Positions 1 to 35,741 of a stretch of DNA of 35,741 nt are shown piece after piece (the stretch's first letter is position 1; each line of letters begins with the position of its first letter). The position numbers and the translations under genes were made by a program. Under the pieces are notes generated by a model, which ran no database searches, had not been told where the DNA came from, and was given only the letters and a program-made list of their open reading frames with translations. This DNA comes from a virus: the IMG/VR virus record IMGVR_UViG_3300037882_002051, positions 1 to 35,741 of that record; one strand, written 5' to 3'.

Positions 1-168
1 CAGCAGCGGCATCTTCACTCCATGCTCCTCGATGCTCGCCGCCAGCTCCGCCAGCGCCTCCGCGTCGAAATGCTGCCTCGGATTCGTTGGGCTCGCATGC
101 AGCTCACCCAGGTTGATGCGGCGGATCGTCACCGCCTGCGTGCCATTGAGTTCCAGTTCGTTGATCAT
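1..168 (-). CDS. ParB-like domain protein, N-terminus only (cut by window edge)
   Basis: Only the first 56 codons are present; the frame is open at position 1. The translation has the opening of a ParB/Srx-type domain: a beta strand with LGELHASPTNPRQHFD, then an acidic helix (residues 30-44) of the type that precedes the GER/GHxR loop in ParB-like proteins. The start is set by an ATG at 168-166 preceded on the minus strand by GGAGACAAC, a good Shine-Dalgarno. It is the last visible gene of the leftward early operon. ParB-like proteins in phages can be partition proteins, transcription factors or nuclease adaptors, and the missing part decides which. A second ParB-like domain is fused to a methyltransferase at 34265-35611. 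The family call rests on one short segment. Confidence 0.7.
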   Translation of the reverse strand, partial: MINELELNGTQAVTIRRINLGELHASPTNPRQHFDAEALAELAASIEEHGVKMPLL

Positions 169-212
169 CTTTGTTGTCTCCTTGTGTGTTGGTTTGTGGT
201 TCAGGAAAAATT

Positions 213-256
213 CCGCATTCATCATTCTGGTTTCGTCATTTCGCGGCGCAGCCGCC
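213..256 (-). repeat. Hairpin + AATGACGAAACC dispersed repeat, copy 1
   Basis: On the minus strand a hairpin GCGGC-TGC-GCCGC (243-255) is followed by AATGACGAAACCAGAATG (223-240) and a GAATGATGAATG-like tail. It fills the gap between the ParB-like gene and its upstream neighbour. The same hairpin-plus-core layout recurs at 2858-2888, 22728-22758, 23215-23247 and 26901-26933; the core alone recurs at 3127-3144 and in variant form at 16671-16688. Confidence 0.85.
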
Positions 257-261
257 GCCCC

Positions 262-1029
262 TCACTCCGGCCCCTCCCAATCAGGGTCGATCTTCCGCAG
301 ATCGATCTCCTCAGGCCGGCAGTTGAACTCCCGCGCATACTGCGCTCGCAGCGCATCATCGCGCATCTGCCTCGCCCGGCGCTTCGCCTGGCCGCTCAGT
401 CCTTCGTCCTCCCGCAGCTTCGCCGGCAGCGGCGGCAGTTCATCCCCAGGGCGACGGCCATCCTTACGGCTCGTGTTCCCCTTCCGCTGCTTCGCATACG
501 CCAGCCTCGCCGAGTGACTTTTCCCACCGCTGTGGATGAACTCCGACCGGCTATACCTCGTCACCAGGTCCTCGATGATCCGCTCCACCTTATGCTGCCA
601 GTTCTGCTTCGAATGGCCGAAGAGCATCGAGATCTCCGTATCCTTCGCTCCCCACACGTGATGGCGACTCCGCACGCTCACATAAAGGTAAAGCCGCTCC
701 AGCACCGAAAGCGGATCAGGCCCATCCGCGAACAGGAAATCGAAAAACACCCGCTGAGTGCGCAGACCCGCATCCACGCACTGCTCACGAAGTCGCAGCA
801 CCTCATCCATCAGCTCTTCGTGCGAGGCCTCCGCCAGGTCTGCCACCTCCATCGGCGTGAAGTCCTGGTCGACACGTGTCGACCCTGCCCGCTCCTCCGC
901 ATCCAGCATCGCCGTCAGCGGCGTGTTCATCTCCGCCGGATCGACCACCAGAAAATCACCCTCGCGCTTCCACACGTGCGAAAGCACCCCACCCACTTGA
1001 GCCTCATACTCCTCACGCGCCCGGCTCAT
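262..1029 (-). CDS. Conserved-looking early protein, unknown function (255 aa)
   Basis: I do not recognise this protein. It is hydrophilic and has no membrane segment. The N-terminal third is acidic; the middle (about 95-165) mixes aromatic and helical segments (FFDFLFADGPDPLSVLERL, then a stretch with GHSKQNWQHKVERII that could be a helix-turn-helix). The C-terminal part from about 170 is strongly basic (GGKSHSARLAYAKQRKGN, then KRRARQMR), which suggests nucleic-acid binding. The ATG at 1029-1027 overlaps the upstream stop as ATGA, so the two genes are translationally coupled. Codons 46-50 (STRVD) are written by the palindrome at 867-884. A replication or regulatory role would fit an early operon, but nothing in the sequence proves it. 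Confidence 0.75.
   Translation of the reverse strand: MSRAREEYEAQVGGVLSHVWKREGDFLVVDPAEMNTPLTAMLDAEERAGSTRVDQDFTPMEVADLAEASHEELMDEVLRLREQCVDAGLRTQRVFFDFLFADGPDPLSVLERLYLYVSVRSRHHVWGAKDTEISMLFGHSKQNWQHKVERIIEDLVTRYSRSEFIHSGGKSHSARLAYAKQRKGNTSRKDGRRPGDELPPLPAKLREDEGLSGQAKRRARQMRDDALRAQYAREFNCRPEEIDLRKIDPDWEGPE
867..884. repeat. 18-bp perfect palindrome, copy 1 (GTCGACACGTGTCGAC core)
   Basis: GGTCGACACGTGTCGACC is its own reverse complement. It lies inside the coding sequence of the 255-aa early protein. Identical 18-mers occur at 7996-8013 and 28121-28138. Confidence 0.95.
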
Positions 1030-1424
1030 GCAGCCTCCTCCTCATCCAGCGTATGATCTCCCGCCCGATGCATCGACTGCACAAAACGCGCCCTTGTCGC
1101 CTCTGACTCGTCAATCTGGTCAATCAGGTCACCACGGTCAGAAAACCCCACCAGCATCGGCACCACCGGCACGCAGGAGGCCAGCTCCAGGCTCTCCGTC
1201 GTCACCGGCGGTGGCATCTGCTCCAGCTCCCCGATCATCCGCAGGCCGCCCAGACAGATCCTCAGCTCCGTCGCACAAGCCGCCACCGCACAAAGCTGCA
1301 GCATCAGCTCATCATACACCGGCGGCGGCGCGATGCTTCGCAGCCGCCGAGCCTCTGCCGAAGCCTTCCGCCCCGCCTCCGCGAGACGTTGCTGGCACTG
1401 AGTCAGATCCAGCGCCAGGCTCAC
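1026..1424 (-). CDS. Small helical early protein, unknown function (132 aa)
   Basis: I do not recognise a family. The protein starts at a GTG (1424-1422) that overlaps the TGA of the upstream gene as GTGA. The same frame stays open upstream to 1568, but that extension only shadows the neighbouring gene, so I use the GTG. Residues 5-35 (LTQCQQRLAEAGRKASAEAR) look like an amphipathic helix or short coiled coil. A hydrophobic core with several cysteines follows (YDELMLQLCAVAACATELRI), and the C-terminus is acidic. It may be a small oligomeric accessory factor; this is a guess from composition only. Confidence 0.65.
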   Translation of the reverse strand: MSLALDLTQCQQRLAEAGRKASAEARRLRSIAPPPVYDELMLQLCAVAACATELRICLGGLRMIGELEQMPPPVTTESLELASCVPVVPMLVGFSDRGDLIDQIDESEATRARFVQSMHRAGDHTLDEEEAA

Positions 1425-1675
1425 GCAGCCTCCTTCCTGCCGCGCTTCGCCGCGCGGACGGGTGGCAGCTCTCCGCCTGCCACCTTCATACTCACCATCT
1501 CCACATCGGCGGCTCGATAATAGACCGTGCCATTCTTGCCGTCGCGCTTCGCCGTCGAAACCAGCCATTCTTTACCGCTCGCCAGCGCATCGCGGAACAG
1601 TTGATCGCCCAGGTAGGCCATCGCCTCGCTCTGAGTCATGTGGTGTCGTTTCGGCAGCAAAGAGGCAGCGCTCAT
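1421..1675 (-). CDS. Small putative DNA-binding protein (84 aa)
   Basis: Residues 13-60 (TQSEAMAYLGD, a charged turn, then KNGTVYYRAADVEMV) have the pattern of a small winged or excisionase/MerR-like fold, in which a helix-turn-helix is followed by a hairpin and a final helix beginning YRAADVE. The C-terminus is basic (RAAKRGRKEAA). The ATG at 1675-1673 lies 3 nt downstream of the previous stop; ATG at codon 13 is an alternative start. Its position in the early operon would suit a transcriptional regulator or excisionase, but it is far from the integrase gene. The fold call is tentative. Confidence 0.6.
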   Translation of the reverse strand: MSAASLLPKRHHMTQSEAMAYLGDQLFRDALASGKEWLVSTAKRDGKNGTVYYRAADVEMVSMKVAGGELPPVRAAKRGRKEAA

Positions 1676-1678
1676 GGT

Positions 1679-1900
1679 TTAGCCGTGTGCCTCCTGGTTA
1701 AGGGTTGCCGTCCCAAAGTTATCCGCCGCCGGCCACACCTCGATGTGCAGCCTCGCCGCCGGCAGATCACGCAAATGCGAATACACACTCGTCTCGTGAT
1801 GCAGGGCCGCCAGCAGTGCCTCCATCGTCGTGCGAGCCTCCAAGGGCTTTGCCTCGCAGATGATCAGGCTATCCGTTTGAATCGTGACCAAAGCCTTCAC
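1679..1900 (-). CDS. Small early protein, unknown function (73 aa)
   Basis: A small soluble protein of mixed alpha/beta pattern: alternating residues in VKALVTIQTDSLIICEAK suggest a first beta strand, followed by a helix (TMEALLAALHHETSVYSHLR) and a final strand (LHIEVWPAA). It begins at GTG 1900-1898, which overlaps the upstream TGA as GTGA. An in-frame ATG further upstream (1936) would need a 40-nt overlap with the previous gene and is less likely. No known family is recognised. Confidence 0.6.
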   Translation of the reverse strand: MKALVTIQTDSLIICEAKPLEARTTMEALLAALHHETSVYSHLRDLPAARLHIEVWPAADNFGTATLNQEAHG

Positions 1901-2106
1901 AGCAGGCCAGCGCCTCCCTCGCGAGGATAAAACCACACCGGACCCATGTTCGCCGAATGCGTCGCCAGCTTACGATGCCCATGCTTTGAATACGTCCCGT
2001 TCTTCGTCGTCACATAGTCCTGCTCGGCCACTTCAATCTGAAGATGCTGCCCGGTGAAATTCACAAAAAAATCCCCCGCCTGGGGCCTGAAATGCCGCGC
2101 GATCAT
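1897..2106 (-). CDS. Small early protein, unknown function (69 aa)
   Basis: A basic, beta-rich little protein (DFFVNFTGQHLQIEVAEQDY, then TYSKHGHRKLATHS) with no membrane segment. The ATG at 2106-2104 overlaps the upstream TGA as ATGA, and its own TGA overlaps the next GTG, so it is coupled on both sides. These overlaps are the main reason to accept it as a gene. No family is recognised. Confidence 0.65.
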   Translation of the reverse strand: MIARHFRPQAGDFFVNFTGQHLQIEVAEQDYVTTKNGTYSKHGHRKLATHSANMGPVWFYPREGGAGLL

Positions 2107-3110
2107 GCTTCACCCTCCTTCGCGGTCGTGGATGGTTGCGAGATGATGGTTGATGGCACAGGCCTCAAATCTCCCCAGCCGCAGAGGTCATCATTCCGCG
2201 CTTGTAGTCCCCCCGCCTGCAACGCTGAGCGAAGCACTGCGGGCAGGGGCTTTAGCCGGTCTGTGATCGACGGCGCAGCCTCATCCGCAAACCGCTCCCT
2301 CAGCTCGCACAGCGTCACCCGCAGTTGCGCTAGCCTCTTCTCCGCCCCGTGCAGCGCATCGAAATAATCATCCACACTCAGCGTCCGCATCGCCCCGCTC
2401 AGCAGCCCACGAATGATCCTCACCTCCTCCGCCATCGCGTTCACGATCTCCCACACCATCGCTCTCGGCAGCCCTTCCGGCATCATCTCCCATGAAGCGC
2501 GGACGCCCTCGTCCGCCTGCAAAGGATCATCATCCCAGGCCTTCGTTCGCGCCCCATTCGTCCAATCCACGCCTCGTGGAGCGCGGACGCCCTCGTCCGC
2601 ATTCAGCGGCTCATTCAAAGACTCCAGCGGCCCCACCATAAAAGGGCGCTCACTCATCACCCTCGCCACAGGGCACGAACCCCACAGCCTCAGCGCTTCA
2701 GCCGTCGCATCCTCGTCAATGCAGCCCCGCAGATGCTCCACATCACACTCCTCCTCCTCAGCCTGCGCCCTCGCGCCCCACCACAGCCTCACCAGCAGCG
2801 CCACGCAGACGCCTAGCACGATCACCACCGCGAGCGTGTCCGATGCGCCAAAGCCAGCCCGCTTCGCGGGAATGTCGAAACCAGAATGAGGAAGGACGAA
2901 TTCATCATTCCTCATTCGCCATTCCTCATTCCGCGCGGAGCGCGGCCTCTCCGCCCTCGCCGCGCCCACCAGCACCAGCAGAAGCGCCACCACAAGCACC
3001 CAAAGCCAGATTCCCATCTTCCGCTTCCATCCACGCCTCCGATTCGGCCGGAACCGTTGCGGCGCCAAGTGTTCAAATTCAGGTGTCGTCTTCATAAAGT
3101 TGCAGTTCAT
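2103..3110 (-). CDS. Two-TM membrane protein with absorbed repeat sequence (335 aa)
   Basis: An early membrane protein of unknown function. Two hydrophobic segments are clear: a first TM (WLWVLVVALLLVLVGAARA, about residues 34-53) and a second (LAVVIVLGVCVALLVRLWW, about 92-110). A long acidic, helical cytoplasmic part follows. The loop between the TMs (NEEWRMRNDEFVLPHSGFD) is written by a dispersed repeat at 2858-2945. ADEGVRAP and ADEGVRAS come from two copies of a GCGGACG hairpin, and VLRSALQAGGLQ comes from a third family. I chose ATG 3110, preceded by GAGGAAAACC supplied by another repeat copy, over ATG 3122, which has no spacing for a Shine-Dalgarno. The stop overlaps the next ATG. A regulator of superinfection or a host-membrane factor is possible but unsupported. 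Confidence 0.7.
   Translation of the reverse strand: MNCNFMKTTPEFEHLAPQRFRPNRRRGWKRKMGIWLWVLVVALLLVLVGAARAERPRSARNEEWRMRNDEFVLPHSGFDIPAKRAGFGASDTLAVVIVLGVCVALLVRLWWGARAQAEEEECDVEHLRGCIDEDATAEALRLWGSCPVARVMSERPFMVGPLESLNEPLNADEGVRAPRGVDWTNGARTKAWDDDPLQADEGVRASWEMMPEGLPRAMVWEIVNAMAEEVRIIRGLLSGAMRTLSVDDYFDALHGAEKRLAQLRVTLCELRERFADEAAPSITDRLKPLPAVLRSALQAGGLQARNDDLCGWGDLRPVPSTIISQPSTTAKEGEA
2202..2257 (-). repeat. CTGAGCGAAGCACTGCGGG dispersed repeat, copy 1 (in coding sequence)
   Basis: On the plus strand TTGTAGT leads into CCCGCCTGCAACGCTGAGC, GAAGCACTGCGGGCAGG and a short hairpin GGCT-TT-AGCC. The same succession recurs at 6212-6260 in the opposite orientation, with the last hairpin changed on both arms to ACGCT-TT-AGCGT. 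Here it lies inside the gene of the two-TM membrane protein. Confidence 0.8.
2497..2516. repeat. GCGGACG-CCCT-CGTCCGC hairpin repeat, copy 1
   Basis: A perfect 7-bp inverted repeat with a 4-nt loop, inside the membrane-protein gene, where it encodes ADEGVRA. An identical 20-mer lies 84 bp away at 2581-2600. Confidence 0.9.
2581..2600. repeat. GCGGACG-CCCT-CGTCCGC hairpin repeat, copy 2
   Basis: Second copy of the 20-mer, in the same orientation and reading frame as the first, again encoding ADEGVRA. Confidence 0.9.
2858..2945 (+). repeat. Hairpin + AATGACGAAACC dispersed repeat, copy 2 (in coding sequence)
   Basis: Hairpin CCCGC-TTC-GCGGG (2858-2870), then AATGTCGAAACCAGAATG (2871-2888) and a run of GAATGAGGAA-type and inverted CATTCCTCATTC words. 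It encodes the loop between the two TM segments of the early membrane protein. Confidence 0.85.
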
Positions 3111-3144
3111 GGTTTTCCTCATTCCTCATTCTGGTTTCGTCATT
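3111..3144 (-). repeat. AATGACGAAACC dispersed repeat, copy 3
   Basis: On the minus strand the core AATGACGAAACCAGAATG (3127-3144) is followed by AGGAATGAGGAAAACC, whose GAGGAA sits about 6 nt before the ATG at 3110. This copy therefore supplies the likely ribosome binding site of the membrane-protein gene. It begins at the stop codon of the upstream gene. Confidence 0.8.
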
Positions 3145-3577
3145 GATGCGCTTCGCTTCCCTGCGGGCTCCCTTCGGTCGTCTGTCTCGCTTCGCTCGGC
3201 TCCCGCTCTGGCGGGCTCTCCGCCTCCGCGATGCGCCGCTCGTAATCCGCCAGCAGCGCCATGATCCCCTTCGCCTCCGCCTCCTGCAGCATCGCCACAG
3301 CCTCAGGCGTCAGCGCATAGTGCTTTGCTGCCGGCACAAAAGCTGCCCAACCAGCCTTGATCACGATCCCCATGCCGGGCGCAGGCTGGCACACATTGCC
3401 GCGGCGAGCCCCGCAGCTCGCAGTCGCCGCCGCCATCACGCCACCGGCCGCGTTCATCTCACGCACCAGCGCCATCGCCGCCAGACTGATGCCCTTCGGC
3501 ACCTCCAGCCCCGCCGCCTTCATCTTCACGACGAATTCCGCGCTGAATTTCGAGCGCAAAGTCTTGTTTCTCATCAC
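3140..3577 (-). CDS. Early protein, unknown function, with repeat-derived C-terminus (145 aa)
   Basis: Not recognised. The body (residues 1-115) is mostly helical with small residues (MKAAGLEVPKGISLAAMALV); the segment near 90-105 (YALTPEAVAMLQEAEAKGI) resembles a helix-turn-helix end. The last 20 or so residues (EPSEARQTTEGSPQGSEAHQ) nearly match the last residues of the integrase at 6516-7781. Both tails are encoded by the same 39-bp DNA repeat, so they are acquired sequence and not homology. ATG 3577-3575 overlaps the upstream TGA (ATGA). The original stop may have lain near residue 122. Confidence 0.65.
   Translation of the reverse strand: MMRNKTLRSKFSAEFVVKMKAAGLEVPKGISLAAMALVREMNAAGGVMAAATASCGARRGNVCQPAPGMGIVIKAGWAAFVPAAKHYALTPEAVAMLQEAEAKGIMALLADYERRIAEAESPPEREPSEARQTTEGSPQGSEAHQ
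3164..3202. repeat. 39-bp exact repeat, copy 1 (in 3' end of a gene)
   Basis: The plus-strand sequence CGGGCTCCCTTCGGTCGTCT plus 19 more bases is identical to 6540-6578. Both copies lie at the 3' end of a minus-strand gene, a short distance before a stop written TGA in a TCATTGAT context. Confidence 0.95.
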
Positions 3578-3993
3578 TTCGAGCCCTCCGTCGTTGATGG
3601 TTCAGCTTTCACCGGCAGCTCGAAGATCAGCTCATCGGCCTTCACCTCGATCACCTTCAGTTCCGTCATCATCTCCGAGGCCGGGAAAAAGAGCGGTGCC
3701 TCACCCGTCCAGGTCATTTCATAAGCGCCACGTCCCGTGGACGGCGTCTTGATGCGCATGCGTTGCACGCCGGTGCTGCCACCCATCACGCAAAGCAGGC
3801 GGCCCATGCCTCCCACCGCATCGATGTCCAGCCTCACCGCCTGTCCATCCCCGCACTTCATCTTCAGCATCAGATCCCGGCAGATCGAAAGCCGCAGGCG
3901 CGGCGTGTTATGACCCACGCTTCTTTTCACGCTGTAGCCAAACCTTGCCCCCAGGCCGCAACGGCCATCTCTCTGGATCGGTCGAAAGCTCAT
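3574..3993 (-). CDS. Early protein, unknown function (139 aa)
   Basis: A soluble, beta-rich protein with no recognised family. Alternating hydrophobic stretches (LRLSICRDLMLKMK, then AVRLDIDAVGGMGRLLCVM, and KVIEVKADELIFELPVKAE near the C-terminus) suggest a small barrel or sandwich. It overlaps both neighbours by 4 nt (ATGA), which strongly supports the frame. The N-terminus (about 1-30) is basic. No catalytic motif is evident. Confidence 0.65.
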   Translation of the reverse strand: MSFRPIQRDGRCGLGARFGYSVKRSVGHNTPRLRLSICRDLMLKMKCGDGQAVRLDIDAVGGMGRLLCVMGGSTGVQRMRIKTPSTGRGAYEMTWTGEAPLFFPASEMMTELKVIEVKADELIFELPVKAEPSTTEGSK

Positions 3994-4373
3994 CGCGAGC
4001 CCTCCCCCGTTTGTAGTTCGGGCTTCAGCCCGTCCTCACCGGCCAGCGCATTCCAGCTCGGACACTTCCGCAACTCTCGCTCCGAGCGAATCCAGGCTGC
4101 CACCGCATTCTGATTCTCAATCATCGCTGTGGATTGACCTGGATCATGGCGCTCGATGCTTTGCAGGCAGGCCTCTAGCCTCTCAGGCTCCAGCTCCTCC
4201 AACACCTGCCAAGCAAAGCCTGTCACCAAGGCCAGGAATGTCCCCGGCTTATCAAGCCACACGGCGAGCGTCTCCGCCGGGCGATGCGCCTTGATCAAGG
4301 CGTTCAGCGTCGCCTGCTCAGCCGACTCAATCTTCTGCTTCAGCAGCTCGTCTAGGATCGTCGCACTCATCAC
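3990..4373 (-). CDS. Helical early protein, unknown function (127 aa)
   Basis: An acidic, almost entirely helical protein (ILDELLKQKIESAEQATLNAL, then FAWQVLEELEPERLEACLQS). The C-terminal DGLKPELQT is encoded by a TTGTAGTTCGGGCTTCAGCCCG repeat, so the extreme C-terminus looks acquired. It overlaps the genes on both sides by ATGA. The helical pattern could suit a protein-protein adaptor; no family is recognised. Confidence 0.65.
   Translation of the reverse strand: MMSATILDELLKQKIESAEQATLNALIKAHRPAETLAVWLDKPGTFLALVTGFAWQVLEELEPERLEACLQSIERHDPGQSTAMIENQNAVAAWIRSERELRKCPSWNALAGEDGLKPELQTGEGSR
4011..4032 (+). repeat. TAGTTCGGGCT hairpin repeat, copy A (in coding sequence)
   Basis: TTGTAGTTC followed by the hairpin CGGGCT-TC-AGCCCG. 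It writes the C-terminus of the 127-aa early protein. Other copies are at 5163-5184, 21702-21723 and, inverted, 21745-21764; a truncated one is at 12970-12984. Confidence 0.85.
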
Positions 4374-4834
4374 CTCGCGCCCTCCTTTCCCCCGTCTCGC
4401 GCCACCATCACCAGCTTCCGCGCCAGCTCATCACCATCTTCCGTGATATGCACCATCTGGCCCTTCGTCTCTGCCAGCCCCGCATCCTCCAGCGCCCGCA
4501 TCGCCTCCGCGTCGATGCGCCACAGGCCTCGCGTGCTACCCATGAGGGAGGTCCGCATCGCCCGCCCTTGCGCCGTGCAGCTCAGCACCATCAGGGCCAG
4601 CAACGAAGCCCGCGAAAACAGCACCTCATGCACCGCATTCGGAGCCGCCTGCGCATCACTCAGCGCCTGCGCCCGCTTCGGATCGTGGCACTTAGACGCA
4701 TCGACTTCGTGGTAACCGCGCTTCACACATGGAGCCGCCACCGCAGGAGCATGCTCATGATCGCAGCCAGGGCACTTGGTTCCCTCCCGCAGATGAAAGC
4801 CGCACTTGATGCAGAATTTTCGAGGCGCACTCAT
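4370..4834 (-). CDS. Zinc-ribbon protein with C-terminal winged-helix-like part (154 aa)
   Basis: The N-terminus carries a four-cysteine zinc ribbon: Cys8-x2-Cys11 and Cys21-x2-Cys24 (FCIKCGF and KCPGCDH), followed by a histidine-rich turn. Residues 60-150 look like a small winged helix (SRASLLALMVLSC, then EAMRALEDAGLAETKGQM and a strand MVHITEDGDELARKL), the pattern of MarR/PadR-like or transcript-associated domains. Together these suggest a DNA- or RNA-binding regulator. It overlaps both neighbours by 4 nt. Zinc binding is well supported by spacing; the winged-helix assignment is tentative. Confidence 0.7.
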   Translation of the reverse strand: MSAPRKFCIKCGFHLREGTKCPGCDHEHAPAVAAPCVKRGYHEVDASKCHDPKRAQALSDAQAAPNAVHEVLFSRASLLALMVLSCTAQGRAMRTSLMGSTRGLWRIDAEAMRALEDAGLAETKGQMVHITEDGDELARKLVMVARDGGKEGAR

Positions 4835-5133
4835 GCTGCCACCCCGCTTTCCATCAGCTCCCGGCGGCCAAAATCCGCGAAGACCTCACCATCGGTGAAT
4901 TGAATATGATCCACATCCACCGGCCAGCTCCGATTCGTCTCAGTCAGCGGCCCGTGCTTCCGGTGCAGTTTGGGGCTTGCAAAAGCCACATCGATCCAGC
5001 CGCTTGAATGGCTGTAAATCTGACGCGGCCAGATCATCCGGCATCGGCTTCCCTGGCTTTTGAAATAAGCCAGCACCTTGGCCCAGTGGCTCTTTACCCT
5101 CTGCCCTTTGCTCTTTGCTTCGTTGTTTTTCAT
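4831..5133 (-). CDS. Early protein, unknown function (100 aa)
   Basis: A basic protein with many aromatics (HWAKVLAYFKSQGSRCRMIW, then HSSGWIDVAFASPKLHR). The start is ATG 5133-5131, which has the strongest Shine-Dalgarno in this operon, GGAGGACAG 4 nt upstream. The frame stays open to 5247 without a better start. The C-terminal ELMESGVAA overlaps the next ATG. The aromatic-basic composition hints at nucleic-acid binding; no family is recognised. Confidence 0.7.
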   Translation of the reverse strand: MKNNEAKSKGQRVKSHWAKVLAYFKSQGSRCRMIWPRQIYSHSSGWIDVAFASPKLHRKHGPLTETNRSWPVDVDHIQFTDGEVFADFGRRELMESGVAA

Positions 5134-5272
5134 CGTCTGTCCTCCGATGTGGTTTGTTGGGTTTGTAGTTCGGGCTTTAGCCCGCGTTTTGGGTTGGTTG
5201 GTTCCCGCGCCGCCCCGCGCTCTCCCCTGGGGCCAGTAAGTCCCCAAAAGCGCCGAGCGGGCGGGAAAGGGG
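5134..5272. repeat. Early-operon intergenic gap with TAGTTCGGGCT repeat, copy B
   Basis: This is the only sizeable gap in the leftward early operon. It holds the Shine-Dalgarno of the next gene and TTGTAGTTCGGGCTTTAGCCCG at 5163-5184. The hairpin CGGGCT-TT-AGCCCG has no T-run, so it is not a convincing terminator. I see nothing else in the gap. Confidence 0.75.
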
Positions 5273-5443
5273 TCACGCCGCCTTGCGGGCCGGTTGGCCG
5301 CCGTTCGCGGCGGCGAGAATCGCGTCTGCCTTCCTGGCTACCCAGTCACGGATCAGCTCGTTCACGGGCTTGCCTTGACGGATCGCTTCATTACCCTCCA
5401 GTCCCTTGCGGGCTGGAAATTGTTGTGTGTGTGAACCGCTCAT
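5273..5443 (-). CDS. Very small early protein (56 aa)
   Basis: A short gene accepted because its ATG (5443-5441) overlaps the upstream TGA as ATGA and its codons read smoothly to a TGA at 5275-5273. The translation has a helical middle (KPVNELIRDWVARKADAILA) and a basic end (PARKAA). It could be a small DNA-binding or anti-host protein; no family is recognised. Its stop precedes the 139-bp gap. Confidence 0.6.
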   Translation of the reverse strand: MSGSHTQQFPARKGLEGNEAIRQGKPVNELIRDWVARKADAILAAANGGQPARKAA

Positions 5444-5625
5444 GCCGCCACCTCCACGCGTTCAGCGTTCCCCGGCGTCTCCCGGTTCCGGCGCATCCCC
5501 ACCAGGGCGCGGGCCGCATTCAGGATCAGCTTGCCCACAGGCACCTGCTCATCCCGGCTCATCAGCACCAGCTCCTCCAGCTCGTCAGGTTTCAGGTCGT
5601 CAGTAAAATCGGCAGTGAGTTTCAT
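5440..5625 (-). CDS. First gene of the leftward early operon (61 aa)
   Basis: A small acidic-then-basic protein (LTADFTDDLKPDELEELVL, then VPVGKLILNAARALVGMRRN). The helical second half could pack as a ribbon-helix-helix or Cro-like fold, which would suit its place opposite the repressor, but no motif confirms this. I use ATG 5625-5623: the frame is open to 5694, but an upstream start would put the operator repeats inside the gene. No clear Shine-Dalgarno precedes it, so a very short leader is possible. It diverges from the repressor gene and is the natural candidate for early or Cro-type function. Confidence 0.6.
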   Translation of the reverse strand: MKLTADFTDDLKPDELEELVLMSRDEQVPVGKLILNAARALVGMRRNRETPGNAERVEVAA

Positions 5626-5715
5626 ATTCAACGTGTTTGTTTTGCGGCTCAATACTTGCACGATGAATAAAACGCGGCAAGCGAAAACTTGCACAATGAA
5701 TAAAAAAGGTTACTC
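5626..5715. promoter_or_regulatory. Divergent control region with two 19-bp operator candidates
   Basis: This lies between the rightward repressor gene and the leftward early operon. It contains two direct repeats, ACTTGCACGATGAATAAAA (5654-5672) and ACTTGCACAATGAATAAAA (5687-5705), with one mismatch in 19. They are 33 bp apart, about three helical turns, so a repressor would meet them on the same face. The second copy also forms an inverted pair GCAAG-N6-CTTGC (5677-5692). On the minus strand TTGTGC-N18-TTTTAT is a possible early promoter covered by the second copy. AAAAAGG just before ATG 5716 is the repressor's ribosome binding site. Confidence 0.75.
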
Positions 5716-6138
5716 ATGCCCGGCTCAACGACTCTGAAACACCAAATGATGACTCCTGAAATCCTCCTCCACCTGCGCAAACAGCGCATGCTCACCCGTG
5801 AAGAACTCGCCAAAGAACTTGGCTGTTCCGGCTCTGCCATCGTGCAGTGGGAGGGGGGCACACGAGCCATCCCCGATTGGGTTGCTGAAAAAATGTATCG
5901 CACCATCCCCATCGAATTCACCATCGATGAACTCGCCGAGCTTTACGACATCTGCCGGGATCTCAAAGTCGGCATGCACCAGCTCGTCGCCGATGCCCTT
6001 CGCCCCATGATCCAGCAGCGCATTCGAGAGCGTGAACTCAAAGCTCACCCCCCGCTAAAATACACCACCGGCCCCGGCGGTGCTCACCTCGAAAGCGCCG
6101 TCGCTGAAGAGCACGACAAAGACAACAACCAGCCTTGA
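5716..6138 (+). CDS. HTH (XRE-like) phage repressor candidate (140 aa)
   Basis: Residues 12-62 form an XRE/Cro-CI type helix-turn-helix: LRKQRMLTREELAKELGC, then SGSAIVQWEGGTRAIPDW, with the usual recognition-helix W and following G. Residues 70-110 are helical (TIDELAELYDICRDLKVGMH) and could be a dimerisation part. The tail (115-140) is polar and disordered-looking. No Ser/Lys LexA-type protease domain is present, so induction would not follow the lambda CI self-cleavage route. It is one of only two rightward genes, diverges from the early operon across the operator repeats and is followed by an intrinsic terminator. The place and fold fit a lysogeny repressor; a Cro-like or other regulator is the alternative. 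Confidence 0.8.
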   Translation: MPGSTTLKHQMMTPEILLHLRKQRMLTREELAKELGCSGSAIVQWEGGTRAIPDWVAEKMYRTIPIEFTIDELAELYDICRDLKVGMHQLVADALRPMIQQRIRERELKAHPPLKYTTGPGGAHLESAVAEEHDKDNNQP

Positions 6139-6179
6139 GCTCCGTCACTAAGGTCACTCCGGTCAATCTCGTCACCCAA

Positions 6180-6205
6180 AGCCCGCTCCATGAGCGGGCT
6201 TTTTT
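6180..6205 (+). terminator. Intrinsic terminator of the repressor transcript
   Basis: A perfect 9-bp stem AGCCCGCTC / GAGCGGGCT with a 3-nt loop (CAT), followed by a run of six T (6200-6205). It lies 42 nt after the repressor stop codon. Confidence 0.9.
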
Positions 6206-6211
6206 ATACCC

Positions 6212-6260
6212 ACGCTAAAGCGTCCTGCCCGCAGTGCTTCGCTCAGCGATGCAGGCGGGG
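6212..6260 (+). repeat. CTGAGCGAAGCACTGCGGG dispersed repeat, copy 2
   Basis: The reverse complement of the element at 2202-2257: ACGCT-AA-AGCGT hairpin, then CCTGCCCGCAGTGCTTCGCT, CAGCGATGCAGGCGGGG. The end hairpin differs from copy 1 on both arms but still pairs. Nothing else is seen between the terminator and the small membrane protein. Confidence 0.8.
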
Positions 6261-6318
6261 AACAACGTGCTTTTTCGAGCGGCCTTTGCTTTTTCCACTT
6301 CTGTGCTTGGATGGCTCC

Positions 6319-6507
6319 ATGAAAGCGCTGCTTTACATCATGCTCGGCTTCCTCATCACCTGCGCAGGCGGCTACGGTTTTTTCATGGCCCACACCAGCG
6401 GCCAGAAAGCCCTCACCTTCCTCAGCCTGTTGGCAGCCATGTCAGGCATCGTGCTTTTCTTCATCGGGCTGGCCAAGAACCACAAGGATCACACCCGCAG
6501 GCGCTAA
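6319..6507 (+). CDS. Small two-TM membrane protein (62 aa)
   Basis: A short rightward frame encoding two hydrophobic segments: LLYIMLGFLITCAGGYGFFM (about 3-23) and LTFLSLLAAMSGIVLFFIGLA (about 31-52), ending in a basic tail (KNHKDHTRRR) that would stay in the cytoplasm. The clean TM-turn-TM-basic-tail pattern supports a real protein. The ribosome binding site is weak, and the frame is open further upstream through repeat sequence, so ATG 6319 is the sensible start. It sits behind the repressor, where lysogenic-conversion or superinfection-exclusion genes are common; that role is inference. Confidence 0.6.
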   Translation: MKALLYIMLGFLITCAGGYGFFMAHTSGQKALTFLSLLAAMSGIVLFFIGLAKNHKDHTRRR

Positions 6508-6515
6508 ATCCTTCG

Positions 6516-7781
6516 TCATTGATTCTCTTCGCTCCCCTTCGGGCTCCCTTCGGTCGTCTGTCTCGCTTCGCTCGGCTCAGGTTTCGTCATTCCGATCTCA
6601 AACCATCGGTCCCCATCCTCCTTCCGCAGCGGCCGCCGGTAGCTCCTCCGAATCTCCCCCTCTGAATTCCCCGCCCACTCCGCCACCTGGCCGCGACCAT
6701 GCCCCTGCGCCAGCCGATACGAGATATACGAATGCCGCATCACATCTTGCGGCCATGCCTTGATCAGCCCCTTGTCCCGCAGCAGCTTCGAGAGAAACAC
6801 ATGGTCATCCGTGATCGTCCGAAACTCGCGACCCTCTAACAGCGCTCGCACATTCGCCGGGATCGGCACAAAACGCTGTTGCATCGTCTTCATCGCCACC
6901 TTCGCCCCGATGTCCAGATAGCCCCGCTCCCAGTCCCACATGCTCTCCTCCAGCCGCTGAATCTCAAACGGCCGGCAGCCCATCCAGCACCCCGTCACCA
7001 GGTAAGGGAGCGACTTCGGCAGCTCTTTTTGCACACACGCCAAGATACGCGTCGCCAGATCCACGCTCCAAATCTCCGGCACTGAATCCGCCTCCTTCCG
7101 GCGCTTCACGATCTCCCCCGCATGCGGTTCACCCCGCAGCAGCATCCCCCATTCCCGGCACCGATTGAGAAACGTCTTCCACGTCGCCAGCCGATTGTTA
7201 AAATACCGCGCCCCCGGCTCCGAGCCATCCGCATTCAGCCTCCCAATAAACGCCTCCAGCATCCCCGCCTCCACATCACACACCGAAACCCCGCCAAAGC
7301 GCCCCACACCCGCCTGCAGCTCCTTCCGCATCCCGCCGCGATACAACACCGCGGATCGCTCATGCAGCCTCAAAAACCGCTCCACCGCCACACTCACCGC
7401 CGCCCGGTCCAGCCTCCCATGCCCCGCCTTCAGATAGCCCTCACACGCCCTCACCACATGCTGAAAGCCACCCACTCGCGTCACCAGGTCCTTGAGCTGC
7501 TCCACCACTGCCGGCAGCGACCTCGCCCCGATCACCTCCTTCAGCCCATCCAGCGCCTCCGCCTCCAGGATCGAAACCATCCGCGACCCCGCTTTCCCCG
7601 CCAGCTCACGCACCTTCGCCCTCGCCATCTTCCGCGCCCCCTCCAACGTCACCGCCGTCGTCGAGCGACCCTTCTTCGCCTCTCGCCAAGTGATCGCGAA
7701 AAAGCCATTCGAGCGCGGTTTGATCCGCGCCGTCACGCCTCCATAGGCCACGACTTCGCCCTTCGTTTCAGCGGCTCCCAT
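6516..7781 (-). CDS. int: Tyrosine-recombinase integrase (421 aa)
   Basis: Catalyses site-specific integration and excision of the phage. The N-terminal 60 residues (GGVTARIKPRSNGFFAITWR) look like an arm-type DNA-binding domain, followed by a core-binding domain (about 125-225) and the catalytic domain (235-385). Visible catalytic residues are Arg270 (GCRPFEI), a Lys in AKVAMKTM (294 or 298), Arg349-His350 (DVMRHSYISY), Trp369 (AEWAGNS) in the His/Trp position and the nucleophile Tyr381 (RRSYRRP). The usual His three residues before Arg349 is Asp346. The last residues (EPSEARQTTEGSPKGSEENQ) are written by a 39-bp repeat also found at the end of another gene. No strong Shine-Dalgarno is seen. 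It is transcribed toward the small membrane-protein gene. Confidence 0.92.
   Translation of the reverse strand: MGAAETKGEVVAYGGVTARIKPRSNGFFAITWREAKKGRSTTAVTLEGARKMARAKVRELAGKAGSRMVSILEAEALDGLKEVIGARSLPAVVEQLKDLVTRVGGFQHVVRACEGYLKAGHGRLDRAAVSVAVERFLRLHERSAVLYRGGMRKELQAGVGRFGGVSVCDVEAGMLEAFIGRLNADGSEPGARYFNNRLATWKTFLNRCREWGMLLRGEPHAGEIVKRRKEADSVPEIWSVDLATRILACVQKELPKSLPYLVTGCWMGCRPFEIQRLEESMWDWERGYLDIGAKVAMKTMQQRFVPIPANVRALLEGREFRTITDDHVFLSKLLRDKGLIKAWPQDVMRHSYISYRLAQGHGRGQVAEWAGNSEGEIRRSYRRPLRKEDGDRWFEIGMTKPEPSEARQTTEGSPKGSEENQ
6540..6578. repeat. 39-bp exact repeat, copy 2 (in 3' end of integrase gene)
   Basis: Identical to 3164-3202. It is followed by a truncated copy of the AATGACGAAACC element (GGTTTCGTCATT, 6580-6591), so two repeat families are stacked in the integrase's final codons. 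Confidence 0.95.
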
Positions 7782-7978
7782 TACCCACTTTTACACACTC
7801 AACGGAGCCAGAAAAGGACAAAAACAGCCATTTTTAGCCAAACACCATCCACCCATAAAACCCTTCATTTCCCCTGCGTAGCAGGCCATAAATGAAGAGG
7901 TGGAGGCGAGGGGAGTTGAAGGGTTCGGGATTCCTAGTGAGAAGGGTTTCGGGTGGTGATTACACACGTTTTACACAC
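7782..7978. other. Integrase upstream region; attP candidate with inverted and direct repeats
   Basis: A 197-bp gene-free stretch, less GC-rich than its surroundings. TTTTACACACTCA occurs twice in the same orientation (7789-7801 and 7969-7981), bracketing it. In the middle is a 35-nt near-symmetric inverted repeat: CTTCATTT (7863-7870), CCTGC-GTA-GCAGG (7873-7885), AAATGAAG (7890-7897). A phage attachment site normally lies next to int and carries a core flanked by arm sites, so this is the best attP candidate in the window. The crossover sequence cannot be named without the bacterial site. Confidence 0.5.
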
Positions 7979-8299
7979 TCACGCTGCAGCGGGTGGGTCG
8001 ACACGTGTCGACCTGGTGAGAGGCTGGGTGACATCGATGGCGAGGACGTCGACGGGATCGGGGCCGAAGTGGGGATGTTGGCGCGTGAGGGGTTTGTAGC
8101 CGTTCCAGCGTCGTTTGAGGATGTGGCCGCTCCCACGTTTGGGATAGGCGCGGTAGAGCCAGATCTCGTCGAACTCGCGTCCCTCGATGCGGGATCTCCA
8201 GATCGAGGCGAGGCGATACTCTTCCTTTTTCTCGCCACGCAGAATGGCGTCGTAGTATTCCCGCTTGAGGTGGAGATGTAGCACGCGGGTTTTACTCAT
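7979..8299 (-). CDS. ASCH-domain protein (106 aa)
   Basis: The N-terminal half matches the ASCH (PUA-like) pattern: a first strand LHLHLKREYYDAILRGEKKE, then EYRLASIWRSRIEGREFDEIW and a strand WLYRAYPKRGSG, and later VDVLAIDV. ASCH domains are small RNA- or nucleotide-binding beta barrels found in many phages; some members act on nucleosides or RNA. The last residues (STRVDPPAAA) come from the 18-bp palindrome at 7996-8013 and look acquired. ATG 8299 overlaps the upstream TGA by ATGA, so it ends a four-gene chain with the endolysin candidate. Confidence 0.8.
   Translation of the reverse strand: MSKTRVLHLHLKREYYDAILRGEKKEEYRLASIWRSRIEGREFDEIWLYRAYPKRGSGHILKRRWNGYKPLTRQHPHFGPDPVDVLAIDVTQPLTRSTRVDPPAAA
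7996..8013. repeat. 18-bp perfect palindrome, copy 2
   Basis: Identical to 867-884 and 28121-28138. It lies in the 3' end of the ASCH gene, next to one of the 13-bp direct repeats upstream of int. Confidence 0.95.
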
Positions 8300-8619
8300 A
8301 CCGTGAAGAGTTCAGGCTGTTTGCTTTTCTTTTGAGCCTGGAAGGCTCGCCAATCGTTGATGAGGGTCACGACGGCTTCGCGGGTGGTCAGCTCGTTTGC
8401 GCCTGCTCGGAGGGCTTGCTGGCGCTTGCCGGGAGAGAGGTCGTAGTGCGGCATGATGCCGCCGCGTGGCTGAAACCAGGATCGTTTGAGGCCGATGCTG
8501 GCGGCGAACTTGTGGAGCGCATCGAGGTCGTCGGTGGGATCGCAGCTCAGGTGCGAGACAGTGGTCCAGTTCCAGCGCCGGTTCGGGATGCAGTCCTGTT
8601 GGAAATCGACGTAGATCAT
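8296..8619 (-). CDS. DUF4031 family protein (107 aa)
   Basis: The translation follows the DUF4031 pattern from its first residue: MIYVDF at the start, HLSCDPTDDLDALHKFAASI, GLKRSWFQ and PHYDLSPGKRQQALRAGA. The family is small, of unknown function and common in phages and actinobacteria. The conserved Asp and His residues suggest a metal- or ligand-binding site, but no activity is established to my knowledge. ATG 8619 overlaps the upstream TGA (ATGA); the frame is open to 8769, but the family start supports 8619. It is coupled to the ASCH gene. Confidence 0.85.
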   Translation of the reverse strand: MIYVDFQQDCIPNRRWNWTTVSHLSCDPTDDLDALHKFAASIGLKRSWFQPRGGIMPHYDLSPGKRQQALRAGANELTTREAVVTLINDWRAFQAQKKSKQPELFTV

Positions 8620-8864
8620 GCACCTTCGTTGGTTGCGCCTGGTTCGACCATCTCCATGCGGATGCCGCAGTCGATCTGGTTGACGAGGCCCATGCTGCGG
8701 GCGCTGGAGAGCCAGCCGGCGACGAGCTGCAGGTTTTCGTCCGTTGGTGGGATCTGGAAGCGCTGGCACAACGTGCGGGCGAACATGGCTTCAGTAACGG
8801 CACAACGGCGCTCAAATGCTTCGAGCTGCTCGGCAGTGGCTTGGATGCGGAGGATCTTGTTCAT
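8616..8864 (-). CDS. Small protein, unknown function (82 aa)
   Basis: A soluble protein with a helical first half (TAEQLEAFERRCAVTEAMFA) and a mixed second half. ATG 8864 overlaps the endolysin stop (ATGA) and its own TGA overlaps the DUF4031 start. No family is recognised. The phrase SSARSMGLVNQIDCGIRMEM near the C-terminus could be a strand pair. Its place between lysis and accessory genes gives no clear role. Confidence 0.65.
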   Translation of the reverse strand: MNKILRIQATAEQLEAFERRCAVTEAMFARTLCQRFQIPPTDENLQLVAGWLSSARSMGLVNQIDCGIRMEMVEPGATNEGA

Positions 8865-9406
8865 GCGTCGGCGAGGATGTAGGGGACGGTGGTCTGGTTG
8901 GCGCGTTTGAGTTCGGACTCGATGAGGGCGAAGAAGGCGGGCCATTGAGCGGGCGGAAGGGTCTGGCAGCCGAGGGAGCTGGTGGTGGTGAAGCCGCCGC
9001 GATGGATGTTGATACCGAACCATCCGGTTTCGTAGCCAGCCTGGTCTCGCAGGACGGTGACTGCGCCTGCCTGGACGAGGGCCTTGTAACGTTGGGAGGC
9101 CGGACGGCTCAGGCCGTGGATGCCGATCTTGTAGCGCCAGACGCCGGGCTGCAGGACGGCGATGGCTTGGCGGTGAATGCTGGGATCGACGTTGCCATTG
9201 AAGGTGACGAAGGCTGATGGGCTGATGATGATCAGGGCGTCGTCGTAGATGCCGCGATCATTGGTGCCTGGTTTGCCCATCGTATCACGATAGTAACCAC
9301 GCATGCCGATGATGGCGACGGAGTCGGTGACCTTGTGTTTGTGGAGGATCTGCTCGACGGCATTGCGATCAATCCGTGGCCGGGCGGGAGGAAGCATGGG
9401 GCTCAT
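8861..9406 (-). CDS. L,D-transpeptidase-fold endolysin candidate (181 aa)
   Basis: The probable cell-wall-active lysis enzyme. The C-terminal half carries the YkuD-like signature: His135 in FGINIHRGG and, seven residues after that motif, SSLGCQ with Cys147, which would be the nucleophile, matching the HG...SxGC arrangement of L,D-transpeptidases. An upstream strand-loop (YDDALIIISPSAFVTFNGN) and WRYKIGIHGLSR complete the fold. It lies just after the lipoprotein and holin candidates. It has no signal peptide, so it would depend on a holin. If the fold call is right, the enzyme would be a peptidase or transpeptidase-like hydrolase and not a lysozyme. The start ATG 9406 is 14 nt after a TTTGACA motif. 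Confidence 0.7.
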   Translation of the reverse strand: MSPMLPPARPRIDRNAVEQILHKHKVTDSVAIIGMRGYYRDTMGKPGTNDRGIYDDALIIISPSAFVTFNGNVDPSIHRQAIAVLQPGVWRYKIGIHGLSRPASQRYKALVQAGAVTVLRDQAGYETGWFGINIHRGGFTTTSSLGCQTLPPAQWPAFFALIESELKRANQTTVPYILADA

Positions 9407-9423
9407 GCTTCGAGGCTCATGTC

Positions 9424-9458
9424 AAAAAAAACGCCCGCTCCGGTGAGGGAGCGGGCGT
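9424..9458 (-). terminator. Intrinsic terminator after the lipoprotein gene
   Basis: On the minus strand an 11-bp perfect stem ACGCCCGCTCC / GGAGCGGGCGT with a 6-nt loop (9431-9458) is followed by eight T (A-run at 9424-9431 on plus). It lies between the lipoprotein and the endolysin genes, so it would limit readthrough from the structural genes into endolysin and integrase. Confidence 0.9.
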
Positions 9459-9529
9459 TGTGAATGCTGCGGCAGCTTCGGGAGGCCGATCACACGGCCT
9501 ATGGCGTATGGTGGTGTATAAAGAAGTGG

Positions 9530-9679
9530 TTACGGCTGGACGTTCTTCGGCTGCTTGGCGTTGAGGCCGTCCAGCACGACTGGCGCGGCGGCGTTGGTGG
9601 CAGCGATGGCGGCTTTTTGCCAGTCCACCGAGCAGGCGGACAAGGAGAGGGCGAGGGCGAAGAGAGAGAGGCGTTTCAT
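9530..9679 (-). CDS. Small lipoprotein (49 aa), lysis-cassette candidate
   Basis: A classic lipoprotein signal: basic n-region (MKRLS), hydrophobic core (LFALALSLSAC) and lipobox L-S-A-Cys16. The mature part is only about 33 residues (SVDWQKAAIAATNAAAPVVL and a polar tail). Small phage lipoproteins beside holins are often outer-membrane spanins (Rz1-like), and that would fit here, but no Rz partner overlaps it. I choose ATG 9679; the frame is open to 9853 without a signal-compatible start. Confidence 0.7.
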   Translation of the reverse strand: MKRLSLFALALSLSACSVDWQKAAIAATNAAAPVVLDGLNAKQPKNVQP

Positions 9680-9833
9680 GGGGCTGAAGGAATGATGATC
9701 GAGGATTGATGATTGCTGATTGTTGAAGGGGATCAGCGGACGATGAGAGAGCGGTGTCAAAAATCGACGGGGCGAACTGCCGCTCATCGAACTTCGCCGA
9801 GGCTCAGTCGGTGAGCTCTTTGTTCGCCCATGA
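9680..9833. other. Gap between holin and lipoprotein genes
   Basis: It holds a TTTGACAC motif (9755-9760 on plus, TGTCAA), runs of GATTGATGATT-like words around 9700 and the string GAGCTCTTTGTTCG near 9812-9825, which resembles a segment of the repeat block at 22790-22860. No convincing gene is seen. Confidence 0.6.
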
Positions 9834-10259
9834 CTACGAATGCTCCTTGGCATCGAGGGCTTCGACCTTGCGCTTGGCGATGCCGGCGAGGATGGGCACG
9901 GCGGACTGGAGAACGGTCCAGCTCAGAAGGGCGACGATGGCGCTGGTGGCGAGGATGGCATCGGTGAGGTCTGCCCAGCGAAGGTAACGGAGGAGCATGG
10001 GGGAGAACATGATGCCAGCCAGGGCGCTGGTGGTGAGCTTGGCGGCCAGTTCACGATTGGTTTTGACCTGGAAGAGCATGACGCTCATGACGGCTCCACC
10101 GAGGCTGCCTGCCACGCAGATGAGCCGCAGGCGATTGTCATCGACGAGGGAGAGCGCGGTGGTGGTGGTGGGATCAGGCAGCAAAGCAGCGCAGATGGCG
10201 CTGATGATGCCGAGACCGGCGGCGAGAACGATGGCGAAGGAGGTGGAGGCGAGGGGCAT
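9834..10259 (-). CDS. Holin candidate with four TM segments (141 aa)
   Basis: A hydrophobic protein with four likely TM segments: FAIVLAAGLGIISAICAALL (8-27), LICVAGSLGGAVMSVMLFQV (47-66), LTTSALAGIMFSPMLLRYL (75-93) and AILATSAIVALLSWTVLQSA (101-120), ending in a charged tail (KRKVEALDAKEHS). Length and tail fit phage holins, and it sits directly before a small lipoprotein and the endolysin candidate. Four TMs is one or two more than the common holin classes, so a different membrane role cannot be excluded. It follows the tail fibre gene after a 40-nt gap containing a GAATGAGGAATGA-type word repeat. Confidence 0.7.
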   Translation of the reverse strand: MPLASTSFAIVLAAGLGIISAICAALLPDPTTTTALSLVDDNRLRLICVAGSLGGAVMSVMLFQVKTNRELAAKLTTSALAGIMFSPMLLRYLRWADLTDAILATSAIVALLSWTVLQSAVPILAGIAKRKVEALDAKEHS

Positions 10260-10299
10260 GGCGGGAGGAATGAGGAATGATGAATGAGGAAGGACGAAA

Positions 10300-12135
10300 T
10301 CACTGAGGCGTCACGGTCTGAACGTCGTCGCCATTGAGGGCCGTGATCACCAAGCGGCAGCGGAGAATGGTTTGGGTGAGGGAGCTGGTGGCGTTGGCGC
10401 GGAGGAGGAGGTTGTTGCCGCTGGCGGTGGCGTAGTAGGTGACGGTGAGGGAACCGCCTGAGCTGTCAGCAACGGCGGCGGATAAAGCCGTGGCGGTAGT
10501 GGTGGTGAGGGTGCCTGCCTTGTTGACGGCGTTGAAGGTGACTTGGTTGGTGACGACTTGATGGTCGGTGCCATCGGAGGCCCAGACGGTGAGGACGGCG
10601 GTGCCTCCGACGACTTTGCCGGAGGGGAGGGCGATGGAGGCGACATTTGTGGCGGTGCCTTCGGTGAGGTTGACGAAGCGTCCGATGCTGCGGGATCTCT
10701 CTTGGGTGGTATTGGCGGAGGTGCCGCTGTTGCCACTCATGGAGGTGACGGTGATGACATCGCCACCATTCCCGGTGCCGGTGGAAAGGCTGCCGCCAAG
10801 GGTAAGATTACTGGCGGCGATGTTGGTGCCGCTGCCATCGGGGGATTTGATTTGCTGGCTAACGGGCGTGGCGCTGTCGAGTCCGAGCTGAAGGCGTCCG
10901 GCGGCCTCGCGACTGAGAATGACATCGAGCGAGCTGCTGAGATAAATAGGGCCGGTGACTTGCAAATTGGGACCTCCGATCACCGTGGCTCCACCTCCGC
11001 CGGGGATGATGCTGATGTTACCATTTGAGGTAAAGTTAAACGTGCCAGAGGCGGGGCCGGTGATGCCGCCGGAAAAGGTTTGGAGTCCGGTGAAGGTATT
11101 GGCTCCGAGGATGGCGGCGGTGCCGGTGATTTTGGAGGGAGTGATGCTTCCGGCGAGTTTGGCATCGGTGACAGCACCGGCGTCAATGGTCCAGGTGCCA
11201 CCGCTGGCGGAGACAGTGATGTCGCCCTTGTCGCCATCGGCGATGGTGGCGGAGGAGGTAGCCGGTGCCCAGGCGGTGCCGTTCCAGGCGATGACCTGGC
11301 CGGAGGTGGCGGAGGTTTGGGCGAGGCGGGAGAGGGCCAGGGAGCCGCTGGTGATGTTGCTGGCGTTGGTGGTGTCCGTGGTGGCGGAGGTGGCGAGGCC
11401 GGTGACATCGGCGGCGGTGATGGAGCCATCGCCCTGGCCGGTGAGGGCGAAGGTTTTGTTCGTGGCGGCATCGGGCCAACTGTGAGTGATATTTACGTTG
11501 GTGAAACCACCCGTAATCGTCATGCTGCCGTTCGTCGTGGTGTCGAAAAAGGTGAGCTGCTTGGTCTCTGGGTCTGCCTGAAAATAGGGAACATTACCGT
11601 CCGCGTTCACCTGGAGGGTGCCGCGTGTGTCCACGGCACCTTGGATGGTGCCGCCGGTTTTGGGGTAGTAGGTGCTGGCGGCGGTGGCGGCGGTGATGGC
11701 ATCGGCGATGCCGTAACCGGCGAGGGTGGTGGGGGTGCTGGTGAGCTTTGACCAGGCGAGGGAGGTAATCCACGAAGGGTTCGCATAGCTGCCGCTGAGG
11801 CTGGCGTAGGTGCTGGCGGCGGTGGCGGTGGTGAGGTAACTGGAGAGGCTGGCGGTGGAGGCTTTGAGGTCGAGCGCGGTTTGGAGATCCGTCTGGCTGG
11901 CGAGGGGGCCAGTGATGCTGCCCCAGGCGACGGAAGTGGAGGGGAAACCCGTGAGCGTGGCTCCAGTGACGTTAAGGGTGCCACCGCTTTCGATGGTGAG
12001 CGTTTTGCCGGTGGGGAGCTTGAGCGAATCAATGAGGCGATTGTTTTTGTCTTTGAGGACGGTGGTGGTCTGGGCAGTGGCGAGGGCGCAGGCCAGAAGA
12101 TAGAAGATAGACGATAGACGATAGGAGGAGCGCAT
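10300..12135 (-). CDS. Tail fibre-like protein with N-terminal signal-like sequence (611 aa)
   Basis: A Ser/Thr/Gly/Ala-rich, low-complexity protein typical of phage fibres. Trimerisation-type beta repeats run through it: WGSITGPLASQTDLQTALDL, TPTTLAGYGIADAITAATAA, YYPKTGGTIQGAVDTRGTLQ, then ADGDKGDITVSASGGTWTID and AVTDAKLAGSITPSKITG. The segment around TLAGYGIADA is a widely shared fibre repeat. The C-terminal 130 residues are less repetitive and may form the receptor-binding knob. Oddly, the N-terminus (YRLSSIFYLLACALATAQ) looks like a signal peptide and is encoded by a TCTATCGTCTATCTTCTATC word repeat. It precedes the lysis genes, the usual place for a fibre. Confidence 0.85.
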   Translation of the reverse strand: MRSSYRLSSIFYLLACALATAQTTTVLKDKNNRLIDSLKLPTGKTLTIESGGTLNVTGATLTGFPSTSVAWGSITGPLASQTDLQTALDLKASTASLSSYLTTATAASTYASLSGSYANPSWITSLAWSKLTSTPTTLAGYGIADAITAATAASTYYPKTGGTIQGAVDTRGTLQVNADGNVPYFQADPETKQLTFFDTTTNGSMTITGGFTNVNITHSWPDAATNKTFALTGQGDGSITAADVTGLATSATTDTTNASNITSGSLALSRLAQTSATSGQVIAWNGTAWAPATSSATIADGDKGDITVSASGGTWTIDAGAVTDAKLAGSITPSKITGTAAILGANTFTGLQTFSGGITGPASGTFNFTSNGNISIIPGGGGATVIGGPNLQVTGPIYLSSSLDVILSREAAGRLQLGLDSATPVSQQIKSPDGSGTNIAASNLTLGGSLSTGTGNGGDVITVTSMSGNSGTSANTTQERSRSIGRFVNLTEGTATNVASIALPSGKVVGGTAVLTVWASDGTDHQVVTNQVTFNAVNKAGTLTTTTATALSAAVADSSGGSLTVTYYATASGNNLLLRANATSSLTQTILRCRLVITALNGDDVQTVTPQ

Positions 12136-12158
12136 GGCGATGATGGAGGGGGAAAATG

Positions 12159-12890
12159 TTAAGCGAGCTTGAACCAGACTTTGGCGTTGGTGCTGGCGTG
12201 GAAGTCATCAGGGCGGATGATGTCGCCCGCTTCGTCTTCGGCATCGGTGGAGGCGGAGAGACGCCAGGTTTCGAGGCGCTGGTAGCCATCGACCTCGCGC
12301 ATGAGGTGGATGAGGGTGCGTGCCGCGAGTGTCGTGGTGGGGATGCCGTCGAGCTTCGTGGAGCCGCCACCGGTGAGGCCAGTGACATCGCGATGGTAGC
12401 GGATGGCGTAAACGGCGAGCCAGGCGAGGGAGCTGTCCGCTGTGGCCTCGGGCGCGGGATCTTCGGGCCGGTTGTAGGCGTTTTGGAAGTGGATGGGGAA
12501 GGCGATGCGGCCTTTTTCGCCATCGAGTTCATATTCGATTTCGGCACGCAGCTCAAAGGGCTGCCAGGGCTCTGAGGCGGCGTCGAGGACCGCGCGGAGC
12601 TTGACGCTATCGGCATCACTCCACTCGAATTTGTATTCGGCGGTCGTGCCGGTGCCGGTGAGGACGGCAGAGGTATCAATGAGGGCGGCGGCTCCGCTGG
12701 GGGCGTCTTTGGGCTTGATGACGCATTTGGCGGTGCCGGCATCGATCTCATGGACATCGGTGCCATTGAAGAAGACGGCGGTGATGGCGAGGCGGGTGAG
12801 GAGCGTGGCCTGGATGCTGGGGAGCAAGGAGCCGGTGAGAGCGGCGCGGGCGAGGCGGGCGCTGGTGTTGAGATAGACCTTGTTGGACAT
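12159..12890 (-). CDS. Tail or baseplate-region structural protein (243 aa)
   Basis: Unrecognised but with the look of a phage structural protein. The N-terminal part (MSNKVYLNTSARLARAALTG) leads into a beta-rich central region (AVFFNGTDVHEIDAGTAKC, EYKFEWSDADSVKLRAVLD, ELRAEIEYELDGEKGRIAFP) of the kind seen in fibre-attachment or BppU-like baseplate domains. The C-terminal half is mixed, ending NAKVWFKLA. It lies directly upstream of the fibre gene and may anchor it. The ATG follows a TTTGACAC motif by 14 nt. Confidence 0.65.
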   Translation of the reverse strand: MSNKVYLNTSARLARAALTGSLLPSIQATLLTRLAITAVFFNGTDVHEIDAGTAKCVIKPKDAPSGAAALIDTSAVLTGTGTTAEYKFEWSDADSVKLRAVLDAASEPWQPFELRAEIEYELDGEKGRIAFPIHFQNAYNRPEDPAPEATADSSLAWLAVYAIRYHRDVTGLTGGGSTKLDGIPTTTLAARTLIHLMREVDGYQRLETWRLSASTDAEDEAGDIIRPDDFHASTNAKVWFKLA

Positions 12891-12976
12891 CGCGGGAGGG
12901 CGCGTGTCAAAAACGGCGGGAGGCGGAGACTCAGAAGTCGGACGGGCTGCTGCGAAGCCGCGAAGCGAACCCCGAA

Positions 12977-13318
12977 CTACAAACAGGAGCGCATGACGAG
13001 CTTCAACAGCTCCGGGGCCTCGTAGAGCTGGGGGCGGGCGTCGTAGATCATCGCATCGGCGAGGGTGTCGTCATCGGTAACCATGGGAGCGCAGGCGATG
13101 GCGAGGCCGTGGAGGGTGCAGGCGAGCTGCTCAGCGAGCACGTCATTGAGGACGAGTCGCTGATTGGCAAAGGCGGGGCTCATGGTAGCCACGGGGCTGC
13201 CAGGCACATGGGCGAGCAGCCATTCACTAGCGGCAGCATCCCAGATGGTGTGGAAGCGGATGCCGGTGGCACTGAACTCGATGGTGCCGGGGAGCTTGGA
13301 AAGGCCGGGCGTTTTCAT
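12977..13318 (-). CDS. Distal tail-region protein, unknown function (113 aa)
   Basis: A small protein with no recognised family. It has a beta-rich start (GTIEFSATGIRFHTIWDAA), a central helix (LVLNDVLAEQLACTLHGLAI) and a helical end (YEAPELLKLVMRSCL). Its TAG stop is written by a truncated TTGTAGTTCGGG repeat (12970-12984). It overlaps the upstream Erv-like gene by ATGA, so the two are coupled. Confidence 0.6.
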   Translation of the reverse strand: MKTPGLSKLPGTIEFSATGIRFHTIWDAAASEWLLAHVPGSPVATMSPAFANQRLVLNDVLAEQLACTLHGLAIACAPMVTDDDTLADAMIYDARPQLYEAPELLKLVMRSCL

Positions 13319-13635
13319 GAGGGATCATCGGCGGCGTGGAGAGGGAGGATGGGCTTGTTTTTGAGGGCGTTGATGTCGTTGTGAATGTCGTAGGCCCATT
13401 GCTGGAAGGCTTTGCGGGTGGTGATCGCCGGCGGTCGAGTGGCGAGGTGCTGCTGCCAGTTTTCGGTGCAGGCGCAGGTGCTATGAAGGGTGCCTGCGGT
13501 GAGTCCGTCTTCAAAGGCGACGAGGAAGGTCCGCAGGATGGCCTGCTCTCGATCGCTGAGAGGGCCGGGAGGAAGGCCGGCGGCGAAGGTGTGCAGGAGC
13601 TTCCAGAGGGCGTGGGCAGTAGGGGGGAGGATCAT
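13315..13635 (-). CDS. Erv1/ALR-like sulfhydryl oxidase fold candidate (106 aa)
   Basis: The spacing and residues follow the Erv/ALR flavoprotein family. Trp11 and His15 occur in ALWKLLHTFAAGLP; Cys54 and Cys56 in STCACTENW; then LATRPPAITTRKAF, Trp80 in FQQWAYDI, His85-Asn86, Asn89 and a closing LKNKP. In Erv proteins these mark the FAD pocket (W..LH..A, W...HN.VN..L.K) and a redox CxxC. Here the dithiol is CxC, a one-residue deletion. The family oxidises thiols to disulfides using O2, and its length of about 100 residues fits. The neighbouring gene encodes a nine-cysteine protein. I have not aligned it to a database. A structural tail protein that has kept or mimics the helical bundle is the alternative. 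Confidence 0.55.
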   Translation of the reverse strand: MILPPTAHALWKLLHTFAAGLPPGPLSDREQAILRTFLVAFEDGLTAGTLHSTCACTENWQQHLATRPPAITTRKAFQQWAYDIHNDINALKNKPILPLHAADDPS

Positions 13636-13647
13636 AGGGAGGGTGAG

Positions 13648-14433
13648 CTAGATTTCGATGGAGACCATGCCTTGGCCGGAGGTGATGCGTTTGCCGGGAT
13701 CAGCGACCCATTCGAGGGTGTAAACGCCGGGGGCGTTGATGTTGAGGCTGCGGTAGTTTTGGACGGTGCCGCCGCCACCGAGGGTGGTGACGGCATCCTG
13801 CCACTCGATGAGGAAGGGGCGCACTTCTCCGGCGACTTCGATGTCGAGCTGGGCTTTGAGGTAATTGGCTCCGCCAATGTTCCGCTGGTCTTGACCGACG
13901 AGGCCGGAGATGATGTTGGGGGTGCTTTGGCTGAAGGGTCCCCAGGTGCCGCCGCTCATGATGGCGGAGCTGACGGCGATGCCGGCGAGGGCGGACTGGG
14001 AGACGCCGCCGCTACCCACCCAGGAGATGGGATCGTCTTCCATGGTGCAGGGGGGCGGATTATCGCAGACCTCGGGGGCGGGGCATTCCCCGCTGCCTTC
14101 GGTGGTGCCTTCATCACAAAACTCATTGGTGGGGATGTTGAGCGGGCTGGGGGCGCTGATGGTGGTGGTGAGGGTGCAACTTTCGACGGTGGCCCCATCC
14201 TGCTTCCATTTGCGCGTCCAGGTGCCGGTGATGGTGGCGAAGTAGGCGGATTCTTGCCCGGAATCGTAGGACTGGATATTGATGCCGCAGGTCTTGGCGC
14301 TGCCGGACCATGTGGTGAGACGATAACGAACCCAGGGCCGGAAATTGCAGCACTGGGAGGGCATGCACCAAAAGGGAACGGCTGGCGGGGCCGAGTCCCC
14401 AAAGCTGAAACCTGTCAGACGACGCAAGGGCAT
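13648..14433 (-). CDS. Cysteine-rich tail-region protein (261 aa)
   Basis: A secreted-looking or virion-surface type protein with nine cysteines: Cys23, Cys28 and Cys29 near the N-terminus (FWCMPSQCCNF), single cysteines in AKTCGIN and VESCTLT, and a cluster in FCDEG, ECPAPEVCDNPPPCTM. The C-terminal half is beta-rich (AQLDIEVAGEVRPFLIEWQD and YTLEWVADPGKRITSG). No family is recognised. The cluster of cysteines in Pro/Glu-rich sequence suggests disulfides or metal binding. It is directly upstream of the Erv-like gene, making it the obvious substrate candidate if that protein is an oxidase. Confidence 0.65.
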   Translation of the reverse strand: MPLRRLTGFSFGDSAPPAVPFWCMPSQCCNFRPWVRYRLTTWSGSAKTCGINIQSYDSGQESAYFATITGTWTRKWKQDGATVESCTLTTTISAPSPLNIPTNEFCDEGTTEGSGECPAPEVCDNPPPCTMEDDPISWVGSGGVSQSALAGIAVSSAIMSGGTWGPFSQSTPNIISGLVGQDQRNIGGANYLKAQLDIEVAGEVRPFLIEWQDAVTTLGGGGTVQNYRSLNINAPGVYTLEWVADPGKRITSGQGMVSIEI

Positions 14434-14434
14434 A

Positions 14435-15022
14435 TCAATTCCGGGTGAGGGTGAGCTGCGTGGTATCGGCCGCTGTATTGCAAAGCGTGGCGGATTGGGA
14501 GCCGTTGAGCTGCGGCTGGGTGTAAACCCCGGCGGTGCATTCGATGAGCTGGTGACGCTTCACGGTCTCGGATTCCGTAGGCGCGGCGTTTTCGATGGTG
14601 ACGCTGGTGAGGCTGCGGGAGGTGAGATAACCGTGGAGATCTTTGACGATGGTGAAGGTCATCTTGAGCCAGTAAGTATGATTCCCACTGGAGGGGAAGG
14701 CGACGGCGCTGCCGATGGGGCTGAGGGGGCTGCCGCTGTAGGTGGGGACGATGCCGCCGATGCTGCCGGGGGTCATCTTGTAATCATCCCGAATGCCCCA
14801 GATGACGGTGGGATTGACGACACCGGCCGCCGTCGTGGTGGGCGTTTTGATGAGCAGGCCATTTCCACCCACAGCGCGAGCACGCTCGGTGCCTTCGATC
14901 TCGACATCAAGGCCGAGCTGCTCCGCGAGCTGCTCGACGACTTTCTTGAATTCATCCATCAAGACGACGCCCTTGCGGTCGGAGATGCGGATTTTTTTTC
15001 GCTTGGGATTGCTGAAAGCCAT
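14435..15022 (-). CDS. Tail-region protein, unknown function (195 aa)
   Basis: A protein with a basic start (MAFSNPKRKKIRISDRKG), an acidic helix (MDEFKKVVEQLAEQLGLDVE) and then a beta-rich body (NHTYWLKMTFTIVKDLHGY; TESETVKRHQLIECTAGVYT). I use ATG 15022 in place of an upstream in-frame codon at 15040, because it is the start that leaves the leader free; it follows a TTTGATC plus C-run leader. The body looks like a minor tail or baseplate component. No family is recognised. Confidence 0.6.
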   Translation of the reverse strand: MAFSNPKRKKIRISDRKGVVLMDEFKKVVEQLAEQLGLDVEIEGTERARAVGGNGLLIKTPTTTAAGVVNPTVIWGIRDDYKMTPGSIGGIVPTYSGSPLSPIGSAVAFPSSGNHTYWLKMTFTIVKDLHGYLTSRSLTSVTIENAAPTESETVKRHQLIECTAGVYTQPQLNGSQSATLCNTAADTTQLTLTRN

Positions 15023-15036
15023 GGCGGGGGGGGGGA

Positions 15037-15255
15037 TCAAAGGCGAAACTGAGCAGGCAGCGCATCCCCTTGATCGATGATGGTGAGGCCACGCACGCGT
15101 TCATTGGTTTCAGGATTGTCATCGGCGGCGCATTGAGAGGCGCTCCATTCTTCGATGGCGGTTTTCACGGCGGCATGCGTGAGGTAGGGCAGTCGGGGAT
15201 TGCCGAGCTGGCCGGTGGCATCGTTGCCGTGGATGAGATTGATGTAAGCGAACAT
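15037..15255 (-). CDS. Small tail-region protein (72 aa)
   Basis: A short soluble protein: MFAYINLIHGNDATGQLGN, then a helix (LTHAAVKTAIEEWSASQC) and RVRGLTIIDQGDALPAQFRL. It lies 3 nt from its upstream neighbour and ends just before the next start. No family is recognised; it may be a small tail accessory protein. Confidence 0.6.
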   Translation of the reverse strand: MFAYINLIHGNDATGQLGNPRLPYLTHAAVKTAIEEWSASQCAADDNPETNERVRGLTIIDQGDALPAQFRL

Positions 15256-15258
15256 GGT

Positions 15259-16662
15259 TTATTCTCCGGGGGTGGTATCACGCTGATGACCGATGACGAC
15301 GCTGGTGAGGTAGAGCGGCTGACCTGGGAGCTGCTTCGAGTTCACATTCATGAGCCTCCAGCCAGCGGGAAAGTGGATGGTGTCAGCGCTACCGTAGAGG
15401 CCGATGGTGCTGACGGCCGGGGCATTGGTAGGAATCCACAAGGTGCCGTTGCCGAGCATCCAGGTGGGAGGCGGCTGGGTGGAGACATAGGTGAGCGTAA
15501 GAGCCGTCTGCGGCAGATCGAAATCGACCTTGCCGTCCAGCGAGGCCGTGTTGGTGGTGGTCTGCTGAAGCTCATCATCCTTCTCTCCATACATGACGGG
15601 GCTGATGATGATGGCGGCCGTGAAATCCCCAATGCTCAAAGCCTGCGCGGTGGCGCTGATTTGTCGATCGACGGGCTTGCTGGTGCCTTTGGCGAAGTCG
15701 AGGCCCTGGAACTGGAGATCGAGGTGATAGTATCCGGTGAGGCCGAGGGCTTCCGCCTCCTCACATCCGCGTGCGGCGGTGTGATTGAGTTCCGTGATCC
15801 ACATGAGCTCCATGCCCTTCATGATGGGCCGCAGGGTGCCGCCGGTGCCATCGCTACTAATGGGAAGGAGCGGAACGAGGGTGCTGTAGCCATAGATGTC
15901 GCTGGTGAAATCAATGGCGGCTCCACCGAGCGTGGCGGCGAGCTTCAGTGTGTTCGTGGTGGCATCTCGAACGTAATAGGTCGTGAAGGTGCTCAGGCCT
16001 GCGCCGCCTTTGAGGATGGGGCAGATGACGGGTGTGCCATCGGCCTGCCCGTGGGCATTGCTGGTAATGACATCGGTGCCATGGACGCCGGTGATGTATT
16101 TGGTGCTGGCGGGATCGGCGATGCGGAAGGTATCCGCCCCGGTGCGATGGATGAGATACTTTGTGCCACTGACTGCGCCACCAAAGCCGCTCTCAAATTC
16201 CAAGATGCCGAGCTGGCCGCTGACGAGGCCATGCGTGACGCAGGTGAAGGTCTCATCATCGGCCTCCGCGCTGACGGTGAGCGCGGCTTTTTCCAATTGC
16301 GCTCCACGCTGCCACTTCGCGTCGAGTGGATCATCGGTGTAAACGCCTAGCGCCGTGGTATCCCATCCCACCGAGGGCAGGGCGTGCTGGCGGCCGAGGA
16401 TGAGGTAAGGGGAGTCATCGGCGATGCCTTCGCAATCGAGTCGGATGTCGTAGGCGACATCCGGGATCTCTTCGTCGGGATCAATGCCCACGATGCGCAT
16501 GCGCGGCCAATCGGGCGGGGCTTCACCGAGTTTGAACTGAACCCTCGAAGGGGCCTGCCAGCGCTGTTTGAGGGTATGCACCTCCTGCGAGCGCATGGCG
16601 GGCACATCGGGGGCGGAGCGGAAGAGGACTTCGCCGTAGAGCTGAGTTTCGGTGTAGGGCAT
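15259..16662 (-). CDS. Minor tail protein with two 'HGL' beta repeats (467 aa)
   Basis: A structural protein between the tape measure and distal tail genes, so likely a distal-tail or baseplate component. Residues 138-185 and 195-260 contain two copies of a repeat common in phage virion proteins: TCVTHGLVSGQ, then KYLIHRTGADTFRIAD, and SNAHGQADGTP, then TTYYVRDATTNTLKLA. The same repeat occurs in the putative tail tube protein at 21965-22657. The C-terminal region (GYYHLDLQFQGLDFAKGTSK and later SVVIGHQRD) is beta-rich. ATG 16662 has a C-rich leader and no Shine-Dalgarno. Confidence 0.7.
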   Translation of the reverse strand: MPYTETQLYGEVLFRSAPDVPAMRSQEVHTLKQRWQAPSRVQFKLGEAPPDWPRMRIVGIDPDEEIPDVAYDIRLDCEGIADDSPYLILGRQHALPSVGWDTTALGVYTDDPLDAKWQRGAQLEKAALTVSAEADDETFTCVTHGLVSGQLGILEFESGFGGAVSGTKYLIHRTGADTFRIADPASTKYITGVHGTDVITSNAHGQADGTPVICPILKGGAGLSTFTTYYVRDATTNTLKLAATLGGAAIDFTSDIYGYSTLVPLLPISSDGTGGTLRPIMKGMELMWITELNHTAARGCEEAEALGLTGYYHLDLQFQGLDFAKGTSKPVDRQISATAQALSIGDFTAAIIISPVMYGEKDDELQQTTTNTASLDGKVDFDLPQTALTLTYVSTQPPPTWMLGNGTLWIPTNAPAVSTIGLYGSADTIHFPAGWRLMNVNSKQLPGQPLYLTSVVIGHQRDTTPGE

Positions 16663-16670
16663 GGCGGAGG

Positions 16671-16700
16671 AATGAGGAAACCAGAATGCGGAAGGACGAA
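16671..16700 (+). repeat. AATGACGAAACC dispersed repeat, variant copy
   Basis: AATGAGGAAACCAGAATG followed by CGGAAGGACGAA, a variant of the core seen at 2871-2888. It fills the 43-bp gap between the tape measure and the minor tail gene; no hairpin precedes it. Confidence 0.75.
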
Positions 16701-16705
16701 GGGGA

Positions 16706-18547
16706 TCAGCCCACGAGGAAGTTCAGGGCATCTCGCATTTGCATGAAGATCTCGATCTCTTTGGTGCCGAGATTGACGGTGGAGGAGGCTTTGGCGGAGG
16801 CGGCGTCCTGCTTGGCGGCGTTGGTGGTTTGCAGGGCGGAGACAGGAGCCATGCCGCGCTGCTGGAGCTGCTGCCACTGGCCTGCGCCGCGCTGGAGCAT
16901 CTCCCAATCACTGGCGGTCTGCTGATTGCGGAAGTGCTGGTCGAGTCCGCCCATCATACGAGCCTTTCCAGCTCGCTGAGAGGGATGCGTCCAGCCTGCC
17001 TGCCGATCCGCTTCGGTGAACATCCGGGCCTTGGTGCTGCGCTTCCCATCGCCATCCATTCCCATGGCGGCTCGCATGGCATCGCGCTGGCGGGCGAGCA
17101 TGAGGCTCTGCTGCTCGCTGTAGCCGGTGGCCTGCTGGATCTGCAAGGCCTCGCGGGCGATGCGGAGGCGGCGTTCCTCGATCTCGGCCATGTTTTCTTT
17201 GCCAGCGGCGCGAAGCTGGTCGATGCGGATCTCCGCGGCGAGTTCGTTTTTGGCGCGGTTTTGAGCGGCCTGCTCTTTGTCCGTGCGCTCCTGCTCGGTC
17301 TTCATCTGCTCAAGCTGGCGGGCGATGGCCTCGGCCTCTTGCTTGCGTTTGGCCTGCGCTTGCGTGGCCATGTTGTCGGAGAGCTGTTTGATCTGCTGCT
17401 GCAGCTCCAGGGCCTTTTTGTATTCCTCAACGGGCGCGGCGTGCTTGGCACCGGCAGCGAGGCCCGCGAGATCGGACACGCCATTGATGGCAGTGCCCGT
17501 GTGCCGCACACGAGCGGCCGCGAGCACATCTTCGAGCTTGCTCTTGAGGGCAGCCAGGCGCTGCGCATCCGGCAGCATGCTCTCCGCGATGCCAGCGGCT
17601 TCGGTTTTGAGATCGCGGAGCTTGGCCGCGGTTTCTTGAGCGGCCTTCGGATCGGTGACCTCAAGGCCAGAGAGTCGGCTCTTGGCGGTGGCGTCCTGTG
17701 CGAGGCGTGCTCTGACTTCATCGGGGAGATCCATGCCCTGGAGGCGCTGAATCTCGCGTTGCAGCTCAAGCTGGCGCTGGAGGCTGGCTGCGGCTTTGTC
17801 TTGGCCGCCAGCCTTCAGCTCCGCGATGCGTAGCTCTTTGGCGGACATATCGAGCAGGGCCTGCTGGATGGATGCGAGGGCATTGGCCTTTTGCACGGCG
17901 AGGGCATTGGCGGCTGTCTCACGATCCGATACGGACGGGCCTCCGAACAAGGCCGTGATGCGTGCCATGATGCCGCTGGCTCCGCTGTTGAGGCCTTCGA
18001 TCTCTTTGTAAGCACTGCTGACGCCACCTTTCACCTCGGCAAAGAAAGCAGCGATCTCCGTGGAGGAACCCGCGAGGCTGGCCTTCATGCGAGTGCCAAA
18101 GGAATCCGCATCGGCCTTCATGGCTTCGAAGGCTTCTTTGGATTTTTCAGCCATGGTGTAGAAGGCACCGCCGATGGCGAGCACGCCACCGAGGACGGCT
18201 CCACCCGTGCCAAAGGCACCGAGGATCTGCGAGCCCTGCTGAGCGAGCACGATGCTAGCCTTTGTGCCCATCTGCAACTGAACGGCAATGTCCTGCGCCT
18301 GCATGGCGACGCCACCGAGCTGGATGCCACGGGAGGCACCGCGAAGGTTGTTCATCTCACGGGTAAAGGAGGCCATGTTGGCCTTGTGGCGGCCCCAGGT
18401 CTCATCGCTGCCGAGGATCACTTTGGAGATGCCACCTCCGCTACTGAGACCATCGCGGAACTTCTGCGCCTCAGCTTTTGCCTTGGCGAGCTGCTGCTGA
18501 TACTGGGCGATCTCCAGCCTGAGAGAGGCTTCGATGGAATTGCTCAT
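16706..18547 (-). CDS. Tape measure protein (613 aa)
   Basis: Sets tail length and is ejected with the DNA. The N-terminus (IEASLRLEIAQYQQQLAKAK) starts a long helical region. Residues about 70-130 hold the motif common to lambda-like tape measures (AQDIAVQLQMGTKASIVLAQ, then QGSQILGAFGTGGAVLGGVL) with a hydrophobic stretch. Residues 250-480 are charged coiled coil (QIKQLSDNMATQAQAKRKQE). ATG 18547 overlaps the upstream TGA (ATGA); the frame is open to 18637, but that part shadows the neighbour. At roughly 1.5 angstrom per residue this length predicts a tail near 90 nm, an inference from other siphoviruses. Confidence 0.9.
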   Translation of the reverse strand: MSNSIEASLRLEIAQYQQQLAKAKAEAQKFRDGLSSGGGISKVILGSDETWGRHKANMASFTREMNNLRGASRGIQLGGVAMQAQDIAVQLQMGTKASIVLAQQGSQILGAFGTGGAVLGGVLAIGGAFYTMAEKSKEAFEAMKADADSFGTRMKASLAGSSTEIAAFFAEVKGGVSSAYKEIEGLNSGASGIMARITALFGGPSVSDRETAANALAVQKANALASIQQALLDMSAKELRIAELKAGGQDKAAASLQRQLELQREIQRLQGMDLPDEVRARLAQDATAKSRLSGLEVTDPKAAQETAAKLRDLKTEAAGIAESMLPDAQRLAALKSKLEDVLAAARVRHTGTAINGVSDLAGLAAGAKHAAPVEEYKKALELQQQIKQLSDNMATQAQAKRKQEAEAIARQLEQMKTEQERTDKEQAAQNRAKNELAAEIRIDQLRAAGKENMAEIEERRLRIAREALQIQQATGYSEQQSLMLARQRDAMRAAMGMDGDGKRSTKARMFTEADRQAGWTHPSQRAGKARMMGGLDQHFRNQQTASDWEMLQRGAGQWQQLQQRGMAPVSALQTTNAAKQDAASAKASSTVNLGTKEIEIFMQMRDALNFLVG

Positions 18548-19308
18548 GATTTTTTCATGCCGCTGCCGGCGGCGATTTTTTCGAGGTAGTTCTCCCAGTT
18601 CTTCTGCATGCGATCCGCGCGGATCTGCATGGCCCATTGAATGCGGCGCTGGATGTCCTTCACTTGGCGAGCGTAAGCGACCTCATTGGTCATCGTGATC
18701 TCAATGGCTCCGGTGCTGATATCCACCTTGAGGCGGCCGGGCGCATCATGCTTGCTGGTGCCGTAGGGCAGTCCTTTCACACCCAGGGCGTTGAGGGCAT
18801 CCTGCCAGCCCGAGGCAAGCCACCAGATATTCTCCTGTTCCATCTGGATATACAGCTCCAGCTCCTTGGGATCAGAAACGAAGAAGCGGAAATTGCGAGC
18901 ACGACGCCGGAAGTTTTTCCGATGATGAACTCCGGCGTCAAAGGGAGCGATGATGCTACCCGTGGTGCTGCGGAGGAGATCGGAGGCCTCGCGGATCTCG
19001 CCGCGTTTGTAGTAACCCCAGAAGGCATCCGCCTGGCCGTCGTGCTGCGGAAGCAGGTCGTAGGCTTCCCCCGGCGTGCCATAGAGGCTGCGAATATCCG
19101 CTGCCACTTTGGTTTTGGCGTGCGTTTCAGCGGAGCGGCCCGTGGTGCCCGCATGTGCAGGCGGCGTGTAAGCCGCGACGTTTTTAAAGACGATACGAGC
19201 TTCTGATTTGAGCACTTCCACCGCCGCCCGTTTGCTGGTCATGAGCACACGCTGCAAAGCTGCTTCGTGGGCAGTGGAGCGAACGTGGAAGCCATCGGTG
19301 AGAGACAT
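18544..19308 (-). CDS. Tail protein between chaperone and tape measure (254 aa)
   Basis: Unrecognised. It is basic and helical: SKRAAVEVLKSEARIVFKNV at the start, a central KNFRRRARNFRFFVSDPKEL, and a C-terminal KDIQRRIQWAMQIRADRMQK. The phrase GGRL-like KVDISTGAIEITMTNEVAYA near residue 200 resembles the 'minor tail protein/HK97 gp10' style strand pair that ends in a YA.. motif. It sits where lambda has no gene (between GT and H), so it may be a tail completion or terminator protein displaced from the usual place. ATG 19308 follows a TTTGACAC motif at the upstream stop. Confidence 0.6.
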   Translation of the reverse strand: MSLTDGFHVRSTAHEAALQRVLMTSKRAAVEVLKSEARIVFKNVAAYTPPAHAGTTGRSAETHAKTKVAADIRSLYGTPGEAYDLLPQHDGQADAFWGYYKRGEIREASDLLRSTTGSIIAPFDAGVHHRKNFRRRARNFRFFVSDPKELELYIQMEQENIWWLASGWQDALNALGVKGLPYGTSKHDAPGRLKVDISTGAIEITMTNEVAYARQVKDIQRRIQWAMQIRADRMQKNWENYLEKIAAGSGMKKS

Positions 19309-19338
19309 AGGGATCGGCGGGACGATGGAAGGCGAGTG

Positions 19339-20120
19339 TCAAAGATCGATGTGCTTCATCCAGGGCTTACTCTTGCGCAGAGCGCGGGCTTTGAGCATCG
19401 TGCGACCGATGGCGGAGAGGCGGGGATCAGGCCAGATGTAAACCTCTCCATGGAGGATGCCGGCGGCGTGGATGAGTGACCAGCCACGGGCGAGGGAGAT
19501 GGGACCCCACTCCAACTCGCGAAAGGACGTGCCAGGCAAGGCCCGTGCGAGGAGCGCATCATACTGCGACTCCGGCACAGGCTCGGCTAGTTTCCCGCTT
19601 GGCCGCTCCCACGGGGGCCGCCAGAAACGCGGAGCTGAGGCACGAGCTTCCGATGCTCGGTGAGGATGCGGCGGGCGAGATCACAGGCGGCCTCGATCTC
19701 TTCCGGGAGGATGTTTTCTTCGGCCCAGGCTTCGATGGCATCGAGCAGGCGGGCGGGATGTGCCCGCAGATGAAACCATTGATCCTGCGGGACAGCGGCG
19801 ATGTAGAGCACCTTGGCGGCCGCTGGCAGATAGAGATCGTAATTGACCACCTCCGCGAAGGTCAGCGTGGAGTCTGGCTCCTGAGCCTTGAGCTGGTCAA
19901 AGCGGGCCCGGAGCTGCTCCAGATCTTCGAGATCGCCCCCAGGCACATCGAGCGCGGTGATGCGAGCAAAGAGGCGCTGGCGGCCTGCATTCCAAGGCTC
20001 CAGAGAGATGGCACGCCAGGCGTGCGATTCGGAGCCGAGGACGGTCTGGCGGCGCTTTTCAGCGGCAGCGAGGGCAAAGGCGGCGTGGTCGGAGGATGGG
20101 TCGTCGGTGGGGGCTTGCAT
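19339..20120 (-). CDS. Tail assembly chaperone, frameshifted long form (G/GT type, 260 aa)
   Basis: The predicted fusion of the 177-residue zero-frame product (19587-20120) with 83 residues read in the -1 frame. The zero frame ends GCG GGA AAC TAG, so the heptamer G GGA AAC (plus strand 19590-19596) is in the correct X XXY YYZ phase and sits right against the stop. After slipping, translation continues CTA GCC GAG CCT to a TGA at 19341-19339. The downstream part (EPVPESQYDALLARALPGTS ... KPWMKHIDL) has no good start of its own. In lambda the equivalent G and GT proteins coat the tape measure during tail assembly; lambda's slip site is GGGAAAG. The frameshift is predicted, not shown. Confidence 0.75.
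19587..20120 (-). CDS. Tail assembly chaperone, short form (G type, 177 aa)
   Basis: The zero-frame product that ends at TAG 19589-19587. It is an acidic, helical protein (AAFALAAAEKRRQTVLGSES; DLEDLEQLRARFDQLKAQEP) with a second helical half (LPEEIEAACDLARRILTEHR), typical of tail chaperones. Most ribosomes would stop here and a minority make the long form. The gene lies two genes before the tape measure. ATG 20120 has a CCCTCCTCCC leader and no Shine-Dalgarno. Confidence 0.75.
   Translation of the reverse strand: MQAPTDDPSSDHAAFALAAAEKRRQTVLGSESHAWRAISLEPWNAGRQRLFARITALDVPGGDLEDLEQLRARFDQLKAQEPDSTLTFAEVVNYDLYLPAAAKVLYIAAVPQDQWFHLRAHPARLLDAIEAWAEENILPEEIEAACDLARRILTEHRKLVPQLRVSGGPRGSGQAGN
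19590..19596 (-). promoter_or_regulatory. Predicted -1 ribosomal frameshift site G GGA AAC
   Basis: A canonical slippery heptamer in zero-frame phase immediately before a TAG stop. The -1 frame is open for 83 more codons. Downstream sequence is GC-rich and could fold (GCCGAGCC / GTGCCGG segments), but I cannot fold it here. Confidence 0.75.
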
Positions 20121-20188
20121 GGGAGGAGGGATTTATGATTTATGATTTATGACTTATGATTTCAGCGAGGTTGGAGATTGGTGATGGC
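20121..20188. repeat. ATTTATGATT word repeat in gap
   Basis: About five near-tandem copies of GATTTATG (20130-20162), much AT-richer than the flanks. A related ATTTATGATTT word lies at 20411-20421 in the next gap. No gene is seen. Confidence 0.7.
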
Positions 20189-20407
20189 TCAGCGCAGTGT
20201 TTCGTTTCGACCTAGCTCCATGGCTGGTATCCAGTGCTTTCCATCTTCACTGACGGAGGGGATGAACACACGAATTCCCCGCTCCGTGCGAATAAAGATG
20301 CGAGTCTCTTCCTCTTCGCGCATCCGAACACGAGCCTTCCCATCTGGGAAACCTTGGAGCGGCAGCGGTTCAGGCACAGACGGAGCGCCACAGACGATGA
20401 TTGGCAT
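20189..20407 (-). CDS. Small protein, unknown function (72 aa)
   Basis: A short beta-rich protein: MPIIVCGAPSVPEPLPLQGF, then VRMREEEETRIFIRTERGIR and VFIPSVSEDGKHWIPAMEL. It lies between the tail chaperone and a 99-aa gene, with word-repeat sequence on both sides. There is no overlap or strong ribosome binding site, so support is modest; the codon pattern resembles its neighbours. Confidence 0.5.
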   Translation of the reverse strand: MPIIVCGAPSVPEPLPLQGFPDGKARVRMREEEETRIFIRTERGIRVFIPSVSEDGKHWIPAMELGRNETLR

Positions 20408-20430
20408 AAATTGATTTATGATTTGGGATT

Positions 20431-20730
20431 TCAGCGGAGTTGCATGCCGGCGGCGGTGAGGAGACCTTGGAAAGCATCGCGGGTTTGTTTTTGATGGGCG
20501 AGGACACCGGCCTCGAAGATGGACATGACGATGCTGTGAGGCGCTTGACTTCGGTGAATACTGAAACCGTGACTAGGCGTGCCGGGATAGGCGTCAGGAG
20601 GCGTGCTGACTTCAATGACCTCAGTGACGGGAGAATAGCTATCGACTTGATAATCGAGGCTGATAAGCACGTTGATCAGTTCAGCGTCGAAGCGTGCGTC
20701 TTGAAGGAGCTGGATGTCATCGGCTTTCAT
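20431..20730 (-). CDS. Small structural-region protein (99 aa)
   Basis: A soluble protein with a helical start (ADDIQLLQDARFDAELINVL), a polar middle rich in Pro and Ser and a helical end (SIVMSIFEAGVLAHQKQTRD). No family is recognised. By position it could be a tail-tube accessory or head-tail connector. The ATG follows a C-rich leader without a Shine-Dalgarno. Confidence 0.6.
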   Translation of the reverse strand: MKADDIQLLQDARFDAELINVLISLDYQVDSYSPVTEVIEVSTPPDAYPGTPSHGFSIHRSQAPHSIVMSIFEAGVLAHQKQTRDAFQGLLTAAGMQLR

Positions 20731-20751
20731 GGGATGGGCGGGAAAGGTAGC

Positions 20752-21600
20752 TCAGTGAATCGTCAGTGAAGGACCGCCGATGCGGGTGGCGATCTCATCC
20801 ATGACGCGGCCGGTGTGATCGGCGGTGACGAGAATCTCAAAGCGGCCGTGGCGGATGTGGAGTTTGGGCGAGCGTTGATCGAGCAGCTTCATGAGAGCGG
20901 CGCGGGCATTGAGCGCATCGTAGGCGAGCACGACGGGATGCAGGGGCGCGGTATCCTCCAAAGCCAGGCGGCGCGGATCGGCGGGCGTGGGAGCACGCTG
21001 AAGAAGCGGGACGGCATCGCTGACGAGAGGCTTCCCTTTGTCATCGTGGATGATGTAACCATGACGTGGGAGCCAGTAACGACGGGAGCCTGCGGAGCCA
21101 TCGACGGAACGCACAGGCAGGCCAACACCGCCAAGGGCAGCGGCGAGGGCGAGATCGTCTTCAGGCACGAACTCAGCGGAAAAGTTCCTCGCGGGATCAA
21201 GCTGGCTTCCAGGGCGATAGATCGTCATGCGTGGCAGATCCTGCTCACCGATGCGGATCATGGCGGTGCTGCGAAGGTTCATCGTTTCGCCGCGCTGCAT
21301 CTCAAGCAGGCGATCATAGTTATGCTGCGCCCGCATCATCACGCAGAGGGGATGCATGGGGTCCGCCGTCTCCAAGGCACCACTCTGCCAATCGGCGGCG
21401 GCGGAAGGACTCAGGCGAGCGAACTCGGGGCGGATGCTGCCACTGCGGAAACGGAACTCGCAGACGGTTTTGCCTTCGCCTTTCTCGGGCACGTCGTGGA
21501 GCCAGTCGAGCTCCGGTGGGAAGCCAAGGGCCACGAGGCAGGCGGCGAGCTTGGTATTGCTGATTTGGACCGCATTGGCGGTGGCAGCGGAAGGTGTCAT
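20752..21600 (-). CDS. Structural-region protein, unknown function (282 aa)
   Basis: A large soluble protein with no recognised family. Features: an N-terminal helix and GFPPELDWLHDVPEKGEGKT, a middle with AQHNYDRLLEMQRGETMNLR, and RYWLPRHGYIIHDDKGKP, then a C-terminal strand-helix (KLHIRHGRFEILVTADHTGR). It lies between the tail tube candidate and the chaperone, where minor tail proteins occur. Not secreted and without membrane segments. Confidence 0.6.
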   Translation of the reverse strand: MTPSAATANAVQISNTKLAACLVALGFPPELDWLHDVPEKGEGKTVCEFRFRSGSIRPEFARLSPSAAADWQSGALETADPMHPLCVMMRAQHNYDRLLEMQRGETMNLRSTAMIRIGEQDLPRMTIYRPGSQLDPARNFSAEFVPEDDLALAAALGGVGLPVRSVDGSAGSRRYWLPRHGYIIHDDKGKPLVSDAVPLLQRAPTPADPRRLALEDTAPLHPVVLAYDALNARAALMKLLDQRSPKLHIRHGRFEILVTADHTGRVMDEIATRIGGPSLTIH

Positions 21601-21644
21601 GGAAGGGATGGGCGAGGGATGGGCGAAAGAGCGGGGGCCGGTGA

Positions 21645-21929
21645 TCAGTGGGCCGTAGACGGTCGACGCTTTCGAGAGCGCGGTGGTGTCAATGGGGCCG
21701 CTTGTAGTTCGGGCTTTAGCCCGTGATTGGGAGGCTCCTCAGAGCGGGCTGAAGCCCGAACTACGAGCAAAGAAGCGCAGCCCGTTTCGGCGGTGGGGCG
21801 CAGAGGGCAGCGGATGAAGGGAGGCTCGTTTTCGGCCTTTGTGAGACTCACGGTGCCATCGCCATGATCGACCGCGATGAAGCATGGCAGCGGCTGACTG
21901 CGGTGCTGATGATACAAGGCGGGGATCAT
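21645..21929 (-). CDS. Small protein with repeat-derived C-terminus (94 aa)
   Basis: The first 45 residues look like a small beta domain (PLPCFIAVDHGDGTVSLTKA). From about residue 50, ASLLVVRASARSEEPPNHGL and KPELQ are written by two facing copies of the TAGTTCGGGCT repeat (21702-21764), and the last part contains a TGTCAA motif (21687-21692) of the series found at gene junctions. The original gene may have been shorter and lost its stop to the repeat insertion. ATG 21929 is 35 nt after the previous gene's stop. Confidence 0.45.
   Translation of the reverse strand: MIPALYHQHRSQPLPCFIAVDHGDGTVSLTKAENEPPFIRCPLRPTAETGCASLLVVRASARSEEPPNHGLKPELQAAPLTPPRSRKRRPSTAH
21702..21764. repeat. Facing pair of TAGTTCGGGCT hairpin repeats, copies C and D
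   Basis: TTGTAGTTCGGGCTTTAGCCCG (21702-21723) and, on the other strand, CGGGCTGAAGCCCGAACTAC (21745-21764), separated by 21 bp. As a pair they could form one long imperfect hairpin. They lie in the second half of the 94-aa gene. Confidence 0.85.
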
Positions 21930-21964
21930 GGCGAGGCTTCGGTGAAATCTGCGAAATCGGTGGA

Positions 21965-22657
21965 CTAGACGGGCGCGGCGATCTTTGGGAAGTAGGTCCA
22001 GGATATGTCGATGTCCGCCGGGTTCTCGACGCTGCGGGATTGCTTCACTTCGGTGACCATGAGCAGCTTCGTGGCATCGTTGTTCATGCGATGAATTTCG
22101 GCATCGGCCTGGAAATTGGCGAGGCTCAGGTGCTCACCCGGACCGACGAGGGCGAGGCCGGTGAAGTCTCCCGCTGCTGTGGGGATGGGCTCGATTTTCT
22201 GCGTGCCCTGGGCACCGAGGTAGAAGACTTGCACCTGACCGATCTGGCGATAGCTGGCGAGCGTGATGGGGGTGACGACGCCGCCGGTGCCATCGGCACT
22301 GACCGCGACGGGAGTGCCTGCATAGGCATTGTTGGGGCTGCTGGCGAGCTTGAAGGTGCCAGCATCGACGCGGATGGCGTAGTAGGTGCCATCGGTGAAG
22401 CCGGCGGAGAAGTCTTCGGCGGTGACAGGCTGGCCGGTGACGAGGCCATGCGTGCTCTTGCTGAACAGATCTCCCGTGTTGGCGCAAGTCACGCCCGTGA
22501 GCGCGGTGCCTGCGATGGAGGGACTGTGACGGCGCTTCTCGACGGTCTCGACACGGGCGGTGAACTCGAAGGATTTATTGACGGCACCGGAGTCGTTGTA
22601 TTCATCGAGGTCACCAGCGACGAGAGGACCGAAAAGAGCATGCGGATTGAAGGGCAT
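21965..22657 (-). CDS. Putative major tail (tube) protein with inserted beta repeat (230 aa)
   Basis: By position (after head-tail joining genes, before the chaperone) and by content this is the best tail-tube candidate. The N-terminus (FNPHALFGPLVAGDLDEYND, then NKSFEFTARVETVEKRRHSP) and the C-terminal ATKLLMVTEVKQSRSVENPA look like a beta-rich tube protein. Residues 54-131 contain an inserted repeat STHGLVTGQPVT ... GTYYAIRVDAGTFKLASSP, then SADGTGGVVTP, which is also found twice in the minor tail protein at 15259-16662. That insertion probably projects from the tube. Confidence 0.65.
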   Translation of the reverse strand: MPFNPHALFGPLVAGDLDEYNDSGAVNKSFEFTARVETVEKRRHSPSIAGTALTGVTCANTGDLFSKSTHGLVTGQPVTAEDFSAGFTDGTYYAIRVDAGTFKLASSPNNAYAGTPVAVSADGTGGVVTPITLASYRQIGQVQVFYLGAQGTQKIEPIPTAAGDFTGLALVGPGEHLSLANFQADAEIHRMNNDATKLLMVTEVKQSRSVENPADIDISWTYFPKIAAPV

Positions 22658-22822
22658 TGGAAGCGAAAGGTAAGGGGTGGAATGCGCAGGGATCGGCGAG
22701 GATGATGAGGGGAGGGTGTCAAAGCGGCCCGCTGCGCGGGAATGACGAAACCAGAATGAGGAATGAGGAATGAGGGACCTCAGTGACGGCGGCGAACGCC
22801 CGCTGCGCCAAACGGCGCTCGC
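22658..22822. repeat. Gap packed with repeats (hairpin + AATGACGAAACC copy 4)
   Basis: A TTTGACAC motif (TGTCAA 22717-22722), hairpin CCCGC-TGC-GCGGG (22728-22740), AATGACGAAACCAGAATG (22741-22758) and GAGGAATGAGGAATGAGGG, then a GC-rich block (GGCGGCGAACGCCCGCTGCG) up to 22850 that encodes the end of the next gene. No gene lies within the gap itself. Confidence 0.8.
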
Positions 22823-23152
22823 TCAGACTCGCTGGTCGGCGAGCTCTTTGTTCTGCCTTGCGAGTGCGACGCGCAGCCTAGCTCGGAGCTTTGATTCCTT
22901 GCTTTCGTCGCCATACTTTTCTGCGATGCGTTTTCCGCAGGCGATGAGTTTGCGAGCGATCTCGAAGTTGTCGTTATTGTCTCGCCGTGAGATGTGCGGA
23001 GATATTGGCACATTCGATTGATCCAATGCCCGGCCCATGCGGATCATCCATGCGGCAGCGTGCCTGTGATTTCGGAAGCTGCTCGGACAAGCGGGCAGAA
23101 CCATGGCACTGCTGCCAACCTTCGGGGCGGATGTAGTCGTTTCTGGATTCAT
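22823..23152 (-). CDS. Protein of unknown function, possible moron (109 aa)
   Basis: Not recognised. It is basic and helical: RNHRHAAAWMIRMGRALDQS, then RDNNDNFEIARKLIACGKRI and SKLRARLRVALARQNKELAD. The C-terminus overlaps repeat sequence. It interrupts the head-tail joining genes, is flanked on both sides by dispersed repeats and reads less GC-rich by eye than its neighbours, which suggests later insertion. ATG 23152 or the in-frame ATG at codon 17 could be the start. Confidence 0.5.
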   Translation of the reverse strand: MNPETTTSAPKVGSSAMVLPACPSSFRNHRHAAAWMIRMGRALDQSNVPISPHISRRDNNDNFEIARKLIACGKRIAEKYGDESKESKLRARLRVALARQNKELADQRV

Positions 23153-23194
23153 TGCTTTTTGGCCGCCCCTTCGGTCGGCAGAGTTTGGGCGTTC

Positions 23195-23247
23195 GTCATT
23201 GATTCCTCATTCGCCATTCTGGTTTCGTCATTCCCGGCTTTGCCGGG
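23195..23247 (-). repeat. Hairpin + AATGACGAAACC dispersed repeat, copy 5
   Basis: On the minus strand: hairpin CCCGGC-AAA-GCCGGG (23233-23247), then AATGACGAAACCAGAATG (23215-23232), then GCGAATGAGGAATCAATGAC. It lies just after the stop of the 174-aa gene. Confidence 0.85.
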
Positions 23248-23251
23248 CCTT

Positions 23252-23776
23252 TCACACAAGCACAAGATGCACATCCATCGTGCAGGCAGCGATGATCACA
23301 CGCTGGTCTGTCTTGCGATGGATGGGCGCACAGCCCTGGTGAACGAGCTTCAGGATGCGGTAGCCTTCACGCCATTCGGCATCGAGGCTGGCATACCAAT
23401 CCTTCCAGCCAAGCAAGGGACCGGCATCATCTTCGCCGGTCTGCATGATCCGCAGGCGCTGTTCGATCTTGGCCATGCTGGCGAGCAGCTCGGAGGTGGT
23501 CTGGGCATTGGTCACCTCAGCCGCATCTTCATTGTCTGCCACCAATCGGGCAAACTGCATGAAGCTCAGACTCACGGTGCGCCGGGCCCCTTTGCTGCCG
23601 TTCTCTTTGGCCACGATGACGAGCGAGGGAAGCTCAGGCTGAACGGCCATATCGAAAACCTTTTTCGGCAGCGCCGTGGCATCCGGCACGCCCGCGCGGA
23701 TGCTGTCCGCATGCGCGAGGTAATCCCGCTGCAGCGTGGCGATGAACATTTCGAGGCTGGAATCGGCGAGGGTCAT
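23252..23776 (-). CDS. Head-tail joining region protein (174 aa)
   Basis: A soluble protein: SSLEMFIATLQRDYLAHADS at the start, a beta strand LPSLVIVAKENGSKGARRTV, a helical middle (TTSELLASMAKIEQRLRIMQ) and an end IHRKTDQRVIIAACTMDVHL. The layout of helix, long strand pair and C-terminal strand resembles tail-terminator or 'minor tail U-like' proteins, which sit in this place in lambdoid phages, but I cannot assert a family. ATG 23776 overlaps the upstream TGA (ATGA), which fixes the start. Confidence 0.65.
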   Translation of the reverse strand: MTLADSSLEMFIATLQRDYLAHADSIRAGVPDATALPKKVFDMAVQPELPSLVIVAKENGSKGARRTVSLSFMQFARLVADNEDAAEVTNAQTTSELLASMAKIEQRLRIMQTGEDDAGPLLGWKDWYASLDAEWREGYRILKLVHQGCAPIHRKTDQRVIIAACTMDVHLVLV

Positions 23777-24129
23777 GATTTCATGGGGCAAGAAGCCTCG
23801 ACATCCCACAGCGGCGAATGTGCTGCCGCTCCGGATACGGCATCGATGTCGTAGATGCGGCCCCGGTATTCGAGCTTATCGAGCTCCCGGTTCGGAGCGG
23901 TGGTGAGAAGCGTTTTGGGGATGTGGGCCTTGAACGTGTATTTGCGATCGAGGCCGTATTCCTCGGCCTTGGCGGCATTGTCATCCTCATCGATGGTGCA
24001 GCCTTTGAGAGCCACGCGTGTGCTGCCTCTGCGCAGGTAGAGCGGCACGGCCGTGGTCGTGGCAAACGGCGAGGCCGCCATGCCTCGGGCGACGGCTTTC
24101 TTGAACATTTCCTGCGGGGTGACGGGCAT
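23773..24129 (-). CDS. Head-tail connector (head closure) candidate (118 aa)
   Basis: A small beta-barrel-like protein: TPQEMFKKAVARGMAASPFA, then AVPLYLRRGSTRVALKGCTI and a closing LDKLEYRGRIYDIDAVSGAA. The pattern 'strand, NREL-x-x-LEYRGRIYDI, DVEASC' resembles phage head-closure or ATP-binding-sugar-transporter-like (gpFII-type) proteins that have a KLxYRGxxYxI motif, and the position after the capsid genes fits. The ATG lies 13 nt after a TTTGACAC motif. Confidence 0.65.
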   Translation of the reverse strand: MPVTPQEMFKKAVARGMAASPFATTTAVPLYLRRGSTRVALKGCTIDEDDNAAKAEEYGLDRKYTFKAHIPKTLLTTAPNRELDKLEYRGRIYDIDAVSGAAAHSPLWDVEASCPMKS

Positions 24130-24146
24130 GCCGAGCGGCGGGTGTC

Positions 24147-24198
24147 AAAACAAGAAACCCCGCTGCGACCCAACCAAGACGCAACGGGGTTCTTTTGT
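24147..24198. terminator. Bidirectional intrinsic terminator between capsid and connector genes
   Basis: A 12-bp stem AACCCCGCTGCG (24156-24167) / CGCAACGGGGTT (24180-24191) with one mismatch and a 12-nt loop. On the minus strand CTTGTTTT follows; on the plus strand TCTTTTGTT follows. It lies after the 139-aa gene and would lower transcription from capsid into connector genes. Confidence 0.8.
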
Positions 24199-24246
24199 TA
24201 TGGCAACCAACAACAGCCGAGGAAGCAGCTGGTGCTGATGAATGGG

Positions 24247-24666
24247 TTACTTGAGGGCGGCCTCGGCCTTGTCGGCTTCGGCATCGGCCTCCTTGTAGGC
24301 ATCCTCGGCCTCGATGGCGGCGAGGGCGAGAGCCTCGGAGTTCTCCGCGTCAGGGCCAGCCTGCTCAGCAGCCTCGGCAGCCTTGTCGAATGCTTCCTTG
24401 GCGGCGTTTGCCTTCTGACGAAGCTCGACGGCGATCTTCTTCAGCTCGGCTTTGCTGGGCTTGGCGGCCTTGGCGGCGGATTCATCGACGATGAGGCAGT
24501 AGGAACGTTGAACGTCTTCCTGCAGGCCGATGGGGCAGCCTTCGACGACGACGGTGCCGTCTTCGAGGCCGAAGTCTGCCGTGTTATTGGCGTGCTTCTT
24601 GAGGAGCACGAAGCGATTGGCAGCGGCGCGGCCGGGCTGATGATGGAGAACGAATTGCTTAGCCAT
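24247..24666 (-). CDS. Capsid-region protein with coiled-coil tail (139 aa)
   Basis: A small folded N-terminal part (AKQFVLHHQPGRAAANRFVL and EDGTVVVEGCPIGLQEDVQR) followed from about residue 68 by a charged alanine-rich helix (KAELKKIAVELRQKANAAKE; EALALAAIEAEDAYKEADAE). It follows the major capsid and decoration genes and shares their CATCAC(C/G)ATCATG start leader, which suggests a highly made virion protein such as a capsid accessory or glue protein. No family is recognised. Confidence 0.65.
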   Translation of the reverse strand: MAKQFVLHHQPGRAAANRFVLLKKHANNTADFGLEDGTVVVEGCPIGLQEDVQRSYCLIVDESAAKAAKPSKAELKKIAVELRQKANAAKEAFDKAAEAAEQAGPDAENSEALALAAIEAEDAYKEADAEADKAEAALK

Positions 24667-24703
24667 GATGGTGATGGGCTGGAGTGAAGTGAGGGGTGAA
24701 GGC

Positions 24704-25102
24704 TCAGCGGACGATGCTGAGCGTGACGGATTTGGCGGTGTTATCGCCGCCGGCGGATTGCACCACGCTCTTCACGCGGATGTAGCGGCGGAGGTCCTTC
24801 GGCAGCGGGAAGAGCTGCGTTTTGGCGGCCGCGCCGGCACCGCTAGCACCCGTGAGGATGATGGAGGCGAGCGGGGCCACGTCCACGAAGGTGGAATCGT
24901 CCGCGCTGTCCTGCAGCGTGGCGGTGTAGGTCTTCGCATCCGCCAGGCTGGGGAGAGCAGGGATGGCCACTTCGATCTGCTTGGCCTCATGCTGAATGCC
25001 GGGGAGTTTGTCAGCGAGGTCGATGGAATCGGAGTAGTTGGTGGCGGCGGCGGCCGGGAGGGCCTTGGTCTTGACGAGATTGGTATCGCGAATGAGAGAC
25101 AT
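24704..25102 (-). CDS. Capsid decoration/cement-like protein (132 aa)
   Basis: A beta-rich virion protein directly after the major capsid gene. The patterns IEVAIPALPSLADAKTYTAT, LQDSADDSTFVDVAPLASII and LRRYIRVKSVVQSAGGDNTA resemble Bbp16-type capsid stabilising proteins, which carry an LQDSxDxxTF stretch and a xRRYIRV strand. That family call is from memory of the pattern. It shares the GTCACxCG...CATCACGATCATG leader with the major capsid gene, so it is probably made at a similar level. Confidence 0.7.
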   Translation of the reverse strand: MSLIRDTNLVKTKALPAAAATNYSDSIDLADKLPGIQHEAKQIEVAIPALPSLADAKTYTATLQDSADDSTFVDVAPLASIILTGASGAGAAAKTQLFPLPKDLRRYIRVKSVVQSAGGDNTAKSVTLSIVR

Positions 25103-25150
25103 GATCGTGATGAATGCGGGTTCGTGTGACGGGTGAAGAGCAGCGGCGGA

Positions 25151-26065
25151 TTAGGACTCGACGCTGTCGGTGTTGAGGATGGAATCGGTGACGATGATCG
25201 GGATGCCATCGATCTCAGTAGGCAGATCGGGGTAAACGTTTTCTGGCGTGCTGCGGCTCTTGCGGAGCTGCGTGCGGGAACGTTTGCTCATGAACCACAC
25301 ATCGGGCTTCATCCCAATCGGAAGCAGGTCGAGCGCATCGCCCACTAGCACATCGGTGAGGCCTTTACCGCTTTGGGCGGTGAGGTTGCAGATGCGCAGG
25401 ACGCTGGCCTTGTGGGCGATCTGGAGACCGATCCAGCCTTCGAGGTCCGCCACACGGCCGGGGACGGGTTTGTTGTTGTTGCCAGTGATGTCCTGGTCGC
25501 GGAAATCACCAAGCATCATCGGATCAGTGAGGCCGTGAACGAGGCGGGCGTATTCATCGCCAAACTTCACGCCATAGACGGAGCTGGCGGTGCCATCCGT
25601 GGTGCCGGTGGCGTTATAGGTGTAGGCTCCACCAAAGGGGGTGAAGGCCTTCAGGCCAGGGAAGCCATCAGCTTCATTGGCCACGCCGTAGAAGATCTGG
25701 GAGCCAAGCTCCAGGATGGCGGCGAGGGCCGTGCCTTTGGTGGCACGGGCTTCAATGGCAGCCATGCCACCGCTATCGGCCTGGCCAGCCGCTTTTTCAG
25801 CCTCGGCACGACCGGCGAAGAGGTAGCACTTGAATTCGCGCTCCTCCCAGCGGCCTTTGGAGGCGCTGACGCCATCGCCAAGCTTGCGGAAGCCGACGGA
25901 GGGCAGCTCGACGAGGAAGTTCGAGCGGTAGGTGAGGCCCGAGTCCAAGCGGTAGATCGGGAACTGGCCCACTTCAGGAGCCTGCTGGGTGATTTCAGAG
26001 ATGACGCCGCCGAGAACCAGATGAGGTTCCATGGCGTCGATGAGGGTGTAGCGTCCGGTGGGCAT
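25151..26065 (-). CDS. Major capsid protein (304 aa)
   Basis: Forms the capsid shell (HK97-fold, by position and pattern). The N-terminus (YTLIDAMEPHLVLGGVISEI) is helical; residues 60-115 contain FRKLGDGVSASKGRWEEREF, and the region 175-215 SSVYGVKFGDEYARLVHGLT. The C-terminal quarter has the usual end of such coat proteins: PDVWFMSKRSRTQLRKSRST, then PTEIDGIPIIVTDSILNTDS, with a final short tail. Its size fits, and it lies between the scaffold-like and decoration-like genes. Confidence 0.88.
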   Translation of the reverse strand: MPTGRYTLIDAMEPHLVLGGVISEITQQAPEVGQFPIYRLDSGLTYRSNFLVELPSVGFRKLGDGVSASKGRWEEREFKCYLFAGRAEAEKAAGQADSGGMAAIEARATKGTALAAILELGSQIFYGVANEADGFPGLKAFTPFGGAYTYNATGTTDGTASSVYGVKFGDEYARLVHGLTDPMMLGDFRDQDITGNNNKPVPGRVADLEGWIGLQIAHKASVLRICNLTAQSGKGLTDVLVGDALDLLPIGMKPDVWFMSKRSRTQLRKSRSTPENVYPDLPTEIDGIPIIVTDSILNTDSVES

Positions 26066-26117
26066 GATCGTGATGGGTGCGGTGTTTGCGGGTGACGTGG
26101 GGAAAGGGATGTCAAAT

Positions 26118-26861
26118 TCAGTTCATCCATGCAGGGAGCTTGCCGTGCTGTTTGTAGTAGAGCGCGGCTTCCATGCGCTTCGTGCCTTCCAGCTCGCGGA
26201 TGCGGTCTTCGGCGGTCGGTTGAGCTTCTTCACCAGTCTGGGCAGCGGGGAGTTGATCCGCCTGGATGCCGATGCCGCGTGCGATCTGCTTAGCTTGCTC
26301 GCTGGCGCGTTTGTTGAGGTCCGCTTCTTTGGCGGCGAGATCTTTGTTTTCCTTTTCGAGCTTGGCGTTGGCTTCTTCGAGCTGCTTCACATCGGCCTGG
26401 AGGGCGGCGAGCTGTTGGTTGGCAGTGTCGAGCTCACCACGCACAGTGGCGAGGGTGCTGTTGGCGGTATCGAGATCCGCTTTCACCTTGGCGAACTGCT
26501 CCGCTGGCGGAATGCCACGCAGGGCTTTCATCGCCACAGTAATGCGCTGAGACATCGTAAGCGTCTTGTCTTCGATCGCAGCCAAGGCAGCAGCGACATC
26601 GACTTTGTCTTCGGACTGCGCCCCACCTCCGCCATTGTCACCGCCTTCTTCACCGGCGGGAGCGCGGAGGAACATCATGCCACCGAGCCCGGCGGCGAGG
26701 AAGGCCGCGCCCAGGTGCGAGCTCGATGCGGCGGGCAGACCGATGGGAGCCGCAGATGCGGCTGCCATGGCAGCGGGAGCGCACATGACGGCAAGGATGA
26801 GGATGCAGAGAGCACGCAGCGCGAAGCTGCGACGGAAGGCGGAGAGGTGGCGTTTTTTCAT
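26118..26861 (-). CDS. Coiled-coil scaffold-like protein with signal-peptide-like N-terminus (247 aa)
   Basis: Between the capsid protease and major capsid genes, where scaffolds lie. Residues about 104-200 are coiled coil (STLATVRGELDTANQQLAAL; LEEANAKLEKENKDLAAKEA) and the C-terminus is short and charged with aromatics (RMEAALYYKQHGKLPAWMN), as in capsid-binding scaffold tails. Oddly, the start is a textbook signal peptide (KKRHLSAFRRSFALRALCIL ... APAAMA) followed by a second hydrophobic segment (LGAAFLAAGLGGMMFLRAPA). Either the true start is internal (ATG near codon 62 or 103) or the protein is membrane-inserted. Upstream is a TTTGACAC motif. Confidence 0.7.
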   Translation of the reverse strand: MKKRHLSAFRRSFALRALCILILAVMCAPAAMAAASAAPIGLPAASSSHLGAAFLAAGLGGMMFLRAPAGEEGGDNGGGGAQSEDKVDVAAALAAIEDKTLTMSQRITVAMKALRGIPPAEQFAKVKADLDTANSTLATVRGELDTANQQLAALQADVKQLEEANAKLEKENKDLAAKEADLNKRASEQAKQIARGIGIQADQLPAAQTGEEAQPTAEDRIRELEGTKRMEAALYYKQHGKLPAWMN

Positions 26862-26892
26862 GAGGTGCGTCGTGGTGACGCACCGGGCGGAG

Positions 26893-26945
26893 TGTCAAAA
26901 CCCGGCGGAGCCGGGAATGACGAAACCAGAATGCAGAAGGACGAA
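26893..26945 (+). repeat. Hairpin + AATGACGAAACC dispersed repeat, copy 6
   Basis: TGTCAA motif (26893-26898), then hairpin CCCGGC-GGA-GCCGGG (26901-26915), AATGACGAAACCAGAATG (26916-26933) and CAGAAGGACGAA. It fills the gap before the scaffold-like gene. Its stem is the same as copy 5 but the loop differs. Confidence 0.85.
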
Positions 26946-27158
26946 TCAAAGCTTTTTGATATGATCCTCGATCTCCACCATTCGCCTCTGTTTGTCTTCA
27001 TGTGAAGCGTCATGCGGTAGCAGGCATAATGGGTTTACCTGATCCAATGGATAGTTACCGACACGATTGCCCTCGATGACCGCAGGCACCCAATTGTATT
27101 CGGGATCAAGCAGCAATACTTGGCCTGAAAGGCTATGCTGGTAGTCGCTACGAAACAT
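26946..27158 (-). CDS. Small protein, possible moron (70 aa)
   Basis: A soluble protein: MFRSDYQHSLSGQVLLLDPE, then YNWVPAVIEGNRVGNYPLDQ and a helical end (EDKQRRMVEIEDHIKKL). It starts 3 nt after the capsid protease stop but is visibly less GC-rich than the flanking genes. It separates protease and scaffold, which are usually adjacent. Repeat copy 6 lies just beyond its 3' end. These facts suggest a later insertion; no family is recognised. Confidence 0.55.
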   Translation of the reverse strand: MFRSDYQHSLSGQVLLLDPEYNWVPAVIEGNRVGNYPLDQVNPLCLLPHDASHEDKQRRMVEIEDHIKKL

Positions 27159-27161
27159 AAC

Positions 27162-28067
27162 TCAGAGCAAGCTGACGAATTCTTCCCAACTCGACACGAG
27201 GCCATCGGCGAGGCCCACGGCGACAGCTTGGCGGCCGGTGTAAACTTTGGCGGAGGTCAGAGCCTCTTTGGCAACGTTTGGGCGGGATTGCTTTACGCGG
27301 GACAAGAAACCGGCATTGGCTTCATCGACAGTGCTTTGCAGGTAATCGCGATCTTCCTGCGAAAGGCTGCGACCGGAGCTGCCAAGTCCTTTGAACTTGC
27401 CAGCCGTGAAAAGCTCGAGCTTGAGGCCTTCCATTTGCATGCGCACGGAATCATCGAGCACGCCAAGAATGGTGCCGATGCTGCCAATGGCAGCGGAGGG
27501 CGTCAGATACGTCTCACGAGCTGGGATGCCGGCATACACGGCAGCGGAGGCCATGACGCCATCGGTGAAGGCGTAGGTTGTCTTCTTTGCACTGAGATCC
27601 GCCGCGAGTGAGGCCAGCTCAGGCGTGCCACGCACGGTGCCGCCGGGGCTGTTGATATCGAAGATGACAGTCTTGATCTCCTTATCGTTCATCGCCTGGC
27701 TCATGGCATGAGCAAGGCGTTCGTGAGCCACGGCTCCTGAGCACATCTCCTGCAGCATGCCGGCATTCTTGACCATCATGCCACTCCACGGAATGATGGC
27801 CACATCGCTGCGGCCTTCGAGCGTGTTGAAATAACGGCCATCCACGCTGCCGTCACGGTTCATCAAAGGAGCGGCGAATCCGGAGCGGCGATGGCCATAC
27901 TTGTGCGGCTTGTCGGCGGCGAGCGCTTCACCGAGATCCATGGCACTGGCCTTGCCCGTCATGCGCGGCAGTAGGAAGGCGGCGAGGTTGTAGTAAGTGC
28001 TGGCTTCAAGAGCGATGGGCTCGCAAAAGGCGGCCTGGAAAAGAAGCGGGAGCTGGATGGCATTCAT
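27162..28067 (-). CDS. S49-type capsid protease (301 aa)
   Basis: A lambda gpC-like head maturation protease of the SppA family. Visible family features: IIPWSGMMVK near 91-100, TVIFDINSPGG (134-143), the nucleophile Ser174 in VMASAAVYAG and the likely general-base Lys in AGKFKGLG (224 or 226). A C-terminal VGLADG motif follows. It lies between the portal and the major capsid genes, as in lambda, and would cleave the portal or scaffold or capsid proteins during head maturation. The ATG follows a CGCCC leader. Confidence 0.88.
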   Translation of the reverse strand: MNAIQLPLLFQAAFCEPIALEASTYYNLAAFLLPRMTGKASAMDLGEALAADKPHKYGHRRSGFAAPLMNRDGSVDGRYFNTLEGRSDVAIIPWSGMMVKNAGMLQEMCSGAVAHERLAHAMSQAMNDKEIKTVIFDINSPGGTVRGTPELASLAADLSAKKTTYAFTDGVMASAAVYAGIPARETYLTPSAAIGSIGTILGVLDDSVRMQMEGLKLELFTAGKFKGLGSSGRSLSQEDRDYLQSTVDEANAGFLSRVKQSRPNVAKEALTSAKVYTGRQAVAVGLADGLVSSWEEFVSLL

Positions 28068-28120
28068 GGGCGTGGACGGGTGCGAGGTGGAGCGAACGAA
28101 ACGTTTTGTTCAGTGGCTGG

Positions 28121-28138
28121 GGTCGACACGTGTCGACC
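28121..28138. repeat. 18-bp perfect palindrome, copy 3 (22 bp with flanks)
   Basis: Identical to 867-884 and 7996-8013. Here the symmetry extends to 22 bp (28119-28140). It lies in the gap between portal and protease, the only copy outside coding sequence. Confidence 0.95.
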
Positions 28139-28150
28139 CCGTGTGTGGGG

Positions 28151-29731
28151 TCAGAGGTCGTCGTCGATTTCGAGGTCGGAGTTGTGGCGGGCTGTGGGCC
28201 CATCGGAAGCGGGCGAGTTATCTTGACTCATGCTCATGCTGGTGCTGCTGACGGGCAGATCTTCACGGGTGAGGTCGAGGCGCTTCATCTCCGCTTTTTT
28301 CCAGGCGATTTCTTCGAGCCATTGGGTGGTCTGGCGCTTCCAGGCATCGCCGTTGAAGCCGTAGAGCGTTTTCAGGGTGATGTGCCCTTGCTTCCATTGC
28401 TCGATGTAAATGCGGCCATCGCGGCCAAAATCGACGGTAAGGCGGGCGGGAGCCAGCCATTCATGCATCCACCATTCGGGATCTTCGCAGGGCGGCAGCT
28501 CGCCGGCGGCCTCCCAGTCCTGCAGCATGAGGATGTAAGCGGGCGCGAGGAGCTGCTCAACCATCTCTTCCTGATCAACGGCGATTTTGCTCTGGCAATC
28601 GGCGAGCACGAAGCGGGTATTGGCCCCGCCGAGAGCATCGATGCGCCAGAGGACCTCGAAGGGGTAATCGGTGCCGAGAGCGATATCCCGAATCATTTCC
28701 ATCTCGTGATCGCGGACATTCGGATGCGGCCGCTGGTCGTGGAGGATCTTGAGGGACTTGCCGGGATCGAGTTCCTCAATCTGGCCGCTTTGGAGCATCT
28801 TTTCGAGCACGATGGGTTTCTTCGTCACCGGATCTTCGACGATGGTCTGCGGGCGGGTGGTAGCCCCGCCAGGGCCGAGGCTGCCGGCTGGATTGGGAGC
28901 GGCTCCGATCTGGCTTTCGATGGTCCAGGCATACTGGGCGGCCATCTTGATGCCCATGGTGTTGGCATCGTTGATCTCCTCGATGCTACGGAGTTTGTTG
29001 ACCGCATGGGCAAGGCAGGTGACGCCGCGATTCCAGCCGATGCCTTCGTGCGAGCAGAAGAAGAGCACGCTGGAAGCAGGCACATCGACCTGCGTGAGCT
29101 TGTTATCGAAGGTGCGCCCGAGGAGGCGGTAGGCTAGTGCTCCATCGTGCGGATCGATGAGGACGCCGTCTTTCATGTTCTTCGGCGGGTTCACGCCGTT
29201 GCCGATCTGCGCCCCATCGTAGAGCATGAAGCGCAGGCGGCCGTCTGCATCTTTTGTCGGCACCAGGGCGGAGTCGCCAGTTTTTAGCTGGGCTCGTTTG
29301 AGGGCTCGCTGTGCGGAGCTGCTCGACCACTTGCGGTTGAGGCTGAAACTCTTGGGGGATTCGGCATTGCGAGACCACAAACGGCGCACGGCATCATTGT
29401 AGCGCTGATCACGCGTCATCGGCTCTGGGATGAGGCCGGTGCCGGTGACCATGCGGGTGATGCAATTGATGATGCGGCGCGGCTTGCCGTTGTTGCGATA
29501 CAGATGGCTGATGCGATCGAGCAGCACACTGCGGCTGAGATGATCCACCTCGCCGGTCGTGGAGCCTTTCTGGCCCATGCTGGGCATGTAGAGCCATTTG
29601 TGCTGGCCGGTGGTGAGTGCGCCTTCGAAACCGCCCCAGGCGGCTTTGGGCGCGAGATCTGGCGCATCGAGATTCCGCAGCACATTCCCACGGGCATCCA
29701 AAATCACACGGCGATGGTCGAAGGTCTTCAT
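28151..29731 (-). CDS. Portal protein, lambda family (526 aa)
   Basis: The dodecameric DNA gate of the capsid. The pattern follows lambda-type portals: NKWSSSSAQRALKRAQLKTG-like start of the body, KDADGRLRFMLYDGAQIGNG, DPHDGALAYRLLGRTFDNKL, VDVPASSVLFFCSHEGIGWN and later GTDYPFEVLWRIDALGGANT, RFVLADCQSKIAVDQEEMVE. Residues 400-470 have the clip/wing helical features. The acidic C-terminus (SDLEIDDDL) is typical. The ATG lies 2 nt past the upstream stop. A gap with the palindrome separates it from the protease. Confidence 0.9.
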   Translation of the reverse strand: MKTFDHRRVILDARGNVLRNLDAPDLAPKAAWGGFEGALTTGQHKWLYMPSMGQKGSTTGEVDHLSRSVLLDRISHLYRNNGKPRRIINCITRMVTGTGLIPEPMTRDQRYNDAVRRLWSRNAESPKSFSLNRKWSSSSAQRALKRAQLKTGDSALVPTKDADGRLRFMLYDGAQIGNGVNPPKNMKDGVLIDPHDGALAYRLLGRTFDNKLTQVDVPASSVLFFCSHEGIGWNRGVTCLAHAVNKLRSIEEINDANTMGIKMAAQYAWTIESQIGAAPNPAGSLGPGGATTRPQTIVEDPVTKKPIVLEKMLQSGQIEELDPGKSLKILHDQRPHPNVRDHEMEMIRDIALGTDYPFEVLWRIDALGGANTRFVLADCQSKIAVDQEEMVEQLLAPAYILMLQDWEAAGELPPCEDPEWWMHEWLAPARLTVDFGRDGRIYIEQWKQGHITLKTLYGFNGDAWKRQTTQWLEEIAWKKAEMKRLDLTREDLPVSSTSMSMSQDNSPASDGPTARHNSDLEIDDDL

Positions 29732-29733
29732 GA

Positions 29734-30045
29734 TCAGGCAAAGGAGCCGTAGCGCACGGCATTCGGTGGCGGGAGGGTTGTGCCTTCAGCAGCGGCGGCG
29801 GCCTCGGCTTCAAGCTGCTGGAGACAGCGCTCAGTGACGTGCTGCAGGAAGCGGGCATCGACGTTCCGCGTGGATTCGGCGGACTGCCCTTTGAAGCTCG
29901 TCACGGAAACGAACACGTCATTGGCTGAGACGGCCATGGTGGCATCCGTGAGGAGGCTCGTCAGCCAGGCTGCGGCATCTGGCTGCTGTCGAGCGACACG
30001 CAGCCATGCCTGGAGATCGATGGGAGTGATGATGGGGTCCGCCAT
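29734..30045 (-). CDS. Small protein before portal, gpW-position (103 aa)
   Basis: A soluble, largely helical protein: DLQAWLRVARQQPDAAAWLT, SLLTDATMAVSANDVFVSVT and DARFLQHVTERCLQQLEAEA. In lambda the head-joining protein gpW occupies this position, between terminase large subunit and portal, but the sequence does not show the gpW pattern clearly. I use ATG 30045, 15 nt after a TTTGACAC-like ATTGACAC motif; the TTG at 30066 overlaps that motif. Confidence 0.6.
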   Translation of the reverse strand: MADPIITPIDLQAWLRVARQQPDAAAWLTSLLTDATMAVSANDVFVSVTSFKGQSAESTRNVDARFLQHVTERCLQQLEAEAAAAAEGTTLPPPNAVRYGSFA

Positions 30046-30062
30046 GTGCTGGCGGGCGGGTG

Positions 30063-30248
30063 TCAATCCTTCGCCTCGTCAGCTCCACTTTCTTGGGCCT
30101 TGCGAGCCTTTTCCCAACGGGCATTCACGGCTGCTCGCGCCTGGTCTGAGCTACGCGCCTTCGCCTTTCCCTTCCCCGCCATGCCGCCCTTCTTGCCGAT
30201 TTTCGACAGGTAGCGAGAGAGCGGGCTGCTTTTCTTCTTCGGTGGCAT
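30063..30248 (-). CDS. Small basic KGG-type protein (61 aa)
   Basis: A very basic protein: MPPKKKSSPLSRYLSKIGKK, GGMAGKGKAKARSSDQARAA, VNARWEKARKAQESG. The SRYLSKIGKKGG start and ARAAVNARW end recall small DNA-associated proteins with a KGG-like motif. It overlaps by 98 nt a different frame (30151-30363). The stop TGA belongs to a TGTCAA motif. Confidence 0.6.
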   Translation of the reverse strand: MPPKKKSSPLSRYLSKIGKKGGMAGKGKAKARSSDQARAAVNARWEKARKAQESGADEAKD

Positions 30249-30363
30249 GGCGCGGATGCACCATAGCCAGAACCCCATAGCCTTCGCAACGCACAATCGC
30301 TCCCAGCTCCCGGCCTTCTCGGGCGACGCGGCTGAAAAACTCTTGGATGGGATCGTTTGGCAT
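30151..30363 (-). CDS. Small protein overlapping the KGG-type gene (70 aa)
   Basis: MPNDPIQEFFSRVAREGREL, then GAIVRCEGYGVLAMVHPRHA, a phage-like opening with strand-turn pattern. Its ATG (30363) is 16 nt after a TTTGACAC motif that includes the terminase stop codon. It overlaps the KGG-type frame by 98 nt, and its second half (EEEKQPALSLPVENRQEG) is less protein-like. Either both genes are real with an unusual overlap or this frame decayed at the 3' end. Confidence 0.45.
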   Translation of the reverse strand: MPNDPIQEFFSRVAREGRELGAIVRCEGYGVLAMVHPRHATEEEKQPALSLPVENRQEGRHGGEGKGEGA

Positions 30364-30381
30364 ACGCAAGCGGGTTGGGTG

Positions 30382-32610
30382 TCAAAGCTTCTTTTTATCA
30401 GGCAAAATCACGCGTTGAATCAGCCCGGAACGGCTGGCCGCAAAGGCGACGAGCAGCGGTTTTTCTGCTTCGAGCCAGGTCTGTGTTTTTTCTTCATCGA
30501 GGGCTACGCGTCCATCTAGTGTGCGGCGGAGGCGGGCGTCGGGATCGATCTGCATGAACGCTGCTTCAAGCTTCATGAGCGCCTCTCGATCACTGGACGC
30601 AATGCCGATCGCAATACTCGCTCTCGGGCGGCCCGGTGTCGGCAGGGTCTCCATCGGTAGGGCGTCTGGATGTGTCTCGATCTCTTTGATCGTGCGCACT
30701 GGGCCGAGGGCTTTGAGGTCCTCTTTGATCTCCTGCAGGATGACATACTGGTTTTTGCCAAGGTCGAGGGCGTCGTTGGGGCCGTGTTTCTGTTTGTCGT
30801 GCGTCCACTTCTGGACGCGGCGGCCGTTGACGTTGACGACCTGGAGACGCTCAGCCCTCAGCTCCTGGATGACCCACGGCGCAACGGTGACGAGATCTCG
30901 CGGGAACCACAGGCGCGGATCGGTGCGTTTGCCGATCTTGCCGAGCATGAAATCGCTCTTGATGGCGTGATCGTAGAACTCGCGGATGACGATCTGCTGG
31001 CCATCGCAGACATCAGGCCGGTGGCGGATGGTTTTGTCTCGAAACTCCGAATGGAAGCCAGAGCCGCGAGAAGGATGGAGCTGGAAGCCCTGGGCCTGCG
31101 CTTTGAGGCAGCAGCGAAGAACGTCCATCTTGTCCTCACCGCAGTCGATGAGGCCGGAACCGATGTAGTGTGGCTGCATCTGGTCGGTGGTGTAGTAAGG
31201 CCGCCGGAATAGCTCGATGAAAGCATCGTAGTCCTTCGAGAAGCCGCAGTCGATGAGGAAGCCCTGGCCATCGCTGAACCAGGCCTGCACCCAATACTTG
31301 ATGCAGTGCTCTTGTTTGTCCCCGGTGACCGTGATCCAGATGGGCTGCGTGAAAGGCAGCGGGGCATGGTATTCGTCGTTGTGGTAGGCTAGCTCGAAAG
31401 CCGTGCCGAGGGTGACAGCGCGGCCGCCGCGCTCCTCTACGATGCCTGCGACGAGCGAGAGGACGGTGTCTTCTTTGATCTGTGTGGTGACCGGTTCGAA
31501 CGGGAGGCCTTCGTGGTTGGTGCGGAAGTATTTCTGCCGCTCGGTATTCGGCTCGATGACGTAGGCGCTGAGGTATTCCTTGGCGAGAAAGCCCCAGGTG
31601 AGGTCTGTCCACAGGGAGTAGAGATCGCTGATGTGGTAGGACTCGACGCCTGGCTCCGCGGCAACGGCATTGCCAGATGGCGGCCGCCGCCGCTCGCTGG
31701 ATGGTGTCGGCACCCACTCGCCGGCATTGATCATCGCCCACTTTTCATGCTCGAAAATCGAGCCATTGCAGGCCTGGCATTGGTAGTAAGCCTCTGCCAT
31801 GACGCGAGCGAGGTTCCACCCATCGCGCTCTTTGCAGTGGGCAAAGCGTATGTAGGGCATGAGCAGCTCGATCCGCCGCTCGCAGCGCGGGCATGGCACC
31901 ATCCACTTTTTTTGGCTGCCACGGATGTATTGCAGATCGATGACACCGCCGGCCAATTCGGGTTTGCTGCCGCCGTAGATCTTACCATCAGCCACACCGA
32001 CGAGACGCGAGCGGGCGCGGTCGACGGTGGTCGTCTCTTGCGTGTGGTCTTCGTGGTTTTCCAGCTCGTCGAGGACGATGAAGCGATACCACGTCTGCAT
32101 GAACGGGCCAGCAGCTCCGGAACCGCTGACGACAATGTCCATATTTCGCAGGCTGATCAGGTGCGTGCTGACATCGTCGGGGTTGTCGCTCAACTTTGCA
32201 CCCGCGCTGGCCTTCAGCGTATCCTTGAGCCTGGTCTTGCTCACTTTCTTCGCTTCCTCGCGTGAGTTGATGGCGAACAGCACATTGCCCGGCCAGTTCT
32301 CGGGCATGTAGCGAATGATGTTCAGGCCCGATTCGGTGAAAGACGAGCGCGAACACTTCATCACCCAGGCCTCGCGAACATCCTCCATCATCGGCAGCTG
32401 ATGCCACTCCTTTGCCCAAGGCGTCTGGTCGGGATCGTAGAGCTTCGGTTGCGGACTCATCTTGTCGCCAAGCCACACGTTCTTTCCCGCCCACTGCCAC
32501 ACCGGCTCCTTCGGTCTCTCACGGAAGCACGAATCCGCGAGGCCATGAACGAAAGAGCGCTCCGGTGTCATGATCGAAGCGGCTGCGTGGTCGAAAAGAT
32601 CGGCGATCAT
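30382..32610 (-). CDS. Terminase large subunit, GpA family (742 aa)
   Basis: The DNA packaging motor and cutter. The ATPase part has a Walker A-like KCSRSSFTES (85-94) that matches lambda gpA's unusual KSARVGYS, with the lysine at the front, and a Walker B/catalytic DELE (181-184) in RFIVLDELENH. A zinc-type quartet follows: Cys240-x2-Cys243 and Cys278-x2-Cys281 (VPCPRCERR; YQCQACNG). The nuclease part shows VTGDKQEH with Asp431 and SGLIDCGEDKMDVL. Length is near gpA's. ATG 32610 overlaps the upstream TGA (ATGA). A GpA-type large subunit usually implies cos-site packaging, which is inference here. Confidence 0.92.
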   Translation of the reverse strand: MIADLFDHAAASIMTPERSFVHGLADSCFRERPKEPVWQWAGKNVWLGDKMSPQPKLYDPDQTPWAKEWHQLPMMEDVREAWVMKCSRSSFTESGLNIIRYMPENWPGNVLFAINSREEAKKVSKTRLKDTLKASAGAKLSDNPDDVSTHLISLRNMDIVVSGSGAAGPFMQTWYRFIVLDELENHEDHTQETTTVDRARSRLVGVADGKIYGGSKPELAGGVIDLQYIRGSQKKWMVPCPRCERRIELLMPYIRFAHCKERDGWNLARVMAEAYYQCQACNGSIFEHEKWAMINAGEWVPTPSSERRRPPSGNAVAAEPGVESYHISDLYSLWTDLTWGFLAKEYLSAYVIEPNTERQKYFRTNHEGLPFEPVTTQIKEDTVLSLVAGIVEERGGRAVTLGTAFELAYHNDEYHAPLPFTQPIWITVTGDKQEHCIKYWVQAWFSDGQGFLIDCGFSKDYDAFIELFRRPYYTTDQMQPHYIGSGLIDCGEDKMDVLRCCLKAQAQGFQLHPSRGSGFHSEFRDKTIRHRPDVCDGQQIVIREFYDHAIKSDFMLGKIGKRTDPRLWFPRDLVTVAPWVIQELRAERLQVVNVNGRRVQKWTHDKQKHGPNDALDLGKNQYVILQEIKEDLKALGPVRTIKEIETHPDALPMETLPTPGRPRASIAIGIASSDREALMKLEAAFMQIDPDARLRRTLDGRVALDEEKTQTWLEAEKPLLVAFAASRSGLIQRVILPDKKKL

Positions 32611-33617
32611 GACTCAGCGGCATCGATGACGATGGCGTCCGGCTGCCAGGCCGAGGCCCATCGGGTTTTCTTCGCGTGCGTGTAGCAGCCATCGACGAGC
32701 GACTTCGCGAGCGTGCGCTGCTGCGTGTAGGGCATCTGGGGTGAAAACTGGCGAATCGTTTTCAGCAGCACGTTGTAGAAGCTGTGACCAAGGGTCGTGA
32801 AGATCTGCACCAGCTCCGTATTCACCTCACGCGTGCGCAGGACCTCGCCGCGCCCCTCCTGGATCTTCACGATGTCTTTCTCCCACGATCGCTGGACCTG
32901 AACCAGCTGTTTATACTCGATGAACAGCGTCTTGTATTCCTTCATCCGCTGAGCCTTGAGAGCGAGCTGCATCTGTTTGAACGTCGCCTGGACAAGGCTC
33001 TGGATCTGCTGCAGCGCGATATCGCCACTGACTCCCCCAGCGACGCTTTCGAGGTTCATCGCTGGCAGGGGCGAAGGGTCATCATCGTCATCATCACCCG
33101 AGGCGATCAAAGATTGCTTCTCAGCAGGTTCCGCATCGCCGTCTTCACGCTCAAACCTCGTGAGGTTCTCTCGGGGCTCCTGGCCCTTGACGCGTCGGAA
33201 CCATGCCGCCATCGCTGAAGGTTCGTCAAAAGGCGGGAAATCTTGAGGCGAGGCCTCGCGGCCGTCTTTGATCCATCGTTTGATGTTCCGCTTGTCTCGA
33301 CCGTAGATTTTCGCGTAGTGCTCAAGCGGCTTTTGGTAGCGGTCGGAGGTCTGCCGCGACAGCGCCGGCGCCGGATCTGGAATGCCAGCCTCTTTTTGCT
33401 CTTCTTTGCTGAGCTTGCCTCCCGTCGCCCACTTGCGAGTCAAGGCAATGCGCCGCGCTTTGATCAGCTCCTCGGGTGGTGTGGAGAGCGTGAGATAGCG
33501 CTCCATCAGCTCGCGTTCGGCAGTTGAGAGCGTGTCCCCACCGCCGATTTTTTGCACCAGGTTGCGAAGATCCGCACCCAGGACCTTGCCAGCGATCTCA
33601 GGAGATAAATCAGCCAT
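32607..33617 (-). CDS. Terminase small-subunit candidate (336 aa)
   Basis: Directly upstream of the large terminase. An HTH-like region (about 115-145: HYAKIYGRDKRNIKRWIKDG) would bind the packaging site; a coiled-coil region follows (LQQIQSLVQATFKQMQLALK, then KEYKTLFIEYKQLVQVQRSW) that would drive oligomerisation. Length is larger than most small terminases (about 150-200 residues), and the acidic linker DDDDDPSPLPAM separates the two parts. ATG 33617 overlaps the upstream gene's end by 8 nt; the frame is open to 33677. Confidence 0.7.
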   Translation of the reverse strand: MADLSPEIAGKVLGADLRNLVQKIGGGDTLSTAERELMERYLTLSTPPEELIKARRIALTRKWATGGKLSKEEQKEAGIPDPAPALSRQTSDRYQKPLEHYAKIYGRDKRNIKRWIKDGREASPQDFPPFDEPSAMAAWFRRVKGQEPRENLTRFEREDGDAEPAEKQSLIASGDDDDDDPSPLPAMNLESVAGGVSGDIALQQIQSLVQATFKQMQLALKAQRMKEYKTLFIEYKQLVQVQRSWEKDIVKIQEGRGEVLRTREVNTELVQIFTTLGHSFYNVLLKTIRQFSPQMPYTQQRTLAKSLVDGCYTHAKKTRWASAWQPDAIVIDAAES

Positions 33618-34275
33618 GCTGGTGAGGAGTGAGTTGCGCCATCCACTGCCGGTGCCAGGCCAGCGTTTCGGCATCATTGAAGATGACCATCTGCTCTGTG
33701 TTGTCGGAGCTGCGCAGGTTTGCGCTGCCTTCGATCACAAAGTGATCGCCGGCAGCGGTCGGGAGCCCGATGACCTTCGCATGCGAACGCGAGACAATGA
33801 TATCAGCGAGGCCTGCCAGCCTATTTTTCACCTCGCGGAAGGTCGTCGTTTTATCGACCTGGGCGAAGTAGTGCGAGCACACGAGCGTGATCGCTCCGAC
33901 GTGCCCTCTCTCGTGAAGGACTGCGATCGCGTCGGCATTGGCCACGCTCATCCCGAGGGTGGCAATATGGAGGTGCTCGCAGCGGCCGCGTTGGTGAATG
34001 ATGGCCGGGATCAAATCGCAGAGCACGAAGTCTCCCTGCAGGATGCAATGCGTCCGGCCTCCAGGCTGTGGGAGGTACTGCAGCACCGCGCGTGCGTTGT
34101 CCGGGTGGATCAGCTTTCGGATGCCAGCTCGGGAGCTGTAGTCCTGTGCTGCAGCTTGCTTGAAGAGAAACAGATTGGAAGGCAGCGCAAAGGATGCCGC
34201 CGGCGGGCCACGCTCAAGCTGCTCGACGACGTCGCCGAGATCCGTTCGAAGTTCGATGTCGAGATCAGTTTCCAT
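33610..34275 (-). CDS. Phospholipase D-like domain protein (221 aa)
   Basis: Has a single HKD-type half: His-x-Lys in SHAKVIGLP (about residue 170), and a downstream EGSANLRSSDNTEQMVIFND, the strand and S-x-N motif of the PLD family. The N-terminus (ASFALPSNLFLFKQAAAQDY) lacks a second HKD, so an active enzyme would need dimerisation, as in Nuc or BfiI. PLD-like proteins near phage terminases are found in a number of genomes and may act as nucleases; no function is shown. ATG 34275 overlaps the methyltransferase end by 11 nt. Confidence 0.75.
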   Translation of the reverse strand: METDLDIELRTDLGDVVEQLERGPPAASFALPSNLFLFKQAAAQDYSSRAGIRKLIHPDNARAVLQYLPQPGGRTHCILQGDFVLCDLIPAIIHQRGRCEHLHIATLGMSVANADAIAVLHERGHVGAITLVCSHYFAQVDKTTTFREVKNRLAGLADIIVSRSHAKVIGLPTAAGDHFVIEGSANLRSSDNTEQMVIFNDAETLAWHRQWMAQLTPHQHG

Positions 34276-35611
34276 CGGTCTTTTCGACGGCCAGGCCGAG
34301 GTTTGTCATCCGCTCCAATCCCACGGCCACATACTTGGGATCGAGCTCTGTCGCCACGCAGCGACGGCCGGTTTGCTCCGCCGCGGCCATCGTCGTGCCT
34401 CCTCCGTTGAACATCTCCAGCACGGTTTCTCCCCGTCGAGAAGAACTCCAGATGTGCCTCGCCACCAACCTCACCGGCTTCAGCGTCGGATGCAGATCGT
34501 TGCACACGCTTTTCGGTTCGCGAATCACGGTACTGTCTGCGGCATTCCGCAGATGGTTGACCATTGCGACTAGCTCCGGTTTCGAGAGCTTCTTTAAATC
34601 GACGCCCTCGTCGATCACCGTGGCTTGGCTGTAGCCTCCTTGCCAGTAGTGCGGCCCCCCGGTTTTCCAACCATACAGGATCGGCTCATGCTGCCACTGG
34701 TAGTCCTGCCGTCCGAGCGTGAATCCTTGCTTCACCCAGATCAGGCATTGTTTCACATCGAGATCAGCTGCAGCGGCCGCGATCCGTGTTTCGAGGCTAA
34801 AGCTGTCGGCATGCGCGATGTAGAACGCCCCGCCCTTCTTCAATCGAGCCGAGCCCATTGCCAGCCAGGCCTTGATCACCTCGCCGTACTCTTCACGCGG
34901 CATGTCATCGTTGAGGATTGTCTCCGGCTTGACCTCCGTTTTGGTCTTCACCCCTTTGAGACGCGCCCCGTCGTAGCCGACATTGTAGGGAGGATCGCTC
35001 CACATCATGTCAGCCTGGCCATCTGGCCCGAGAAGCCGTTGCCAGTTGTCGGGAGCCTCACATCGACCGCAAAGCAGCCGGTGAGGTCCGATCTGATACA
35101 TGTCGCCCGGTTGTACTCGCCACTTTTGCTGAAGCTGCTCAGCCTTCGAGAGCATCTCGGCAGTGTTTTCGGTGTCATCCTCTGTCACCGGGCATTCGAC
35201 CAAGGCCAGAAGTGCTTTGTGATCATAAAGCGCCAAGGCCGAGTCGAGGCCGGCTGCATCGATGTCAGTGGCCAGCGCTGCCAGCATCTCTTTTTCCCAC
35301 TCTCCGAGCAGTCGATTGGCCGCGATCATCATCGCATAGTGCGTTGCCTCATCGACATCGACTTCGCTGACATCGACGTGGCTGTAGCCCATCTCGATCA
35401 TCACCTTCAGGCGAAAGTGACCGCTGACGAGGCACCCATTGCGCTGGTTCCAGACCAACGGCTCAAAGTAGGCATGCTCCAATGACCGGCGGAGGATTTC
35501 CCAGATGGGGGACCCAGGCTCCGCATGAGTGCGCGGATTCCTCGGATGAAGCTTCAAGCTCTCAACCGGGACGGCTCTGGCGATTTTGATTTCAGCGACG
35601 CGGGCGTTCAC
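34265..35611 (-). CDS. ParB-like/DNA methyltransferase fusion (448 aa)
   Basis: Residues about 10-110 are ParB-like: HPRNPRTHAEPGSP, YFEPLVWNQRNGCLVSGHFR with a GHxR loop. The rest is an amino-methyltransferase of the order 'DPPY first, FxGxG last' (beta class, N6-adenine or N4-cytosine): DPPYN (206-210), HPTLKPV (374-380) and the AdoMet-binding FNGGGTTMAAAEQTG (401-415). It probably protects phage DNA or modifies a host-relevant motif; the ParB part may guide it. GTG start 35611 lies 13 nt after a TTTGACAC motif. It is the first gene of the window's leftward packaging operon. Confidence 0.9.
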   Translation of the reverse strand: MNARVAEIKIARAVPVESLKLHPRNPRTHAEPGSPIWEILRRSLEHAYFEPLVWNQRNGCLVSGHFRLKVMIEMGYSHVDVSEVDVDEATHYAMMIAANRLLGEWEKEMLAALATDIDAAGLDSALALYDHKALLALVECPVTEDDTENTAEMLSKAEQLQQKWRVQPGDMYQIGPHRLLCGRCEAPDNWQRLLGPDGQADMMWSDPPYNVGYDGARLKGVKTKTEVKPETILNDDMPREEYGEVIKAWLAMGSARLKKGGAFYIAHADSFSLETRIAAAAADLDVKQCLIWVKQGFTLGRQDYQWQHEPILYGWKTGGPHYWQGGYSQATVIDEGVDLKKLSKPELVAMVNHLRNAADSTVIREPKSVCNDLHPTLKPVRLVARHIWSSSRRGETVLEMFNGGGTTMAAAEQTGRRCVATELDPKYVAVGLERMTNLGLAVEKTDGN

Positions 35612-35708
35612 AGCCCTCGCTCTGTGTCAAAGCTTCGCAGGGGGCACGATTTGGGGGCAGAAAGTTTTTTCTAACCTCTCGCAGAAAGAGGGGTGGGGAC
35701 GTGATACC
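35612..35708. other. Leader of the packaging operon
   Basis: The gap before the methyltransferase. It contains a TGTCAA motif (35625-35630), an 8-mer GCAGAAAG twice (35658-35692 area) and CCTCT-N7-AGAGG (a weak hairpin), with a T-run TTTTTT between. No gene or clear promoter is seen. The genomic sequence ends at 35708. Confidence 0.5.
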
Positions 35709-35741
35709 AGATCGGAAGAGCACACGTCTGAACTCCAGTCA
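35709..35741 (+). other. Illumina TruSeq adapter (sequencing artefact)
   Basis: The last 33 bases begin AGATCGGAAGAGC and match the TruSeq read-1 adapter exactly to the end of the window. This is not biological sequence. Confidence 0.98.

Follow-up and report, generated by a model that had tools for sequence, protein, structure and literature searches.

Does a tailed phage encode its own thiol oxidase of the Erv/ALR type, and does that enzyme act on the cysteine-rich tail-region protein encoded next to it? The question is raised by two adjacent genes in a 35,741-nucleotide stretch of viral DNA (IMG/VR record IMGVR_UViG_3300037882_002051, positions 1 to 35,741), hereafter referred to as the window. 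An earlier note, made without database searches, had claimed that a 106-aa protein keeps the Erv/ALR signature order but has CxC in place of CxxC, that its upstream neighbour is a tail-region protein with nine cysteines, and that the pair could be a phage disulfide-maturation module.

Results

The Erv/ALR-like gene lies in the tail-region operon of a tailed-phage contig

The window is a tailed-phage contig in which Pfam recognises terminase gpA, a portal, an S49 protease and a GP7-like capsid protein. The genes relevant to this work are:

30382-32610, terminase gpA (Pfam)
28151-29731, portal (Pfam)
27162-28067, S49 protease (Pfam)
25151-26065, GP7-like capsid protein (Pfam)
16706-18637, minus strand, candidate tape-measure protein, 643 aa (weak PHROG tape-measure matches, 0.0027 and 0.012, plus position)
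15259-16662, minus strand, tail-region protein, 467 aa, one stretch of which resembles a PHROG tail-fibre family
15037-15255, minus strand, small gene, 72 aa, function unknown, in the operon of the oxidase
14435-15040, minus strand, 201-aa gene, function unknown, preceding the 261-aa gene in the same operon
13648-14433, minus strand, 261-aa gene with nine cysteines, proposed substrate, upstream of the oxidase in transcription
13315-13635, minus strand, ALR/Erv-like protein, 106 aa, CxC variant, single domain (Pfam, PDB phmmer, AF2 model)
12977-13318, minus strand, 113-aa gene, function unknown, downstream of the oxidase

Since the tape-measure candidate lies upstream of the oxidase gene, the tail-region label is right, albeit with weak PHROG support; the 467-aa protein matched phrog_9370 at 2.3e-08 and phrog_4711 at 2.1e-09. 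The claim of an upstream neighbour with nine cysteines (261 aa) also held. The oxidase start is found 12 nt past the stop of the 261-aa gene, and its own stop is overlapped by 4 nt (ATGA) by the 113-aa gene, with which it is likely to be translationally coupled.

Elsewhere in the window, an ORF at 6516-7781 (minus strand) was read by us as integrase-like, a reading backed by a 35%-identical ORF in the relative L035. The GC skew of the plus strand flips sign beside this gene, at about 8 kb (window positions 6000-10000), and the integrase-like gene and the structural genes share the minus strand despite the flip. Among isolated phages, the top match of the portal was Akkermansia phage Moulinsart (26%, 1e-29), which hints at a possible Verrucomicrobiota host.

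The 106-aa protein is an Erv/ALR homolog of the CxC type

The 106-aa ORF carries W11, L14, H15, C54-A-C56, T73-R74, W80, H85-N86, N89 and K94-P95, with C54 and C56 being its only cysteines. Its signature positions map to the window as follows:

13591-13605, minus strand, codons of W11 to H15, the equivalent of Trp95 to His99 of yeast Erv1
13468-13476, minus strand, codons of the CxC pair C54-A55-C56, which opens helix 3
13352-13398, minus strand, W-x4-HNxIN-x4-KP motif (W80, H85, N86, N89, K94, P95)

The protein matched the Pfam family Evr1_Alr at 5.8e-12 (46.3 bits, with a cut-off of 27.6 bits) and ALR chains in PDB at 8e-8 (phmmer). Because of these two matches, the resemblance to Erv/ALR is not due to chance. 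The W-x4-HNxIN-x4-KP motif occurs once in the window, with 0 occurrences expected by chance. Thus, the claimed signature order with CxC held: all named residues are present and the Pfam match is above the cut-off.

Residues of the FAD site were compared with those of yeast Erv1, where Trp95 and Trp183 hold FAD and Arg92 and Trp183 contribute to its binding (PMC4721541). The core residues Trp95, His162 and Lys171 are present as W11, H85 and K94, and C56 aligns with the FAD-proximal cysteine of ALR/Erv1. The equivalents of Arg92 and Trp183 are absent, their places being taken by H8 (hand alignment) and by Ser, the last residue (106). The exact CxxC spacing has been termed the molecular signature (PMC10598087). 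The window protein, which has CAC instead, does not meet it, and we therefore class it as an Erv/ALR homolog of the CxC type rather than as a canonical member. Reading by eye, without a predictor, revealed no signal peptide in the window protein or in those neighbours that were inspected.

In AlphaFold, the protein modelled without an alignment had four helices (pLDDT 65). Confidence rose to pLDDT 86.4 and pTM 0.78 once the window protein was aligned with 46 relatives from IMG/VR (47 rows in all, see below). Its helices span residues 7-19, 28-48, 56-66, 74-91 and 99-103, i.e. a four-helix bundle with a short fifth helix, and the cysteine pair opens the third helix, as in Erv. The top PDB fold matches were all ALR/Erv (Foldseek 8e-5). 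Erv1 was matched with Z 13.5 over 99 residues at 2.8 A, while the first non-Erv chain scored Z 6.4. In BFVD, the named sulfhydryl oxidase matches came from giant and related eukaryotic viruses. The window protein is thus predicted by the model to adopt the Erv-type four-helix bundle; a structure prediction with no such bundle would, according to the earlier note, have refuted the assignment.

CxC is the rule in a family of phage relatives

No relatives were retrieved from IMG/VR or GTDB genomes with the oxidase as a single-sequence query, nor by scans in which the terminase or either of two neighbouring proteins served as query; a second scan of genome contigs also came back empty. IMG/VR was scanned with a codon pattern for W-x4-HNx[VI]N-x4-KP. 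At least 120 stretches were matched, and the family was found to be encoded in 77 of the 80 loci fetched. Evr1_Alr was matched by every one of 47 aligned relatives at E 0.01 or better, and no other family was matched. A DNA pattern starting TGGA gave three matches that were judged to be chance, and a match in L027 from an alignment-based scan was rejected, as it sits in a portal-like ORF of a record without an Evr1_Alr match.

Since the search pattern fixed W80, H85, N86, N89, K94 and P95, conservation of these residues is no evidence. Outside the pattern, a close cysteine pair is present in 76 of 77 relatives, W...H (W11, H15) is kept in all 76 relatives covering that stretch, and the Trp183 equivalent, eleven residues past the KP proline, is found in 72 of 77. 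Homologs without conservation at these positions would, according to the earlier note, have refuted the assignment; the C, W and H positions that the pattern left free are conserved. Seventy of the 77 relatives carry CxC (variants include CPC, CDC and CSC), six carry CxxC and one (L093) has a longer spacing. With 70 of 77 relatives of this type, CxC is the rule in the phage family and not an oddity of the window protein, which corrects the earlier view of it as a departure from the family's CxxC.

In a phylogenetic tree the window protein, the longest branch, grouped with three eukaryotic sequences and two CxxC phage members. Its placement inside the phage CxC clade was not rejected by the AU test (p 0.31). 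Given the long branch and the alternative that is not rejected, membership of that clade remains possible but unresolved.

Twelve loci (L039, L041, L052, L059, L065, L083, L098, L103, L108, L109, L115 and L118) form a long-type group with ORFs of about 200-320 aa, mostly with CPC. A 425-465 aa ATP-grasp-like protein precedes the long-type gene in L041, L052, L098, L108, L109, L115 and L118; the L041 copy lacks a Pfam identification that would back this reading. In nine other phage loci (L043, L045, L068, L096, L099 and L078, L092, L105, L117) the ALR-like domain continues at its C-terminus into a glycosyltransferase-like domain, of which there are two kinds. One kind is GT8-like, with a DEVLFVDADC-type motif, and its Pfam match in L068 (4e-4) is below the cut-off; the second kind is unassigned. 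In L055 a calcineurin-like phosphoesterase gene (217-1221, minus strand) lies directly downstream of the ALR gene, and ORFs of similar length come after ALR genes in related loci.

An Evr1_Alr match was found in none of 20 portal relatives of the window phage, many of them fragmentary records, and the oxidase gene is therefore not universal in the lineage. One of these relatives, L036, has no ALR gene and encodes a 14-Cys tail-region protein in the same slot, followed by a small six-Cys CxxC protein with a CPxGxW end (14539-14808, plus strand; phrog_13558, unknown function). In L086 a cysteine-rich gene, an ALR gene and a protein with a phrog_13558-type motif (near 4294, minus strand) are consecutive. 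Possibly, the small CxxC CPxGxW protein is an alternative to, or a helper for, the oxidase in its job. The structural genes of portal relatives also include an ATP-dependent DNA ligase-like ORF (L034, 11434-12180, plus strand) and glycosyltransferase/methyltransferase-like ORFs (L034, 8445-9758; L036, 7093-8379).

The gene directly upstream of the oxidase is usually cysteine-rich

The 261-aa neighbour in the window has cysteines at positions 23, 28, 29, 49, 86, 106, 117, 123 and 129 (3.45%), which makes it second in cysteine share among the 23 listed window genes of at least 150 aa, with one richer. It matched no family in Pfam or PHROG, and no homology was detectable to the L036 14-Cys protein or to other cysteine-rich neighbours.

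For 70 loci the available DNA reached far enough upstream to assess the neighbour. In 55 of them the ORF immediately ahead of the oxidase contained at least 4% cysteine, compared to 56 of 658 other same-strand ORFs, and the median over all 70 upstream neighbours was 7.3% against a background of 1.3%. In relatives, the cysteine-rich neighbours contain 13-48 cysteines each and often start with clusters, e.g. MSCFGKCGCGCC or MAWKKCCC. These statistics rest on mechanical ORFs and include related loci; a count at the level of clusters is safer. Clustering yielded 17 mutually unrelated neighbour groups, of which 10 were cysteine-rich, a count for which the background rate gives a binomial p of about 2e-7. 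Because these 10 groups are unrelated, the cysteine-rich neighbours are not one family inherited by descent. The association of the oxidase with cysteine-rich neighbours is thus shown at the family level. The window's own neighbour is a mild, weak and unrelated case of it.

In the largest neighbour family (23 non-redundant members, mean identity 27.5%) cysteines were conserved pairwise at 81% and other residues at no more than 38%, the former figure being somewhat inflated as the aligner favours Cys-Cys matches. Such cysteine-dominated conservation is as expected of a disulfide scaffold, an inference from sequence alone. None of the cysteine-rich neighbours tested had a match in Pfam. A PHROG tape-measure protein is encoded three genes ahead of the cysteine-rich gene in L055, L114 and L045, an order similar to that of the window module. 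Fifteen of the 70 loci have no cysteine-rich upstream gene, and 12 of these are the long-type group, with other neighbours. L093, the relative with the unusual cysteine spacing, encodes a 46-Cys protein directly downstream of the oxidase.

The claim of a disulfide-maturation module is thus strongly supported through the relatives (55 of 70 loci, 10 unrelated neighbour families), with activity, flavin and substrate inferred. The window pair as an example of it needs correction, its nine-cysteine neighbour being weak and having no detectable homology to the 13-48-Cys proteins.

The family is absent from the reference collections searched

Four oxidase seeds (the window protein, L070, L065 and L069) gave no credible match in INPHARED (50,697 phage records), and neither did the L055 cysteine-rich protein. 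A match to Brevundimonas phage Bajun (E 0.3) is spurious, as it crosses stop codons, and one to Fowlmouth (E 0.6) was taken as chance. No model recognising the phage oxidase family was found in PHROGs or NCBIfam, and no paper on phage Erv/ALR proteins was found in the open-access literature searched. What is new is the phage CxC oxidase family and its pairing with cysteine-rich tail-region proteins.

Discussion

On balance, we favour, by a modest margin, the reading that the phage encodes an FAD/O2 thiol oxidase whose task is to cross-link, within the reducing cytoplasm, a tail-region protein rich in cysteines; the flavin, activity and substrate of this enzyme are inferred. In this view, the 13315-13635 product would be a minimal phage thiol oxidase homologous to Erv/ALR and expressed with the tail genes. 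Its four-helix bundle would bind FAD, and the cysteine-rich tail-region protein encoded next to it (here the 261-aa protein) would pass electrons from its thiol pairs straight to the CxC pair. FAD would hand the electrons to O2, giving H2O2, and disulfides would form in the reducing cytoplasm during tail assembly, producing a rigid or protease-resistant tail part. As the oxidase has no shuttle cysteines, it probably oxidises its substrate directly, with the flavin reoxidised by oxygen, and the lack of a visible signal peptide makes cytoplasmic action likely.

What has been shown is homology, the fold as modelled, conservation of active-site positions and, across the family, an association with cysteine-rich neighbours. 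Flavin binding, activity, direct transfer, the identity of the substrate and its being part of the virion are inferred in the absence of biochemical data. The window pair alone makes a moderate case. That the 261-aa protein is the substrate in this pair could as well be wrong as right, and we rate the substrate claim higher at the level of the family.

Several observations speak against this reading. With neither an Arg92 nor a Trp183 equivalent, and with the longest branch in the tree, the window protein could be weakened or repurposed. Its pair is CxC and not the canonical CxxC, and its neighbour has only nine cysteines and no detectable homology to other neighbours. Among the relatives, 12 of the 15 loci lacking a cysteine-rich upstream gene fall into the one long-type group, and the L036 14-Cys protein occurs without an ALR gene.

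An active Erv/ALR-like thiol oxidase might have its main target elsewhere, in other tail proteins or in host thiols (redox takeover, H2O2 production). The 12-locus long-type group without a cysteine-rich gene directly upstream and the merely mild cysteine content of the window neighbour are in favour of this alternative. We consider it unlikely, given that 10 of 17 unrelated neighbour families are cysteine-rich and that the oxidase sits in the tail module adjoining cysteine-rich genes. It is likewise unlikely that the fold has taken on a role without enzymatic activity, as an assembly chaperone or a structural piece, with catalysis lost in the window copy. The missing Arg92 and Trp183 equivalents, the very long branch and CxC in place of CxxC would fit such a loss. 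However, the cysteine pair, W11, H15, W80, H85, N86, N89 and K94 are all kept in the window copy, and active-site positions and the Trp183 equivalent are conserved in relatives independently of the search pattern.

Proteins rich in cysteine often bind metal when they are made in a reducing cytoplasm. The neighbours could accordingly bind Zn, Fe or Fe-S, with the ALR-like protein serving cysteine homeostasis and not disulfide formation. The small CxxC protein (phrog_13558) in the same slot in L036, and its motif after the ALR gene in L086, can be cited in support. This explanation appears very unlikely: no cysteine-rich neighbour tested matched Pfam, a single protein contains up to 48 cysteines, and pairing with an oxidase is the opposite of what metal-thiolate sites need.

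Returning to the thiol oxidase reading, the closest known system is Erv1/ALR (PF04777; rat and human ALR, yeast Erv1 and Erv2, Arabidopsis Erv1), with which the window protein shares the profile match and the bundle of four helices plus a short fifth. Also common to both are W...H in helix 1, the cysteine pair that opens helix 3 and W....HN..N plus K in helix 4. The window protein differs in having CxC and only two cysteines, hence no shuttle or structural disulfides, in a 6-residue insert ahead of the cysteine pair, in the absent Arg92 and Trp183 equivalents, and in its occurrence in phages. Large DNA viruses of the cytoplasm have conserved Erv-type enzymes (PMC10598087), and the sulfhydryl oxidases of large eukaryotic DNA viruses follow the same logic as the proposed phage system (PMC10598087, PMC3509050). 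Those of ASFV (pB119L) and mimivirus (R596) matched the fold with Z 13.4 and 11.8. The oxidases of nucleocytoplasmic large DNA viruses are likewise viral, with proposed cytoplasmic action on virion proteins, and are the closest named BFVD structures. In contrast to the phage proteins, they belong to eukaryotic viruses and have CxxC, while the phage gene lies in a tail module directly after the gene of a cysteine-rich protein.

QSOX combines thioredoxin and Erv domains, and its Erv domain can be aligned (Z about 6, profile 2e-5). The 106-aa window protein has no thioredoxin domain, Evr1_Alr being the sole domain found, and in some phage relatives the fusion partner is instead a glycosyltransferase-like domain. 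In bacteria, disulfides are formed by the DsbA/DsbB and VKOR systems. These have other folds and are periplasmic, and no match to them was found in this analysis.

A bolder reading, towards which we lean only slightly, is that a widespread and unannotated phage group has its own cytoplasmic disulfide-bond system. A CxC Erv/ALR oxidase would be translated right after a disulfide-armoured tail-region protein, a prokaryotic counterpart of the giant-virus pathway. If this is true, tailed phages would possess an oxygen-using enzyme of their own with which to build structural disulfides in the reducing cytoplasm of bacteria, and the range of Erv/ALR chemistry, so far eukaryotes and the large viruses that infect them, would extend to phages. 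It would also explain the extremely cysteine-rich tail-region proteins that are unnamed in the family libraries searched, and would supply minimal two-cysteine CxC oxidases, together with their cognate substrates, to enzymology and to the production of disulfide-bonded proteins in bacteria.
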